A stretch of DNA of 58,729 nucleotides, taken from positions 1 through 58,729 of the IMG/VR virus record IMGVR_UViG_3300036719_005236; one strand, 5' to 3'. Shown in pieces: positions 1 to 58,729 of the stretch. The position numbers and the translations under genes are program-made. The first letter of the stretch is position 1, and each line of letters begins with the position of its first letter. This DNA comes from a virus. Under the pieces are notes generated by a model. The model saw only the letters and a program-made list of their open reading frames with translations, searched no databases and was not told the origin of the DNA.

Positions 1-1
1 T

Positions 2-727
2 ATTTTAACAAAATTTGAAGATACTGAAACAGATTATGATATGGATATGGACATGAGTATGGACAATTCATCTGAATCTGATTTTGATTTTGATATGGAT
101 TCTGAGGAGACTGTTGATTCTGAAATGGGTGAAGGTATGTATGGTTCATTTGGTAATATTAGAAGAAAAGATTACAAAGGTGATGAATACTATGACGAAA
201 AAGGCAGACAGGCTAAAAGTGCTGATATCTATGGTATAGCTGGAGATGATTTTGATACTGAAGAATTTGATACTTTTCAGCAATTATATGACAAATATGG
301 TGACAAACAATCTTGGTTTAATAAAACAGATGGTGAAAAAATGTTTAACAAATATAGAGAAAGGACAGGTAAACCATTTAAGGTAAAAACAAGAAAGATG
401 GACGGTGAAATGGGTGAAACCGAGTCGAAGGTTTCATCAATCATGGATTCAATCTTTGCTGAGTCAAAAGTTGATAAAGTATTATCAAGTTATTTTGTTT
501 TATCTGAATCTGAAATTGAAAAATCTGAAAAACAAAAGTCAAAAGTTGATTCAAAAATGTTAAAGGTAAAAAAGTTGTCTGAAACAATTGAACAAGAATT
601 GGCTGCTGAGTTTATTATCAAAGAAAACTCTGAATTAAAACTTCTGGGTAAAACTAATAAAAACAACTTAGTTTTCGAAAGCAACGGTGAACAATTCAGA
701 ATTTCACCAAAAGGAGAATTACTATGA
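2..727 (+). CDS. acidic hypothetical protein, 5'-partial (prohead-core-like)
   Basis: The frame is open from the window edge, and the 13 codons before the first ATG (position 41) look coding, so the gene probably starts outside the window. ATG 41 would give 228 residues. The N-terminal part is very rich in Asp, Met and Ser. A middle part around residues 40-115 is mixed and possibly folded. The C-terminal 90 residues are Lys/Glu-rich and probably helical. The peptide IMDSIFAES (about residues 134-142 from ATG 41) resembles MMDSIFQES in the scaffold protein at 9412. Its position ahead of terminase and its composition suggest a head-core or assembly protein, but I do not recognise a family. It overlaps the next gene by ATGA. 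Confidence 0.6.
   Translation: MLTKFEDTETDYDMDMDMSMDNSSESDFDFDMDSEETVDSEMGEGMYGSFGNIRRKDYKGDEYYDEKGRQAKSADIYGIAGDDFDTEEFDTFQQLYDKYGDKQSWFNKTDGEKMFNKYRERTGKPFKVKTRKMDGEMGETESKVSSIMDSIFAESKVDKVLSSYFVLSESEIEKSEKQKSKVDSKMLKVKKLSETIEQELAAEFIIKENSELKLLGKTNKNNLVFESNGEQFRISPKGELL
711..716 (+). promoter_or_regulatory. Shine-Dalgarno sequence AAGGAG
   Basis: AAGGAG lies 7 bases before the ATG at 724. It supports that start and stands out because nearly every other gene here lacks such a site. It falls inside the end of the preceding reading frame, so it may serve reinitiation in this overlapping pair. Confidence 0.6.
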
Positions 728-1119
728 TTCTAATCTATGTGAACGGACTTGGTCCTAACTATAGAGGGGATAATATGTATGAATTCATTTTTGGAAAAGA
801 ATTAGATGTATGGGGTGAAGGTTGGGATTCAAAACCATCAAGTGGATATCCTGAACCACCTGAACTCCAATACATTTCCAAAGTTGGAACTTTGAAGAAT
901 ACAAGTTTGGAATTAGAACTTGTTCAAAAATCTGACTTCATGGGAATGACAGACGCGATGGAAGATATAATCGCGTTAGCCTGGGAAACCGATGAAAGTT
1001 GTGAAAATCAAACTCGTCTTGTTTTCCGTTTCGGAGATTCCGAACAAAAAGTTAAAGATAAATTGTACGAAAGGGACCTAATTTTAGAATTTGATAAAGA
1101 AGTTGTTTATGAAAACTAA
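724..1119 (+). CDS. hypothetical protein, 131 aa
   Basis: A small acidic protein with no motif I recognise. The N-terminal half is rich in Gly, Pro and aromatic residues (NGLGPNYRG, then WGEGWDSKPSSGYPEPPEL). The C-terminal half looks like an alternating strand/helix fold (residues 60-125), so it is probably a compact globular protein. The start is well supported by AAGGAG 7 bases upstream and by the ATGA overlap with the previous stop. It sits in a chain of overlapping genes leading to terminase, so an assembly or structural role is possible but unproven. Confidence 0.6.
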   Translation: MILIYVNGLGPNYRGDNMYEFIFGKELDVWGEGWDSKPSSGYPEPPELQYISKVGTLKNTSLELELVQKSDFMGMTDAMEDIIALAWETDESCENQTRLVFRFGDSEQKVKDKLYERDLILEFDKEVVYEN

Positions 1120-1951
1120 AAAAGAAACAAAAGAAGTAGTTCAAGTGTCTCAAGCAGACACTGTTACCATCAATAAATTAAAGACTGAGAAGAAACCTTT
1201 CGAAGTTTATGAAGATGAGGATGAAACTATAGTAAAAGACCCTTTCGAATTAGGTTCAACACAAGACAAAAGACAAGTTGGTGCTAGTAGTTATGGTGAC
1301 AATCCAACTGTGGACAAAGAATTAGACGCTGACGATGAAGATGGTATGGGTATGATGGAAGGTGAAATGGATGAAAAATTCGAGTCCAAATCACAACAAA
1401 AATACTTCTTTGCAAAATGTGGCGATGGAAAAACTCCTGAACAAAAAAAGTGGTGTAAGATGGCTGATGAATTTGCAAGTAAAACAAAAAACTTCAAAAA
1501 ATTACCTGAAAAAGTTACTGAAAGAAAAACAAGTCAACAAGTTTTAGAAGAATCTCTTGAGAAGATGATTCTAAAACATGTCCAACCAAGAATGACAAAA
1601 AAAGAATTGATTCAAACTTTATCAGAAAGTGGAATCATCAGAAAAACTATTCATAAGATGCCAACTGAGAAAATGGTTGGAGATAAAAAATTGGACAAGC
1701 CTGTCGGGAAGATGTATACTTTAACAAAAAAGGAAGCTATGGAATCTACTACAACAGCACCAACAAGAACAAAACCCACTACTAAACCAGGTGTAAAACC
1801 TGGTACTAGTGACCCCTTCAAACAACCTAAACACCAACCCAAACCTAAGGCTGGTAAAAATATGGTTGATTCCAATCCAAAATCAGAAGTCGTAAAAATT
1901 CCAGATTACCTTACTTTTGACCAACTTAAAATTAATTTCAAAGACAAGTAA
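1109..1951 (+). CDS. hypothetical phage protein with SKSQQKYFF motif, 280 aa
   Basis: I chose ATG 1109 over an in-frame TTG at 1091; it overlaps the previous gene by 11 bases. The N-terminal third is acidic with a Gly/Met-rich stretch. At about residues 92-130 is SKSQQKYFFAKCGDGKTPEQ followed by a Lys-rich helix. Short SKxQQKFF motifs recur in phage proteins of unknown role. The C-terminal part is low-complexity (Thr, Pro, Lys; residues 205-260) and ends in a small ordered segment. The stop codon overlaps the next start (TAATG). It is probably a head-assembly or neck-associated accessory protein, but nothing in the sequence fixes its function. Confidence 0.55.
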   Translation: MKTKKETKEVVQVSQADTVTINKLKTEKKPFEVYEDEDETIVKDPFELGSTQDKRQVGASSYGDNPTVDKELDADDEDGMGMMEGEMDEKFESKSQQKYFFAKCGDGKTPEQKKWCKMADEFASKTKNFKKLPEKVTERKTSQQVLEESLEKMILKHVQPRMTKKELIQTLSESGIIRKTIHKMPTEKMVGDKKLDKPVGKMYTLTKKEAMESTTTAPTRTKPTTKPGVKPGTSDPFKQPKHQPKPKAGKNMVDSNPKSEVVKIPDYLTFDQLKINFKDK

Positions 1952-3249
1952 TGAAAAAATTTATCAAAGAAGCGGACCCAAAGGACAGGTCGGAATTTGA
2001 AAAATCGACTAAGGGAATGTCTGGTGACATTAAAAGTAAAATGGAACGTGGTGAAACTCCTCTTTCCAAAAGTCCTGCTTTTCCTGACATCAAATCTCCT
2101 GAGGTTCCTGTTTCATTTGAAGAAAAAATTGCATCTAAAAGATTCAATGACGTAGTTGAAAAAGTAAAAAGATATACAGGTCAAGAAGACGTAAGAAGTC
2201 AGAATGCTTTGATGGGTTTACAGATGGCCATGATGGGTGCTGTAAGAGATGTTATAGGGATTCAGACTAGGAATAAAGAATATTTAGAAAATTTAGCAGT
2301 AGATTTGGTAAGAAAAGAAATGGGTGTAAGACCTGACCAAGTCAATTATGATGCTAAGTTGGTGATGCCAGGACAAATTGATATGGCAGGTTTTTCCAAA
2401 CAAGGTGAAGAACCTGAACAAGAAGACTTGGAACAAAATTTTGGTCAACAAGAAGAAGATATTGAAGATTTCATGACTGCGTTCGAAAGATTCGATATTG
2501 AAAAGGCAAAGAGAAGATTTATCAACGCACTAATTCAAGGTTCATCCAAAAAAGGTCACTACATGTTCGAATTGGTAAGAGATGAACTAGACCGAATTGA
2601 TGAAAATCTTCTAAATCTTTATGGAGTTTTAATGTCTGTAAACGATTTGATGTATTGGGTATTACCTGACCAAGCGTTTGACATGATGATGAATCAAGGT
2701 GGTATTGCTGGAAAAGAAGAGGTTGACATTGAAACTGACCCTCCAACAGTAAAAGCTCGTGGAGTATTTTTTCCTGTATTAGTCCACGAATTAATTAAAG
2801 GAACCATGGAAATTTTGGGAACTCAGGGTTTACCTGATGACCCTAAACAAGCCGAAATGGTAATGGCATCAACCGATACTTTGGCAAATGAAATTTGGGA
2901 TTTGAGACTTGGTCCAGTCCTGTGGGAAAAGTTTATTGAGGCTTATCCTGAACGTTTGTTTGACGAAGATAAACGATGGATACAAAACTATCTATTTGCT
3001 CGTTTCTCAGCACTTTCTTCTGAAGAATTTTTCAAGTTGGCAAAAGCAATCCTAAAGGGAGATGTAAATGCTACCAAAATTCTTGACAGAATGATTGATG
3101 AAATTGTACAACATTTGAATCAAGTTCACGACGATGAAGATTATTCAGATGATGATGAGGATACAACCGAACCTTCATCCGATGATGACGACGACAATTT
3201 GGATGACTTGGACGACTTTTTGGGTAGTTTAGGTATCAGTAGAAGCTGA
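1951..3249 (+). CDS. hypothetical protein upstream of terminase, 432 aa
   Basis: A mostly helical, charged protein. Residues 1-50 are polar and disordered-looking, residues 50-100 form a likely helix, and residues 170-380 look like an ordered helical domain with many aromatic residues. The last 45 residues are almost entirely Asp, Glu and Ser. It lies 10 bases ahead of the large terminase, where T4 has its small terminase gp16, but it is far longer than gp16 and shows no helix-turn-helix I can see. It could be a terminase partner or a virion protein. The acidic tail might mimic DNA or contact basic partners; that is inference. Confidence 0.5.
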   Translation: MKKFIKEADPKDRSEFEKSTKGMSGDIKSKMERGETPLSKSPAFPDIKSPEVPVSFEEKIASKRFNDVVEKVKRYTGQEDVRSQNALMGLQMAMMGAVRDVIGIQTRNKEYLENLAVDLVRKEMGVRPDQVNYDAKLVMPGQIDMAGFSKQGEEPEQEDLEQNFGQQEEDIEDFMTAFERFDIEKAKRRFINALIQGSSKKGHYMFELVRDELDRIDENLLNLYGVLMSVNDLMYWVLPDQAFDMMMNQGGIAGKEEVDIETDPPTVKARGVFFPVLVHELIKGTMEILGTQGLPDDPKQAEMVMASTDTLANEIWDLRLGPVLWEKFIEAYPERLFDEDKRWIQNYLFARFSALSSEEFFKLAKAILKGDVNATKILDRMIDEIVQHLNQVHDDEDYSDDDEDTTEPSSDDDDDNLDDLDDFLGSLGISRS

Positions 3250-3259
3250 ACTTAACTAT

Positions 3260-5029
3260 ATGGGTCTTTCCCGTGAACAATTATTATTAGAATACACGAA
3301 GTGCATGCAGAATACTCCGTATGCGCTTCGAACTTATTTGCAGACATACGACAATACCCAATCGAGGTATGTTCCGTTAGAACTATTCCCTGACCAAGTT
3401 AGGTTAGTAGAAGATTACGATAGTTTTAATGAAAATATTGCCCTGAAATACCGACAAGCGGGTGTATCAACGGTTACCGCAGCATGGGCAAGTAAGAAAC
3501 TTGTATTCGCTAGAAAAAACAAACCAGAAAAGGTTTTGATTATTGCCAATAAATTGGATACCTCTGTAGAATTTGCCAACAAAATCAGGGAATTTACAGA
3601 CCAATGGCCTTCGTGGGTTGGAGTGACTTTTTCCAACGACAAAAATGCTGCAAAACACTACAAACTCACAAACGGATGTGAGGTTAAGGCAGTTGCAACA
3701 TCTAAAGACGCATTACGTGGATATACCCCCACGATTCTTATATTTGATGAAGCGGCGTTTATTGACGCGGACAGTGATTTCTGGGCGGCTTGTATGGCGT
3801 CACTATCCACAGGTGGTAAAGTGATTGTTATATCCACACCAAACGGATATGACCCCATCTATTACGAAATCTATGAACAGGCAAATCGTGGAATGAACGA
3901 TTTTAAGATTACTGAGATGTATTGGTATCGAGACCCAAGATATACTAAAGATTTATACTTGGTAAAAACTGATGATATTGTTCATTATTTTCTAAACAGA
4001 GAGGAATATAAAAATGAAAAAATTTTAGATTACTCTGACGTAAACCCATTTGAAAGAAATTTTGCTGAGTTGGTAGATTTGTTCAAACAAGGTTGGAAAC
4101 CATCCTCATCTTGGTTTGAGGCGATGGTGAAAAAACTCAAGTACGACAAAAGAAAAGTTGCTCAAGAATTGGAATGTAATTTCCTCGGTTCAGGTGACAA
4201 CGTTTTTGACTCAAATATGTTGAAGAGTATTACAGACAATATGGTTCAAGAACCCCCCACCAAAATGATGAGTGGTGGTTTGTGGATTTGGAAGGAACCA
4301 GAACTTGGTCACAAATATATTATGGGTGTTGACGTTTCTCGTGGAGATTCTGAGGACTTTTCCACATTTCAAATTTATGATTTTGACGACAGGGAACAAG
4401 TTGCCGAATATCTAGGTAAAGTTCCACCTGATGTTTTAGCTGAAATTGCTTATAAATGGGGGAATATGTATAAAGCCTTTATTGTTGTGGATATCACTGG
4501 TGGGATGGGGGTATCGACTTCGAGGAAATTACAAGAACTTGGTTATAAAGATTTGTATGTCGATGGAGTAGAGTTTGGTAATAAATGGAAATATGACCCA
4601 AAAATGGATTTGAAGATTCCGGGTATTAACTTTAACTCAAAACGTGTTCAAATAATTGCATCTTTTGAAGAAGGGTTAAGACATGGATTAAAAATTAGGT
4701 CTTCACGATTATTGAACGAGATGAATACGTTTGTTTACATCAATGGTAGGCCAGACCACATGAAGGGGCAACATGATGATTTGATTATGTCCTTGGCAAT
4801 GGCTGTGTATGTTTCTGACTCATCGTTTTCCCAATTGACAAAGGTATCTGAGCAGGCTAAAACTATGTTGGAATCATGGACGGTTCAATCATATGAAAAA
4901 CCACAAGAAACGTACTTCAACCCATCTATTTCGAATAATAACTTCAAAAGGAATGTTGCATATCAAAATGAACCTAGCAAAAGCGATTATGAAAAGTATT
5001 TATGGTTATTCGGCGGTGGCAAGCGTTGA
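3260..5029 (+). CDS. 17: terminase large subunit (T4 gp17-like)
   Basis: The ATPase-nuclease motor that packages DNA into proheads and cuts concatemers. The N-terminal ATPase has a variant Walker A, RQAGVST (residues 65-71), Walker B ILIFDE ending in Asp163-Glu164, and the coupling motif STPNG (192-196). The C-terminal RNase H-like nuclease shows the expected acidic residues: Asp358 in MGVDVSRGD, Asp411 in VVDITGG, and Asp506-Asp507 in GQHDD. At 589 residues it has the usual T4-type length. It is followed directly by the portal gene. In T4, sheath (gp18) and tube (gp19) genes lie between gp17 and gp20, and they are absent here. Confidence 0.96.
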   Translation: MGLSREQLLLEYTKCMQNTPYALRTYLQTYDNTQSRYVPLELFPDQVRLVEDYDSFNENIALKYRQAGVSTVTAAWASKKLVFARKNKPEKVLIIANKLDTSVEFANKIREFTDQWPSWVGVTFSNDKNAAKHYKLTNGCEVKAVATSKDALRGYTPTILIFDEAAFIDADSDFWAACMASLSTGGKVIVISTPNGYDPIYYEIYEQANRGMNDFKITEMYWYRDPRYTKDLYLVKTDDIVHYFLNREEYKNEKILDYSDVNPFERNFAELVDLFKQGWKPSSSWFEAMVKKLKYDKRKVAQELECNFLGSGDNVFDSNMLKSITDNMVQEPPTKMMSGGLWIWKEPELGHKYIMGVDVSRGDSEDFSTFQIYDFDDREQVAEYLGKVPPDVLAEIAYKWGNMYKAFIVVDITGGMGVSTSRKLQELGYKDLYVDGVEFGNKWKYDPKMDLKIPGINFNSKRVQIIASFEEGLRHGLKIRSSRLLNEMNTFVYINGRPDHMKGQHDDLIMSLAMAVYVSDSSFSQLTKVSEQAKTMLESWTVQSYEKPQETYFNPSISNNNFKRNVAYQNEPSKSDYEKYLWLFGGGKR

Positions 5030-5057
5030 TAAAATATTGGCATGATGTAATTTTTGT

Positions 5058-6866
5058 ATGATGGCAGAAAATGAAAAAAATTTAACAGTTTGGCAGAGGT
5101 TATCCCAAACTTTCGGACCCAATTCTTTATTGGGTCAAGATATTCCTACGTATCAATACGACAAAAAAGTTTTATTGAGAACTACGGACAAAGACGAATA
5201 CGAAAAACAAAAATTACAAGCTCGTCAAACTTACTATTTGTCTCAACAATGGGCAAAAATTGAGAATAATTTATACTCTCAAGCAATTTATTATGAACCA
5301 ACAAGATTGGCTTCATATTACGACTACGAATCAATGGAATACACTCCCGAGATTTCTGCCGCTTTGGATACCTATGCTGAAGAATCTACCACAGTGGATG
5401 AGAATGGACACATGTTACAAATCTATTCTGACTCACCACGTATCAAATCTATTTTGGGTGATTTATTTAACAATGCTTTGGATATCAACACCAACCTTCC
5501 CATGTGGACAAGAAACACTTCGAAATATGGTGATAACTTTGTTTTCTTAAAATTAGACCCAGTCAAGGGTGTTGTTGGTTGTTTACAACTACCAAACATC
5601 GAAATTGAAAGAATTGAAGTAGGTATGAGAGGACGAGCAACTTCAGGGTTGGGTGGTGCTCCTACAACAACAGATGCTAGAAGTTTAACTTTTACGTGGA
5701 AAAACAAAAACTTAGAATTTAATAGTTGGGAGATTGCTCACTTTAGATTGTTGGGTGACGATAGAAAATTACCTTATGGTACTTCCATGTTGGAAAAAGC
5801 TAGAAGAATTTGGAAACAACTGGTTCTTTCGGAAGACGCTATGTTGGTTTATCGTGTATCGAGAGCACCCGAGAGAAGAGTTTTCAAAGTTTACGTGGGT
5901 AATATGGAAGACCAAGACGTTCAACCATACCTACAAAGGTTTGCACAACAATTCAAAAAAGACTCTGTCGTAGACCCTCAAACAGGAAACGTAGATATGA
6001 GATTCAACCAAATGGCGGTTGACCAAGATTTCTTTATTCCAGTTAGAGACCCAGCAGCTCCAAATCCGATTGAAACCTTGGATGGCGCGAAAAACTTATC
6101 AGAAATCGCCGACATTGAGTACATTCAAAAGAAATTATTGACAGCACTGAGGATTCCAAAGGCGTTTTTGGGATTTGAAGAAGTTGTGGGAGATGGTAGA
6201 AACTTATCTCTACAAGACATCCGTTTTGCCCGTACAATCAATAGGATTCAAAAATCTATGATTGCCGAGTTAAATAAGATTGCAATTGTTCATTTGTTTT
6301 TATTGGGATTTGAAGACGAACTTGGTTCGTTCCAACTTAGTTTGACAAATCCATCGAAACAAGCTGATTTACTTACCATAGATGTTTGGAAAGAAAAAAT
6401 GTTATTGTATAAAGACGCCGTGACAGCGGTAGATGGTATTGCACCTGTTTCACAGACATGGGCTAAAAAACATATAATTGGTTTCTCAGATGAAGAAATC
6501 AAATTGGATTTACAACAACAAAGAATCGAAAAGGCGGTTGCAACTGAAATTCAAAATACTCCTAACGTGATTACCAAGACTGGTTTATTTGATAATATTG
6601 ATAAACTTTATGGAGGTTCTACAACCGGGGCAACGACGAGTAGTGATACGGGTATTGATGCTGGTTTGGGAGAATTACCCTCAGAAACTCCAATCGAGTC
6701 ACCCACGGAAGGAGCTCCCGCAGAAATTACACCTGAATCTACAAATAAACAAGACAAGGTCATTTACGATTCAGAAAACTTGGGGACAATTATGGAAATT
6801 GATTTGGATAAAGGAAGACGTTCTTTGGGTGAAATAGAAGAGCGTCTGTCTAAACTAATTAACTAA
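5058..6866 (+). CDS. 20: portal protein (T4 gp20-like)
   Basis: Forms the dodecameric portal at the head vertex through which terminase pumps DNA. The 602-residue length fits T4-type portals. Typical features are the region around residues 75-100 (RLASYYDYESM, then TPEISAALD) and the long helix near residues 375-405 (GRNLSLQDIRFARTINRIQ). The last 90 residues are low-complexity (Thr, Ser, Pro, Glu) before a short ordered end. It starts with two adjacent ATG codons (5058 and 5061), so the exact start is ambiguous by one residue. Its place between terminase and the protease/scaffold/capsid genes supports the call. Confidence 0.93.
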   Translation: MMAENEKNLTVWQRLSQTFGPNSLLGQDIPTYQYDKKVLLRTTDKDEYEKQKLQARQTYYLSQQWAKIENNLYSQAIYYEPTRLASYYDYESMEYTPEISAALDTYAEESTTVDENGHMLQIYSDSPRIKSILGDLFNNALDINTNLPMWTRNTSKYGDNFVFLKLDPVKGVVGCLQLPNIEIERIEVGMRGRATSGLGGAPTTTDARSLTFTWKNKNLEFNSWEIAHFRLLGDDRKLPYGTSMLEKARRIWKQLVLSEDAMLVYRVSRAPERRVFKVYVGNMEDQDVQPYLQRFAQQFKKDSVVDPQTGNVDMRFNQMAVDQDFFIPVRDPAAPNPIETLDGAKNLSEIADIEYIQKKLLTALRIPKAFLGFEEVVGDGRNLSLQDIRFARTINRIQKSMIAELNKIAIVHLFLLGFEDELGSFQLSLTNPSKQADLLTIDVWKEKMLLYKDAVTAVDGIAPVSQTWAKKHIIGFSDEEIKLDLQQQRIEKAVATEIQNTPNVITKTGLFDNIDKLYGGSTTGATTSSDTGIDAGLGELPSETPIESPTEGAPAEITPESTNKQDKVIYDSENLGTIMEIDLDKGRRSLGEIEERLSKLIN

Positions 6867-6868
6867 TA

Positions 6869-6876
6869 TATTTATA
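6869..6876 (+). promoter_or_regulatory. putative late promoter box TATTTATA
   Basis: TATTTATA ends 14 bases before the ATG at 6891. The same box at the same spacing precedes 8356 and, on the other strand, 19989. TATTTATA is the reverse complement of the T4 late promoter TATAAATA; with the encoded gp55-like factor it is a candidate late promoter. Confidence 0.5.
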
Positions 6877-6890
6877 GTAAAATATATCAA

Positions 6891-7592
6891 ATGAACTTCG
6901 GAGAAATTTTATCTAAAATTGAGTCAAAAATGGTATCGTCATACGTGAATGGTACTTTGAAAGAAGATACGCTAAACTTCAAAAAATTTGTTTTGGAGAA
7001 TAAAACAATTAGTTCTTTGACTCACCTATATACTGAACTTGATAAGAGTCAAGGTTTGGATAAAGAAACTGCTGAATTATTTATTTTTGAGTCTGTTAGA
7101 CAGATTGAAAAGTTCTTACCGAAGTTAGATTTGACAAAAGTTGCAAAATGGACTCAAAATGTTGTTTGTGAAAACCAATACAAATCAATTGACAATTTGG
7201 TATATACTCTTCCAACAACAATTTTAGAATCTGTAGAAAGTAGAAAAAATATTATTTCAACTTTGACTCAAAAACCGCAAGTAAAAGAATCAATTAATTT
7301 ACCTATTGAAACAATTTTCAATATTGCGGGAAAACAATTAGAAAATTATATTCAAAATTTAGATGAATCTTCAAAAAAAGATTTGTCAAAAGTTTTAATG
7401 ACTGAAGATACACAACTAACAGTAGAATTCGAAGACTTAAAAACTAAAACGGTAGATGCTTTGAGAAAGATTTCATCTGATGATGAACTAACTCAAAATA
7501 AATTGAACGAAACTATCGAACAAGTTTCACAAGACAACTATTCAAAGATTAATTACGTAAGATTATACAATTTATTCAATAATCTTAACTAA
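6891..7592 (+). CDS. hypothetical protein between portal and protease (possible core protein)
   Basis: A 233-residue, mostly helical, Lys/Glu/Asn-rich protein with no recognised family. In T4 the small prohead core proteins gp67 and gp68 lie between gp20 and gp21, so position suggests a core protein, but I see no sequence proof. It begins 14 bases after a TATTTATA box, without a Shine-Dalgarno sequence. Its 3' end overlaps the convergent bS21 gene by 4 bases, so the two transcripts must read into each other. Confidence 0.6.
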   Translation: MNFGEILSKIESKMVSSYVNGTLKEDTLNFKKFVLENKTISSLTHLYTELDKSQGLDKETAELFIFESVRQIEKFLPKLDLTKVAKWTQNVVCENQYKSIDNLVYTLPTTILESVESRKNIISTLTQKPQVKESINLPIETIFNIAGKQLENYIQNLDESSKKDLSKVLMTEDTQLTVEFEDLKTKTVDALRKISSDDELTQNKLNETIEQVSQDNYSKINYVRLYNLFNNLN

Positions 7593-7780
7593 TCTTTTTC
7601 ACTATCCTTTTTATTCTGAACGTACTTGGCTTTCAAAATTTGGGAACGATGTGAAACGCTCTTTTTTTGGAATTGTTGTCTTTTACGTAACTTGTCCAAT
7701 TGCTTGGTTTTAATAACTTTTCCCTTAAGAATTTTGAGGGCTTTTTCGATGTTTGACTTTTCGACTATTACGTGAAGCAT
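7589..7780 (-). CDS. rpsU: phage-encoded ribosomal protein bS21
   Basis: A 63-residue basic protein resembling bacterial small-subunit protein bS21, most like the short Bacteroidota form. It has the N-terminal MLHVIVEKSNIEKALK strand-helix, the basic helix LDKLRKRQQFQKKSVSHRSQ (29-48), and AKYVQNKKD near the end. Tyr53 falls where Bacteroidota bS21 has a Tyr close to the C-terminus. bS21 sits next to the 3' end of 16S rRNA and affects initiation. The gene is inverted within the head operon and has a TATTTATA box on its own strand 15 bases upstream, as the structural genes do. It could replace host bS21 on ribosomes late in infection (inference). The family call rests on pattern recognition and is fairly sure. 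Confidence 0.82.
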   Translation of the reverse strand: MLHVIVEKSNIEKALKILKGKVIKTKQLDKLRKRQQFQKKSVSHRSQILKAKYVQNKKDSEKD

Positions 7781-7795
7781 AGATTTGTTTATTGG

Positions 7796-7803
7796 TATAA
7801 ATA
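7796..7803 (-). promoter_or_regulatory. putative late promoter box for bS21 (TATTTATA on - strand)
   Basis: The + strand reads TATAAATA, so the - strand reads TATTTATA, ending 15 bases before the bS21 ATG. The spacing matches the boxes ahead of 6891 and 8356. Read the other way it would be a T4-style TATAAATA 84 bases before the + strand gene at 7888; the constant spacing favours the bS21 reading. Confidence 0.45.
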
Positions 7804-7887
7804 ACTTGTAAAAAAGAAAAAATTTGACGGAGTAACTTTTATACCTATTATTTTACTACAAATAAATTAGTAGTACTCAAATAACAC

Positions 7888-8328
7888 ATGAAAAAAGGAA
7901 AAACCTCTCGTATTGCAGGGTTTCCCGAAGCTAAAATTACTTACGGAACAGTAGACTCAAAAAATCTAAAATCAGTTTATCTAAATTTACAAAGTTGGGT
8001 CAATCCCAAAGATGAATATGAAAATTGGGACAGAATTGTTTCATATTTTTCTAAGACAATAAAAAATTCTGTCTACGAAGTTTTGGATAAAGAAATCTTT
8101 AAGGAAAACTATATAGTAGATTTAGATTTGAGAAGTAGTGGTATTGTCACAGGAAAAAAGAGTTTCATGAATTTAGAAATTACTTTTTTTACCAACCAAG
8201 AATTCGATTTCAAAGATGTAATCCTCAAAGAATCCCTAAGAAGAGTTACTCGAAATATATACATTGAGAATTTCAAGAAAAACAAATATTTTGATTTTAC
8301 AATCTCAAAAAAAGTAAAAGAAGCTTAA
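7888..8328 (+). CDS. hypothetical protein upstream of prohead protease, 146 aa
   Basis: A small mixed alpha/beta protein with a basic N-terminus (MKKGKTSRIAG) and basic C-terminus. Alternating hydrophobic stretches such as YIVDLDLRSSG and SFMNLEITFFT suggest a compact beta-containing fold. I do not recognise the family. It lies between the inverted bS21 gene and the protease gene in the head module, so it may be a structural or assembly protein. No TATTTATA box stands at the usual distance upstream; the 107-base gap before it holds A/T-rich sequence and the bS21 promoter box. Confidence 0.55.
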   Translation: MKKGKTSRIAGFPEAKITYGTVDSKNLKSVYLNLQSWVNPKDEYENWDRIVSYFSKTIKNSVYEVLDKEIFKENYIVDLDLRSSGIVTGKKSFMNLEITFFTNQEFDFKDVILKESLRRVTRNIYIENFKKNKYFDFTISKKVKEA

Positions 8329-8333
8329 AGGTA

Positions 8334-8341
8334 TATTTATT
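8334..8341 (+). promoter_or_regulatory. putative late promoter box TATTTATT
   Basis: TATTTATT ends 14 bases before the protease ATG at 8356, the same spacing as the box before 6891. It supports independent late transcription of the protease gene. Confidence 0.45.
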
Positions 8342-8355
8342 ACTAAAATATCTTT

Positions 8356-9078
8356 ATGAAAATTTTGGGACCTAACGATACTGGCAAAGGAATTCTAATT
8401 GAATATGATGCAGGTTTAGTATCACCTAACCATGAGTTTAACAAAAAAATGATTCAAGAATCTAACAAAACTATGTTGGATTATTCTAAACCTTTTGAGT
8501 TTTATGCCGTATTACAAAAGTATAATACGCCAAACAGAAATGGTCGTGTTTATCCCGAGAGAATCCTAAAAAGAGAAGCCGAAAACTATAAAAAGGCAAT
8601 CGCGAAAGGTGTAGCACTTTCTGAACTCAATCACCCTGAATCTTCACTGATTGATTTGGATAGAGTTTCACACAGTATCGAAGATGTTTGGTGGGACGGT
8701 CATATTTTGATGGGTAAATTAAAATTGTTAACCTCACCTGGGTTTCATGAAAGAGGTATTGTATCTACCAAAGGTGACCAAGCGGCAAACCTTTTGAGAC
8801 AGGGTGTAACTTTGGGTATATCATCAAGAGGTGTTGGGTCCCTTAAAAAAGTTGGGGAACAAAATGAAGTTCAAGATGATTTTGAATTGATTTGTTTCGA
8901 TTTGGTTTCTTCACCATCTACTCCTGGCGCATATCTTTTCACAAATCCTGAGGATAGAAATAACTTCGAAGAAAATTTGGAAGAGGAAAAAAGAGAACGT
9001 TCTACCGAAATTCATTCAACTGGTTTGAATCGCTCAGTTGACTTATTGAAAAAATTAAATCATTATTTGAATAAATAA
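8356..9078 (+). CDS. 21: prohead core protease (T4 gp21-like, peptidase S80)
   Basis: Serine protease that matures the prohead by cutting scaffold and capsid proteins. The catalytic His is in ELNHPE (His93) and the nucleophile Ser in GISSRG (Ser156 or Ser157). A conserved acidic segment FDLVSSPSTPGAY follows at 182-193. The N-terminal NRNGRVYP (61-67) is also typical of the family. The length of 240 residues matches T4 gp21. It sits two small steps upstream of the scaffold and capsid genes, as in T4, and has a TATTTATT box 14 bases before the start. Confidence 0.93.
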   Translation: MKILGPNDTGKGILIEYDAGLVSPNHEFNKKMIQESNKTMLDYSKPFEFYAVLQKYNTPNRNGRVYPERILKREAENYKKAIAKGVALSELNHPESSLIDLDRVSHSIEDVWWDGHILMGKLKLLTSPGFHERGIVSTKGDQAANLLRQGVTLGISSRGVGSLKKVGEQNEVQDDFELICFDLVSSPSTPGAYLFTNPEDRNNFEENLEEEKRERSTEIHSTGLNRSVDLLKKLNHYLNK

Positions 9079-9087
9079 AAAATACTT

Positions 9088-9300
9088 ATGGACGAAAAAT
9101 ATTTTGTAGCAAAAATCACTTATGATTTACCTGACGATAATACAGGTAAAATCAAAAAAATCAGAGAGGAAAAACTCGTAAGAGGATATAACGTAACTGA
9201 TGTAGAAGCTAAAGTCACAAAAAGATATTCGGGTTTTCAACATGATTGGAGAATAACCGCAGTATCTGAAAGTAAAATAGACGAAGTGATTGAAGAATAA
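9088..9300 (+). CDS. small conserved protein, DUF4494-like
   Basis: A 70-residue protein with a strand-rich pattern: YFVAKITYDL, then EEKLVRGYNVTDVEAKV, then WRITAVSESKIDEVIEE. This order (short strand, Lys/Glu-rich turn, KLV...VTDVEAKV) resembles the small DUF4494 proteins common in Bacteroidota, but the match is from memory and partial. The gene starts 9 bases after the protease stop without a clear ribosome-binding site and is closed by a strong terminator directly after its stop. Confidence 0.5.
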   Translation: MDEKYFVAKITYDLPDDNTGKIKKIREEKLVRGYNVTDVEAKVTKRYSGFQHDWRITAVSESKIDEVIEE

Positions 9301-9301
9301 G

Positions 9302-9328
9302 AAAACCCCTCCGAAAGAGGGGTTTTTT
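9302..9328 (+). terminator. rho-independent terminator
   Basis: A perfect 10-bp stem (AAAACCCCTC with GAGGGGTTTT) around a 5-base loop (CGAAA), with a six-T run from 9323 to 9328. It ends the portal-protease transcript and separates it from the scaffold-capsid pair. Confidence 0.9.
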
Positions 9329-9380
9329 AATTATATGAAGTTTATAATAACAGAAAAAAGAATTTTTTAAGTTTTGGCTA

Positions 9381-9388
9381 TATTTATA
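9381..9388 (+). promoter_or_regulatory. putative late promoter box TATTTATA
   Basis: TATTTATA lies 23 bases before the scaffold ATG at 9412 and just after the terminator at 9302-9328. That is where a new transcript for scaffold and capsid would be expected. Confidence 0.5.
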
Positions 9389-9411
9389 GTGTAAATTATT
9401 CACAATATAAT

Positions 9412-11028
9412 ATGGCAGAAAATAAGTCATTAGTTGAGGAAGCACTACTCCAAATGAAAAATTTGGAACAAGTAGTAGCGGAAAATGCAAAAGGAATACT
9501 TGCTTCTACAATGAAGGAAGAAATCTCTGAACTAGTAAAAGAGTCTTTGAAAGAGGCTGAAGAGGAATCTAACGAAATGGAAATGGACGAACAACCTGAA
9601 ATGGATGTTATGACTATTGATATGGATTCCGAAGAATCTGACGATGAATCCGAAGAAATGATTAATATGGATTCTGAAGACGACATGGATGACATGGAGT
9701 CTGAGGATGAAATGGATTTTGAACTTTCTATGGATGATGAAGAAGAAGATGAACAACCAATCGACCTTAGAAATGCTTCTACAGAAGAAATTCTTAAAGT
9801 ATTCAAGAAAATGGGTGATGAAGATGGAATTATTGTAACTCAGGATGATGAAGACATTCATCTTACCGATAACGATGAGGATGTTGAGTATATTATCCAA
9901 ACTGAAGGTGACGATGAATCTGATGAGGAAGTTATCGATGAAGAAATGCACGGAGAAGAAATGGAAGAAAACATTTCTGATGAAGAGCTAGATTCGATGA
10001 TGGACAGTATTTTCCAAGAATCTGAAATGGAAGAAGAAGACTCAATGGAAGAAGATGAAGTTGTTTATGAAATCGAAATGGACATGGAAGATGATGAAAT
10101 GGAAGATTCAGAAATGGACGAAGAGTACATGGAAGAAGAAGACATGATGGAGGCTATTGGTTTCAAACCAGTTATGGGTCACACAAAAAAATCAACATTA
10201 ACAAATAAAGCTAAGAAAATGGAAACAAAAGAAGGTGACATGATGACCAAACCTGTAGTAGGTAAAGGTGTTAAAACAGGAAAACCTGATTTTGAATTCA
10301 AAGAAGGTAAGAAGATGGAAACTAAGGAAGAAGTCATCGAACCTAAAGGTTCAGCTAAAGGTGTTAATATGAATTTGAAACCTAAGAAGTTTGAATATAC
10401 AGAAGCAAAAAAGAAGCAGGGTTATGATGCTCGTGAAGACGAGAGAGAAGGAATGAAGCACGGCAAGATTGCTGGTAAAGATTTGAAAACTACCAAAGCA
10501 AGAAGAGACGATGCTCATTTTGAAACTCGTAAAAAAGGAGAACATTCAGAAGCTGCAAGAACATTAGGTAATGGAACAAGAAATTACCCTATGAGAAAAG
10601 GTCTTCCAAAAATGAAAGTTATACCAAACGAATATCTTCAAGAAGAAGTCGAAAGATTAAGAAATAAAAACGATGAGTACCGTAAGGCTCTTAACGTGTT
10701 CAGAGAAAAACTGAATGAAGTTGCGGTATTTAATTCAAATTTGGCATACGCTACTAGATTGTTCACAGAGCATACAACCACAAAACAAGAAAAAATCAAT
10801 ATCTTAAGAAGATTTGATGATGTGGAAAGTCTTAAAGAATCTAAAAATCTGTATGGTACTATTAAAAATGAGTTGAATACTCAGGTTCAAAGTGTTGTAA
10901 CTGAATCTATCAAAGAGATTGACAAATCTCCAGCATCAGGTTCATCACAAAACTTAATTGAATCTAAAACGTATGAAAATCCACAGTTCTTAAGAATGAA
11001 GGATATCATGTCAAAAATTAACAGATAA
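9412..11028 (+). CDS. 22: prohead scaffold/core protein (T4 gp22-like)
   Basis: Internal scaffold on which the capsid assembles, normally degraded by the gp21 protease. The call rests on position directly before the major capsid protein and on composition. Residues 1-50 are helical. Residues 50-250 are extremely rich in Asp, Glu and Met, interrupted by a more ordered segment (IDLRNASTEEILKVFKKMGD, 117-136). Residues 250-400 are basic with GKK/METKE repeats, and residues 405-538 form a likely coiled coil. At 538 residues it is about twice the length of T4 gp22, mostly because of the acidic region. The motif MMDSIFQES (196-204) recurs in the first protein of the window. Confidence 0.82.
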   Translation: MAENKSLVEEALLQMKNLEQVVAENAKGILASTMKEEISELVKESLKEAEEESNEMEMDEQPEMDVMTIDMDSEESDDESEEMINMDSEDDMDDMESEDEMDFELSMDDEEEDEQPIDLRNASTEEILKVFKKMGDEDGIIVTQDDEDIHLTDNDEDVEYIIQTEGDDESDEEVIDEEMHGEEMEENISDEELDSMMDSIFQESEMEEEDSMEEDEVVYEIEMDMEDDEMEDSEMDEEYMEEEDMMEAIGFKPVMGHTKKSTLTNKAKKMETKEGDMMTKPVVGKGVKTGKPDFEFKEGKKMETKEEVIEPKGSAKGVNMNLKPKKFEYTEAKKKQGYDAREDEREGMKHGKIAGKDLKTTKARRDDAHFETRKKGEHSEAARTLGNGTRNYPMRKGLPKMKVIPNEYLQEEVERLRNKNDEYRKALNVFREKLNEVAVFNSNLAYATRLFTEHTTTKQEKINILRRFDDVESLKESKNLYGTIKNELNTQVQSVVTESIKEIDKSPASGSSQNLIESKTYENPQFLRMKDIMSKINR

Positions 11029-11059
11029 AAATAAATAAATTAAAAAAACCAATATTAAA

Positions 11060-12904
11060 ATGGGCGCATTATTAGAAAGTGGTCTAGTTGGTAACATCGG
11101 TCTTAAGCACTTGAAAGTTATCAAAGAAGACACAGTAAATAAGTGGGACAAATTAGGATTCCTTGAGGGTCTAGGTGGTCACTTGAAAGAGAACGTAGCT
11201 CAGTTGTACGAAAACCAAGCTTCATATTTGATTAACGAAGCTTCTTCAACTTCTGACTCAGGTTCTTTCGAGACCGTAGTTTTCCCAATCGTAAGAAGAG
11301 TATTCTCTAAACTTCTTGCAAACGATATCGTATCTGTACAAGCAATGAACTTACCAATCGGTAAATTGTTCTACTTCGTACCTAAAATCCAAGGTTACTC
11401 TGGTGGTACTACTCCTAACGACCTAGGTTACTTCGGTCAATCTGGTGACCACTACGCTCCTGTAGGTTCTCCAGGTAACTACCCAGGTAATCCTGACGCT
11501 GGTTACACTAACGGTACAGGTTCTTACAATCCTACATACACAAAGGATTTGTATGACTTGTTCTACGAAGGTAACGAAGCTGGTTTGAATCCTCCAGGTT
11601 TGTTTGACTACTCTAAAGGTAAGTGGTCAGCTACTACAGCTGCTACTACAACTGTAGCTTGGAACAACAATGGTCTTATGGTTCCTGCAGCATACGCTAT
11701 AAACGATTACAGAAAGGTTATTATCGTATTGAGTGGTTTCTCTAACTCAGGTGCTGGTCAACTTATCGGACCTAATGGTAACACTATGGATACAGAAGAA
11801 TTCCTTTCAGGATTGAACATCTTCGGTGTTCCTTCAAACGCGACTACTTCTGCTAACACCAGCAATCCTTACTTATTCAGAGTAGTAACTCAAAGATACG
11901 GTAAGGGTATCGTAGAATACGGTAACCAAGCTTCAACTACTTGGCCAACAACTGGTTCAGGTGGTCAGTACTACAACGTATGTGACGCTAACGGTAGAAT
12001 TTACTTGGAGGTAGACCTTCAGGTTCCTGTTTGTATTGAGTGTGGTCAAACAACTCCTGATGGTTACACAGGTTCAACATTCGAATCTACACCAGCATTG
12101 AACCAAGCGTTCGTTGGTGTTTACAGAATCTACAAAGAACTTGAATTCGAAGACCAAATCGGTGAAGTTTCTTTCGACCTTGAGTCAGTAACTGTTTCTG
12201 TTACAGAAAGAAAACTTAGAGCACAATGGTCTCCTGAATTGGCACAAGACGTTGCGGCATTCCACAACATCGACGCTGAAGCTGAATTGACAGCTTTATT
12301 GTCTGAGCAAGTGGCTGCTGAAATCGATAGAGAAATCTTGAGAGACTTGAGAAAAGGTGCAGCTTGGAACCTAAGATGGGATTACAACGGATGGAAGAGA
12401 CTTGCTTCTAGCGGTACAACTCCATACACTCAGAAAGACTGGAACCAAACTTTGATTACTGCAATCAACCAATTGTCAGCTCAAATCCACAAATCAACTT
12501 TGAGAGGTGGTGCTAACTGGATTGTTGTTTCTTCTGAAGTTTCAGCTATCTTTGACGACTTGGAGTACTTCCACGTTTCAAACGCGGCTCCTGAGCAGGA
12601 CCAATACAACATGGGTATCGAAAGAATCGGTACTTTGTCAGGTAGATACCAAGTGTATCGTGACCCTTACTTCCCAGCTAACCAAGTGTTGATTGGACAC
12701 AAAGGAACTAGCTTGTTGGATACAGGTTACATTTACGCTCCATACGTACCTCTACAATTGACTCCAACAATGTATAACCCATTCAACTTCACTCCTATCA
12801 AGGGTATCATGACTAGATACGCTAAGAAGATGGTTAACAACCGTTTCTATGGTAGAGTAACAGTTGACGGTGTTAGAACATTCGACTTGAGAGAATTGAG
12901 ATAA
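11060..12904 (+). CDS. 23: major capsid protein (T4 gp23-like)
   Basis: Builds the hexameric shell of the head. Residues 70-105 carry the typical gp23 pattern (SFETVVFPIVRRVFSKLLAN, then VSVQAMNLPIG). The C-terminal half keeps the HK97-type capsid pattern, and the protein ends in VDGVRTFDLRELR. A likely gp21 cleavage site is Ile58-Asn-Glu60 before Ala61, close to where T4 gp23 is cut. Codon use differs from neighbours: AAC, GAC, TAC and TTC are much favoured, as expected for a very highly expressed gene. The leader is A-rich without a Shine-Dalgarno sequence. A strong terminator follows. Confidence 0.95.
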   Translation: MGALLESGLVGNIGLKHLKVIKEDTVNKWDKLGFLEGLGGHLKENVAQLYENQASYLINEASSTSDSGSFETVVFPIVRRVFSKLLANDIVSVQAMNLPIGKLFYFVPKIQGYSGGTTPNDLGYFGQSGDHYAPVGSPGNYPGNPDAGYTNGTGSYNPTYTKDLYDLFYEGNEAGLNPPGLFDYSKGKWSATTAATTTVAWNNNGLMVPAAYAINDYRKVIIVLSGFSNSGAGQLIGPNGNTMDTEEFLSGLNIFGVPSNATTSANTSNPYLFRVVTQRYGKGIVEYGNQASTTWPTTGSGGQYYNVCDANGRIYLEVDLQVPVCIECGQTTPDGYTGSTFESTPALNQAFVGVYRIYKELEFEDQIGEVSFDLESVTVSVTERKLRAQWSPELAQDVAAFHNIDAEAELTALLSEQVAAEIDREILRDLRKGAAWNLRWDYNGWKRLASSGTTPYTQKDWNQTLITAINQLSAQIHKSTLRGGANWIVVSSEVSAIFDDLEYFHVSNAAPEQDQYNMGIERIGTLSGRYQVYRDPYFPANQVLIGHKGTSLLDTGYIYAPYVPLQLTPTMYNPFNFTPIKGIMTRYAKKMVNNRFYGRVTVDGVRTFDLRELR

Positions 12905-12926
12905 TATTTATCTTAATTAACAACAG

Positions 12927-12953
12927 AAGGGAGACGAAAGTCTCCCTTTTTTT
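12927..12953 (+). terminator. rho-independent terminator after major capsid gene
   Basis: A 9-bp stem (AAGGGAGAC with GTCTCCCTT) closed by a GAAA tetraloop, followed by a run of T. It ends the scaffold-capsid transcript. Confidence 0.92.
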
Positions 12954-12963
12954 ATTTTACGGG

Positions 12964-12971
12964 TATTTATA
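12964..12971 (+). promoter_or_regulatory. putative late promoter box TATTTATA
   Basis: TATTTATA ends 18 bases before the GTG start at 12990 and directly follows the capsid terminator, so the fibre-like gene probably has its own late promoter. Confidence 0.5.
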
Positions 12972-12989
12972 AGATATAATTTTCAAAAG

Positions 12990-15900
12990 GTGAGTCTTTG
13001 TAAAAAACTTGTAATCAAAAACATATCTACTGTTGTTAGGGTTATCTCATACACTCGATGTTCGGATGGTTTGGTAATTTACAATTATCAAATTCCTGCA
13101 GGTGCTACAAGGACAATTTATTATAGAATATATTCTTATAGTACCGCATCTCCTCAAAGTTTTCAAATTTTATCGTTAGAAGATTGGCCGCCAGATTCAA
13201 CACCAACACCAACACCCACGATAACTCCTACGGTGACTCCTACGGTGAGTATTACTCCTACTAATACTGCTTCACCAAGTCCAACGAGAACGAGTACTCA
13301 AACACCTACACAGACCTCCAGTGGGACTGCAACGCCAACACCTACACCAACCGTAAGTCCAACTCAAACTCCAACTAACACACCTACACCTTCAATTACT
13401 CTGTCGGCAACAAATTCACCAACACCGACAAATACAAATACTCCAACTCAAACGTCAACTCAAACACCTACGAGTAGCGTTACTCCATCAAATACGCCAA
13501 CGCCAACAATAACTGAATCACCAACAGCAACACCAGGTGAAACTCCAACTCAAACTCCCACAAATACTGCATCTAATTCTCCTACACCAACAAATACGGA
13601 TACTCCGACCCAAACTCCATCCCAAACACCAACATCGACGGTCACTAGTACTCCTACGGTAAGTATTACATCATCTCCAACAGCAAGTAATACCCCAACT
13701 AATACTCCTACAAATACTGTTACCGCAAGTAATACTGTTACACCAACACAAACAGAAACTCCAAGTCCAACACCCGGAGAATCTCAGACTCCGACACCAT
13801 CGGTAACCCCAACAATTACCTTGTCTCCAACAAATAGTGGTACACCGACTACAACACCAACCAACACATTCACACCAACTCCTTCGATAACATCATCACC
13901 TACGGAAACTCCAAGTCCAACACCTGGAGAAACACCATCTCCGACCGCTTCGATTACACCTACAAATACGCCGACACAGACCTCAACAACAACACCAACT
14001 AATACTCCATCAAACACTGGAACTCCGACTAACACGCCGAGTCCTACTGTGACTGATACCCCAACCCCAACTCCTGGAGAATCTGCAACTCCAACTCCGA
14101 CTCAAACAGGAACACCAACAAATACTCCAAGTAACACGGCATCTCAAACTCCAACACAGACTGAAACACCAACAAATACTCCAAGTAATACAGCGTCTCA
14201 GACTGCAACACAAACACCAACGCAAACTGAAACACCAACAAATACTCCAAGTAATACAGCGTCTCAGACTGCAACACAAACACCAACGCAAACTGAAACG
14301 CCAACCAATACTCCAAGTAATACCGCGTCTCAGACTCCATCTCAAACACCTACTCAGACCGGTACACCAACAAACACTCCGAGCAACACGGCATCTCAAA
14401 CTCCATCTCAAACGCCAACTCAGACTGGTACACCAACCAACACGCCAAGTAACACAGCTTCTCAGACTGCAACACAAACACCAACTCCAACTGAAACACC
14501 AACAAATACTCCAAGTAATACAGCTTCCCAAACTCCGACTCAGACTGGTACACCAACAAATACTCCAAGTAATACAGCATCTCAGACTCCATCTCAAACG
14601 CCAACTCAGACCGGTACACCAACAAACACTCCGAGCAACACGGCATCTCAAACTCCATCTCAAACGCCAACTCAGACTGGTACACCAACCAACACGCCAA
14701 GTAACACAGCTTCTCAGACTGCAACACAAACACCAACTCCAACTGAAACACCAACAAATACTCCAAGTAATACAGCTTCCCAAACTCCGACTCAGACTGA
14801 AACACCAACAAATACGCCAAGTAACACGGCTTCTCAGACTGCAACACAAACGCCAACTCAAACCGGCACACCAACAAATACTCCAAGTAACACGGCTTCT
14901 GAGACCCCAACTCCGACACCGACACAGACTCCAACCCCGACACAAACATACACTCCTACCCCAAGTTTAACAGCATCAGTCACTCCAACAGAAACTCCGA
15001 CTCAAACACCCGAACCAACTTATTGGTCAATTAATGAATTGACAAATTGTTGTACTGGAGAACGATATAATCCTGGGGTTCTTGTTAGTTTATCTTCGAC
15101 AGCACCTCAAAATGGTGACACAATTTCTGTGAATGCCGATGGTACAGGAATCAAGTGTTGGACAATCACGAGTGAGGTCACACCAATATCACCAGAATCT
15201 GGAGAATATATCATAACTAATTATGGTCCTGAGAACTGTGAAATTTGTGTGTTGACATACCCATGTCCTTCACCAACTCCTACTCCAACTCAGACACAGA
15301 CTCCAACACAAACTCAAGCGGAATTGGTTTATATCTTGGAAGAATGTCCAGGTGGTGGTGATGTAATATATGCTAACTTTATAAATGCCGGAGCACCTAA
15401 TAACGACGTAGTTTATATTAATTTCGATGGAGGAAGTGGTTGTTATATAGTCGTAGAAGGACCAATTTTAGCACCAGCTGATGTATATGTACTTAGTAAA
15501 ACTGACCAAACTGCTTGTAATACTTGTAATGTGTCTCCAACTCCAACACCTACTCAGACAAGAACACCAGCGGCAACCCCAACGGTGACCCCGACTAAAA
15601 CTCCAACTTCAACCCCAACAAGGACTCCAACTGGAACACCTACAACAACACCTACACCTACGAAGACCAAGACACCAACTCCAACTAAGACTAAAACACC
15701 AACTCCAACGCCGACTCCGACTGGTCCTTGTAGTTGTAGTGGTCAACTTCCTTGTCTTGGACCAACAAGTGGGTATGATTTCACCATAAAAGAAGTGATT
15801 GGTGGTACTACGTCAACTGCTTTGTGGCAGAATATTTCTGAATGGGAAACATGGCTTGGTTGGAAATCATGGAGTTTTGGTGGTGGTGAACCTTGTACTA

Positions 15901-16373
15901 GTAATCCTGGTAGTGTTCAGCCGATTAGTCAGAATAAACCAAATACAAATACTGGTAATGGAGTTGAAAAAACCACCTCAGTAAATGACTATTTCACAAG
16001 GTGTTATCTTGTTGTTGTTGGGTTTAGATATGTACAATCAGGTGCCACCCCAAGTAGTAATATAAGACTTTCAGTTGGTAATGGTTATGGAGATTGTAGT
16101 TATGGAGTATTTGATATTCCAAACCCAATTAGTGGTACATATTATTCATTCCAATGTCAGATACCTAACATGACTGCGCCTAATCTTGTAATCGGACTAT
16201 ATACACCTGTTTACAGTCCATATAATTCATGTTTTTCACCTGGTTCATTATCCTGTTGTTATACAACCGCTCAAGGTTCCACGAACTATGTTTGTCCTGC
16301 TGGTCTATGTTCAAGTTCAACTGGTTGTGACCCGTATTGGCAAGGTTCTTGTCCTTTAGGTGATGGGTGTTGA
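12990..16373 (+). CDS. Pro/Thr-rich repeat fibre-like structural protein 1, 1127 aa
   Basis: A large, probably virion-surface protein. It starts with GTG; a TATTTATA box ends 18 bases upstream. Residues 1-70 form a small ordered N-terminal domain, likely the attachment part. Residues 71-677 are a mucin-like stalk of Thr, Pro, Ser, Asn and Gln with 22-residue units (pattern [20 protein letters not shown]). Two Cys-rich domains follow (about 678-760 and 777-848), separated by short PT linkers. After a last PT/Lys linker (849-911) comes a Cys-rich C-terminal domain (912-1127) with [19 protein letters not shown] and many Cys pairs. The architecture suggests an adhesin on a stiff extended stalk, possibly O-glycosylated by the phage's own transferases; both points are inference. 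Confidence 0.75.
13200..15020 (+). repeat. Thr/Pro-coding tandem repeat tract
   Basis: About 1.8 kb of degenerate repeats built on ACNCCNACN codons inside the first fibre-like gene. From about 14100 the units are regular, for example two nearly identical 66-base units beginning at 14163 and 14229. The codon choices vary between units, so most copies have diverged by substitution while keeping the amino acids. Confidence 0.9.
14352..14799 (+). repeat. exact 196-base direct repeat, period 252
   Basis: Bases 14352-14547 are repeated without change at 14604-14799, 252 bases (84 codons) downstream and in frame. Unlike the older, diverged units around it, this copy is exact, so the duplication is recent. 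Confidence 0.9.
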
Positions 16374-16397
16374 GGTGGTAATATATTTTATTTGTTT

Positions 16398-16757
16398 ATG
16401 AAAAAATTTTGGAATTTTATAAAAAAACTTTTGGGTCTAAAGTCAAAGATAACCACTACAACTACTACCCGTTGGGTGGTACATCCACAACCTACACCAC
16501 CTACTTTAGATAAAGTATACCCACACAATGTAAATGGTGTTGAAGAGGATTTGGGTAAGATTTGTAGTACAGGAGTTTTAACAATTTATTCCGATTGTGA
16601 AAATCTCAGTATGGGTTGTTTCGTCTGTGCGGATTCACAGGCGAATGACTTTACAACTTTAGCAGGAAAGTATTTCCACGATTATTCTGATGACGTAGTT
16701 TATTACGTCCAAGAGGTCGACGGAATGATTTTCAATGTAGGAAGTTGTAACCTATAA
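16398..16757 (+). CDS. hypothetical protein, 119 aa
   Basis: I chose ATG 16398 over an in-frame TTG at 16392. The N-terminus is a basic amphipathic helix (MKKFWNFIKKLLGLKSK), followed by six Thr and a Pro-rich linker (HPQPTPPTLDKVYP). A Cys-containing domain (residues 50-119, four Cys) follows. The Thr/Pro linker and Cys content resemble the domains of the preceding fibre-like protein, so it may be a companion of that structure. No family recognised. It meets the next gene tail to tail with a 6-base overlap. Confidence 0.55.
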   Translation: MKKFWNFIKKLLGLKSKITTTTTTRWVVHPQPTPPTLDKVYPHNVNGVEEDLGKICSTGVLTIYSDCENLSMGCFVCADSQANDFTTLAGKYFHDYSDDVVYYVQEVDGMIFNVGSCNL

Positions 16758-16964
16758 TTTCCGAATAAGTCGGGAGACCATCTCACTTTCAAGTAAATTC
16801 AAACACCCCCTACGATGCGCTGATACTAAAGCCAAAGTGGTAATATACTTTACCTGTTCGGGTGAAAGATTGTCTAAAAGAGTATTTATTTCGTCTTCGT
16901 TAGTAAATTGTATTGTGTCGAATAATTCTCCGATAATATCTTCGTTTTTTTCTGTATTTTCCAT
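16752..16964 (-). CDS. hypothetical protein, 70 aa
   Basis: A small acidic, all-helical protein (MENTEKNEDIIGELFDTIQF, then LSPEQVKYITTLALVSAHRR). It is convergent with the gene at 16398. No recognised family, signal peptide or membrane segment. It could be a small regulatory or host-interaction protein; the sequence does not decide. Confidence 0.5.
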   Translation of the reverse strand: MENTEKNEDIIGELFDTIQFTNEDEINTLLDNLSPEQVKYITTLALVSAHRRGCLNLLESEMVSRLIRKL

Positions 16965-16984
16965 AACAATTCAAATGGTGTTAG

Positions 16985-16992
16985 TATTTATT
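16985..16992 (+). promoter_or_regulatory. possible late promoter box TATTTATT
   Basis: TATTTATT stands 32 bases before the ATG at 17025, further than for the other boxes, in the 60-base gap between divergent genes. Weaker candidate. Confidence 0.3.
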
Positions 16993-17024
16993 GCAAGTAT
17001 CGTAAAAATCACGAAAAAAACAAC

Positions 17025-17579
17025 ATGCAAAACAATTTGAAAGAAGATTTGGCGGTTTGGTTTGGAACTAAAAAGAAACCAAAAGGTAGTTCACAACCCA
17101 AGGGTCCATGGGTAAATATATGTTCCAAAGACAAAGATGGAAAACACCCACCGTGTGGACGGAAAGAAGCCGATTCTAAATCTTATCCAAAATGTAGAGC
17201 GGCAGGTGTTGCAGGAAAAATGAGTGATTCTGAAAAAAAAGCGGCTTGTAGACAAAAAAGAGCTGCTGAAAAGAAAGATACTCAAACAGGTAAAGGACAA
17301 AAACCTGTAATGACATCATATAAACCAAAAAAGAAAACTAATGAAGGAATGCGACAAATTATTAAGTCCATCCTCCGCGAAAGAATTGAAAGAAATGACA
17401 TGTTAGAACTTGGTAAATTAGTTGAGATGGAGCACTCATCGGACCCAAAAGTGGCAATCGAAATTGCTACCGACCATCTACAACAAAATCCAAGGTATTA
17501 CTGTGTTTTATACCGTATCGGTTTAATTGACGAAGAGGATGCAGTAAAATTAGCCGAAAGTATTTGCCCCTCAATCTAA
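17025..17579 (+). CDS. Cys-motif protein, DUF5872-like plus DUF5661-like halves
   Basis: A 184-residue protein with two parts. Residues 28-100 hold a Lys-rich Cys motif (WVNICSKDKDGKHPPCGRK, then YPKCRAAGVAGKM and CRQKRAAEKK; Cys33, 44, 57, 75). It resembles a motif found in several phage and giant-virus proteins (DUF5872, from memory). Residues 108-184 are helical, with LGKLVEMEHSSDPKVAIEIA then DHLQQNPRYY, resembling DUF5661. Spaced Cys residues could bind a metal, though this is not a classical zinc finger. The 3' end overlaps the convergent next gene by 9 bases. Confidence 0.6.
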   Translation: MQNNLKEDLAVWFGTKKKPKGSSQPKGPWVNICSKDKDGKHPPCGRKEADSKSYPKCRAAGVAGKMSDSEKKAACRQKRAAEKKDTQTGKGQKPVMTSYKPKKKTNEGMRQIIKSILRERIERNDMLELGKLVEMEHSSDPKVAIEIATDHLQQNPRYYCVLYRIGLIDEEDAVKLAESICPSI

Positions 17580-17978
17580 ACTATGGGCAATAGTCTTCAA
17601 GGAATGTTTAATATTCTTTGTAATCTCATCCTCCATCTTTTTTCGTTGTAATTCAATTTTATCGTTGAATAAGTTTTGAATGGTTTGACGAGTTTTTTCT
17701 GAAATTTGTACGGTATATGAGTATTTGTGATTAATCACATTTACCAAACTACCATCGATGACGATGAAAATTCCAAGAATATCGTTTTTAATATAACGTT
17801 TATTGGAGATTGGTGTCATGAGAAGATTACTATCTTCTCGCAAAATCATTTTATTACAAATCAGTAGACAATCTTTTTCATAGACTGAACGATATTGTCT
17901 ATCGTAGTCCAAATATTTTATAACTTGGATAACGGTTTTTTGTAGGAACCTACGAAAAAGGTGTCGAATTGATTTCAT
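17571..17978 (-). CDS. hypothetical protein, 135 aa
   Basis: I chose the ATG at 17978 (MKSIRHLFRRF). The longer frame to 18041 adds a hydrophobic stretch but starts without ATG and overlaps the upstream gene. The protein is basic at the N-terminus, probably beta-rich in the middle (residues 45-90) and helical at the C-terminus. No recognised family. It is downstream of the Cys-motif gene at 18020 on the same strand. Confidence 0.5.
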   Translation of the reverse strand: MKSIRHLFRRFLQKTVIQVIKYLDYDRQYRSVYEKDCLLICNKMILREDSNLLMTPISNKRYIKNDILGIFIVIDGSLVNVINHKYSYTVQISEKTRQTIQNLFNDKIELQRKKMEDEITKNIKHSLKTIAHSLD

Positions 17979-18019
17979 GGTACAAATATATGAAAAAAAA
18001 TTATTGTACCAAAAAAAAA

Positions 18020-18496
18020 TTAACAGTAAGCCCCTGAACAATGTTTCTTTCCGTCGAGTCCTGGCATCTTACCTTTACAGACTTGAACTGCGTAACCGTT
18101 GGCATATGCACTTGGATAAACATCGAATTTAGCTTTAGCTGCAGATTTACCTCTTGCACACAATTTAGTACCCGTCTTTTTTCTACCTTCTTCTAAAGTA
18201 GATATTTGAGGATTGTTTTGAAATTCACTATCATCTGAATGTACTTCATTCATCATGAATTCAAAAACGTGGTCCAAATTTTCTTTGGATTTGGAAATAT
18301 GGTCATCGGCCCAATCATGTCCGTTTTGTAAAAAACCTTCAACAACCTCTTTGGGTAAGTCCAACAAAAGTTCTGCTTGTCTTTTTATTTGTTCTAAATT
18401 AGAAAAGAACATGTAGTTTTCAGTTCTTTCTTCTTGTAATGTTTTTTTGATAACCTCGTAAAGTTGAGATTCTGATAGTTTGATTACTTTTTTCAT
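18020..18496 (-). CDS. phage protein with C-terminal KLCARGKSAAKxKFDVYPSAYAN motif
   Basis: Residues 1-85 are helical (MKKVIKLSESQLYEVIKKTL is a common phage N-terminus in such proteins). Residues 111-140 hold KLCARGKSAAKAKFDVYPSA followed by YANGYAVQVC. This Cys-bracketed motif recurs at the ends of many T4-like phage and cyanophage structural or unknown proteins. The last residues add two more Cys. The motif appears once here, with a different Cys motif in the gene at 17025. It overlaps the next gene upstream by 4 bases (ATGA), so the two are probably translated together. Function unknown; a virion role is likely by context. Confidence 0.65.
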   Translation of the reverse strand: MKKVIKLSESQLYEVIKKTLQEERTENYMFFSNLEQIKRQAELLLDLPKEVVEGFLQNGHDWADDHISKSKENLDHVFEFMMNEVHSDDSEFQNNPQISTLEEGRKKTGTKLCARGKSAAKAKFDVYPSAYANGYAVQVCKGKMPGLDGKKHCSGAYC

Positions 18497-19989
18497 TTTT
18501 TGTTAACTATTTCAAAAGTTAGTTGTCTTTGATAAGTATCTTTCTCTCCACTTGTATTCACTTGGATATCAACATAATATTGATTTGGAATTTTGTCTCT
18601 TGTATCAAAGATAAAATAATACTCGTTAGGAGTTCTATTAATCTGTGTCCAATCTTGGACTTGCACTTCGGTAGTTCCTTCTTTTACATAAACCCTATAA
18701 TAAGCGTCAATGTTTTGTAACACAAACTGTGATGTGTAGGCTTGTTTAATAGTTACCATTACTTTTCTCACATCTGTATTGAGAATTTTTTCATTTTGTT
18801 TGATACCACTAAAATCAAATCCATATAATACAGGGTCCTTAGATACAGAACCAATTTGGTAAAGAGCTGAGGTAGATTGAAGAATGAACGTATTCTCAAC
18901 ATCCGAAAGACTAACACCATCAATAACCAAATTAGTCCAAACATCATTGAATTGACATGGAGATGTATATCCTGTTATTGGTGGTATTGTAACTTCATAA
19001 ACTCCTCTTGTTTTCAAACAAGTTGTAAGTCCTGTATAACTATAAGTAGCGTTATTTGGAACTGGGTCACCATTAGGGTCTAAGATATCAACAGTTGGTA
19101 ATGTGTCTAAATTTTTATAGTCTCCATTACTAAAAATGTATAGATATAATTTGTTAAATTTGTTGGAAACAAAAGTGTTTCTATCATCCAAAATTAAATC
19201 ATCATATGTGGTTTGCAAAAATGGTTGATAAAAAGTTTGGGTGTGTCTTGTAAAAAATCCGACTGAATAATCTTCGGTAAGACCTGTAATATTTTCTATT
19301 TCTGGTACATATGCAACTCCCCAACCCGTGACACCTGTTGTTGCACCACTCAAAAGATTATTGATTTCATTTGACATGTCAAAATCAATATCTTCATTAC
19401 CATATTCAAAATGTTGTCTATCAACAATAGTAATGGCTGAATAATTCAGACCAGTCAAACCTGTCAAAGAGTTTGTGTTGTCATAAAGACCAGGTTGTGA
19501 CCAATCTGTTATAGTTGTTCTTTGATACCAATTCGAAGGACGAGTTGAGAATGCTTGGTTGTTACCCCACTGAGCGACAGCAGGTACATCAACATAATCA
19601 AAGCCAACACCTTCGTCCCATGTTTGTCCACTTCCTGTTGAACCACTATAAGTTGGGATTCTAAATAAAATTAAATCAAAAGATTCCGCTCTTCTTGAAC
19701 CATCGGATGTTGTGTCATTCAATAACATTTCATCAAATGATGATGTGTTTGTCATTGTAAGGGTGTGAGTCATGTAAGGTGTGCATCCTGTTGAGATATC
19801 ACCTGTGGCAATTTTTTGACGAAGAAGGTCCAAATCCAAATCAAAAATGAATCTTGTAAATCCGTTTGGAGCAAAGGAAACTAAATCTTCACCAAAATAA
19901 AGTTGGGTAACAGGGTTGCGACCTGTGTTTACAAAACTGTTTTGTTGGATGGTATTATTCCTACTATAGTATGACCTTAAGATTGACAT
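18493..19989 (-). CDS. probable virion structural protein, 498 aa
   Basis: A beta-rich protein full of Thr, Ser, Gly, Tyr and Asn, with almost no Lys-rich helical regions, as in tail and baseplate proteins. Segments such as YFGEDLVSFAPNGFTRFIF and YYRVYVKEGTTEVQVQDW suggest beta-sandwich domains, with a likely Ig-like C-terminal domain from about residue 400. It lies next to the baseplate OB-fold gene and has a TATTTATA box 14 bases upstream on its strand. I do not recognise a named family. It may be a baseplate wedge or fibre-attachment protein (inference). Confidence 0.6.
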   Translation of the reverse strand: MSILRSYYSRNNTIQQNSFVNTGRNPVTQLYFGEDLVSFAPNGFTRFIFDLDLDLLRQKIATGDISTGCTPYMTHTLTMTNTSSFDEMLLNDTTSDGSRRAESFDLILFRIPTYSGSTGSGQTWDEGVGFDYVDVPAVAQWGNNQAFSTRPSNWYQRTTITDWSQPGLYDNTNSLTGLTGLNYSAITIVDRQHFEYGNEDIDFDMSNEINNLLSGATTGVTGWGVAYVPEIENITGLTEDYSVGFFTRHTQTFYQPFLQTTYDDLILDDRNTFVSNKFNKLYLYIFSNGDYKNLDTLPTVDILDPNGDPVPNNATYSYTGLTTCLKTRGVYEVTIPPITGYTSPCQFNDVWTNLVIDGVSLSDVENTFILQSTSALYQIGSVSKDPVLYGFDFSGIKQNEKILNTDVRKVMVTIKQAYTSQFVLQNIDAYYRVYVKEGTTEVQVQDWTQINRTPNEYYFIFDTRDKIPNQYYVDIQVNTSGEKDTYQRQLTFEIVNKK

Positions 19990-20003
19990 TTATATTTTTT
20001 CTA

Positions 20004-20011
20004 TATAAATA
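20004..20011 (-). promoter_or_regulatory. putative late promoter box (TATTTATA on - strand)
   Basis: The - strand reads TATTTATA, ending 14 bases before the ATG at 19989. This is the same spacing as the + strand boxes before 6891 and 8356. It overlaps the last bases before the upstream gene's stop region. Confidence 0.5.
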
Positions 20012-21517
20012 TCAATTAATTCGAATATTTGGACTCAAAATCTTATTTTGAGCATTTTGTAGTTCTGTTAATATTTGTATTGCGGAAGTGTTGTCCAAAG
20101 CAACTGGTACAGGTGCGGCACCTGGAATTGGGTGAACGTGTGCAACCAAGAACTGAACAATCAAATTAAGTAGTTGAATAAGTTCCTCACCCCTAACCAT
20201 AGATGATGTATTAGGTAGGACCCTATTTTCCAACTGTTCTTGAGTAAAACCATAAATTGTACCGTTGGTATCCACAGGCTTATTAGACTTGTGAGATATA
20301 AGGAATAAAGTGTCTCCTCCCAAACCAACGAAAGTTCCTGAATCATTGATTACGTTTTTGGGTGTAACGGTTTCCAATTCAACCTTAAATGGTTTTCCGA
20401 TTTCACCTTTGGACCTTACCATTCCGAATTTGTAACTCGCGATTCCCAAACCCGGATTCAAAGTAACTTTATTCAAAAAACGTAAACTGTTACTATAAGA
20501 TATTACAGCCAATGGGTCACCCAAGTTTGACAGAACCGAATTGGTAGTCAATACGTTTCGAATGGTTACGTTAGGTCTATAAACGAAGGGAAATTGTTCG
20601 TTAACACTTGGTCCATTGACAATTTTTCCATCGTTTACTCCTTGGATAAATCTGTTGATTCTATTGACGGCTTCTTCAAATGGTAGATTGGTAAAATTTT
20701 CATAATACTCTAATGACCTTACCGAGTCCAAATTACTATCATATTGGATATTATCGGATAGAGTTTGGGTGGTTGGTTTTAGAGAATACAAACGAATAGA
20801 ACCTGTAAATTGTTCCATCATATTTTCCAAATTATCAATATCCCATTCTATTAGTTTTTTGATTTGTTGGCTAACTGGCGTTGTCTTTATTAAAGTCTTT
20901 TGTTTCCCCTTTTCGACCCTTGTGTCAAACTCTGAGACCTGTAGGAAGGCACTCTTACTATTTGCTATTGGGAATTGATTAGGATTGAGATTTTTGGTCT
21001 TACTAGCTCTAATAAGAACACCATTTTTCTTAACAATAACATCCGAGGCTCCCCTACCTAAAAGTGCGTTGTCACCAGGTTGTGGAAAAATACCAAATGA
21101 TTTAACATTTTTGAAACTACCATCTAAATTTTTTAGTGGTAATGTACCCTTAACCCTATCACCTAACGAAGTTAAATTATTGGATTGTTCTATGGTTTCC
21201 AAAGGATAACTCATAGGACTTGAGAAGGCTCCTTGGACATAGTAAATGTCTTGATAAGGATATTCTTTGTTTTGGTAAATTAAATTAACCCTTTCTTTGA
21301 CCTCAGGTACTTGGGAAAAAAACATCGGAAATAATGGAAGACAAACAAAAGGGTCTTTTGGTCCCCATAGGTCTTGAGGGTCTTTGAATCCAAAACCATC
21401 CAAAGCCGCACGGACATTCTTATCCAAAGGATATGCTCGAACCCTTCCTATATTTAGGGGGTCTTGGTTGTTAACAACCTCTGCGGGGAATATTATTTTA
21501 TTTTGGAGCCTGTCCAT
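20012..21517 (-). CDS. baseplate hub OB-fold protein (T4 gp5-like, no lysozyme domain)
   Basis: The N-terminus carries the OB-fold signature of gp5/VgrG-type hub proteins: AEVVNNQDPLNIGRVRAYPL, with DPLNIGRVR at residues 19-27. A second typical piece, PGDNALLGRG followed by VIVKKNGVLIRAS, lies near residues 150-175. Such proteins sit at the tip of the tail, between the tube and the cell-puncturing spike. I see no lysozyme domain and no long beta-helix repeat, so the needle and lysozyme must be elsewhere. The region 180-420 is unassigned. The start overlaps the next gene upstream by 20 bases. Confidence 0.75.
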   Translation of the reverse strand: MDRLQNKIIFPAEVVNNQDPLNIGRVRAYPLDKNVRAALDGFGFKDPQDLWGPKDPFVCLPLFPMFFSQVPEVKERVNLIYQNKEYPYQDIYYVQGAFSSPMSYPLETIEQSNNLTSLGDRVKGTLPLKNLDGSFKNVKSFGIFPQPGDNALLGRGASDVIVKKNGVLIRASKTKNLNPNQFPIANSKSAFLQVSEFDTRVEKGKQKTLIKTTPVSQQIKKLIEWDIDNLENMMEQFTGSIRLYSLKPTTQTLSDNIQYDSNLDSVRSLEYYENFTNLPFEEAVNRINRFIQGVNDGKIVNGPSVNEQFPFVYRPNVTIRNVLTTNSVLSNLGDPLAVISYSNSLRFLNKVTLNPGLGIASYKFGMVRSKGEIGKPFKVELETVTPKNVINDSGTFVGLGGDTLFLISHKSNKPVDTNGTIYGFTQEQLENRVLPNTSSMVRGEELIQLLNLIVQFLVAHVHPIPGAAPVPVALDNTSAIQILTELQNAQNKILSPNIRIN

Positions 21518-21725
21518 TTCTTTGTTGATGTTCTTTCAAAATCGTGTTGTATAGATTTTCTATATTGTCAAGGTGAATGGTTAAATCAATTACCATATTT
21601 TTTGTTTCTTCAAAATCTTCACCTAAAAAATCCATCACGGCAATGAGTTCTTTGTTGCTACTACTCTTTAAGTCGGCAACTATTTTTTGTACTTCTTCGT
21701 AATTTACTTTATCGCTCTTAATCAT
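21498..21725 (-). CDS. hypothetical coiled-coil protein, 75 aa
   Basis: A small acidic helical protein (KSDKVNYEEVQKIVADLKSS, then EETKNMVIDLTIHLDNIENL) with heptad-like spacing of hydrophobic residues. It is translationally coupled on both sides: ATGA overlap with the large gene upstream (21722) and a 20-base overlap with the baseplate gene downstream. It is probably a small baseplate or chaperone-like partner, on context only. Confidence 0.5.
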   Translation of the reverse strand: MIKSDKVNYEEVQKIVADLKSSSNKELIAVMDFLGEDFEETKNMVIDLTIHLDNIENLYNTILKEHQQRNGQAPK

Positions 21726-23665
21726 TTGATAATTGATGCAAAAGGTTGTGGAACTGTTATCCCAATCGGTAGTACTACTTGTTGGGGTGCTAACGATTCG
21801 GTTTTTCCGTTTTTAGTTCTTTCTGATTCAATACCTTCAATTTGAGACTTAATCGCTAATAAGTAAAGATTTGGACTTCCATCTGGCATCGGGCCTGTAG
21901 GTATTCCATTTTTTTGTAAGGTTTTGATAACCTCCAACATGGCTCGAGTATCGTTGAATCCGGTTCTAAGTGCTGCTAAAGGTCTCAAAAAAGGTGGTGT
22001 TGGTAAATCCGCACCACGCAATGCAAATTCGATAATATTCAAAATATCATCAACAACACTTTTACATTTTCTGTAATCGGTAACCAACTGAGTAATTAAG
22101 ATTGATGCTTCTAAAAGTTGTGCAATAATTGCGTATTTTTTTGTTATTTGATTCTTTTTCAAATCTTTCGTCAAAGATTTCAAAAGTTTTCTCACATCTC
22201 TAACGATAATATCTCTCAAAATTTTAACAAACTCTGCGGTAATTCTTGAAACAACTTCTATTACAAACTTTTTGTAAGTTCTGACAAAAGATTCATAGTT
22301 GTATACAACATTTACTGCTGAGGCTTGGATATTGGCAATTGTTGATTCTAAAGCTTTGATTAGAATCATAAATGGAAAAAGAACTTTAGGTGTGATTACT
22401 GCTGCAAAAATTGCTTGTGGTAAGGTCGAAATTATATCATCATCTATTTTAACACCGAGTTCAAACTTTGGACCTAATGTTTTATCTTTAATTGTTTGAG
22501 TTGCCTGATTAAAAATGGCTGTGTTTTCAGCTGAATTATTGTCATCAACATCTAAAGTCAAAAGAAGTGTATCAAATAATTCGTTTACATTGAGTGGTTG
22601 TTTAACATTTGTACAATCAATGTATTCAAAAACTCCTTGCTGTATGTTTGATAATTTTGATTCAATCAATCTCAAATCAACGTCAGTAAGTTCAAAGAAC
22701 GAATCATCAACACCATCTAAAGGAGCAACCTTTGCGATTCCACTCACATCGATTTCACTTCTGTTATCAAAACATAATCCCAAGACTCGAGTCATGATTC
22801 TTTGGAAATAACTAAAATCCAAAATTTGACCTTGTCCTTGTTTGAGTTGAATTGATATCGAACCAAAAATTATTTGGAAAACTTGTAAGAAAATGTTTTT
22901 AGTGTCAACAAGTTGGATTGATTTGAAATAATCAGTCAAAAATTGACCAACTAAGTTTTTGTTATTTTCTCTTGGAATTAAATCTACTTTGTAAAAATTA
23001 CCATTATTACCATTTGCATCTTGTTGAACATAGGTAAAGTTAAAAAGTTCTTGAGACGATGCTCCTTTATAGTTTTTTCCGTATTCGTTATTGTAAGATA
23101 ACCCAGGGTTCTGAATTCGGTTATACAATTCCTTATTCATCGAGAATGGACTGTTCTGAATCACAATTGGTGGTTTTTCATAAAACAATTTTCCTACGGT
23201 GGAATCGGGAGCCTCTTTAAGATTTCCCGCCAAGTCAATAGATTCAACAGGGATATAAAAAGGACCTAATGAGTAGGTTTGTTCTTGGGTACAACCCAAC
23301 TGTTTTAACATCTCTTCTTGTATGATTTCAGGTAATTTTGATTTGACCTGATTCAAAGCTTCAGAAAATGAATTTTTGATAAAACTCGAAGTTGATGTTG
23401 CAGTTTTACCCGTATACCTATCATTTGGAAGTAATTTGTTGATGTTCAACAATTTATCTAACTGACTTTCAACTTGTCTTTGGTATCTCTTTTTTTGCTC
23501 CTTAAGTTGGTCCAAAGGAGATAGTGTTTCTTCCGAACTTTTTTCTAATGAGCTTTGTTGTTGTGACTGAGATTGTTTTTCAGAATCTAAAACTTGATTG
23601 AATGTCTCCACACTTTCGATGGACTTCCTCAACCTTTTGTATGAGTTATCTAAGTCTAGTGCCAT
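21722..23665 (-). CDS. large structural protein next to baseplate hub, 647 aa
   Basis: Residues 1-75 are polar and helical (Gln/Ser/Lys-rich, coiled-coil-like). Residues 130-300 look mixed alpha/beta, and residues 400-560 contain long amphipathic helices (for example FVRTYKKFVIEVVSRITAEF). The end is Pro-rich (PTPPFLRPLAALRTGFN and PMPDGSPN). There is one Cys-containing stretch near LGCTQEQ. I do not recognise the family. Size and linkage to the OB-fold hub gene suggest a baseplate or tail component. The helical part could act as a length-measuring or membrane-interacting segment (speculative). Confidence 0.55.
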   Translation of the reverse strand: MALDLDNSYKRLRKSIESVETFNQVLDSEKQSQSQQQSSLEKSSEETLSPLDQLKEQKKRYQRQVESQLDKLLNINKLLPNDRYTGKTATSTSSFIKNSFSEALNQVKSKLPEIIQEEMLKQLGCTQEQTYSLGPFYIPVESIDLAGNLKEAPDSTVGKLFYEKPPIVIQNSPFSMNKELYNRIQNPGLSYNNEYGKNYKGASSQELFNFTYVQQDANGNNGNFYKVDLIPRENNKNLVGQFLTDYFKSIQLVDTKNIFLQVFQIIFGSISIQLKQGQGQILDFSYFQRIMTRVLGLCFDNRSEIDVSGIAKVAPLDGVDDSFFELTDVDLRLIESKLSNIQQGVFEYIDCTNVKQPLNVNELFDTLLLTLDVDDNNSAENTAIFNQATQTIKDKTLGPKFELGVKIDDDIISTLPQAIFAAVITPKVLFPFMILIKALESTIANIQASAVNVVYNYESFVRTYKKFVIEVVSRITAEFVKILRDIIVRDVRKLLKSLTKDLKKNQITKKYAIIAQLLEASILITQLVTDYRKCKSVVDDILNIIEFALRGADLPTPPFLRPLAALRTGFNDTRAMLEVIKTLQKNGIPTGPMPDGSPNLYLLAIKSQIEGIESERTKNGKTESLAPQQVVLPIGITVPQPFASIIK

Positions 23666-23671
23666 ATGATA

Positions 23672-24043
23672 TTATTTTAGACTATATGGCTTATCCGTAT
23701 CTATGGATTCAATGTCTTTTTTGATTAGAGATTGTAACATATCATCATCAATGTCTGTCAAAGACATGTTATCATCTTGAACATTAGATTTTTCCCAAAT
23801 TGCCGATTGGAGTTTCGCTAAGGTCAACTTTTTTTCAACACACTCGTTAATGATTCTTTGTTGTTTTTCAAGTACGGGACCAATTTCTTTCATATCCTCA
23901 GCATCTTTAAGAAGTGACAACATTTTGTTTTGAACTCTAATCGCGGTGCTTCTTTGTTCTACAAGTTCATTATAGATTTCCTGTAGAAGTGAAAGAATTG
24001 AATCTTTACTTAGAGATATTTCTTTTTTCTTTGGTCTAGACAT
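23672..24043 (-). CDS. hypothetical coiled-coil protein, 123 aa
   Basis: A helical protein with a basic start (MSRPKKKEISLSKDS), a long helix over residues 15-85 with heptad-like pattern, and an acidic end (LTDIDDDMLQSLIKKDIESI). It starts 6 bases upstream of the large structural gene on the same strand. AATAAATA on the + strand (TATTTATT on the - strand) ends only 3 bases before its ATG. No family recognised. Confidence 0.5.
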   Translation of the reverse strand: MSRPKKKEISLSKDSILSLLQEIYNELVEQRSTAIRVQNKMLSLLKDAEDMKEIGPVLEKQQRIINECVEKKLTLAKLQSAIWEKSNVQDDNMSLTDIDDDMLQSLIKKDIESIDTDKPYSLK

Positions 24044-24070
24044 ACTAATAAATATAATTTGACGGAGATT

Positions 24071-24808
24071 TTACTCAATCATTCCATTTACAACAACGTA
24101 ATATAGTTTTTTATATCTTTTCATCGCTGTCCGTATTTCTTTGGTAGATAAATTAGTCATTTCTCTAATCGATAGTAAAATGACATTCTTGTTGAATTTA
24201 TTATTATCTGTACCTAAAAAAATTGTTTTATAGTTTTCAAAAAGTTCAAGAAGTGCTATACCCAATTTACGTTCGTTATCGTTCAAATTTGTCTCATCCA
24301 AAGTGGTTCTCAACTCTTTCAAAAACTCAATAATTACAGCATCGGCCTCTTGTTTTTCATACTCCAAATAATATATCATATCAGGTCTCGTCTCCAACTG
24401 AGATGAAATATCTTCATACGATATTTTACGATTTTGGTCTTTTTGGTCTTTGATTATTTGACCCATCAAATAATTTTTACAAATTGTACCAAAATAAGAA
24501 TATGCTTTTTTATTCTTATCTGGTTTGAATTTGTCAACTTTTGTCATCAAAAATGAATGTGTATCGGTATGGATTTCAGTAAAATCCATATCTTTACGAT
24601 ACAGTTTATATCTTCTGATAATAGAAGATATCATTTTGTCTAAAGGGTCTCTTAAAAACTCGTTGTAAATTTTGTTTTTTTCTTCAAAGGTGTCAGCGAT
24701 AAGATACCTTCTCACCGCGTTTTCCTCTGGTTCATCAAAATAATTTACATTAGTTGGTTTTCTACCCCTTTTGAGAACAGTAGTTGATGTGGTTTCGGAA
24801 GAATACAT
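24071..24808 (-). CDS. 55: late transcription sigma factor (T4 gp55-like)
   Basis: A reduced sigma-70-type factor that directs host RNA polymerase to late promoters. Residues 52-122 match sigma region 2: a helix DPLDKMISSIIRRYKLYRKD, then FKPDKNKKAYSYFGTICKNY (94-113), the core-binding and -10-recognising helix. The rest lacks a clear region 4, as in gp55. I chose ATG 24808; the frame could extend one codon to a TTG. Its ATG overlaps the upstream stop (TGATG). It fits the TATTTAT(A/T) boxes before late genes. The gp33 and gp45 partners are not in the window. Confidence 0.8.
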   Translation of the reverse strand: MYSSETTSTTVLKRGRKPTNVNYFDEPEENAVRRYLIADTFEEKNKIYNEFLRDPLDKMISSIIRRYKLYRKDMDFTEIHTDTHSFLMTKVDKFKPDKNKKAYSYFGTICKNYLMGQIIKDQKDQNRKISYEDISSQLETRPDMIYYLEYEKQEADAVIIEFLKELRTTLDETNLNDNERKLGIALLELFENYKTIFLGTDNNKFNKNVILLSIREMTNLSTKEIRTAMKRYKKLYYVVVNGMIE

Positions 24809-25614
24809 CAAACATTTTCTACTTCATATTTTATGTTTCTGTCTTCAGCGAAATAAAATTCTTTTTTTGCGGTTGAAATCCAAAACTTAACTTCGGGTTC
24901 TGTCATAATTTCAGAACCATTTTTGTAATTCCAAAATATTGAGCCTTCTCTCATAGCAGTGTGTTTGTACCCAATCTTTGGGATTGTCATAATTCTCAAA
25001 GAATTGTAAGTAAGTCTAAGAAGTAATTCATATACAAATGTCAATTTCATGGAAGGTTTGAACGAACCATAATCTTCTAAAACTCTTTTTTTAACTACCA
25101 TTCCTGCTGTTTGGAAATTTTGAAAATCCATAAGAGTTTCATTATTCAAAAATCCCATTTCTTGAGTAAAACTTGCTGCAAATGTTGCTTCATTTGTAAA
25201 TCCTACAAAAACTTCTTTTTCATCCACATCAACAACAATCGGTAAGAACGCATCAACATCAGGATATGCTTCAGCATATTTCAAAACATTTTTGAACCAG
25301 ATATTAGCATATTCATCATCAACCTCGAAAAAAGAAATCCATTCACTTGATGCCGATTCAATACCAAGATTTACTTGTTTTTGATAGTTAGACTCACCAT
25401 CAAATTCTACTAACTTCACGTTCAAATCACCAAAGTCGTATGATTTAAGAATGTTTACAAGATTTTCTTCTTTTGTATGGACAATAATTAATTCATTGAA
25501 ACCTACAACTTGAACTTGTAGGGATTTGATTGCTTTTTCAAAATAATGGTCAAATGACTTCATCAAAGCCGATTTGATTGGTAGAATAACTGATAAATTT
25601 AATTTATTTTCCAT
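24808..25614 (-). CDS. family 2-type glycosyltransferase (GT-A fold)
   Basis: Starts with the GT-A N-terminal strand (LSVILPIKSAL) and has the nucleotide-sugar metal motif as EVDDEY near residue 98 (in WISFFEVDDEYANIWF). It then shows GMVVKKRVLEDYG and a terminal KHTAMREGS region typical of GT2-like enzymes. At 268 residues it is a single catalytic domain without membrane segments, so it is a soluble transferase. Sugar and acceptor cannot be told. It is the first gene of the sugar block and is coupled to the sigma factor gene. Confidence 0.75.
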   Translation of the reverse strand: MENKLNLSVILPIKSALMKSFDHYFEKAIKSLQVQVVGFNELIIVHTKEENLVNILKSYDFGDLNVKLVEFDGESNYQKQVNLGIESASSEWISFFEVDDEYANIWFKNVLKYAEAYPDVDAFLPIVVDVDEKEVFVGFTNEATFAASFTQEMGFLNNETLMDFQNFQTAGMVVKKRVLEDYGSFKPSMKLTFVYELLLRLTYNSLRIMTIPKIGYKHTAMREGSIFWNYKNGSEIMTEPEVKFWISTAKKEFYFAEDRNIKYEVENV

Positions 25615-25616
25615 GA

Positions 25617-26672
25617 TTATACTGTTTCGGGATTAAGTTGTGCTTCAAAAGCTTCTTTTCGTTTATTTGAAAATTCTGAGAATGTTTCTAACACCATCGT
25701 TTCGAATTTATTTCTGTCTGAATATTGTTCGGCAGTTTCACTACCTTCTGTATACAATTCGGGAACCAAATTGTCTTCTAACCAAGTCTGAATAATGTCT
25801 GCAATTATGTCCGACATTTGTGTTGGGTTATCAACCCATACACCATTTTTTTCATTCATCCATTCGGGCTTGATGTAAGGGATTCTTCCAAGTACAGGAA
25901 CTCCCGATTTCATACATTCTAATGGGAAAGTACCGAATGATGAAGTATAATCTAACCAAACACCCAAGAAACAATCTTGAAGTGAGTTTGCAAATTCTTC
26001 TTGAGAAAGACCTCTTAAATCTCTAAAAGTAAAAAATCTGTATTGAGGATACTTTAGGTAAAACTGTTTGATAAGATTGATACCTTCTCTTTGTTCTCTT
26101 GAATGGATACCAATGATAGGTTTGGGTGGATATTGTTGTTTACGGAATTTTTCTGAAATTACAGGTTGAATAACCTCTACGGAAACTTTCTTCATCACTT
26201 TAGAAATCGCTTGTTCCAAAGTTTCAGATGTTGTGATACACTTATAAAATCCCAATTGACTCCAACTTGTACCTGGTGTTAAGGTCTCTAACATATGGTC
26301 TACTGCTTGACAAAGAACAATTTTACCACAAGGTAAGTTCTTCACTTGTTCCATTACATAACCAAATATTTCAGGTATTACTAGAATATCTTCAGGTGCG
26401 ATTTGAAGGTTTGTTCCTTCCACAGATTGGTGAACCAAAGTTTCATATTCTTTGTCCAACCAATTACTTACTGAAGTGAAATCATTTTTTTCGTGTAACA
26501 TAATTACACTGTAACCATTTTTATGGAGTGTCATCGCCATTTCGTAAATGTAGACTATTGAAGCCTTAGCATTACCTCTTGTGTCTTGAACGAAGAAATA
26601 GATTCTATTGTTTTTTTCTTCGATATTTTTAATTGAGCCTTTGATTTTTTCGACTAATTCTTGTTGTTCCAT
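25617..26672 (-). CDS. GT-B glycosyltransferase
   Basis: A 351-residue protein with two Rossmann-like halves. The N-terminal domain starts RIYFFVQDTRGNAKASIVYI. The C-terminal domain has PIIGIHSREQREG and the donor-binding segment SSFGTFPLECMKSGVPVLGR (about residues 265-284), the typical Glu/Gly-containing motif of GT4-like enzymes. Soluble, no membrane segment. Donor and acceptor unknown. It lies 2 bases upstream of the GT-A gene, on the same transcript. Confidence 0.75.
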   Translation of the reverse strand: MEQQELVEKIKGSIKNIEEKNNRIYFFVQDTRGNAKASIVYIYEMAMTLHKNGYSVIMLHEKNDFTSVSNWLDKEYETLVHQSVEGTNLQIAPEDILVIPEIFGYVMEQVKNLPCGKIVLCQAVDHMLETLTPGTSWSQLGFYKCITTSETLEQAISKVMKKVSVEVIQPVISEKFRKQQYPPKPIIGIHSREQREGINLIKQFYLKYPQYRFFTFRDLRGLSQEEFANSLQDCFLGVWLDYTSSFGTFPLECMKSGVPVLGRIPYIKPEWMNEKNGVWVDNPTQMSDIIADIIQTWLEDNLVPELYTEGSETAEQYSDRNKFETMVLETFSEFSNKRKEAFEAQLNPETV

Positions 26673-26675
26673 TTT

Positions 26676-26945
26676 TTATAATTTCTCGATTAATTTATTT
26701 CTTAACATTGTATTCCATGCTAATCTGAATGGAATTGAAAGGGATTCAGATGATTTTTGACCGAGTTTCTCATCAACTTCGTCGTGTTCACTCAATATTA
26801 CATCTGACATCATTTTTATCATTTCATACTTTAGTATTGAAATGTGTTGACCTTCTGTGGTACCTGTGTCACTAACTGGTAGATTAACAAATTCGTCAAT
26901 CTTATTTAGGTTGAAATGCCAGGTTTCACCAAAAACTTCAATCAT
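26676..26945 (-). CDS. hypothetical protein, 89 aa
   Basis: A small helical protein beginning MIEVFGETWHFNLNKIDEFV and ending with RLAWNTMLRNKLIEKL. It has no recognised motif. It overlaps the HAD-like gene upstream by 8 bases and sits 3 bases ahead of the GT-B gene. It may be a conserved phage accessory protein; no function can be assigned. Confidence 0.5.
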   Translation of the reverse strand: MIEVFGETWHFNLNKIDEFVNLPVSDTGTTEGQHISILKYEMIKMMSDVILSEHDEVDEKLGQKSSESLSIPFRLAWNTMLRNKLIEKL

Positions 26946-27534
26946 TGTTTTTTAATTTTTTAAGTTCTTCTTCAAATTCTTTCAAATTCGAAATAGTTTT
27001 ATCAATTTTGATACTTGAATTATAAGACGTTTCGAATTTAATTAAAGTTTTATCCTTTGATTCTTGTAATAAATGAGGGTTAGATGCTAACAGAATATCG
27101 AACTCTTTCCATATCTTTTCCTCATTTAGTTTATTGTAGAAAATAATTCTATCTATTTCACAACCAAACTTTGAAATAAAGAAAAGGGTTGCTGGTTTTG
27201 TTTTACCAACCTGTTCACTTATTAAAACAAATTTGAAATCGTCTTTGTATTTCCGATAAATTTCATTCAAATCTTGAAATGTTGACATATGAGTAGATGG
27301 TGAATGCCCAAAAATTTGCATTGCAAATTCTTCATATATGAATGACAGATATTCCTCATCTGTTTTGAACTTAAAGTGAGTTTTGAAATCAGGAGTATCA
27401 AAAGGTCTCACAATTTCAAATTGGAAGTCTTCATCCACCAACTCCAACTCATCAATGAAAAATTTTTGATAGATTTGTTCTATCTTACTAAAAGTGTCTC
27501 GTAGGACCCCATCAACTTCTATTGCAATTCTCAT
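26938..27534 (-). CDS. HAD-like protein with altered first motif
   Basis: The N-terminus MRIAIEVDGVLRDTF matches HAD motif I, except that the nucleophile position (first Asp of DxD) is Glu6. Motif II is plausible in FVLISEQVGKTKP, and later ILLASNPHLL sits where motif IV would lie. Phage 5'-nucleotidase-like HAD proteins have this general length (198 residues). With Glu in place of the nucleophile, activity may be lost or changed. It is translated with PhoH upstream (the start and the PhoH stop share position 27534). Confidence 0.6.
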   Translation of the reverse strand: MRIAIEVDGVLRDTFSKIEQIYQKFFIDELELVDEDFQFEIVRPFDTPDFKTHFKFKTDEEYLSFIYEEFAMQIFGHSPSTHMSTFQDLNEIYRKYKDDFKFVLISEQVGKTKPATLFFISKFGCEIDRIIFYNKLNEEKIWKEFDILLASNPHLLQESKDKTLIKFETSYNSSIKIDKTISNLKEFEEELKKLKNND

Positions 27535-28262
27535 TATTCGTATTTTGTCAAGATTTTCGAAATTAGAGGATTTCTAACAATGTCATAATCCTGAAACTCG
27601 AATACACCAATATCATCAATGTTTCTGAATTTTTCAATAGCATCCCACAGACCCGAATGTTTTATATCTTTATATCTGTCAGTTTGTTCCAAATCTCCTG
27701 AGATGAAAAATTTACTGTTGTAACCAATTCTTGTTAGCAACAACTTCATTTGTTTTGGAGAACAGTTTTGAGCTTCTTCGAAAATAAGAATCGAATTATC
27801 AATGTTCATCCCTCTCATATATGCTAAAGCAAAAACTTCTACAGCTTCGATTTCTTTAAGTTTTTCTCGAGACTCCTTACCAATAATTTTATTCAAAAGG
27901 TAGTATGATGGGAATATATATGGGTCCAGTTTTTCCTCAACATTACCAGGTAGCGCGCCAAGTTTTTCTTCAGCCTCTACCGCTGGTCTAACAATTATTA
28001 TTTTGTCATAAGGGGTTTCGGGGTCTGATAATAAATCCACAGCGGCTTTCATGGATATGTAACTTTTACCAACACCAGCTGGACCCGAACAAATTGTTAT
28101 TTGGTTTTTATGTAAAATTTCATAGTAAATTCTCTGATTGTCAGATAAAAATTTTTCTCTTGTTTTCTTGGGGACAATTCTTGTAATAAGTTCTTTTTTT
28201 GTAAGTTTTTTTTGAAAAACTGTTTCTGTCTGACCTGATAATTTTGTTGTTTTTTTTCTCAT
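27534..28262 (-). CDS. phoH: PhoH-like ATPase
   Basis: A P-loop NTPase of the PhoH family. Walker A is GPAGVGKS (residues 60-67), followed by IIIVRPAVEAEEKLGALPG (88-106), a hallmark of PhoH, and Walker B ILIFEE (158-163). It then has KLLLTRIGYNSKFFISGDLE, the sensor region. The length of 242 residues is normal. PhoH genes are frequent in marine phages; the proposed role is RNA-related or phosphate-stress metabolism, still unsettled. It lies between sugar genes and the HAD-like gene. Confidence 0.93.
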   Translation of the reverse strand: MRKKTTKLSGQTETVFQKKLTKKELITRIVPKKTREKFLSDNQRIYYEILHKNQITICSGPAGVGKSYISMKAAVDLLSDPETPYDKIIIVRPAVEAEEKLGALPGNVEEKLDPYIFPSYYLLNKIIGKESREKLKEIEAVEVFALAYMRGMNIDNSILIFEEAQNCSPKQMKLLLTRIGYNSKFFISGDLEQTDRYKDIKHSGLWDAIEKFRNIDDIGVFEFQDYDIVRNPLISKILTKYE

Positions 28263-28277
28263 ATTTTGAAATTTTGG

Positions 28278-29021
28278 TTATGGAGTTGTAACTCCTCTTT
28301 TACTCACAACTACAGAACTCATTTTGTTTGCAAATTCTATCGATTGTGAGATGTCGTCAGTGTCAAGATATTTCGACACAAGAGCGGCGATGAAAGTATC
28401 TCCAGCACCACTAACATCAATTGTTTCTTGAGGTTTTGGAGATTCATAAATAATATTGTTATGTTTGGCACCCTTGGGTCCCAAAGTTATAACAAATTTG
28501 GCAAGATTTGAGTCAACTATGTTTTTGTTGTTATTATACTCATCCTCATTAAGTTTGATTAAAAATAGATTTGACAACTCGATTTCTGTTAAATCTTTTT
28601 TAGAATCTAAAAAAACTTTTTTATTATTAGAACTGATAAAATTGATGATTTCCGAAGTCAAAAAACCCTTGTCATAATCACTAATTATAATTGAATCATA
28701 AGAATCTAAATCCACTAAATCATTCATATCTATTTGATTTAGTTTTTTATTCTCACCCTTATCAACTCTTAGGAAAATATGGTTAGATTTACCTTCAATA
28801 AATCTGACTTTTTTTATTTGTTCTGAATTTGTTAAGTGAGTAATGTCAAGTTTGGCATTGATACTCTTTAGGTTGGAAACCACGTTACCAGACATTCCTG
28901 AATTGGAAGTAACATGGGTTGGTTTTAGAATCGGTACGGGAGCTTCAGGGGATAATCTTTCAACAACACCATAAATAAAACTATCTACACAAGTTTCACC
29001 TACCACTAAGATTTTTTTCAT
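28278..29021 (-). CDS. PfkB-type sugar kinase (HldE kinase domain-like)
   Basis: Resembles the kinase half of HldE/RfaE, which phosphorylates heptose-7-phosphate. The N-terminus has VGETCVDSFIYG and ERLSPEAPVPIL (21-32), typical of HldE. The C-terminus has the PfkB signature DVSGAGDTF (202-210) with the catalytic Asp208. At 247 residues it is shorter than the usual 310-320, so loops are missing. It overlaps the nucleotidyltransferase gene upstream by 26 bases. Together they form a two-gene version of HldE. The actual sugar is inferred. Confidence 0.82.
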   Translation of the reverse strand: MKKILVVGETCVDSFIYGVVERLSPEAPVPILKPTHVTSNSGMSGNVVSNLKSINAKLDITHLTNSEQIKKVRFIEGKSNHIFLRVDKGENKKLNQIDMNDLVDLDSYDSIIISDYDKGFLTSEIINFISSNNKKVFLDSKKDLTEIELSNLFLIKLNEDEYNNNKNIVDSNLAKFVITLGPKGAKHNNIIYESPKPQETIDVSGAGDTFIAALVSKYLDTDDISQSIEFANKMSSVVVSKRGVTTP

Positions 29022-29421
29022 TTCTTATTATATTTGTTGAGGAGTAATTTCCGATTCTATCGAAGAATAACACTTGTTCACAATATTGTGAACCAATAAC
29101 CTTCTTATCTCTGTAATCTGAACCAACAATTATATATTTTGGACCCCACACTTTGACCTCATTTTCCAACTCTTCATCCGAACCAAAACCAACTACACTA
29201 TCGACAAAAACTAAACTCTCGATTAGAAATTTTCTGTCATTCCAAGTATTAATTGGTCGGTCATCTCCTTTGAAATTTTTGACACGCTCATCGTAATCCA
29301 ATCCAACTCTAACTTGTCCCATTTTTGAGGCATATCGTAATAACTCGATGTGACCTCGATGTATCACATCGAAAGTTCCATTTACCCAAATTTTCAAAGG
29401 TTTTGATTGTCCCCCGGCCAT
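28996..29421 (-). CDS. cytidylyltransferase-fold nucleotidyltransferase (HldE domain II-like)
   Basis: A 141-residue enzyme transferring a nucleotide onto a sugar phosphate, as in the second half of HldE (ADP-heptose) or glycerol-3-phosphate cytidylyltransferase. It has VNGTFDVIHRGHIELL with the HxGH signature (His21-His24) and the terminal YSSTNII (126-132) that closes the active site. IIVGSDYRD lies between. The direct overlap with the HldE-kinase-like gene downstream favours ADP- or nucleotide-heptose synthesis. Confidence 0.82.
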   Translation of the reverse strand: MAGGQSKPLKIWVNGTFDVIHRGHIELLRYASKMGQVRVGLDYDERVKNFKGDDRPINTWNDRKFLIESLVFVDSVVGFGSDEELENEVKVWGPKYIIVGSDYRDKKVIGSQYCEQVLFFDRIGNYSSTNIIRNEKNLSGR

Positions 29422-29783
29422 ATTCTATAAGAATCTGAATCAAAATGAGAAGTGGAAACCTCGAAAATTATACCATCACTCAATGCCTCTAATTGATGAG
29501 GTTGACCAGGTAGTTGACGAACTGTGTCCCCCTCTTTTAATTTATTTTCGATTACAGAGCCGTTTTCTGTATCTATCCATCGATAAATGAATTCTCCTTC
29601 TTTGACATACCAAGTTTCATCTTTCAAAAGATGATAGTGCATGGAAAACTTCATACCCTCTTTGAATACGAGAAGTTTCCCACAATAGAGGTCATTGTTT
29701 TCAAAAATAATTTCATGACCCCATCCTTTTGGGATGGTACAACTACTGGATTCTTTTGCGTTATAAATTATTGGTTTTTCCAT
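29394..29783 (-). CDS. cupin-type sugar isomerase-like protein
   Basis: A single-domain cupin of 129 residues. Metal ligands are visible in MHYHLLKDETWYVKEGEF (His-x-His, then Glu) and GQPHQLEAL (second His). The motif GWGHEIIFENN followed by YCGKLLVFKEG is like the type II mannose-6-phosphate isomerase cupins and related sugar-nucleotide cupins. It overlaps the nucleotidyltransferase gene by 28 bases and abuts the GDP-mannose epimerase gene (TAATG). A role in mannose-derived donor supply is plausible. Confidence 0.72.
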   Translation of the reverse strand: MEKPIIYNAKESSSCTIPKGWGHEIIFENNDLYCGKLLVFKEGMKFSMHYHLLKDETWYVKEGEFIYRWIDTENGSVIENKLKEGDTVRQLPGQPHQLEALSDGIIFEVSTSHFDSDSYRIWPGDNQNL

Positions 29784-30904
29784 TAGATAATATCCCTTTC
29801 AAGTTTTCCAAATTCTCTACGATACACTGTATTACCTTTGTCGGGACTTTCGTAGATGTAAACGTTTTCGGATTTGTTTTTTATAACCTGTTCTTCAATC
29901 CAACTATATGTTTTTTCCATACCTTCTCTAAGTGTTAACTTTGATTCCCAACCCACTTTTTCACGGTAAAGTTTGTTATCAGAGTTTCTACCTCTGACAC
30001 CAAGAGGACATGGGAATCCATATTTATTTACGAATGTTTCACCCTCAATATTTTTGATTTTGATGTCTTTTCCTGATAAATCGATAGCAATTTGTGCAAG
30101 TTCGTTGATTGTTACCATTTCCTCAGAACCTATGTTCACTGGTTCAACAAAATCACTTTCCATTAATCTAAGAACCGCTTCAACACACTCATCAACATAA
30201 AGAAATGAACGTGTTTGTTGTCCATCACCCCAAACCTCTAATTGATATTCGGGTCTTGATTGACCCGGTATTTTGTCCCAATCGTTTACCTCTGCGGCTT
30301 TTCTACACATCGCAGCTGGAGACTTCTCTTTACCACCCTTCCATGTTCCTTGTGGACCAAATACATTGTGGAATCGGGCAATTCTTACATCCAATCCATA
30401 GTTTCTCTTAAATGCCAAAAACAATCTTTCTGAAAATAGTTTTTCCCACCCATATTCTGAATCAGGGTTAGCAGGATATGCCGAAGATTCTTCACAATTT
30501 GGATTATTGGGGTCCAACTGATTATGTTCAGGATACATACAAGCTGAGGAGGAATAGAAAACTTTACCCACTTTCTTTTTTGCCGATTCATGACAAACAT
30601 TCAAATTAATCAATGCTGAATTATGCATCACATTTGCATCGTTTTCACCCGTGAAAATATAACCAGCTCCCCCCATATCTGCGGCCAGTTGATAAAGTTC
30701 ATCAACACCTTCATCAATAACGAATTCCACTAACTTGGGGTCTGTTAAATCACCAACAATAAATTGGTCACAAATTTCTTTTTCATCGAAGTATTCATGT
30801 TTTTTCAAATCACAAATACGAACGTAATTCCCTTCAGATTTAAGTCTTTTTGCGAGGTGACCACCAATAAATCCGCCACCACCTAATACGATAATTTTTT
30901 TCAT
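29783..30904 (-). CDS. GDP-mannose 3,5-epimerase
   Basis: Converts GDP-D-mannose to GDP-L-galactose (and GDP-L-gulose). It is an extended SDR with Rossmann motif GGGGFIGG (8-15) and YxxxK at Tyr151-Lys155. Diagnostic segments match the plant enzyme: LAADMGGAGYIFTGEN, SSACMYPEH with Cys122, GTWKGGKEKSPAAMCRKA with the conserved Lys, GDGQQTRSF, and VRGRNSDNKLYREKVGW. I chose ATG 30904 (4-base overlap with the GT11 gene) over TTG 30916, giving 373 residues. The product would be a donor for an L-sugar transferase such as its upstream neighbour. Confidence 0.88.
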   Translation of the reverse strand: MKKIIVLGGGGFIGGHLAKRLKSEGNYVRICDLKKHEYFDEKEICDQFIVGDLTDPKLVEFVIDEGVDELYQLAADMGGAGYIFTGENDANVMHNSALINLNVCHESAKKKVGKVFYSSSACMYPEHNQLDPNNPNCEESSAYPANPDSEYGWEKLFSERLFLAFKRNYGLDVRIARFHNVFGPQGTWKGGKEKSPAAMCRKAAEVNDWDKIPGQSRPEYQLEVWGDGQQTRSFLYVDECVEAVLRLMESDFVEPVNIGSEEMVTINELAQIAIDLSGKDIKIKNIEGETFVNKYGFPCPLGVRGRNSDNKLYREKVGWESKLTLREGMEKTYSWIEEQVIKNKSENVYIYESPDKGNTVYRREFGKLERDII

Positions 30905-31731
30905 AATAATTTCCAATTTTCAGGATAAACATTTGATGTATCTAACACCATCGATGGATAAAAATTCTTTGGCGCAATTACGTTGTTTTTTTTGTTTAGA
31001 AAAGATGCCCACCATGAGAAAGTTGAGGCAAATGATGTAATATTATAATCACAAGATTTCATAAGGCTAAAAGTTTCAATATCATTAAAACCCTCTACAA
31101 ATACAATTCTTTCGTCTTTGAAATGCCTTTTACACCAATCAATGTCACTCTCCAAAACATTCTTTCTTGAACCCCCAGTAAATAATAAAATTGTTGAATC
31201 TCCGGGGATTTCCTTAAGTGCATTTGTATAATAATTGTAAAGAACTGACCCCTCTGAAAAATCATTGGACCACTGAGTATCAGTTGGGTTTGTACCATCA
31301 CTTACGTCTCCTCTTCTGACGTGTAATGAAACTGTGGTACCTAAATTATGTAGGTATTCATCAACTTTATCCTGAATTGAATTAATCATTTCAAATTCTT
31401 TGATAAGTAAGTCTCTGATGGGGGTGTAATAATTTGGATGTTGAAAGAATCCCATAAAGTCAGTGTTGTCTTTTACATCAAAAACATCGGTATCAAAAAT
31501 TCGGAGTTGTTTTTCATGGAAATAGTTTTTAATATCTAAATTTCCATAGGTACAGGATGGGAGTTTGAAATTTCCCATGAGGCATTGTTGTCCGTGCCAA
31601 TTTCTAACATTAATATCTTTTGGTAATACAATTTCAAATCCTGTTTTATTTTGGACTGACTTCAAAATTGCATATTGAAATAACTGATTTCCTAATCTTC
31701 CGTATTCTCCTAAATGACTAAAACTTATCAT
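30901..31731 (-). CDS. GT11-family alpha-1,2-L-sugar (fucosyl)transferase
   Basis: Matches family GT11. It has the N-terminal GRLGNQLFQYA (11-21), the donor-binding VSLHVRRGD (134-142), and ITSFASTFSWWASFLN near residue 240. GT11 enzymes usually transfer L-fucose from GDP-L-fucose. Here the neighbouring gene (4-base overlap) makes GDP-L-galactose, which differs from GDP-L-fucose only at C6, so L-galactose may be the sugar moved. That is inference. Length 276 residues is normal. Confidence 0.88.
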   Translation of the reverse strand: MISFSHLGEYGRLGNQLFQYAILKSVQNKTGFEIVLPKDINVRNWHGQQCLMGNFKLPSCTYGNLDIKNYFHEKQLRIFDTDVFDVKDNTDFMGFFQHPNYYTPIRDLLIKEFEMINSIQDKVDEYLHNLGTTVSLHVRRGDVSDGTNPTDTQWSNDFSEGSVLYNYYTNALKEIPGDSTILLFTGGSRKNVLESDIDWCKRHFKDERIVFVEGFNDIETFSLMKSCDYNITSFASTFSWWASFLNKKNNVIAPKNFYPSMVLDTSNVYPENWKLL

Positions 31732-31757
31732 ATTATTTTTTAGAATAATATAATTGT

Positions 31758-32837
31758 TTATGATTTTTGGTAAAGGTCCAAAAACATTTCTTGGTATTTT
31801 TGGACGACAGAATCTTTGGAGTTGAATTTTTTTACTTTATCTAAATCCATTTTTACTGTTCCGTCAAATAAACATTGGATAATTTTTTCCGCAAAATCTT
31901 CAGCCCCATCACACAAATACCCATTTGTTCCATCCTCAATTAAATCTAATGAAATATTAGTTTTTAATGAAACGACTGGTAAATTATTTTTTAAGGATTC
32001 TACAACCATCATAGGTCCCGCATCGGCAAATGTTGTTTGAGCAAAAACATCAGCAGACTGATAAGCATCAGATAATGATTTTCTATCAGGAAAATAACCC
32101 AATTTTTTATGTTCAAACTTAGTGTTTAATTCAACAGAATGTCCTGCAGTTAATACCATGATGATATCGTTATCTACTTTTGATTCGAGAATTTGTAAAA
32201 CCTTTTCAAAAAAATCTAAACCTTTCCGTTTCGTTTGAGGTTGAGTGGTTCCCCATAGAATTTTTTTCTTTGCGTTATCTACAAGTTTTTTATTTGTTTC
32301 TAAAGTATCAATCTCTTCAAATGGTAGAGGGATAACGTAAGATTTCAAATTATTCAAAGGACTCACACTATGAATATTTTGAGAATATGTTGAGTGACAT
32401 AATATTGTCGCGTTTACATTCGAAAAAAATTCTTTTCTTTTTTGGATATATGGACCAACAAAGTTTTGTGGGTTCAGTTCAGGATATGAATCCGAATTAC
32501 CATATACCCAATGAGTCATGGCAGAGATAATTAATTTACTATTATTTCTTTCAATAATAGGACCTAAGATTTCATGTGCTAAGTCTGGACCTGTCATAAC
32601 CAAAAAGTCATGAGGTGGAATATCAAACATAAATTTGGTAATGTTTGTTTTGACTGTAAATTCTCCGTGATAATCCTCTGGGTCAGGTCTAAAGACACTA
32701 AAAGAATGTGACCCAACTCCAATAACCTTGATTTCCAAGTTTGGTATCATCTTTAAGGTTTTGTAAAGAATATAATTACCACTTGGTGAACCGTGATAGT
32801 CAAATACTCCCGAAATAAATAAAACCTTAAATTTCAT
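31758..32837 (-). CDS. GT4-like glycosyltransferase (GT-B fold)
   Basis: The N-terminal Rossmann half starts KVLFISGVFDYHGSPSGNY with a Gly-rich acceptor loop. The C-terminal half has ILWGTTQPQTKRKGLDFFEK, YFPDRKSLSDAYQSADVFA and the donor motif FADAGPMMVVESLKNNLPVV (Glu-containing), followed by a typical NGYLC stretch. Soluble, 359 residues. Donor unknown. It lies between a short DegT-type gene and the GT11 gene. Confidence 0.8.
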   Translation of the reverse strand: MKFKVLFISGVFDYHGSPSGNYILYKTLKMIPNLEIKVIGVGSHSFSVFRPDPEDYHGEFTVKTNITKFMFDIPPHDFLVMTGPDLAHEILGPIIERNNSKLIISAMTHWVYGNSDSYPELNPQNFVGPYIQKRKEFFSNVNATILCHSTYSQNIHSVSPLNNLKSYVIPLPFEEIDTLETNKKLVDNAKKKILWGTTQPQTKRKGLDFFEKVLQILESKVDNDIIMVLTAGHSVELNTKFEHKKLGYFPDRKSLSDAYQSADVFAQTTFADAGPMMVVESLKNNLPVVSLKTNISLDLIEDGTNGYLCDGAEDFAEKIIQCLFDGTVKMDLDKVKKFNSKDSVVQKYQEMFLDLYQKS

Positions 32838-32838
32838 T

Positions 32839-33477
32839 TTAGATTTTTTTGCAGTTTTTGAATACTGTGAAATCAGTCAAATCTCTATATCCATTATGTT
32901 CATCTAAATCAGGAACATTCATGGGGTAATTTTGCATAAGTGCCAATCCGTGTGATGCTTGTTGAGGGGTCATATACATGTTCCAACCAAGCATTTTGAT
33001 GTCATCTTCGTGATATAAAACCTCGTTTCTACCTTCATAACGAGCTTGTTTGAACCATTTAACAGCATCTTCACTGTCTGTAAGAATCATACCACCCTTA
33101 CCTATTTTGAGGTGTTTTTTTATGTGAAATGATAAACACATAAAACTACCAGGGATATACATATCCGAGGTAAATCTTTTAGCCGAATCATAGATTGGGT
33201 AGGGTTTAAGTTGATATATACCTTGCCAATTGTTTGTCTCTTCTGAAGTGTCAAAAATCACTTCTCCACCTGAGTGGATAATTGATTGTGGAACAGATAA
33301 GTAAGTTTTAGATGGAATAGTTACTTGTTGTACTTCCAAATACTTACACACTAAAAATAATGCGTTGGTACAGTTATCGACTGATATTGCGTAAGGAGCT
33401 CCTGTGTAGTCAGCAACTTCTTCTTCAAATTGTTTTACAATTTTATATGGGTTTGTTTTGGGTTTTCTAAGATTCAT
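32839..33477 (-). CDS. short DegT/DnrJ-type sugar aminotransferase-like protein
   Basis: Resembles PLP-dependent sugar aminotransferases: VADYTGAPYAISVDNCTNAL at the start, IYDSAKRFTS with the Asp that contacts PLP, and SFHIKKHLKIGKGG with the PLP-binding Lys (SFHxxK). At 212 residues it is little over half the usual 370-400, and the C-terminal small domain is largely missing. The reading frame is intact, so it may be a natural short form or a decayed gene. It is followed one base later by the GT4 gene. Confidence 0.7.
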   Translation of the reverse strand: MNLRKPKTNPYKIVKQFEEEVADYTGAPYAISVDNCTNALFLVCKYLEVQQVTIPSKTYLSVPQSIIHSGGEVIFDTSEETNNWQGIYQLKPYPIYDSAKRFTSDMYIPGSFMCLSFHIKKHLKIGKGGMILTDSEDAVKWFKQARYEGRNEVLYHEDDIKMLGWNMYMTPQQASHGLALMQNYPMNVPDLDEHNGYRDLTDFTVFKNCKKI

Positions 33478-33878
33478 AAAGAAAAATATAAAAAGTTTTC
33501 ATCTTGTTTGTATAGTTTGAATCCACAAGACTCAAACACTTTTTTACTGGCAACATTATCTACCATAACTTTTGCTAAAACATCTCTATTTTGTTCAACA
33601 AGTTTAGATATCATAAATTTACCAATACCTTGTCCATGGTAGTTTGGATTCACAGCAAATCTGATGTCTTTGTCTACAACACCTACAAATCCAACAGGTT
33701 CTCCGTTTCTCAAACAAATTTGATAGTCGTTACCAAATTTATCCATGTAATTTTTTTGTTGTTCAGGAGTAATAGATACCTGTTCAACAAACCCGTGTAA
33801 ATTCTTCGGGTCAGTTCTGAGTTCTCTGATAACTTCATAATACTCAGGTGCATTCAATACTAATTCTAAATTTACCAT
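33474..33878 (-). CDS. GNAT-family N-acetyltransferase
   Basis: A 134-residue acetyltransferase. The acetyl-CoA-binding motif is NPNYHGQGIGKFM (Arg/Gln-x-x-Gly-x-Gly type) followed by helix SKLVEQN. The C-terminal VASKKVFESCGFKLYKQDE is the usual GNAT end. I chose the ATG at 33878; an in-frame TTG lies two codons upstream. It overlaps the DegT-type gene by 4 bases. With an aminotransferase next door, N-acetylation of an amino sugar is a reasonable guess. Confidence 0.8.
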   Translation of the reverse strand: MVNLELVLNAPEYYEVIRELRTDPKNLHGFVEQVSITPEQQKNYMDKFGNDYQICLRNGEPVGFVGVVDKDIRFAVNPNYHGQGIGKFMISKLVEQNRDVLAKVMVDNVASKKVFESCGFKLYKQDENFLYFSL

Positions 33879-34657
33879 ATACAATTCTTTTCTAGATAAA
33901 ACCTACCTTGTTTCATCCAATACTCTTTTAGGTATTCTCTACTTCCTTTCCATCCTTCCATTTTCATAATTGGATTTAGTGTACTTCCCATATCTAAATA
34001 GGTGTTGTTGGGAAACTCACGAAATAACTGATGGATTATTAAATTTGACAAGCTGGCGGCGGAAACCAAAACCAAATGGTCTCGAATGTCATTTTCTGAA
34101 ATATACTTTTTCAAATCATCGATGATTGAGACATCGTTGATAAAACAATTAGTACCAACTCTGAAATCTTTTACGATATCAAAACCTAATTGAGATATAT
34201 CGGCGGATTTATTTACAACGATTATTACTTTTTTTGTTTTGAACAATGGTACAATTCGTTCTAAATATTTTTCATAGTTTCCGTTAACAAACAAGTTTGA
34301 CCAAGTCATGTATTCACTATCACCACCTGCCATTTCCATTTGAAAATCAAAATCAGATTGTGATACACAACATCTACAGGATATACCTTTGAAATAATTT
34401 TCTTGTTGGTGTTGGAGAGAGTCAATTAACATCTGCCTATTTTCTGAATGGGTTTCAGGATGAAACTTTTTTTGTTCTTCCTCATTGTATCGACCCATAC
34501 CTAAATTGTTGCCAATGATATAGTGATTTTCATTCAGTTCCAATCTTTTGTTTTGTAGAATAAACAATTCTCCATCAGAAAATCTTGTGAAAGCAAAATT
34601 CTCACCATTCGATAATTTTTCTCGAAATAATTCTAAATGTCCTTCAAACGTTTTCAT
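33872..34657 (-). CDS. putative GT-D-type glycosyltransferase
   Basis: A 261-residue protein with FAFTRFSDGELFIL (20-33) near the N-terminus and a C-terminal NTYLDMGSTLNPIM. Both recall the GT-D fold (DUF1792, SP_1767-like), where a DGE motif binds the metal-nucleotide. Between them, KKVIIVVNKSADI and HLVLVSAASLSNLI form Rossmann-like strands. The assignment is from remembered motif order and only moderately sure. It overlaps both neighbours by a few bases (ATGA with the GT-A gene upstream). Confidence 0.6.
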   Translation of the reverse strand: MKTFEGHLELFREKLSNGENFAFTRFSDGELFILQNKRLELNENHYIIGNNLGMGRYNEEEQKKFHPETHSENRQMLIDSLQHQQENYFKGISCRCCVSQSDFDFQMEMAGGDSEYMTWSNLFVNGNYEKYLERIVPLFKTKKVIIVVNKSADISQLGFDIVKDFRVGTNCFINDVSIIDDLKKYISENDIRDHLVLVSAASLSNLIIHQLFREFPNNTYLDMGSTLNPIMKMEGWKGSREYLKEYWMKQGRFYLEKNCIW

Positions 34658-35382
34658 CTATTTTTCATCAATTGGAATCCTTTATTAATATAATTGACAA
34701 AAGTATCGGACATAATTTTCAAATTGTCAAAGTTCATCGATATAGCTGCAGAATCTTGTCCGATGGACCATGCAGTCATTGGAATACTTCCCCATTTATC
34801 AACTTGGTTTTTGGGGTGTGGAGGAACAAAAGTTTTTTTACCAAGGTACTTTTGTAAAGTGTATGAAAAATGCATGTCTTCACCAACTAAAGTCGATTGT
34901 TCAATCGAGGGTAATTCTCTCCAAAAAGTTGATAACCACTCTCGTCTAAAAAACCATGCGTGACCAACAATATCCACTTCTTCAACCTGTTCGTTCGGTT
35001 GTGCCCAACCATGTCTGACATGAGGTTGATAACCTGTCTCAGATAAAAATTTGACACCAATAGTCCCAAGTAATCCATCGTGAGTTTTAATAGTTTCCAA
35101 ACAATTTTCTAACCACTTAGGACCAGGGATTGTATCGTCATCAAAAACACAAATGTACTCGGTCTTAGCATTTAGTGCAAAGGCAAATCGAGCCCAAACT
35201 CCTAAATTCTTATTACAAGAAGCGTGAGTAGTCTGTGAGGTCAATTCTGATTTGAAATCTTCTCCAAAGTTTTGCCACAAAAGAATTTCATCAGGTTGAA
35301 CTGTTTGACGTTTTATAGCATCAAGTTGTGTCTTCAAGTGAGCACCTCTTTTATATCCATTTAAGACCACTGTAACACTCAT
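34654..35382 (-). CDS. family 2-type glycosyltransferase (GT-A)
   Basis: A 242-residue GT-A enzyme with VTVVLNGYKRGAHLKTQLDA at the start, the metal motif FDDDT in YICVFDDDTIPGP (about 71-83), and GHAWFFRREWL as the acceptor-side motif. GEDMHFSY carries the ED pair acting as catalytic base region. Soluble, no membrane anchor. It is linked by ATGA overlaps to both neighbours, which shows tight co-translation in this block. Confidence 0.82.
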   Translation of the reverse strand: MSVTVVLNGYKRGAHLKTQLDAIKRQTVQPDEILLWQNFGEDFKSELTSQTTHASCNKNLGVWARFAFALNAKTEYICVFDDDTIPGPKWLENCLETIKTHDGLLGTIGVKFLSETGYQPHVRHGWAQPNEQVEEVDIVGHAWFFRREWLSTFWRELPSIEQSTLVGEDMHFSYTLQKYLGKKTFVPPHPKNQVDKWGSIPMTAWSIGQDSAAISMNFDNLKIMSDTFVNYINKGFQLMKNR

Positions 35383-36362
35383 AGTTGTTCTAATATTTTA
35401 ATAATTTTTTCTGATGAAAATCCGTCACCATACGGGCATTCATAATCTACTTTATAATCATAAATTAGCCTGTCAAATAATAAACTTAATTCATTGTGGG
35501 TTGGACACAAATAGGAATGAATATTCAATGACTCAGTTCGTTCAGTAACTTTACGACAAACAATTACTTTTTTGTTAAAAAAAGACGCTTCTTCCTGAAC
35601 CCCACCACTATCAGAAATTAATAATTTACATCGTTTCATTGTTTCGATAAATTGGTCATGGTTCATGGGTTCAACAACCTCTACATTTTGTAAAAGGTGT
35701 TTGTGTTTTTTTACCATTGGATTTGGATGAATTGGTAAAATAAAACGAAGTTCAGGGTATCGACTGGCAATTGAATCAATTTCTTTGAACCAATTTCCCA
35801 TTTCTTCATGGTTTTCGCGTCTGTGTAGGGTTACTAAAACTATATTATCGTAACTCAGATTTTCCTTGTCTAAATTATCCAATACGGTATTACCGACAAT
35901 ATAAATTTCTCCACCCACTTTTTCATCATGTAAATTATTTGCATTTGTGACTGTAGGACATAGGTGAATATCGGCAATTCTACTCACAAATTGTCTGTAA
36001 GACTCTTCAGGATATGGATTCATTTTATCATAGGTTCTGAGACCGGCTTCTAAATGAATAACTTTGATACCTCTATGGAAAGCGGCCAATGCAAGGGCAA
36101 AGGCCGATGCGGTATCTCCTTGTACTAAAACATAATCAATCCCTTGTAAACACTCATTAATTCCGTCAGAAAGTATTGATGATACAATTGTGTCAAGTCT
36201 GTTGAGTCCGTTCTCAATATCAAGTTTGAAGTCAAAATCTCCCAAAACAATATCTTTGTGTTGGGCAGTGTACAAAACTTTGTGAGGAATATTACCAGAA
36301 AGAGATATCAATTTTTTTATCTTGATATACTCGGGTCTAGTTCCGTAACAATATAAAATCAT
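35379..36362 (-). CDS. wecB: UDP-N-acetylglucosamine 2-epimerase
   Basis: Converts UDP-GlcNAc to UDP-ManNAc (or hydrolyses to ManNAc). Typical segments are GTRPEYIKIKKL (7-18), VQGDTASAFALALAAF, HLEAGLRTYDKMNPYPEE with the catalytic acid pair, and SDSGGVQEEASFFNKKVIV for UDP binding. At 327 residues it is slightly shorter than the usual 370. The gene is directly followed upstream by a nucleotide-sugar dehydrogenase, as wecB-wecC in ManNAcA pathways, so UDP-ManNAcA is the likely product of the pair. Confidence 0.87.
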   Translation of the reverse strand: MILYCYGTRPEYIKIKKLISLSGNIPHKVLYTAQHKDIVLGDFDFKLDIENGLNRLDTIVSSILSDGINECLQGIDYVLVQGDTASAFALALAAFHRGIKVIHLEAGLRTYDKMNPYPEESYRQFVSRIADIHLCPTVTNANNLHDEKVGGEIYIVGNTVLDNLDKENLSYDNIVLVTLHRRENHEEMGNWFKEIDSIASRYPELRFILPIHPNPMVKKHKHLLQNVEVVEPMNHDQFIETMKRCKLLISDSGGVQEEASFFNKKVIVCRKVTERTESLNIHSYLCPTHNELSLLFDRLIYDYKVDYECPYGDGFSSEKIIKILEQL

Positions 36363-36364
36363 AA

Positions 36365-37531
36365 TTAGAAATGGATTGATATCCCTTCGGGTTTAGACCC
36401 TTCGGTGTAGAATTTTACCCTATTACCAAAATCATTTGATAATTCCGACAAAAGTTTTCTGTCATTCAAAATGTAATCACACTCAATGATATTAACAGAA
36501 TACCCGTCATTTAATAAGTCATACATTAATCTCAATTGTTGTGATTCAACCAACATATCAGTTCCCTTTTTATAGGTTATATGATTCATAACAAATGGTA
36601 CATTTTTGTCGGGATTAATTGTTTCCCAATGGTTTCTCAAGAATTGTGAGTGACTTTCATTGAAATCATCAACTGCGTATGGAAGATTTACTTTGAGTCC
36701 TAAAGCTGATGCAAAGTGACCTAAAGCTCTATTATCTCGTGGTAAACATGGTCCACCAAATCCAAAACCATAATTCAAATATTTGAAACCAACTCTCGAG
36801 TCATTACCTATTGAATGTAATACCAACTTAATTTCATCAGACAAACCAGCGCTTGTTAGAATTTCACCAATCAAATTGGCATAACTAATTTTGGTGGTTA
36901 GAAAACAATTTATTGATATTTTTGTAACTTCCGCAGCCATTGACGACATTGAATTAATCTTAACAGGTATTGTTTGAATTTTAGAATATATCTTAGAGAG
37001 GGTATTCACACTATTTTGATTAGTTGACCCAATCAAAACCATATCGGCCTGTTCCAAACCTTTGATAATTTCACCTTGAGCTATGAATTCTGGATTGTAA
37101 CAAACATCAATATTCATTGGATTCAAAATATCCATAATTTTTCTTGTATCACCAGGATTGGTTGTGCACCCAATAACAAATATTTTTCCAAAAACAGGTA
37201 TTTCGTTTTCAAATGCCCAACCCCAATCATGCACAACATCCATTAAATACGTAATGTCGTATTCACCAGTTGGTTTAGAAGGAGTTGATACAAAGGTGTA
37301 AACAACATCACATTGTTCAATGACCTTCACATTATCTGTTGTTGCAGAAAATTTTGTGGTTTTTTGGAGTAACTCCAACACACCAGGTTCATTGGTCTGA
37401 ATTAATTTTTTATTCAAACCATCGATGTAATCTTGTCTTACGTCTGAAACTAATACATCAAACCCTGCTTGTTCACAGAGTAGTGCAAAAGTTATCCCTA
37501 ATCGTCCAGCACCAATAACTCCTATTTTCAT
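36365..37531 (-). CDS. UDP-sugar 6-dehydrogenase (probably UDP-ManNAc dehydrogenase)
   Basis: NAD-dependent two-step oxidation of a UDP-sugar to its uronic acid. It has N-terminal Rossmann GVIGAGRLG (4-12), the family's FVSTPSKP, NPEFIAQGE (with the Lys/Glu neighbours), and the active-site segment GFGFGGPCLPRD with Cys262. Length 388 is slightly short. The substrate is uncertain between UDP-Glc and UDP-ManNAc; the adjacent UDP-GlcNAc 2-epimerase favours UDP-ManNAc. It overlaps NAD synthetase upstream by 4 bases; the reaction consumes NAD. Confidence 0.85.
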   Translation of the reverse strand: MKIGVIGAGRLGITFALLCEQAGFDVLVSDVRQDYIDGLNKKLIQTNEPGVLELLQKTTKFSATTDNVKVIEQCDVVYTFVSTPSKPTGEYDITYLMDVVHDWGWAFENEIPVFGKIFVIGCTTNPGDTRKIMDILNPMNIDVCYNPEFIAQGEIIKGLEQADMVLIGSTNQNSVNTLSKIYSKIQTIPVKINSMSSMAAEVTKISINCFLTTKISYANLIGEILTSAGLSDEIKLVLHSIGNDSRVGFKYLNYGFGFGGPCLPRDNRALGHFASALGLKVNLPYAVDDFNESHSQFLRNHWETINPDKNVPFVMNHITYKKGTDMLVESQQLRLMYDLLNDGYSVNIIECDYILNDRKLLSELSNDFGNRVKFYTEGSKPEGISIHF

Positions 37532-38295
37532 ACTCTGAAGGTAGGTATTGGTCTCATTTTATGAATATTTTTTTTGTGCCAAGATTCATAAATTTTCATA
37601 ACTTCATTTTCTTTTGAACTGAATTCAGTTTTGTATTGACCAATCTCCATTGCCCACTCCAATTCTTCGTATGATGCTCCAATTTGGTCTTCATCACTTC
37701 TGCCATCGGACCACAACCCATCTGTTGGTTTAGCATCCAATATTTCTTTTGTTACTCCAAGATACTTGCCAAGTTCCCTAACTTCCGTTTTGTATAAGTC
37801 GGCAATTGGAGATATATCAACACCACCATCACCATACTTTGTAAAAAATCCAACCCCATAATCCTCAACCTTATTACCTGTCCCAACTACAATTCCGTTT
37901 TGAGTTGTTGCTAAGTGATAAAGTGAAATCATTCTGAGTCTTGAACGAACATTTGCACTAGCTAATTCACTAGTGACGGTCATCGAAAGGGTGTCATCAA
38001 GTAATTTGAAAACCTCACTGAGTTCAATTGTAGACTTGGTGACATTTTCATATTTGTCTTGAAGTATTGAAATTAGGTTGTTAGCTCGAATTGTCTCTTC
38101 AACATTTTGACGAATTGGTAAAACAACTAAGTTTGTTGGTAATCCTGTTTCAGCGCAAAGAGATGATACGGTGGCACTATCGATACCACCTGACACACCA
38201 ACAACCAAAGATTCGATATTGTTGGTGATACAATAATTTTTAATCCAAAGAACAATTTTATTGGATAGTTCTTCGTAGTCTATAAAACGGTTCAT
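37528..38295 (-). CDS. nadE: ammonia-dependent NAD synthetase
   Basis: Makes NAD from deamido-NAD, ATP and ammonia. It has the PP-loop SGGIDSA (35-41) and the NadE-specific GTGNKVEDYGVGFFTKYGDG and ISPIADLYKTEVREL. At 255 residues it is the short ammonia-using type, with no glutaminase domain. It is translated with the NAD-consuming dehydrogenase gene (ATGA overlap). It could feed that enzyme or restore NAD depleted by host defences; neither is shown. Confidence 0.92.
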   Translation of the reverse strand: MNRFIDYEELSNKIVLWIKNYCITNNIESLVVGVSGGIDSATVSSLCAETGLPTNLVVLPIRQNVEETIRANNLISILQDKYENVTKSTIELSEVFKLLDDTLSMTVTSELASANVRSRLRMISLYHLATTQNGIVVGTGNKVEDYGVGFFTKYGDGGVDISPIADLYKTEVRELGKYLGVTKEILDAKPTDGLWSDGRSDEDQIGASYEELEWAMEIGQYKTEFSSKENEVMKIYESWHKKNIHKMRPIPTFRV

Positions 38296-39929
38296 GAGTT
38301 GATAGTTTGTAAATAAAGTTTATGTATTTGATTTGTAACGTTCTTCGAATCAAATTTTTCAAGTTCAGATTTTGTTGGTGGTTCAAATAATGTTTTCTTG
38401 TTGATGTGTCCTGAGGAATCCACATCGTAAATCCAAGAAGGTTTACCACAAAACCAACTTTCGATAGTGGTTCTACCCAACAAAATTCCTGCGGTGTATT
38501 TTACCCTGTTGATATATTTCTCAGTATTCCAAGTTGGTTGTAAATGTTTTACGTGAGAGTTTTGTAATAGAGAATCCAAATAATCTGACTTATTTTCACC
38601 AAGGAGCCATAATTCTAAATTTTCTGTCCGAGTTTGTTCGACCAAATCTTTGATTGAATTTTCTCTCAAATAATCAATCGTTCCTACAAATAAACAGGCG
38701 TTTTCTTCCTTTTGGTTTGAAGAACGAAATCTATCTGAATCAACTGGATTATACATTACTGAACATTGAGATTCATCTATTTGGTAAACATTTTCAATAT
38801 GTTCTTTAATTTCAGGTCTAATACAGATATAGTGTTTGATTGAATCGTGGACAACAGGTTTTTCCAATTCAATTACCTCCGAGTGTATTGTGCTGATTTT
38901 ATCAATTTGAGGGTACAGATTGAGAAAATAATTTGTTATCGGTTCATGTTGTAGGTGAATAATATCAAAACTAATATCTGACACACGATACATGGTATTT
39001 GGTATTGAAGGTCCGATTCCGTTTGGACCCTCTACTAACCATTTTCCATCCCCCATCTTATAACCTGGAGGTTCCGATGTTGGGAAAACTTTTATACCGA
39101 CTTTTTTCGCCATTTCTGTGAGTGGTCCTCCAATTTCTGAAACCACACTAACATCATGACCCATTTTGACCAAATTTTTCGACAATTCAAAGATATAAAC
39201 TTCCGAACCAGTAAAGTTTTTGAAAAACAAACAACCAATTAAAATTTTTAATTTATCCTTATCCGTTTTTTTAATTTTTACTGGAAGTAGAGATTCAAAT
39301 TCTTCGGCAAAAAGTTTTCTATTGGCATCCCATTGTTCATTAGTCATACCAATGGACTTGTGGGTAATTTTAATGTCGAATACTACCCCAATTTTTACTT
39401 GTTCAATGAAATTTCTAAAACAGAAATTAACATCGTAAAGGTGGAACCCTTTTACATTCTCATCAAAGTTTTTCTTAATTCTATTTTTGTGTAATGCAAT
39501 AAATAATCCATCAACTAAGACAGTTTCTTTGATTGAATTACCCAAGTTATCCGAGTATTTTGAGGTCCATTTTTTACCTTCATGTTCGTGGTTAACAATA
39601 CCTATCATTTTTGTTCTGTCTTCCCACCACATTCCACTCTTAGGTAGTTGAGTACTGCCAGCTACACCCAAAATCCCATAATCGGACCTTTTGAAGTGGT
39701 TCATAATTTTTTGACCCCAATTGTTTGAATCAAAATAAATGTCGTCGTGACAAAGTATTACAATGTCAAATGTAGATTGCTCTAAGATTTCATTGTAAAC
39801 CTCGGTTAGTGATTTACCATCAGGATTTACTACTTCAATTATCTGGGAATTGTGGACACCGGAACTTTTTCTGAAATATTCTTGTAGTTCAGGGTTTGTT
39901 TCTCGGGTACTATAAGCGATTGTAATCAT
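38292..39929 (-). CDS. two-domain glycosyltransferase (GT-A plus GT-B)
   Basis: A 545-residue fusion. Residues 1-220 look like a GT-A domain: ITIAYSTRETN, then VILCHDDIYFDSNNW as the metal motif region, VDGLFIALHKNRI and FHLYDVNFCFR. Residues 230-545 form a GT-B domain: KILIGCLFFKNFTGSEVYIF, IHLQHEPITN, ACLFVGTIDYLRENS and GILLGRTTIESWFCGKPSW. Two linked transferases suggest sequential addition of two sugars. It is chained by 4-base overlaps to NAD synthetase and the HAD gene. Confidence 0.78.
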   Translation of the reverse strand: MITIAYSTRETNPELQEYFRKSSGVHNSQIIEVVNPDGKSLTEVYNEILEQSTFDIVILCHDDIYFDSNNWGQKIMNHFKRSDYGILGVAGSTQLPKSGMWWEDRTKMIGIVNHEHEGKKWTSKYSDNLGNSIKETVLVDGLFIALHKNRIKKNFDENVKGFHLYDVNFCFRNFIEQVKIGVVFDIKITHKSIGMTNEQWDANRKLFAEEFESLLPVKIKKTDKDKLKILIGCLFFKNFTGSEVYIFELSKNLVKMGHDVSVVSEIGGPLTEMAKKVGIKVFPTSEPPGYKMGDGKWLVEGPNGIGPSIPNTMYRVSDISFDIIHLQHEPITNYFLNLYPQIDKISTIHSEVIELEKPVVHDSIKHYICIRPEIKEHIENVYQIDESQCSVMYNPVDSDRFRSSNQKEENACLFVGTIDYLRENSIKDLVEQTRTENLELWLLGENKSDYLDSLLQNSHVKHLQPTWNTEKYINRVKYTAGILLGRTTIESWFCGKPSWIYDVDSSGHINKKTLFEPPTKSELEKFDSKNVTNQIHKLYLQTINS

Positions 39930-40336
39930 TCGAAGACTTCAATATTTAATTTTTTCTTTGTCATTTTATTCCATTTACCTTCATACCGAGTTGCTCTAAC
40001 AATATGGTTATCAATCCAGTGGTAATTACCTCCACGAGGTTTATTCATTAAAAGGTTATGATAGAAATAACCATGTTTTTGTAACCATTCTTCAGTTACT
40101 TTACGATGACTTTCGGTTCTTGAAGTAAAGAAAGTAATTATGTGACCTTCACTATACCAATCATTTATGGTATCGACCGACCCTGGGTAGGGTAAACAAG
40201 TTTCCATTCTCCACGGTTCTTCATTCGGAACGTCGTCAGTTATCGTACCATCAATGTCAATAAGATAGTTTTTCAAACCATCCGGCAATACTGGACTAAT
40301 TGCATTACCATTATATTCCTGTTGACCCAAATCCAT
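39926..40336 (-). CDS. HAD-superfamily phosphatase
   Basis: A small HAD enzyme of 136 residues. Motif I is intact as YLIDIDGTITDD (about 24-35). Motif II lies in IITFFTSRTESHRK, and a basic segment MNKPRGGNYHWIDNHI carries the Lys and the late Asp motif. The lack of a cap domain suggests a sugar-phosphate or polynucleotide phosphatase type. In a sugar block, a sugar-phosphate substrate is likely. It overlaps the dUTPase gene by 26 bases. Confidence 0.78.
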   Translation of the reverse strand: MDLGQQEYNGNAISPVLPDGLKNYLIDIDGTITDDVPNEEPWRMETCLPYPGSVDTINDWYSEGHIITFFTSRTESHRKVTEEWLQKHGYFYHNLLMNKPRGGNYHWIDNHIVRATRYEGKWNKMTKKKLNIEVFE

Positions 40337-40919
40337 TTTCTCCTCTATCTTTTTCGCTTAATTTATCAGTTTCTGTGAAATTAATCCATCTACCATTCAC
40401 CACGGGACAAATACATGCTTGAGCAATTTTCATACCCGAATGGATTTGAATGGTGTCGTGAGTTGAGTTATACAGAATAACTTTAATCTCACCGTTGTAA
40501 CCTGAATCTACAGTTCCTGGTGTATTTAACACAGTAAGACCTTGATTTAGAGCTAGTCCGCTCTTTGGTCTAACTTGAATTTCAAAACCTTCCTTGATGT
40601 CAAACTTAAGTCCTGTAGGCACTAAAGCTCTTGAGAGAGGTTCGATGAAAGTTTGTGTTACTGAGTATAAATCAAAACCTGAATCTGTAGAATAGTTGTA
40701 TTTTGGTGAAACAGCGTTAGGGTGAATCTTTTCGAACTTGACAACCATCCTTGGTTGTTTTTCATTGAATGAATCTTCAAGTTCTTTCAAACTGATTCCG
40801 TGTGTTTCTTCGAAATCCATTTCTTCTGAATCAGGATTTTCACCCATTTCATCATGAAGTTGACGAAGAATATTTGACAATTCTTCTTGTAGTAAATTTA
40901 TCTCGTTGTTTAGTTCCAT
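40311..40919 (-). CDS. dut: dUTPase with N-terminal extension
   Basis: Hydrolyses dUTP to dUMP, keeping uracil out of DNA. All five trimeric-dUTPase motifs are present: TDSGFDLYS (78-86), RPKSGLA (117-123), NTPGTVDSGYNGEI (132-145), IAQACICPV (165-173) and RGENGFGSTG (192-201). The first 55 residues are an extra acidic, coiled-coil-like extension not found in typical dUTPases. It is a nucleotide-metabolism gene embedded in the sugar block, next to the exonuclease gene (1-base gap). Confidence 0.95.
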   Translation of the reverse strand: MELNNEINLLQEELSNILRQLHDEMGENPDSEEMDFEETHGISLKELEDSFNEKQPRMVVKFEKIHPNAVSPKYNYSTDSGFDLYSVTQTFIEPLSRALVPTGLKFDIKEGFEIQVRPKSGLALNQGLTVLNTPGTVDSGYNGEIKVILYNSTHDTIQIHSGMKIAQACICPVVNGRWINFTETDKLSEKDRGENGFGSTGI

Positions 40920-40920
40920 C

Positions 40921-41622
40921 TTATTGTAATTCTTTTAATTTTTTCATAACGTGAATCAAAACCTCAACATCACGCTCACAGTATTCAACAATCAAGTCAA
41001 GTTGGTTAAACATGTAATATGCCTCGTGAACTCTGTTTCCTGTTATTTCACCCTCTTTTGGTGAAGGAACCCCCAAAGCAGCACACATCAACTCTAAGGA
41101 TGAAAGTGCAAAGTTGTTACCCATTTTCCAAATATCCATAGTATCTATTGCTTTTACTTCCCAAGGTTTTGTGTCATAACCTGGTAGTAAGGATGATGGT
41201 TTGATACCGTTTATTACCATACGTTTTTGTATTGTTGGAATATCAAACATCTTGATGTTGTGTCCACACAACCAAAAATCCATTCTGAATACTTTATCCA
41301 TCAAAACATTAACATCTTTGAGTAACTTTTTCTCATCAGAATCCGAAAATGTTTGTTTATGTATTTTACCATCAGGAGTCATAAAGGCAAAACTAGCACA
41401 AACAATACGAGAAAATTCTGGTACTAAAGCCGCCCTGTTGAAATAAACTTCTTCTTTGGTAAGACTAGCGTCCTCAGGGAATCTTTTAAGAAACCAATCG
41501 AAGTAGTTATGAAATTGTTTCAGAAGTGCGGGATATTTTTCAGAAAGTTCCGCATAATCTTTAGTGATTCCAACTGTTTCAATATCAAAAAACAAAAGTT
41601 TATTAATTGACTGATTAATCAT
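40921..41622 (-). CDS. 3'-5' exonuclease, PolB-exonuclease-like (DnaQ fold, PF10108-like)
   Basis: A 233-residue DEDD exonuclease. Exo I is LLFFDIETVG (9-18) with Asp/Glu, Exo II is CGHNIKMFDIP, and Exo III is EYCERDVEVL near residue 215, giving the DEDDy set. The segment FNRAALVPEFSRIVCASFAF resembles the predicted PolB-like exonucleases common in Bacteroidota (PF10108). It could proofread, process DNA ends or attack RNA. It neighbours dUTPase in the sugar block. Confidence 0.83.
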   Translation of the reverse strand: MINQSINKLLFFDIETVGITKDYAELSEKYPALLKQFHNYFDWFLKRFPEDASLTKEEVYFNRAALVPEFSRIVCASFAFMTPDGKIHKQTFSDSDEKKLLKDVNVLMDKVFRMDFWLCGHNIKMFDIPTIQKRMVINGIKPSSLLPGYDTKPWEVKAIDTMDIWKMGNNFALSSLELMCAALGVPSPKEGEITGNRVHEAYYMFNQLDLIVEYCERDVEVLIHVMKKLKELQ

Positions 41623-41625
41623 GAA

Positions 41626-42840
41626 TTATTTAATTAAAGATTTGTAAAATTCAGCTCGTGTGTCAGTAACTTTATTGATGTCGTAAGTGTCTTTCACGGT
41701 TTCATACAAACGTTGACCCAAATCAAATGCCCAATTCGGGTTATCTACCAACTTCTTTGAAAACTTAAACCAATCACTATGATTGCTTTTTTCATCAACC
41801 AACAATGCGTTACCATTAACAAAATTTCCTTTGTCCAAAGAATGGGTAAGGTCCAATGTGTAAGGTCCAAGGTTTGATGCAATAAGAGCTTTTTTGTAGA
41901 AACCAGCTTCGATTACTTTAAGTTGTGACTTCACTCGGTTGAAGATATGATTTTTGATTGGTGCCAAAGATACGTCAAATTTTGCATAGTTTCTTGCGTA
42001 TGCTTGAACAGGTCTTGTCCATACTCGACGATAAAACTCATCCGCGTACTTTGAATCATCCTCTTCTTTGAACCTCATTAAGAATTCTTGGTATTCAGGA
42101 GAAATCAATTTGGAGTTGTGTGTAAAAATGTTTTCATATTTGAACCAAACCGTTTCTTCAGGTTTGATTGGTCTTTGTTTTTGTTCTTTGGTCTGAGAAT
42201 TGATTTCAGTTACCGTACCTCTTGTATCAAACCCACACAAAAACACCTGAGATTTGTCTTTTAACTGATACATTCTTGAGAACATACTCTCCAACAACAT
42301 AATGTCGTGAAGGTGTGATGAACCACCCAACCATCCAAATCTCAGTCGGTCAGATTCTACAGTTGGTTCTTTGAACTGAGGTTCATTTGGATTAATTGCG
42401 TTAGGGAATACCACTACGTTCTTGTTGAATTTTCTAATTTCATCAGCAAAAAGTGGTGTTGTAGTTGTCACATAAGAGGCAACCTTAAGATTCTCAATAA
42501 TTTTTTCATGAATTCCATTTACTCGAACTAAATCATGAATTGGGTGTTCTTTACCAGGTAACCAATAATCGTCCAAGTCCATGATGGTTATAATACCCAT
42601 ACTATTGAGTACTTGCACAAAGTTTTGAGTGAATTCGTAGTTGTTTGCGATTACTCGGTGGAAATGAACAATTTGGTATTGAGTCCAAAAGTTGTAATCA
42701 TTTTGAGGGGGGTCAAAAACAATGTCAACGTGGAAATCGTCAGGGTATAAATTTTGTAAAAAAATGTGAGGGTCTACCGAACGAAATTTACCAACTCCTG
42801 TTTTGTCAGATGGTAATACTAAAACTTTAATTTTTGACAT
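41626..42840 (-). CDS. GT-B glycosyltransferase
   Basis: I chose ATG 42840 (MSKIKVLVLPSDKTGVGKFR); a TTG at 42876 would add 12 poorly coding-like residues. The N-terminal half has IVHFHRVIANN, IITIMDLDDYWLPGKEHP and VVVFPNAINPNEPQF. The C-terminal half has RFGWLGGSSHLHDIMLLES and VSLAPIKNHIFNRVKSQLK, then EAGFYKKALIAS, the donor-binding part of GT4-like enzymes. 404 residues, soluble. Sugar and acceptor unknown. Confidence 0.78.
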   Translation of the reverse strand: MSKIKVLVLPSDKTGVGKFRSVDPHIFLQNLYPDDFHVDIVFDPPQNDYNFWTQYQIVHFHRVIANNYEFTQNFVQVLNSMGIITIMDLDDYWLPGKEHPIHDLVRVNGIHEKIIENLKVASYVTTTTPLFADEIRKFNKNVVVFPNAINPNEPQFKEPTVESDRLRFGWLGGSSHLHDIMLLESMFSRMYQLKDKSQVFLCGFDTRGTVTEINSQTKEQKQRPIKPEETVWFKYENIFTHNSKLISPEYQEFLMRFKEEDDSKYADEFYRRVWTRPVQAYARNYAKFDVSLAPIKNHIFNRVKSQLKVIEAGFYKKALIASNLGPYTLDLTHSLDKGNFVNGNALLVDEKSNHSDWFKFSKKLVDNPNWAFDLGQRLYETVKDTYDINKVTDTRAEFYKSLIK

Positions 42841-42887
42841 GAGAATATTTTTCCTAAAGTATAGGAAAGGTCTCAATCAAAAAAAAG

Positions 42888-43475
42888 TTAGTTTTTCATT
42901 TTTTTAATTTTTGTTACAACACCCTCAAATACGTGTTGTCCAACTCTGAATGAAATTTGTTCTTTGGTTTTTTGAGTTGACTCAGAAATCATACCTTTTT
43001 CAGTCAAAACCTCTTCGATTGTCTCTTTAATCACTGATTTGAGAAGGTTAATATCAAAATTGTTTGATTGATATTGTGGTTGTTGAGGTTGTGATTTTTG
43101 TGAGGCTATTTTACCAGCAGCATCAGTTTTCATCAATCTTGAAGCGGCTTGGACCAATTCGTTGCTGAGAACACTTCCGTTATTGGAATTTGGTTGTTCA
43201 ATTGGATGCTCAATCATCAATTTTTTGATGTGGTCAGGAAGTTTTGAATTTAGAATTTTGTCCTTGACAGGAATGTTACTATTTTCTTGGACCATCTGTT
43301 GTGGTGGTTGTCCCATAAATTCCTGTGGAATGTTGTAAGTGGCTGGTGGGGAATTAAAACTCTCTACCATGGGAGTATTGAAATTCCCTGTACCTACCCC
43401 TCCTCGGGGTTTTTTATCGTGGACATTCATTATTTGTTTTGCCACCATTAATTTTTGCATCAAATCGTTATTCAT
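42888..43475 (-). CDS. hypothetical Gln/Asn/Pro-rich protein, 195 aa
   Basis: N-terminal 60 residues are Pro, Asn and Gly-rich (THPMVES-like disorder), then short helices (DKILNSKLPDHIKKLMIEHP), a Gln-rich linker, and a C-terminal helix plus a short beta part (LLKSVIKETIEEVLTEKGMI, then FRVGQHVFEGVVTKIKK). A helix of the type LLKSVIKETIEEVL is common in T4-like structural proteins. It overlaps the WYL-like gene by one base (TGATG). A virion or assembly role is likely from its cluster; function unknown. Confidence 0.55.
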   Translation of the reverse strand: MNNDLMQKLMVAKQIMNVHDKKPRGGVGTGNFNTPMVESFNSPPATYNIPQEFMGQPPQQMVQENSNIPVKDKILNSKLPDHIKKLMIEHPIEQPNSNNGSVLSNELVQAASRLMKTDAAGKIASQKSQPQQPQYQSNNFDINLLKSVIKETIEEVLTEKGMISESTQKTKEQISFRVGQHVFEGVVTKIKKMKN

Positions 43476-43876
43476 CAGGCTGCTATTGGTTGATTATCAA
43501 ATTTAGCGATTGTTATTATCGAACTCATACCTTTGTCACCACTAAAGTTATAGCCTGGATGGGGTTCTGTAAAGTTCTCACGGGAAAACTTAAAAGATGG
43601 CATTTTATCAAGTCTGAATAATCTCCAACCAGGTAGAGGTTGAGAACCTATATATGCCGTGTGGGATGCTCCCGTTCTATCCCAAGCTCTTAAAACCAAA
43701 TTACCCGCCTTTGACCTACCTAAAGCAACTGGTTCGATTTCTCTAATTCCTCGTCCACCAGGTTCATCTCCTTCATAATTTACTATGCAAACAATCTTAT
43801 TATCGATGGCTTTTTTTACATCATCGATTGAAGTTGCTTCAAATAGTAGGGATTTTAGAGATTCTAAAAGTTTCAT
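43475..43876 (-). CDS. WYL-like domain protein, 133 aa
   Basis: Residues 15-95 resemble the WYL domain fold: DDVKKAIDNKIVCIVNYEGD, REIEPVALGRSKAGNLVLRA, and GWRLFRLDKM at the end of the fold. WYL domains usually bind ligands or nucleic acids in bacterial transcription regulators, but here no HTH is attached. Free-standing WYL-like proteins occur in phage structural neighbourhoods. The start overlaps the next upstream stop (TAATG). Function unknown; either a regulator or virion component. Confidence 0.6.
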   Translation of the reverse strand: MKLLESLKSLLFEATSIDDVKKAIDNKIVCIVNYEGDEPGGRGIREIEPVALGRSKAGNLVLRAWDRTGASHTAYIGSQPLPGWRLFRLDKMPSFKFSRENFTEPHPGYNFSGDKGMSSIITIAKFDNQPIAA

Positions 43877-44172
43877 TATACTTCTCCTTCTACTTGATAT
43901 GGTTTGTTAGGTTGGTAAGCATTAAATTTGATGTTCATTTTTCTTTCAAAAACATCTACCGATGTTCCTGCAGCTTCATTGTAAACATCCAAGAATGTTC
44001 CAGTTCCTCTACCAATTGCGTCACCATCACCAACTGCATCAGGATTGGTTGAGGAATATTGGTTTCCTTGTTGGTTGTAATCGTTTTTAACCAAATTTTT
44101 CTTTCTTTCAATTTCTGCGATAGATGTCAATCTATTTACAGGTTGTGAAAAGTCTAAAGGTAATTGTTCCAT
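43876..44172 (-). CDS. hypothetical protein, 98 aa
   Basis: A small polar protein, partly disordered (Asn/Gln/Gly-rich middle, TNPDAVGDGDAIGRGTGTF) with a short ordered C-terminal end (VFERKMNIKFNAYQPNKPYQ). It lies in a chain of closely packed genes with the WYL-like gene (1-base overlap) and the gene at 44176 (3-base gap). No family recognised; a small head- or tail-completion protein is possible. Confidence 0.5.
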   Translation of the reverse strand: MEQLPLDFSQPVNRLTSIAEIERKKNLVKNDYNQQGNQYSSTNPDAVGDGDAIGRGTGTFLDVYNEAAGTSVDVFERKMNIKFNAYQPNKPYQVEGEV

Positions 44173-44175
44173 TTT

Positions 44176-44649
44176 TTACAGAATTTTTGTCATTAGGTCG
44201 TTTATTCTTTTCAAGCTTTCTGTTACTTGAAGGTCATATTTTTCAATGGCTTTTTTCTTAGCATCATCTTTAGATAGATTCATACTTGGATTTGAATTAT
44301 CCATTTTTAATTCTTGATTGTCCATCATACCGGTGTTGTTTCTGATTTGGTTACTTGTCGACAAAGATTGTCTAGCACCTGAGAGGATACTATCAACAAA
44401 TGTTTTCATTTTATTTTCACCATTGAGTATGAAAGGAGCGTCTTGAGGAGTTCCTGTGTAGTTATCAAAAAAATTTTTAATCCTTTTCAATTCAGGATAA
44501 CCTATTGAAACCGCACTTTGTAATCTCTTATTTCTATTAAACCCCTCAGTGTTCGAATCAATACCTTTCAATTTTCCAAAACAAACTTTCATATGATTTC
44601 TCATATCCTGTGGAAAGTCCCAAGATTTGTTATAAAGATTACTGTTCAT
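44176..44649 (-). CDS. hypothetical helical protein, 157 aa
   Basis: Helical, with an ordered first 85 residues (SWDFPQDMRNHMKVCFGKLK, then RLQSAVSIGYPELKRIKNFF) and a polar linker before the final helix VTESLKRINDLMTKIL. The amphipathic last helix is like those ending several T4-like structural proteins. It overlaps the upstream gene by 11 bases. Unrecognised; the context of small coupled genes suggests virion assembly. Confidence 0.5.
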   Translation of the reverse strand: MNSNLYNKSWDFPQDMRNHMKVCFGKLKGIDSNTEGFNRNKRLQSAVSIGYPELKRIKNFFDNYTGTPQDAPFILNGENKMKTFVDSILSGARQSLSTSNQIRNNTGMMDNQELKMDNSNPSMNLSKDDAKKKAIEKYDLQVTESLKRINDLMTKIL

Positions 44650-45475
44650 TTCTAATCAATTTAATAATTTCAGATTTACTAATACCACTCTTTTCAAGTT
44701 GTTTTAGTAAATTTTTGAGATTTTTTCTTATTAATAAAGGTAAATCATCAACTTTATTGAATTTGTCCTTTTTTTGAATATCTGAATCTTTTGATTTACC
44801 AACCAACAAATCCTCCAACATACCCATCATTTTTTGACGTTGAACCTCTGTAATTTTTTTTTCAACCAATCTTTCTTGACCTTTCGAATCTAATTTGGGT
44901 GATTTTCCAAAAGTTGCACATCTTTCTTCAGCATTTTCAACCTCCAACTCATTTTTCATATAAACCACACAATCTTCATATGTCATTCCTGAGACATCTT
45001 CATACCCAAAAGCTCCTGACAAATCCTCTTCACCAAGAGTAATTGTTTCTTCTTTTGATTCACCGTAATAAACTCGATAACCTCTTTGAACAGGATTTCC
45101 GGCCTGTCTTGTTGAAAATATAGTTTGGTCCATAGTTTTTTGTGGTGACATTTTTGGGTCGTGGATTGGTATTTTCGAATTTGCAAATGAACCATCATAA
45201 TCAATTAATTCATCAATTTCTTCTTTTTCAGGTGAGATTTTGTCGATGATTTTTTTAATGTCGGACTTTTTGAATTTTTTCTTTGATTTCATTACTTTTT
45301 CGACAAGTGTTAAAATATTTTTTTCTGACGACAAAGGTAATTGTACAAATTCATCGGTGGTTCTTGCCTCGGTTAGAGTTGAACTTACATTGTAATATAA
45401 ATCAATTGAGCTATCCCTTTTCTTCAAAAAGAAATACGTATCATTTGTATAATATTCAACACCAAACTTAATCAT
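44639..45475 (-). CDS. hypothetical protein, 278 aa, first gene of the long minus-strand block
   Basis: I chose ATG 45475 (MIKFGVEYYTNDTYFFLKKR); a TTG at 45505 would place the promoter box inside the gene. Residues 1-40 look like a small beta domain, followed by Lys/Glu-rich helices (60-95) and a mixed middle with VYYGESKEETITLGEEDLSG and YEDCVVYMKNELE. A C-terminal helix array (LPLLIRKNLKNLLKQLEKSG) follows. No family recognised. TATTTATA on the - strand ends 12 bases upstream, so this gene likely begins the long left-going transcript. Confidence 0.55.
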   Translation of the reverse strand: MIKFGVEYYTNDTYFFLKKRDSSIDLYYNVSSTLTEARTTDEFVQLPLSSEKNILTLVEKVMKSKKKFKKSDIKKIIDKISPEKEEIDELIDYDGSFANSKIPIHDPKMSPQKTMDQTIFSTRQAGNPVQRGYRVYYGESKEETITLGEEDLSGAFGYEDVSGMTYEDCVVYMKNELEVENAEERCATFGKSPKLDSKGQERLVEKKITEVQRQKMMGMLEDLLVGKSKDSDIQKKDKFNKVDDLPLLIRKNLKNLLKQLEKSGISKSEIIKLIRNEQ

Positions 45476-45487
45476 AAGATTTTTTAC

Positions 45488-45515
45488 ATATAAATACCAC
45501 AACAAAAGTATTTAT
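45488..45515. promoter_or_regulatory. divergent late promoter pair
   Basis: The 45-base gap between 45475 and 45521 holds two boxes: TATTTATA on the - strand (45488-45495), ending 12 bases before the - strand ATG, and TATTTAT on the + strand (45509-45515), only 5 bases before the + strand ATG. It appears to be a compact two-way start site; the + strand leader would be unusually short. Confidence 0.45.
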
Positions 45516-45520
45516 CACAT

Positions 45521-48500
45521 ATGGCGTATCAGAACATAAATCAGTATGTATATAATAAGTGGTATTTGAGTCCCGTTAGGGAGGTCACAGATATATCATT
45601 GGCCTCAGATGAGTCCCAATTTAACGAAGAAGTTGTATTTTCAACAGACGTTATTGGTGCCTCGAATGGTAATGTAATGCCAGTCAAAATTGATTTGAAT
45701 TTTTCAGGTTCAAACCAAGGATTCAATTTAATATATCAAAACTATAATTTTGATAATATTTTGATTTCTTCAAACTACTATAATCCATATGACATATCTT
45801 TGGATTGTTTCTCTTCTAAAACTATTTGTGATATTGGTTTAACAGGTACTGACAATGGATTGGTAACAGGTATGACAGGTCAGTCTATCACTTATATGGA
45901 GGGTTTACTTCCATCGGCAGACAAGTTCAACAGATTGGATTATGATAGAAGATTCAAAATGCACCAAGTTACAGGATATACTTGGAATCCAAACGAAAGA
46001 TTTTCAGGTGTTACTGCAGGAACATATTATAACATAGTTTCATACACCGCAAACACAATCGGAACATACCATGAACTTTATGGTGGTTTTTATCAAGGGT
46101 TTTATAAACTGTTTGGATACCCATATGAGGTTTTACCAACAAGATATCCAAAAGGATGGACTGTCGAAATGACCCTGAAACCAAGATTTACTGATGCTTA
46201 CATCCCTCCTGTTGGAGCAACAACTCTAAATGACTATTACCCTGATAATTCAGGTATTTTCTTTTACATGGGAACTCGTGCCGAGAATAAATATTGGCAC
46301 CATGCGGCTGGAGAAAATCCGACAGATTCTGGATATACAAGGGTTACAGAATCTTTGACAGGATTATCCTCTTGTATGTGTTCTACTCTGAATCCTGGGT
46401 ATAGTACAGTTTCTTACACTGAATTTGATTTATCTCAGTCAGGGGTTACAATATCCATTCCAGCGAATTTAAGTTGGTCGGGTGGTGACCAAATTTTAGT
46501 TTACCATGACCCACTACAATATGTTATAGGGACTGTTCTAAACTATAGTGCCTCTACCGGTGAATTACAATTTACAGTAACCAAGAGAGTTGGAAAAGGT
46601 AATTTTCATGCATGGGTTGTAGACCTTCCGGATTACTTAGATTATGCTTTATCTAACTGTGTTTTGGTATATCCACCAACTGGCTATACTGACTATCACA
46701 ACGTTGTTTGTAGTTGTTGTAATCCAAATGTCCAAATACCTTTACCTGAAAGACCTGCTTATTGGGACTCCATCTCAAACGCCTTCGCAATTAAATTTAG
46801 TGGAGACCCACATAATCCAAAAATTTGTGTTAGAACATTAACGTTTACTGGCGACTGCCAACTTTCAGGGTCTTGTGAAACGTTGGGGCCTGAGACTGTA
46901 ACAGGATACTCAATCAATAATTATTGTAGTGATAGGGGTATATATGATGATTGTTCTGGAACTACATTTGACAATATAGAACATTGGGTATTAGTTGACG
47001 CTGTTTTCGAAAGATATTCATGGTTTGATTTCTGTGATTTATATTGGAGAGGGGGGTTAGGTGTAATAACTAATGACATTTACACCGCCACGTCCGCAAA
47101 TAGGTCCATATCACTTATTGAACCACCCATAACTCATGAACAATTAATTCCGCCAAAAGAAGAATATGTTCAATTGAATTATGAATGGTTATTAGAACGA
47201 TTCTATAGAGTTGGTAAGTTAAAACTGTATGTTAATGGAAAACATTTTCAAACTTTTGACGATTTTGAGGAAATAATTCCAAGAGGATTATATGGACATA
47301 AAGAAAATCAAGTTGGAGTCCCATTTAATATTTCTTGGGGTGGAGGTACACAGGGATTACACGAGAATTTGATATTTTCGGCGATTCCAACTACGTTAAT
47401 TAACAATTATATTCAAGACCCTGAGTTATTTCCTGAAAATATTTTAAGTGGAACTAGTTTGAGTGCCTTAACTACAAATATATTAATTGAACAAAATTTT
47501 GCTGGAACTTTTGATGGTGCAATTTCTACATTCCACATGTATGCAAAACCACTTTCAGTTCCTGAAATTCAACACAACGCAAGAATTTTAAGACCAATCT
47601 ATAGTCTTACGAACCCATATTGTTTGGATTGTTCTATTCCTCCAACTCCAAGTAATGCGGCAACCCCGACCCCTACTCCAACGATAACTTCTTCACCAAC
47701 TCTTACACCTTCAAATACCGTAACCCCAACCAAAACAGCGACTAATACGCCGACGCCATCCATAACACCGACTAATACGTCCACACCTCTTGTTACAGAG
47801 TCAAATACTTCAACCCCAACAGAAACACCGACGAACACTCCAACCCCTTCGATAACCACATCTATTACACCAACACCAACAAAAACACCGACTAACACTC
47901 CAACACAAACGGTCACTCCGACTGCAACTGTAACACCTTCGGCAACTCCTTTTGTTCCAACTTGTTTGATATTGTACGATGAAGGGTTTTCATATATTGC
48001 CCAATCTTTAGGTATCCTTAATGGAAAACCATATTGGGAATATTATTTTGGTTATGGGGTTATAGAACTTTACCGTCTATATTGGGACGGAACACAATGG
48101 GTTCAAGAATTGTTGTCAAGTTCAACCATAGTCGCCACAAACCCAAATGGTGTGAATTTTCCAACCCAATTAGATTGGGTTGGGTCAGGATTTTCTTATG
48201 TACATTACACTTCACAACAAGATTGTAATGATTGGTGTATAGACCCTGCTTTAACAGATTATTTATGTTCTGTAAGTGGCACGACCGACAATGGGGATAT
48301 AAACGGGAAAAGGTCATTTACATTTGATATTATCCCTTATGGATTACCACCAACTCCTGTTGGTTATACTTTGTATTGGGATGGAGCACAATGGATACTC
48401 GAGAATGAATTTGGTAGTATCTGTGCCACCTCTTCTTATAACACCTTTGCTCCGCCATCTTATTTCTTATGGTCTTACCCCTCTCCTGCTCCTGTAGATT

Positions 48501-49069
48501 GTGATTGTGTAGATGGAATTTCAGGTGGTTTTTCCGCAGGAGTTTATAGTGGTGAGTGTGACCCATCAATTTCTGGTTTCCTGTTTTGGAGTGGGGATTA
48601 CAATCCAGGTTCTTTACTAACGGAATATAATGTATGGTCACCATTCATCTTAGACGCTAATTTAACGGTGAGTTGTGACGCAATATTCACCACAACAACA
48701 GGAGACCCAATTACTCAAAGTGTTACGATGACAATACCTATTGGTGGATTTTCTGCCAATACATTTACTCAAACAATTGATACTCCTTATGATGTGTTTA
48801 CTCAAGATGTGGTATTCGAGGGTTTTGTAACTAATTTATCTGGTGATTCTGTGTTCACAGGATTCACAATTACTACACAATCAACTTGGGCACCGAGTCC
48901 GTCTAACACACCAACCAATACTCCTACAAATACTGAAACACCAACTCAAACGCCAACCAATACAATAACTCCTACAAATACCGTAACACCAACTCCAAGT
49001 CAGACACCAACACAAACCTCTTCAGAGACTCCAACCCCCACCCCAACAGTAACATCAACACTTCTTTAA
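45521..49069 (+). CDS. Pro/Thr-rich repeat fibre-like structural protein 2 with LamG-like part
   Basis: A 1182-residue probable virion surface protein. Residues 1-700 form an ordered beta-rich region: [20 protein letters not shown], then [20 protein letters not shown] and [20 protein letters not shown]. The latter resembles the end of a concanavalin/LamG-like sandwich. Residues 706-810 are a Thr/Pro-rich linker. Two WDGxQW domains ([12 protein letters not shown] and [11 protein letters not shown]) with paired Cys follow (about 810-1000). A further beta part comes next, and a second Thr/Pro-rich tail (1125-1182) ends in [11 protein letters not shown]. It lies directly upstream of a GlcNAc transferase gene. 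It may carry O-glycans (inference). Confidence 0.75.
47640..47950 (+). repeat. Thr/Pro-coding repeat tract in fibre 2
   Basis: A degenerate tandem tract of ACNCCN codons encoding [17 protein letters not shown]-like units, similar in type to the long tract in the first fibre-like gene but much shorter. A second short tract ends the gene at about 48895-49066. Confidence 0.8.
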
Positions 49070-49137
49070 GTGGAGGAACTATTGTTGCACAACCAATAAT
49101 TGTTTAATCCTTCATAAGACCTATTTAGGTTGTTTTA

Positions 49138-49182
49138 ATCAAACAATAGTATTCAACTTTTAGATTGTTTAATTATTTTTTT
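49138..49182 (+). terminator. possible terminator hairpin after fibre 2
   Basis: ATCAAACAAT (49138-49147) can pair with ATTGTTTAAT (49164-49173) at 9 of 10 positions over a 16-base loop, followed by a T-rich run. The stem is AT-rich and the loop is long, so this is a weak candidate. It is the only structure I see in the 126-base gap. Confidence 0.35.
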
Positions 49183-49195
49183 GAAAAACTTTTTC

Positions 49196-50443
49196 ATGAA
49201 AATATTTGTGCAAATTGCGGCTTACCGTGACCCCCAACTTATACCAACTATAAAGAATATGTTGGAAAACGCTAAAAGACCAAAGAATTTAAGGTTCGCG
49301 ATAGCGAGACAATTTCATCCTGACGACAAATTTGATGAACTAACAGAATACGAAAAAGATTCACGATTCAGAATTATGAACATTCCTCACGAGGAGTCGA
49401 ATGGTGTCTGTTGGGCTAGAAATTTGACCCAACAATTATATGATGGTGAGGAGTATACTCTTCAAATTGACTCTCATATGAGATTTGCTCCTAATTGGGA
49501 TGATGAAATGATTAAGATGGTTAAACAACTTCAAAAGAAAGGTTATAAAAAACCTCTGTTGACAGGATATGTTTCATCTTTTGACCCCGATAATGACCCA
49601 CAAGCAAGAGTACAGGAACCATGGAGAATGGTTTTTGACAGATTTATTCCTGAAGGAGCCGTATTTTTTCTACCCGAAACTATTCCTGGTTGGAAGGAGC
49701 TAAAAGAGCCAGTACCGGCTCGTTTTTATTCGGCACACTATTGTTTTACTTTGGGACAATTCTCAAATGAGGTACAACACAATCCTGAATATTATTTCCA
49801 TGGTGAAGAAATTTCAATTGCGGCAAGAGCATACACTTGGGGTTATGACTTATTTCACCCTCATAAAACTTTGATTTGGCACGAATACACTCGAAAAGGT
49901 AGAACCAAACAATGGGATGATGATAAACAGTGGGTTGACAAAAATAATCATTCACATTTGACAAATAGGAAACTTTTTGGTATGGACGGTGAGACACAAG
50001 AAGGTCATGATGGTCCATTTGGATTTGGTACGGAAAGAACCCTCAGAGATTATGAAAAATATTCAGGTTTGTTATTCGAAAAAAGAGCTGTCCAACAATA
50101 TACTTTGGAAAAACATTATCCACCTAACCCTTATAATTTTGAATCGGAAGAAGAGTGGAAAAAACATTTTGCATCGGTATTCAAACATTGTATTGATGTT
50201 GGATATTCTTCGGTTCCTGAAACAGACTATGATTTTTGGGTTGTTGCATTCCATGGACCAAATGATGAAACATTGTTCAGAAAAGATGCCGACAAAAATG
50301 AAATTGCTCGTATGAAAAACGACCCTGATGGGTATTGTAAAGTTTGGAGAGAATTCCAAACTGAAACTAAGCCAGTTTATTGGGTTGTGTGGCCTCACTC
50401 AGAATCCAAGGGTTGGTGTGACCGTTTAACAGGTAATTTATAA
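49196..50443 (+). CDS. GlcNAc-transferase, GT60-like (PF11397)
   Basis: I chose ATG 49196 over a TTG at 49181; 415 residues. It matches the family of UDP-GlcNAc:polypeptide GlcNAc transferases: VQIAAYRDPQLIPTIKNMLE at the start, GVCWARNLTQQLYDGEEYTL and LQIDSHMRFAPNWDD with the DSH metal motif. GYVSSFDPDNDP, SAHYCFTLG and FHGEEISIAARAYTWGYDLF follow. In eukaryotes the family adds GlcNAc to hydroxyproline (Skp1) or to Thr in mucin-like proteins. Here it lies immediately downstream of a Thr/Pro-rich fibre gene on the same strand, which suggests that fibre as acceptor (inference). Confidence 0.83.
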   Translation: MKIFVQIAAYRDPQLIPTIKNMLENAKRPKNLRFAIARQFHPDDKFDELTEYEKDSRFRIMNIPHEESNGVCWARNLTQQLYDGEEYTLQIDSHMRFAPNWDDEMIKMVKQLQKKGYKKPLLTGYVSSFDPDNDPQARVQEPWRMVFDRFIPEGAVFFLPETIPGWKELKEPVPARFYSAHYCFTLGQFSNEVQHNPEYYFHGEEISIAARAYTWGYDLFHPHKTLIWHEYTRKGRTKQWDDDKQWVDKNNHSHLTNRKLFGMDGETQEGHDGPFGFGTERTLRDYEKYSGLLFEKRAVQQYTLEKHYPPNPYNFESEEEWKKHFASVFKHCIDVGYSSVPETDYDFWVVAFHGPNDETLFRKDADKNEIARMKNDPDGYCKVWREFQTETKPVYWVVWPHSESKGWCDRLTGNL

Positions 50444-50444
50444 G

Positions 50445-51209
50445 ATGGAAGTTTGTTTTGTTGCGGATTGTCATTATCCAAACTACACAAAAAGACTTAA
50501 ATCCAATCTCCTCCAAACATTTATTGATTTGGAGTTGGATAAATATGGTTTTACTTTTTTGGTATCAACAAACAGACCTGAAGATTTTCAAGACATCGTA
50601 AACGACAAAATACATGTTTTTCATATTGATGAACTAAGAAAAGATTTTCCAATTTCTAAACAATATGAAACTTTACCTGAAGACCCATCAGGAATTTATC
50701 CTGCGGGATTTCATTGGGGCTTGGAGCGTTTTCTTTTGAAAAAGGCTGCTGATATGGGATTCAAATGTGTTGTGAATTTTGACTCAGATGTGATTTTGAA
50801 TAATCTAAAATCGGGGAATAATCTATTGGACTTTTTTAAGAAGAATTATCAACCAAACATAATCATGACCAATCAAGCAACGATGTTGTATCAAAAAGGT
50901 TCAGAGAATGAAATATTTTATTTGCATGACAAGTATATAAATCATTTTGGTTTGGATTTTCAAGATTCTGAATATACAACGATGGACGGTCCGGTAATCT
51001 GTTATATGGGTGAAACTTCAGAGGATTTGCAAAGATATTTTAGAAATTGGAATGAGTTAACTGAATTCAGTTATAAAAAAGAACATGGGTATGGATATGG
51101 TGGTATTGTGTGTGGGATTTGGTCCTTAACAATTCCGATGTCGGGTTTCAAACTTAAATGGAATGAAATGCCGTTCGTACCCCATCACGTTTATTCAGAT
51201 AGGTATTAA
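50445..51209 (+). CDS. putative GT-A-type glycosyltransferase
   Basis: A 254-residue soluble protein with MEVCFVADCHYPNYTKRL at the start and VVNFDSDVILNNL near residue 110, a DxD-type metal motif. The middle has GFHWGLERFLLKKAADMGFK. The C-terminal part (GYGYGGIVCGIWSLTIPMSG) is rich in Gly and aromatic residues. I cannot place it in a numbered family, so the call rests on the DxD motif and on its place between two transferases. It starts one base after the GT60-like stop. Confidence 0.6.
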   Translation: MEVCFVADCHYPNYTKRLKSNLLQTFIDLELDKYGFTFLVSTNRPEDFQDIVNDKIHVFHIDELRKDFPISKQYETLPEDPSGIYPAGFHWGLERFLLKKAADMGFKCVVNFDSDVILNNLKSGNNLLDFFKKNYQPNIIMTNQATMLYQKGSENEIFYLHDKYINHFGLDFQDSEYTTMDGPVICYMGETSEDLQRYFRNWNELTEFSYKKEHGYGYGGIVCGIWSLTIPMSGFKLKWNEMPFVPHHVYSDRY

Positions 51210-51210
51210 T

Positions 51211-52740
51211 ATGTTTAAGATATTAGGAAGAGAATTAGGAGAAAAGGGTTTCTTCGTTAACTTGGATTCATCAATCGATAGATTTGAAGGAATCATGAAA
51301 CAAGTTGATAAATTTGAAATTGAAGGGTTAGAAAAGTTTTCAGCTTTGAGTGACCCTTTAATTCAATTTGCATGCACCAAAAGTCATTTGGGTATTTTTG
51401 AAATTGCAAAAAATGAAGGTTTGGAAACAATCGTTGTTTTGGAAGACGATATGCAGATTTTGGAAAATCCTTATATCGGTTCACAGAAATTTGAATTATC
51501 TGAACAATTGGATAAATTGTTGGTTGATATGAACAATCTTGAATGGGATGTCATTTTATTGGGTTGCAATCCAAAAACCTATTTGATTCCTGTTACAGAA
51601 AATTTATCAGAAAACTATTCAAGTAGTGGTTCATGGGCGTATATCATCAAACGTAAAGCTTATGAATACATTCTTGAAAATTCAAATTATTATAAAGATT
51701 ATATTGCTATTGATGATTGGTTGGCAAAATTGGCTCATAATGGATTCAAAGTATTTGCCACGACACCTCAAATAATTCATCATGGTACAAGTTATCAATC
51801 AACATTACAACCAAGAGGTTTGGTAAATTATACCGCGTGGATTGATGGAAATTGGGAAGGTTATTTATACAAGTTCCTTCAAGGCAGAACCATGAAAGAG
51901 TTGGTAGATGATTATGAATTAGAAAGAGAAATTACAATTGTTGTGGTTGGCCATTTCGTCGAAAACTTTTTATTCTATCTTCGATACCTCCTAAAAACAA
52001 TACCGAAACAATTGGAAAGATGTCGTTTCTTGGTTATCTATGATAACAATCACAACACACAGAACCCATTACCTTTGGAATACTATTTCAAAGACCGTAA
52101 TAAACCAATGAACTACAATATCATTTATTCCAAAACCGGTATTTCTCATAGTATGAAGTTGGCTTTGGAAAATGTTAAAACAAAATATTTTTTATTTTTA
52201 GAACACGATTGGATTTTCTTGGAAAAAAGACCGATTGACTTTGTTAGTTTGAAAAGAGCTTTTGATAATCACAATTTTGTAAATGCGGTGTGGTTTAATA
52301 AAGACGACAATCAATTGAAGGGATTTGAAATTTGTGGAGATAGATTGGGTAACGTTACACCTTATGAACAAGAAGACCGTGTGACCGAATGTGATTTGAC
52401 AAAGACAATACGTTGGTCAAACAATCCTGTGATGTTTAGAAAATCAAAAATGCAAGAATGGTTTGATAAATATATAGATAACGATTCAATCGGTAAAATT
52501 CACCAAGGACAGTATAATGTTGAGGATAATATGATTCGAGTTTATAGACAAACAATTGAAGAAAGTGTTTGGGAAGAAATTAAAGATGATTGGGGAACAT
52601 TTTTACATGGCAAACCAGGTGATTGTGAATTAGTTGGTCACACAGATGGCTCAAGAAGATACCAAACGTCAATTAGAACTATGGCCGAAGATAATGCCGA
52701 TGAATATGTAAAAAATAATCCTTTACCTGAAAATGATTAA
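51211..52740 (+). CDS. two-domain glycosyltransferase (GT25-like plus GT-A)
   Basis: I chose ATG 51211, right after the preceding stop; the in-frame ATG at 51163 lies inside the previous gene. Residues 1-235 resemble GT25 enzymes: GFFVNLDSSIDRFEGI, ACTKSHLGIFEIA, VVLEDDMQIL with the EDD motif, SWAYIIKRKAYEYI and AIDDWL. Residues 245-509 look like a second GT-A domain: ITIVVVGHFVENFLFYLRYL, FLFLEHDWIFLE and NPVMFRKSKMQEW. 509 residues, soluble. It presumably adds two sugars in sequence. Confidence 0.72.
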   Translation: MFKILGRELGEKGFFVNLDSSIDRFEGIMKQVDKFEIEGLEKFSALSDPLIQFACTKSHLGIFEIAKNEGLETIVVLEDDMQILENPYIGSQKFELSEQLDKLLVDMNNLEWDVILLGCNPKTYLIPVTENLSENYSSSGSWAYIIKRKAYEYILENSNYYKDYIAIDDWLAKLAHNGFKVFATTPQIIHHGTSYQSTLQPRGLVNYTAWIDGNWEGYLYKFLQGRTMKELVDDYELEREITIVVVGHFVENFLFYLRYLLKTIPKQLERCRFLVIYDNNHNTQNPLPLEYYFKDRNKPMNYNIIYSKTGISHSMKLALENVKTKYFLFLEHDWIFLEKRPIDFVSLKRAFDNHNFVNAVWFNKDDNQLKGFEICGDRLGNVTPYEQEDRVTECDLTKTIRWSNNPVMFRKSKMQEWFDKYIDNDSIGKIHQGQYNVEDNMIRVYRQTIEESVWEEIKDDWGTFLHGKPGDCELVGHTDGSRRYQTSIRTMAEDNADEYVKNNPLPEND

Positions 52741-53296
52741 TATGAAAAATTTAGAAAAAATTTATAAAGAACACTGTGAAAGATATTCAGACATACAAGA
52801 ACATCTTCCAACATTAAAAAAATACACTGAAGAATGTGAGCACGTAACAGAAATGGGTGTAAGATATGTTGTGTCAACTTGGGCGTTTATGATGGGTAAA
52901 CCTAAAAAATTAATTTCGATGGATATCTTACCCTTGGAACATTTTGATATAAAAACTGAGGATTTAGTTCAAATTGCAAAAGATAACGGAGTTGATTTTG
53001 AATTCATAGTTGCGGATACAACAAAAGTAGAAATTGATGAAACCGATTTGTTATTTATCGATACATGGCATGTGTATCAACAATTAAAAGTAGAACTCGA
53101 AAAACATGGTAACAAGTCAAGAAAATATATCATCATGCACGACACCACTATTTTTGGTGAAGTTGGTGAAGGTCGTGAAGGTTTAGGACTGTGGAAGGCT
53201 ATTGAAGAATTTTTAGAGATTAATCCACATTGGTCGGTTCATGAAAGATACACTAACAACAATGGATTAACTATTCTGAAAAGAAATGGAAATTAA
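52733..53296 (+). CDS. small SAM-methyltransferase-like protein
   Basis: A 187-residue protein with the pattern of a class I methyltransferase-like domain: HVTEMGVRYVVSTWAFMMGK near the N-terminus and KLISMDILPLEHF as strand 2. ADTTKVEIDETDLLFIDTWH (strand 4, Asp motif) and YIIMHDTTIFG at strand 5 follow. The Gly-rich SAM loop is degenerate (EMGVRYVVS), so catalytic activity is uncertain. It overlaps the previous gene by 8 bases; ATG 52742 is an alternative start. It may modify a sugar or act as a decayed homologue. Confidence 0.6.
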   Translation: MINMKNLEKIYKEHCERYSDIQEHLPTLKKYTEECEHVTEMGVRYVVSTWAFMMGKPKKLISMDILPLEHFDIKTEDLVQIAKDNGVDFEFIVADTTKVEIDETDLLFIDTWHVYQQLKVELEKHGNKSRKYIIMHDTTIFGEVGEGREGLGLWKAIEEFLEINPHWSVHERYTNNNGLTILKRNGN

Positions 53297-54707
53297 TTTT
53301 ATTATAACCTGTTTTGATAAAGAAGAATATTGGCCACATTTGAAAGAAATTTTAGATTCTTTTTCAAAAATTAAACCTAACTATGTTCTTGTGTATAATG
53401 GAGAAAATGAAAACTTTATTTGTGATGCAAGATTAAAAAATGAAGTCAATGCTGGAAGAGGGAATAGAGCACATGAACATGCTTGTCTTTATGCGGAAAA
53501 TGATTGGTTTTTAACTAAACAGGGTTATGATTTATTGAAAGATAATGGAGTTACTAAATGGATAAAATTATCCGTAGACAGTTGGATGTTGGACGAACAG
53601 ATAATAATTGATTTGTTTCAAGAAATGTTACAAACAAAGTCTGTTTATGGTGGTAATGTTTGGTATAGTCCTATAAACTATTCTACAGATATTTTTTTCT
53701 TAGAAACTTCTGAAATAAATTTATTTGAGGAAATGTCCAAAAATAGTGAAGAATTTTTTGGTTTTTTATATAGAAACGAAATACCAACAGGTTTTGAAAA
53801 TTTTATGAGCTATCACGTAATACCTCACAATCATCTAATTTTTCTTGACAGGGAAGAATTAGATGAGTCGTCTACTCGATGGAGAGTTGAAAAGTTGGGT
53901 TGGACAATGAGTCACCAAATTGATGAAAATCATGATTTTAGAAAAAAATACAAACCAATTGGGTATAAACCAAAAACTTTATTAAGAGAAGGTAATGGTA
54001 TTCCCTACTCGAGGAAATTTTATTTGGAAGACACTGGTTTAATAAATAGACATAAACTTGTTTTGGGATTAGGGCACCCAAGGACTGGTACTGGTCATAC
54101 GGCGAGAATTATGAAAAGTTGGGGATTGAGAGTTTCCCACGAAGGAATGGATTTACATGGAATTGTTGCGTGGCAATTAGCTCCTGATGCGGCACCACCT
54201 TTGATTGCCATGAATCGGGAACGTAAATTATTTAGAAATATGTACGTGTATGACGCTATTGTCTATAACGTTCGAGACCCTTTTTATTCCTTACCTTCGA
54301 TTGCCTTTTCCGAAATATATTCTTTGGAATGGAGAAGTTTTTGGGGAAACTTCAAACTACAACCGAACATTTTGACAATGGCAATCGAATCACTTCTTTC
54401 TTGGGACAATATGATTATAAATAAAAATCCAAATATTACTTATCGTATAGAAGACCAAGATGATTACTTATATCGTGAGTTGGAAAAATTATTTCCGGAT
54501 GTGGTCAAATGGACCGATTTAGAAGTTAATAAAGCACACAACTCACGACCACATGATGGTTGGGATAAATTATCTGGTTTCATATCAGACGTTCCACATC
54601 ATTTATTAGAAAAATTAAACGACTATGCCGAAAAGTATGGTTACCAAAAAGTTTTTAACACACAAACATATGAACTCGAAAATACAAGAAGCGTATCACT
54701 TTCATAA
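53286..54707 (+). CDS. fusion: GT-A-like domain plus sulfotransferase-like domain
   Basis: Residues 1-230 start as a GT-A-like fold (INFIITCFDKEEYWPHLKEI, GRGNRAHEHACLYAENDWF, KWIKLSVDSWML). Residues 255-473 look like a PAPS-dependent sulfotransferase. KLVLGLGHPRTGTGHTARIM holds the 5'-phosphosulfate loop (GHPRTGTGH, 263-271), and VYNVRDPFYSLPSIAFSE has the 3'-phosphate Arg330-Asp331. KWTDLEVNKAHNSRPHDGW follows near the end. Such a fusion would add a sugar and a sulfate group to a glycan. It overlaps neighbours on both sides. The sulfotransferase half is the surer part. Confidence 0.68.
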   Translation: MEINFIITCFDKEEYWPHLKEILDSFSKIKPNYVLVYNGENENFICDARLKNEVNAGRGNRAHEHACLYAENDWFLTKQGYDLLKDNGVTKWIKLSVDSWMLDEQIIIDLFQEMLQTKSVYGGNVWYSPINYSTDIFFLETSEINLFEEMSKNSEEFFGFLYRNEIPTGFENFMSYHVIPHNHLIFLDREELDESSTRWRVEKLGWTMSHQIDENHDFRKKYKPIGYKPKTLLREGNGIPYSRKFYLEDTGLINRHKLVLGLGHPRTGTGHTARIMKSWGLRVSHEGMDLHGIVAWQLAPDAAPPLIAMNRERKLFRNMYVYDAIVYNVRDPFYSLPSIAFSEIYSLEWRSFWGNFKLQPNILTMAIESLLSWDNMIINKNPNITYRIEDQDDYLYRELEKLFPDVVKWTDLEVNKAHNSRPHDGWDKLSGFISDVPHHLLEKLNDYAEKYGYQKVFNTQTYELENTRSVSLS

Positions 54708-57009
54708 TATTCAAGTAGATGGTTCAATCATCAACCATAATCAAATTTTCAGTATAATTGAAAACCTTTCATCTGTTTTAGAACAAGGGTTGCATGGTGA
54801 TATTGTAGAACTTGGTTGTTATGTTGGTGAATCCTCAAAATACATCCGTAAAACATTAGATGTTTATAATTCAAATAAAACTCTTACGGTCTACGATTCA
54901 TTTGAAGGATTACCTCCCCTTAGTAAACATGAAGAAGGTACTGGTTGGAAACCATTTACCTTAAAAACAAGTCAAGAAGTTTTAATTGAGAATTTCAGGA
55001 ATAATAATCTTGTTGAACCGAAAATTGTTAAGGGGTGGTTCAAAGACATAAGGGAAGAAGATTTACCTGAAAAAATTTGTTTTGCTTTTTTGGATGGTGA
55101 TTTTTATGATTCAATTTATGATAGTTTGGTAAAAGTTTATGATAGAATGGTTGAAGGTGGTATAATCATGTTTCATGATTTCAGAAGAAATGATTTACCT
55201 GGTGTGGATGCCGCGGTACGTGATTTTTTTAGAGAAAGAGGTATTGAATATAACTTGGAAGAAGTTGTTGAACAAGTTGGTCGTCACATTGTTGGTGGAC
55301 CTATCCCCCAAGAAACACAACAAATTGAAGTAGTAGATTCGGGTTTAACTTTAGTTACGGGTCTTTGGAACATTAGACGTGAATCACTAACCGAGGGTTG
55401 GTCACGTTCTTTCGAACATTATTTAGATAAATTTTCACAACTACTCCAAGTTGAAAATAACATGATAATTTTCGGGGACGCTGAATTGGAAGAGTTTGTT
55501 TGGAAACATAGAACCCGTGAAAACACACAATTTGTGGCTCGGAATCAAGATTGGTTCAAAAATGAATTTTATGAGAAAATTCAAAAAATCAGAACAAATC
55601 CAAATTGGTTTACTCAAGCAGGTTGGTTGACTGAATCTACCCAAGCAAAACTTGATATGTATAACCCGTTGGTGATGTCAAAAATGTTTTTATTACATGA
55701 TGCCAAAATAATTGATTCATTTAATTCGAAATACATGTTTTGGATTGATGCCGGTCTTACCAACACCGTTCATCCGGGATACTTTAGTCATGACAAAGTT
55801 TTAAGAAATCTACCGGAATATATTAACAAATTCAGTTTTGTATGTTTCCCATATGAAGCAAACAGTGAAATTCATGGTTTTGAGTTTAATTCAATTAACA
55901 AACTTGCGGGTAATAAAGTACAAATGGTTGCTCGTGGAGGATTTTTTGGAGGTCCTAAAGACACCATATCAGACGTAAACACAATTTATTACAATTTGAT
56001 GTCTTCAACGTTATCTATGGGTCTGATGGGCACTGAAGAGTCCCTGTTCTCAATAATGTGTTACAAACACTCGGATTTAGTAGACTATTTTGAAATTGAG
56101 AGTAATGGACTATTTGGTAAATTTTTCGAAGATTTGAAAAACAAAAACTTGGAAAGAAAAAACAAACTTTTGTTAACTCCATTAAATGATGATTTGAATG
56201 TCGAAAATAGTGCTGTTTATGTAATAACATTTAATAGTCCAAATCAGTTTGAGACTTTGATGAAGTCAATGGAGTTGTACGATAGAGATTTTATTGATAA
56301 ACCAAAAAAATTCTTACTCGACAACTCTTCGGACTTAACAACAACTCAACGATATGTTGAGCTCTGTGAAAAATTTGGATACCAACATGTAAAAATGGAT
56401 AATTTAGGTATTTGTGGTGGTAGACAATGGATTGCTGAACATGCCGAAGAAAACGGTTTTGATTTTTATTTCTTTTTCGAAGATGATATGTTTTTCTATA
56501 TGGGCGAAGATAAAGTCTGTAGGAACGGTTTTAATAGGCATTTGAAAAACATTTATACCAATTCAATTGAAATTGTAAAAAAATACCATTACGATTTCTT
56601 AAAATTTAATTATACCGAATTTTATGGTGATAACGGAGTTCAATGGTCGTGGTATAATGTCCCACAAGTATTTAGAGAAAAACATTGGCCCCATAAATCA
56701 CAGTTGCCTGTGATGGGTACCGACCCAAATGCTCCAAGAAGCCAATTCAAAAATATTAGAGTCCACAATAATATTCCTGTCATCGATGGAGAAATCTATT
56801 ATTGTAACTGGCCTCAGGTTGTTACAAAACATGGAAACAGAAAAATGTTCTTAACGGACAAATGGGCACATCCATTTGAACAAACATGGATGAGTTATAT
56901 GTTCCAAAAAACTATCGAAGGAACATTATCTCCCGCAATGTTATTGGCAACCCCAACTGAACACAATCGATTCGAATTTTACGATGGTTCCTTAAGAAAA
57001 GAATCTTAA
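54670..57009 (+). CDS. fusion: TylF-like methyltransferase, HtrL/YibB-like, GT-A
   Basis: I chose ATG 54670 (MNSKIQEAYHFHNIQVDG), 779 residues; 54625 and 54637 are in-frame alternatives inside the previous gene. Part 1 (about 1-215) is TylF-like: DIVELGCYVGESSKYIRKTL, TVYDSFEGLPPL, ICFAFLDGDFYDSIYDSLVK and IIMFHDFRRNDLPGV. Part 2 (about 230-500) resembles HtrL/YibB: LTLVTGLWNIRRESL, then FGDAELEEFVW and YMFWIDAGLTNTVHPGYF. Part 3 (about 535-779) is a GT-A domain: VYVITFNSPNQFETLMKSME, FYFFFEDDMFFYMGED. It probably caps a glycan by methylation and adds sugars; the order is inference. Confidence 0.68.
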   Translation: MNSKIQEAYHFHNIQVDGSIINHNQIFSIIENLSSVLEQGLHGDIVELGCYVGESSKYIRKTLDVYNSNKTLTVYDSFEGLPPLSKHEEGTGWKPFTLKTSQEVLIENFRNNNLVEPKIVKGWFKDIREEDLPEKICFAFLDGDFYDSIYDSLVKVYDRMVEGGIIMFHDFRRNDLPGVDAAVRDFFRERGIEYNLEEVVEQVGRHIVGGPIPQETQQIEVVDSGLTLVTGLWNIRRESLTEGWSRSFEHYLDKFSQLLQVENNMIIFGDAELEEFVWKHRTRENTQFVARNQDWFKNEFYEKIQKIRTNPNWFTQAGWLTESTQAKLDMYNPLVMSKMFLLHDAKIIDSFNSKYMFWIDAGLTNTVHPGYFSHDKVLRNLPEYINKFSFVCFPYEANSEIHGFEFNSINKLAGNKVQMVARGGFFGGPKDTISDVNTIYYNLMSSTLSMGLMGTEESLFSIMCYKHSDLVDYFEIESNGLFGKFFEDLKNKNLERKNKLLLTPLNDDLNVENSAVYVITFNSPNQFETLMKSMELYDRDFIDKPKKFLLDNSSDLTTTQRYVELCEKFGYQHVKMDNLGICGGRQWIAEHAEENGFDFYFFFEDDMFFYMGEDKVCRNGFNRHLKNIYTNSIEIVKKYHYDFLKFNYTEFYGDNGVQWSWYNVPQVFREKHWPHKSQLPVMGTDPNAPRSQFKNIRVHNNIPVIDGEIYYCNWPQVVTKHGNRKMFLTDKWAHPFEQTWMSYMFQKTIEGTLSPAMLLATPTEHNRFEFYDGSLRKES

Positions 57010-57013
57010 GTGG

Positions 57014-57021
57014 TATTTATT
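57014..57021 (+). promoter_or_regulatory. putative late promoter box TATTTATT
   Basis: TATTTATT ends 13 bases before the ATG at 57035, in the 25-base gap after the glycan-enzyme gene. The spacing fits the other boxes. Confidence 0.45.
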
Positions 57022-57034
57022 GTAAAAATAATTA

Positions 57035-57436
57035 ATGGATTTCTATATAGCTCAAAATGCAACCCTACCTTTGTTAAAAATGCAAGTGGTTAGGGATGGT
57101 AGAAGTGAATATCAATCTTTTATGGATTCTTTGGCGGATGCCAGCATTTACTTTACCATGATAAATGCTGAGACAGGAATTCCAAAAATTGTTTCAAAGC
57201 CGGCATATATTGTTGAACTCGTTGGTTTGGACGAAAACGCTCCACCTGAATATTATGTTTATTATAGATTTACATCACGAGACACGAACACCGCAGGGAG
57301 ATATGTAGGACAATTTTTAGTGAAATATAATCAAGGTCTACTTGGAGGACCACAGGGGGATTTGATTCTACCACTGAGGGATGCTTTGTATATCAACGTA
57401 GAACCAAGTTTTATTTCTCTCACAGCCTGTTGTTGA
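57035..57436 (+). CDS. small beta-rich virion-like protein, 133 aa
   Basis: A beta-rich protein with the alternating pattern of an Ig-like sandwich: TLPLLKMQVVRDGRSEYQSF, ASIYFTMINAETGIPKIVSK, YYVYYRFTSRDTNTAGRYVG, LYINVEPSFIS. Similar small Ig-like proteins occur in tail and baseplate parts of phages. It has no RBS and a TATTTATT box 13 bases upstream. The stop is TGA followed by C, and a coding-like frame continues at +1 for about 32 codons; see findings. It lies just before DNA polymerase, so it is probably late-expressed while the polymerase is early. Confidence 0.6.
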   Translation: MDFYIAQNATLPLLKMQVVRDGRSEYQSFMDSLADASIYFTMINAETGIPKIVSKPAYIVELVGLDENAPPEYYVYYRFTSRDTNTAGRYVGQFLVKYNQGLLGGPQGDLILPLRDALYINVEPSFISLTACC

Positions 57437-57439
57437 CGG

Positions 57440-57457
57440 TAAGGTTCCAAAACCTTA
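57440..57457 (+). other. small hairpin after the 57035 gene
   Basis: TAAGGTT (57440-57446) pairs perfectly with AACCTTA (57451-57457) over a CCAA loop, three bases after the TGA stop. It is followed by A/T-rich sequence including TATTTATA (57458-57465), not by a T run, so it is a weak terminator. It may instead be an RNA signal between this gene and the polymerase gene. Confidence 0.45.
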
Positions 57458-57535
57458 TATTTATAGAGTAGATGAGAAAGTCAAATTTTACCATAAGGTA
57501 AAAGAAAATATGACACTCGGTAAATATTCTTAAAA

Positions 57536-58729
57536 ATGACAACAAACGAAGAAATCAGAGCTTTCTTAGAGGGTAACGACCCTGAGGAACACATAGTTGC
57601 GATAGAATTTGATTACGTAACTGACTCCATATATAAGATTAAAGAAATACCTGGAAAGGGTAAATTAATTCAAAAAGACCATTTTGTACCCTTTGCTTGG
57701 GTTGGTGACCTCAGAGGTTTGAATTTTTATCAAGGTTCAAAAGCCTTACAAAAAGAGGCTATGAGTAAACACAAAATTGTAATTGAAAAACTACAAACTC
57801 ACGGAGACAAACGATTAGAAAATGGACTTACTTTTTTGGTCAAATCTTTAGCTGGTTATAGAGCTCTTACCCAATTTTTCAGAGATGGTGGGATAGACCC
57901 ATGGGCAGAAAAAGTTAGGGATTTGTTTTTGATGTTACCACCAGTTGAACAATATCTTATTCAGAAAGAAAAACGTCTGTTCAAAGGATTTGAAGAATAT
58001 AACGACATAACCCGATTTGTATTTGACTTGGAAACGACCTCGTTGGAACCCAAAGACGGGCGTATTTTCATGATTGGAATGAAAACTAATAGAGGTTTCC
58101 ATGAAGTTATTGAATGTGCAACACCTGAACAAGAAAGAGAGGGGTTAATCAAATTTTTTGACACTATAGATTTTCTTAAACCATCGATTATTGGTGGATA
58201 TAACTCATTTAACTTTGACTGGTATTGGATTTTTGAACGCTCCAAAGCCTTAGGACTCGATATTAAAAAAATCTGTAAGTCACTCAACCCCCAAAGAACA
58301 ATCACTCAGAAAGAACAAATGTTGAAGTTGGCTAACGAAGTTGAGAGATACCCTCAAGTTTCTATTTGGGGATATAACGTTATTGATATTTTACACTCAG
58401 TCAGACGAGCTCAAGCGATTAATTCTAACATTAAGAGTGCCGGTCTTAAGTATATAACACAATATTTGGAAATCGAAGATGAAGACCGTGTATACATTGA
58501 CCACACTGAAATTGGTTCAATGTATGCAAAAAAAGAGGATTATTGGCTAAACATTAAAAATGGTAAATACAAAAAGGCGGATGACCCAAAGTTCAAAGAT
58601 TTAGACACAAGGTTTCCAGAGATATACAAAAAGGTAAGTGGTCAACAATTAGTTGAACAATATCTTGACGATGACTTGGATGAAACTTTGAGGGTTGACG
58701 ACGAATTTAACCAAGGTTCATTTTTGTTG
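57536..58729 (+). CDS. 43: DNA polymerase family B (T4 gp43-like), 3'-partial
   Basis: N-terminal 398 residues of the replicative polymerase; it runs off the window, so the palm domain is not seen. The 3'-5' exonuclease motifs are FVFDLETTSLEP (Exo I; Asp164, Glu166), GYNSFNFDWYW (Exo II; Asn223, Asp228) and EQYLDDDLDE (Exo III; Tyr376, Asp380). They give the catalytic residues for proofreading. Residues 1-150 are the family's N-terminal domain. The start ATG at 57536 has no Shine-Dalgarno; upstream is a 99-base gap with a hairpin and a TATTTATA box. An early gene after late glycan genes marks a module boundary. Confidence 0.93.
   Translation, partial: MTTNEEIRAFLEGNDPEEHIVAIEFDYVTDSIYKIKEIPGKGKLIQKDHFVPFAWVGDLRGLNFYQGSKALQKEAMSKHKIVIEKLQTHGDKRLENGLTFLVKSLAGYRALTQFFRDGGIDPWAEKVRDLFLMLPPVEQYLIQKEKRLFKGFEEYNDITRFVFDLETTSLEPKDGRIFMIGMKTNRGFHEVIECATPEQEREGLIKFFDTIDFLKPSIIGGYNSFNFDWYWIFERSKALGLDIKKICKSLNPQRTITQKEQMLKLANEVERYPQVSIWGYNVIDILHSVRRAQAINSNIKSAGLKYITQYLEIEDEDRVYIDHTEIGSMYAKKEDYWLNIKNGKYKKADDPKFKDLDTRFPEIYKKVSGQQLVEQYLDDDLDETLRVDDEFNQGSFLL

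Follow-up and report, generated by a model that had tools for sequence, protein, structure and literature searches.

A phage protein joining a probable glycosyltransferase half to a divergent sulfotransferase-fold domain in a variable glycan-gene block

A phage open reading frame raised the question of whether one viral protein could both extend a glycan and sulfate it. The frame is located at 53286..54707 (+ strand) of the window, i.e., the whole stretch of DNA analyzed (58,729 nucleotides of virus record IMGVR_UViG_3300036719_005236), and encodes 473 aa, with a probably GT-A-like region followed by a sulfotransferase-fold domain. It starts with ATG, remains open over 473 codons and stops at 54705-54707, in agreement with the coordinates given by the sequence-only reading that preceded this analysis. 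The gene is real: contig IMGVR_UViG_3300044645_002658, possibly from the same sample as the window, encodes the same protein (473/473 residues identical) and matches the window at 10441 of 10444 compared bases. Relatives of the C-terminal half in 32 other loci, together with invariant motif residues, make the observation more than a chance one. An assembly artefact or decayed gene, leaving the sulfotransferase non-functional in the window's phage, was considered very unlikely. The fused form with this type of N-terminus was found as one sequence only, in two contigs that may share a sample, but the 473-codon frame is uninterrupted, its motif residues are intact, its start overlaps the upstream gene, and a second, different sulfotransferase-glycosyltransferase fusion exists at locus L218.

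The C-terminal domain (residues 251-473; 54036..54704, + strand) was modeled by AlphaFold2 with a 25-sequence alignment (pLDDT 85.3, pTM 0.84), while the single-sequence model of the whole fusion protein (pLDDT 32.9) was left unused. The predicted domain displayed the beta-sheet architecture typical of a PAPS site. In a VIA-align comparison with the PDB, ranks 1 to 22 were sulfotransferases, mostly spanning nearly the whole domain (including the Teg12/Teg14 rows, whose titles do not say so and which we took to be sulfotransferases), and the top matches, TPST2 and CurM, reached a Z of 10.8 over 177-179 residues. The first 8 Foldseek rows against the PDB were also sulfotransferases, at E-values above 0.01 (every PDB E-value exceeded 0.001), and in BFVD the best match was a Megaviridae protein of 1202 aa named 'Capsular polysaccharide synthesis protein' (E 9.5e-11). 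With sulfotransferases leading the structural matches, the sulfotransferase-like character first proposed for the C-terminal half was supported, and the model points to the PAPS-dependent sulfotransferase superfamily, with this domain as a divergent member.

It appeared very improbable that the domain is instead a P-loop kinase or has some other nucleotide-binding fold and is no sulfotransferase. The P-loop fold is common to kinases, and the first non-sulfotransferase VIA row was 1uf9 (TT1252), presumably a dephospho-CoA kinase (rank 23, Z 8.2 over 116 residues), with the dephospho-CoA kinase 1vhl at Z 7.9 and adenylate kinase 5 at Z 7.8; the kinase rows, however, span 113-128 residues against 177-179 for the sulfotransferases. 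When the single window sequence was compared by hhalign, CoaE (20.24, reached by 2 of 60 shuffles) almost equaled the Sulfotransfer_3 set (20.88, 0 of 60), but with the family profile both CoaE (16.8, 7 of 60) and thymidylate kinase (17.2, 5 of 60) scored close to their own shuffles. The same profile scored 22.8 with the Sulfotransfer_3 set (reached by 0 of 60 column shuffles), 20.3 with the Sulfotransfer_1 set (2 of 60), these two sets having members in common, and 13.7 with GT2 (23 of 60). Loci that were too short were left out of the CoaE set (2 of 25) and the GT2 set (1 of 29; L159 not included). Profile-profile scores of the domain were weak overall. The loop GHPRTGTGH is without Gly-Lys-Ser/Thr; the Walker A motif GxxxxGK[ST] of P-loop kinases is absent, LGxGHPRTGT being invariant in the family instead, and an Arg...Ser (+8) pair is likewise invariant. 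Neither a better match to another P-loop family nor an absence of PAPS contacts was seen, since the Arg of the 5'-phosphosulfate (PSB) loop and the Arg and Ser of the 3'-phosphate (PB) motif are all present.

Motif residues were compared in a 25-row family alignment (A3) that has near-identical and a few truncated members among its rows. The PSB loop GHPRTGTG (residues 263-270; 54072..54095, + strand) contains Arg266 in an invariant column, within an L-G-x-G-H-P-R-T-G-T stretch invariant in A3; a conserved Lys/Arg in this loop marks PAPS-dependent sulfotransferases, according to PMC11625862. The PB motif NVRDPFYSLPS (54267..54299, + strand; NVRDP at residues 328-332, nt 54267-54281) carries Arg330 and Ser338, both invariant in A3. 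An Arg-Asp motif had been reported about 60 residues beyond the loop, and 64 residues indeed separate Arg266 from Arg330. The +8 spacing from Arg330 to Ser338 is the same as in TPST2 and CurM; the Asp of the Sulfotransfer_1 consensus RXXXDXXXS is absent, with Tyr334 in its place. His285-Glu286 (54138..54143, + strand) are both invariant in A3. The base in the superfamily is His or Glu, and Glu286, the candidate catalytic base for which the domain was checked, lies 20 residues past Arg266, a TPST-like spacing (counted on printed alignments, the Glu of TPST2 lies at +20/+21 and that of CurM at +21). Further along, YRIED (residues 386-390; 54441..54455, + strand), with invariant Arg and Glu, resembles the sulfotransferase RYEDL stretch (compared with CurM), and NSRPH (residues 419-423; 54540..54554, + strand) corresponds to a family motif NxRxH near the C-terminus, invariant in alignment A2 and nearly so in A3.

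Tyrosylprotein sulfotransferase 2 (3ap3, 3ap1) matches the fold across 178-179 residues, with Z-scores of 10.8 and 9.8 (rmsd 4.1), and shares the P-loop Arg (PRSGTT), a Glu 20-21 residues on and the PB motif VRDGRASVHS; identity is only 10-14%, however, and the window domain is shorter and fused to a probable glycosyltransferase. The CurM and Synechococcus olefin synthase domains (4gbm, 4gox; Z 10.8 and 10.4) are alike in fold, and CurM also in its loop PRSGST and in VRHPYSVIES with its +8 spacing, but they show 13-14% identity and work in polyketide synthases. That tyrosylprotein and polyketide-synthase enzymes are the best structural matches would suit a domain that acts with PAPS on a small molecule or on tyrosines of proteins, and not on a sugar. 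We consider this improbable, given the fusion to a probable glycosyltransferase and the glycosyltransferase and sugar-type methyltransferase genes that adjoin the sulfotransferase genes.

Through its C-terminal ~210 residues, the protein falls into a small family carried by viruses and present in 32 loci besides the window's phage, 24 of which were aligned with the window domain (28-42% identity). With the strict search patterns that were used (LGLGHPRT), relatives at a greater distance were possibly missed, and one marginal match at a contig end (L330, E 0.00097) was left out of the counts. None of 17 members reached a curated cut-off of Pfam Sulfotransfer_1, _3 or _4 (PF00685, PF13469, PF17784), the best E-values being 0.14 (Sulfotransfer_1, _3) and 0.17 (Sulfotransfer_4); the window domain obtained 11.7 bits with Sulfotransfer_4 (cut-off 22.8), and one member scored better to ComA (E 0.01) than any member did to a sulfotransferase Pfam. 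Among PDB sequences, no sulfotransferase was retrieved by hmmsearch with the family profile (top row ShosT, E 0.094) or by phmmer with the whole fusion protein and with the C48C1 homologue. The whole protein matched no family in Pfam, PHROG or NCBIfam; C-terminal NCBIfam rows for citrate synthase (E 0.12) and cytochrome b559 (E 0.16) were taken as chance. A tblastn search of plasmids gave nothing better than E 5. The cellular contig scan yielded 1 relative among 37 pattern matches, and the family profile found the same contig as its sole match in 296 bacterial genomes of one phylum. Although its record bears the title Bifidobacterium breve MAG, this contig was taken as a probable misbinned phage contig, since a GT2 gene and repetitive ORFs of fibre-like type are found on it. 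In locus L014, Gly_transf_sug (GT32-like) and GT25 genes directly flank the family gene. A J-domain suspected from HPDK in the N-terminal part of the family fusions of L006, L009 and L033 was dismissed, as Pfam returned nothing for L006.

The N-terminal region (residues 1-250; 53286..54035, + strand) is probably GT-A-like, judging from an hhalign score of 22.6 with a 28-sequence GT2 profile, reached by 0 of 60 shuffles over 19 aligned columns. This assignment, already made by the sequence-only reading, found weak support: the GT2 score favors it, whereas no credible match was obtained in Pfam, PHROG or NCBIfam, no homologue was found (best in phages E 7), and a single Asp98, in IKLSVDSW, occurs where a DXD might be expected. 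Pfam rows for DUF6155 (E 0.064) and Tuberin (E 0.12) were taken as chance.

The fusion gene lies inside a variable block, flanked by a PF11397 gene and a YibB/TAGT gene, with a fibre-like ORF upstream. The left border is the PF11397 glycosyltransferase (49181..50443, + strand; Pfam E 2.2e-65, phrog_24687 glycosyltransferase), in which DSH is invariant across 10 aligned sequences. It is followed by three block genes on the + strand: 50445..51209, without an assigned family but related to positions 7293-8000 of L246; 51163..52740, with Glyco_transf_25 in its N-terminal part (Pfam E 4.7e-7) and a near-full-length relative in L228; and 52733..53296 (187 aa), likewise without an assigned family and overlapping the fusion gene by 11 bases. 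Downstream, 54625..57009 (+ strand) encodes a TylF-like methyltransferase, HtrL_YibB and a TAGT-like region (Pfam, TAGT below its cut-off), residues ~240-794 of the product forming the conserved right border. The absence of a PAPS-synthesis gene noted for the window was echoed by a search for APS kinase, which was detected in none of 12 phage records, the window among them; ten others are, like the window, contigs and possibly fragments. Two ORFs are possible glycan acceptors: the putatively fibre-like ORF at 45521..49069 (+ strand; 1182 aa, Thr/Ser/Pro-rich stretches, 39 [ST]P) and, as a second one, a mucin-like ORF at 12990..16373 (+ strand; 1127 aa, 38.8% Ser+Thr, 149 [ST]P, phrog_15511).

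The content of the block varied among related phages. In 70 of 80 near loci, the YibB/TAGT border was found downstream of PF11397 (the 10 loci without it were left out); as their PF11397 proteins are 77-89% identical, these counts are not independent. Other sulfotransferases, forming five sequence clusters (60% identity), were located inside the block in 9 of the 70 loci. Six models, three of them built from block members, found none outside it (blocks accounting for 179,539 of 911,958 bases), and the two independent ones (Sulfotransfer_3/_1 sets) gave 3 inside and 0 outside. Five of seven block sulfotransferases scored above curated Pfam cut-offs (Sulfotransfer_2, _3, _4). Among the nine was the L218 protein, a Sulfotransfer_2 and GT_PLOD fusion whose glycosyltransferase half is ~74% identical to stand-alone glycosyltransferases of L208 and L251. 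As the window's protein probably does, it unites both functions in the PF11397-YibB/TAGT slot, but with another sulfotransferase family, the reverse domain order and a different glycosyltransferase. Of 80 more distant loci, 36 had both borders (the 44 lacking a downstream YibB/TAGT match were left out), and in none of these 36 was a sulfotransferase detected inside the block; in four loci, a Sulfotransfer_4-like gene lay just past YibB/TAGT. A 40-aa segment with at least 70% Ser/Thr/Pro was found upstream of PF11397 in 52 of 56 near loci with at least 3 kb upstream. This link was loose in the distant set, with a hit upstream in 32 of 69 loci and downstream in 21 of 76, and phages XacN1 and RAS14 have no such Thr/Pro-rich segment up to a distance of 9 kb from PF11397.

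This neighborhood points to the job of the protein, which would contribute a single step to a glycan-decorating block of changing content beside Thr/Pro-rich fibre-like genes. We favor, with somewhat more than even confidence, a two-domain glycan-decorating enzyme, for which we infer activity, PAPS use and, for its product, presence on the virion. Host-supplied PAPS would be gripped at its 5'-phosphosulfate by Arg266 of the GHPRTGTG loop and at its 3'-phosphate by Arg330 and Ser338; Glu286 would deprotonate a sugar hydroxyl, and in-line transfer would leave PAP and a sulfate ester. Sugar addition (GT-A type) would probably fall to the N-terminal domain, so that a single protein could extend and sulfate the same chain. 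The acceptor would most likely be a phage-built glycan, probably O-linked on Thr/Pro-rich fibre-like proteins. Modification of a host surface glycan or lipopolysaccharide (e.g., to exclude later phages) rather than of the phage's own particle is the less likely target, even if block genes resemble LPS/capsule enzymes (GT25, HtrL_YibB, FkbM and TylF methyltransferases) and many members of the family are encoded on their own, with no fibre-like gene directly adjoining; a Thr/Pro-rich gene precedes the block in the window and most near relatives, and the L006, L009 and L033 fusions are located among repetitive, fibre-like genes. If decoration of the phage's own glycan is correct, sulfation would belong to the surface features that phages change at a fast pace, perhaps to counter recognition by the host or to adjust charge, and infection would make use of the host's PAPS.

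Phage sulfotransferases are already published. OM43 phage contigs carry Sulfotransfer_3 genes whose function is called unclear (PMC10580990), and phage sulfotransferases are listed as AMGs (PMC12285232). The OM43 genes are recognized by Sulfotransfer_3, whereas the present family falls below every Pfam cut-off and is fused in the window. Megavirinae glycan clusters likewise place a viral sulfotransferase (Ma461) inside a glycosylation cluster, with sugar sulfation suggested (PMC10117803), but these giant viruses have their own PAPS-making enzyme, the APS kinase Ma457, unlike the phage records searched here. Searches of open-licence PubMed Central papers, a set outside which most subscription papers lie, yielded no report on this divergent family, on the fusions or on the recurrence of the slot. 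The family widens the sulfotransferase range beyond current Pfam models and offers compact enzymes (~200 residues, some glycosyltransferase-fused) suited to direct assay.

A broader scenario can be put forward only tentatively, and we hold it to be rather doubtful as a whole: a widespread tailed-phage lineage would build a mucin of its own, with a polypeptide glycosyltransferase (PF11397) priming Thr/Pro-rich fibres, a conserved YibB/TAGT enzyme elongating and the fast-changing block capping, so that mucin-type glycans with sulfate would be present on some virions; two or more glycosyltransferase-sulfotransferase fusions, this one included, would have evolved separately for the purpose, and the C-terminal domain of the present one would found a new virus-borne family. 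The block that would do the capping would comprise glycosyltransferases, methyltransferases, carbamoyltransferases and sulfotransferases of different families.

The ORF at 53286-54707 (+) encoded a 473-aa product, found unchanged in IMGVR_UViG_3300044645_002658, where 10441 of 10444 bases agreed over the stretch compared. The two motifs from which the sequence-only reading had proposed a PAPS-dependent sulfotransferase, GHPRTGTG (5'-phosphosulfate loop, PSB) and NVRDP (3'-phosphate motif, PB), were located where it had placed them, with 64 residues from Arg266 to Arg330. A model of the C-terminal domain (residues 251-473), built with a 25-row alignment of its relatives (A3), reached a pLDDT of 85.3 and a pTM of 0.84. 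Foldseek against the PDB returned sulfotransferases in all of rows 1-8, yet at E-values of 0.014-0.054. VIA-align placed sulfotransferases at ranks 1-22, headed by TPST2 (Z 10.8, 179 residues, 4.1 A), CurM (Z 10.8, 177 residues) and the olefin-synthase sulfotransferase (Z 10.4, 173 residues), rank 23 being 1uf9 (Z 8.2, 116 residues). The PSB Arg preceded the Glu by 20 residues in the window domain, 20/21 in TPST2 and 21 in CurM, while the PB Arg-to-Ser spacing was 8 in all three. Sulfotransferases are defined in PMC11625862 by a PSB Lys/Arg, a PB Ser, a beta-sheet and a Glu or His base; the predicted fold and residue spacing of the window domain match this definition, with the Glu as candidate base.

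Profile comparisons gave a weak but ordered signal that would favor the same assignment, with scores low overall. The family profile scored 22.8 against the Sulfotransfer_3 set (0/60 column shuffles reached this score) and 20.3 against the Sulfotransfer_1 set (2/60), ahead of thymidylate kinase (17.2, 5/60), CoaE (16.8, 7/60) and GT2 (13.7, 23/60). The only BFVD match below E 0.001 was a Megaviridae protein of 1202 aa named 'Capsular polysaccharide synthesis protein' (A0A5J6VJR2, E 9.5e-11, 22% identity), possibly a glycosyltransferase-sulfotransferase fusion of a giant virus; several proteins annotated as viral sulfotransferases followed at E-values above 0.01.

The C-terminal domain was recognized by no PHROG, NCBIfam or Pfam model, and the top Pfam sulfotransferase rows for its family stood at E 0.14-0.23, with one member reaching E 0.01 to ComA. 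Invariant columns across the 25 rows of A3 (numbered from residue 251 as 1) included LGxGHPRTGT, W29-G30, H35-E36, Y77, R80, P82, S88, R137 and E139. Among 50,697 phage records, the sole tblastn match was a stand-alone hypothetical protein of 196 aa in C48C1 (Kyanoviridae; 36.5% identity, E 6e-25), and IMG/VR scans added 30 contigs besides the window's own phage. Bacterial-genome records yielded one relative, on contig CALPIE020000118.1 (L033, titled Bifidobacterium breve MAG); this contig, with repetitive fibre-like ORFs, a GT2 gene and a fused sulfotransferase-fold domain, is probably phage sequence misbinned into a bacterial MAG. Members were mostly stand-alone proteins of about 195-250 aa. 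In three (L006 3697-4878, L009 4553-5722, L033 3074-4258) the domain was joined to an N-terminal region longer than the window's and unlike it, whose HPDK motif is of the kind seen in J-domains; Pfam recognized no J-domain in L006. A marginal family-profile match (E 0.00097) was also seen at 16789-17238 of L330, where the contig end cuts it.

Sugar-related genes neighbored some family members. The family gene in L014 was flanked by Gly_transf_sug (E 3.6e-6) and Glyco_transf_25 (E 2.2e-6) genes, an arrangement judged by eye to be similar in L011, L035 and L036; an FkbM methyltransferase gene lay upstream in L027 and a GT2 gene nearby in L006 and L033. Such neighbors were not universal: most annotated products around the C48C1 gene were hypothetical proteins, and 15-20 kb separated it from the carbamoyltransferase and glycosyltransferase genes further on.

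Residues 1-250, read earlier as GT-A-like, probably form a GT-A domain. Their score against the GT2 profile (22.6) exceeded 60/60 shuffles, but just 19 columns were aligned and the DXD region held one Asp; other profiles scored 12.1 (Sulfotransfer_3), 8.7 (CoaE) and 15.4 (thymidylate kinase). Scans of Pfam and other collections gave no credible family match, no homologue appeared in IMG/VR, the phage records or the loci compared, and the single-sequence structure model was of poor quality.

On the best reading, the fusion protein would be a bifunctional glycan-decorating enzyme drawing on host PAPS, its activity, acceptor and virion location being predicted. The sequence-only reading had seen no PAPS-synthesis gene, and a search for APS kinase agreed (0/12 phage records, many possibly fragments). 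The window also had PHROG matches to two more glycosyltransferases, and to a nucleotide-sugar epimerase (29783-30916) and a UDP-glucose dehydrogenase (36365-37531), with which the phage may supply itself with sugar nucleotides.

Upstream of the fusion gene, a Thr/Pro-rich, mucin-like ORF (45521-49069) adjoined a PF11397 glycosyltransferase gene (49181-50443, Pfam E 2.2e-65). The variable glycan block (50445-57009) followed, between the PF11397 and YibB/TAGT genes, with the order: 50445 gene, GT25-containing protein, 187-aa unassigned protein, fusion, TylF-HtrL_YibB-TAGT protein. Another mucin-like ORF (12990-16373, 1127 aa, PHROG 15511 of unknown function) had 38.8% Ser+Thr, 149 [ST]P and tandem repeats of 54-66 bp. 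In the near set (the best 80 of 447 PF11397 relatives among IMG/VR pattern matches), a 40-aa segment with at least 70% Ser/Thr/Pro lay upstream of PF11397 in 52 of the 56 loci having at least 3 kb upstream, against 1/70 downstream and 0/30 other viral loci. The link was looser in the 80 more distant loci (32/69 upstream, 21/76 downstream), and no such segment lay within 9 kb of PF11397 in jumbo phages XacN1 and RAS14. Polypeptide GlcNAc-transferases belong to PF11397, and its DSH motif, invariant in 10 sequences, resembles the DXH motif known from polypeptide GalNAc-transferases. The PF11397 enzymes may glycosylate the Thr/Pro repeats.

A YibB/TAGT homologue lay 0.8-5.3 kb downstream of PF11397 in 70/80 near loci, and the pair was kept in XacN1 (L256 9013-15970), with a carbamoyltransferase in between, and RAS14 (L257), phages of Xanthomonas and Stenotrophomonas. 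Block content was highly variable (75 clusters from 232 ORFs in the 70 loci), with Pfam assignments that included methyltransferases (FkbM and others), GT25, GT10, GT11, GT_PLOD, carbamoyltransferase and sulfotransferases. HMMs detected a sulfotransferase in 9/70 blocks (L175, L176, L177, L178, L187, L189, L191, L217, L218), forming five clusters, and in none of the 80 near loci did they detect one beyond the block; as 3/6 models derive from block members, the count beyond the block is partly biased, and Sulfotransfer_3/_1 models alone gave 3 inside and 0 outside. Five of seven scanned passed Pfam cut-offs (L176 and L218, Sulfotransfer_2; L217, _3; L178 and L187, _4), L175 and L177 falling below. 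In L218 (1800-3083), Sulfotransfer_2 was fused to a GT_PLOD half about 74% identical to stand-alone proteins in L208 and L251; another sulfotransferase has thus joined another glycosyltransferase at the same place in a related phage.

Phage sulfotransferases as such are known, having been described in contigs of OM43 phages (PMC10580990) and among estuarine viruses (PMC12285232); in the giant-virus Megavirinae, clusters contain a sulfotransferase together with APS kinase (PMC10117803). The open-licence papers searched yielded no report of the divergent family, of phage sulfotransferase-glycosyltransferase fusions or of a recurrent sulfotransferase slot. Against a recurrent sulfation slot, no sulfotransferase lay within the block in the 36/80 distant loci that had both borders, where HMMs covered 99 ORFs and Pfam covered 52 cluster representatives. 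A Sulfotransfer_4-like gene directly followed YibB/TAGT in four of these loci (L258, L260, L261, L267).
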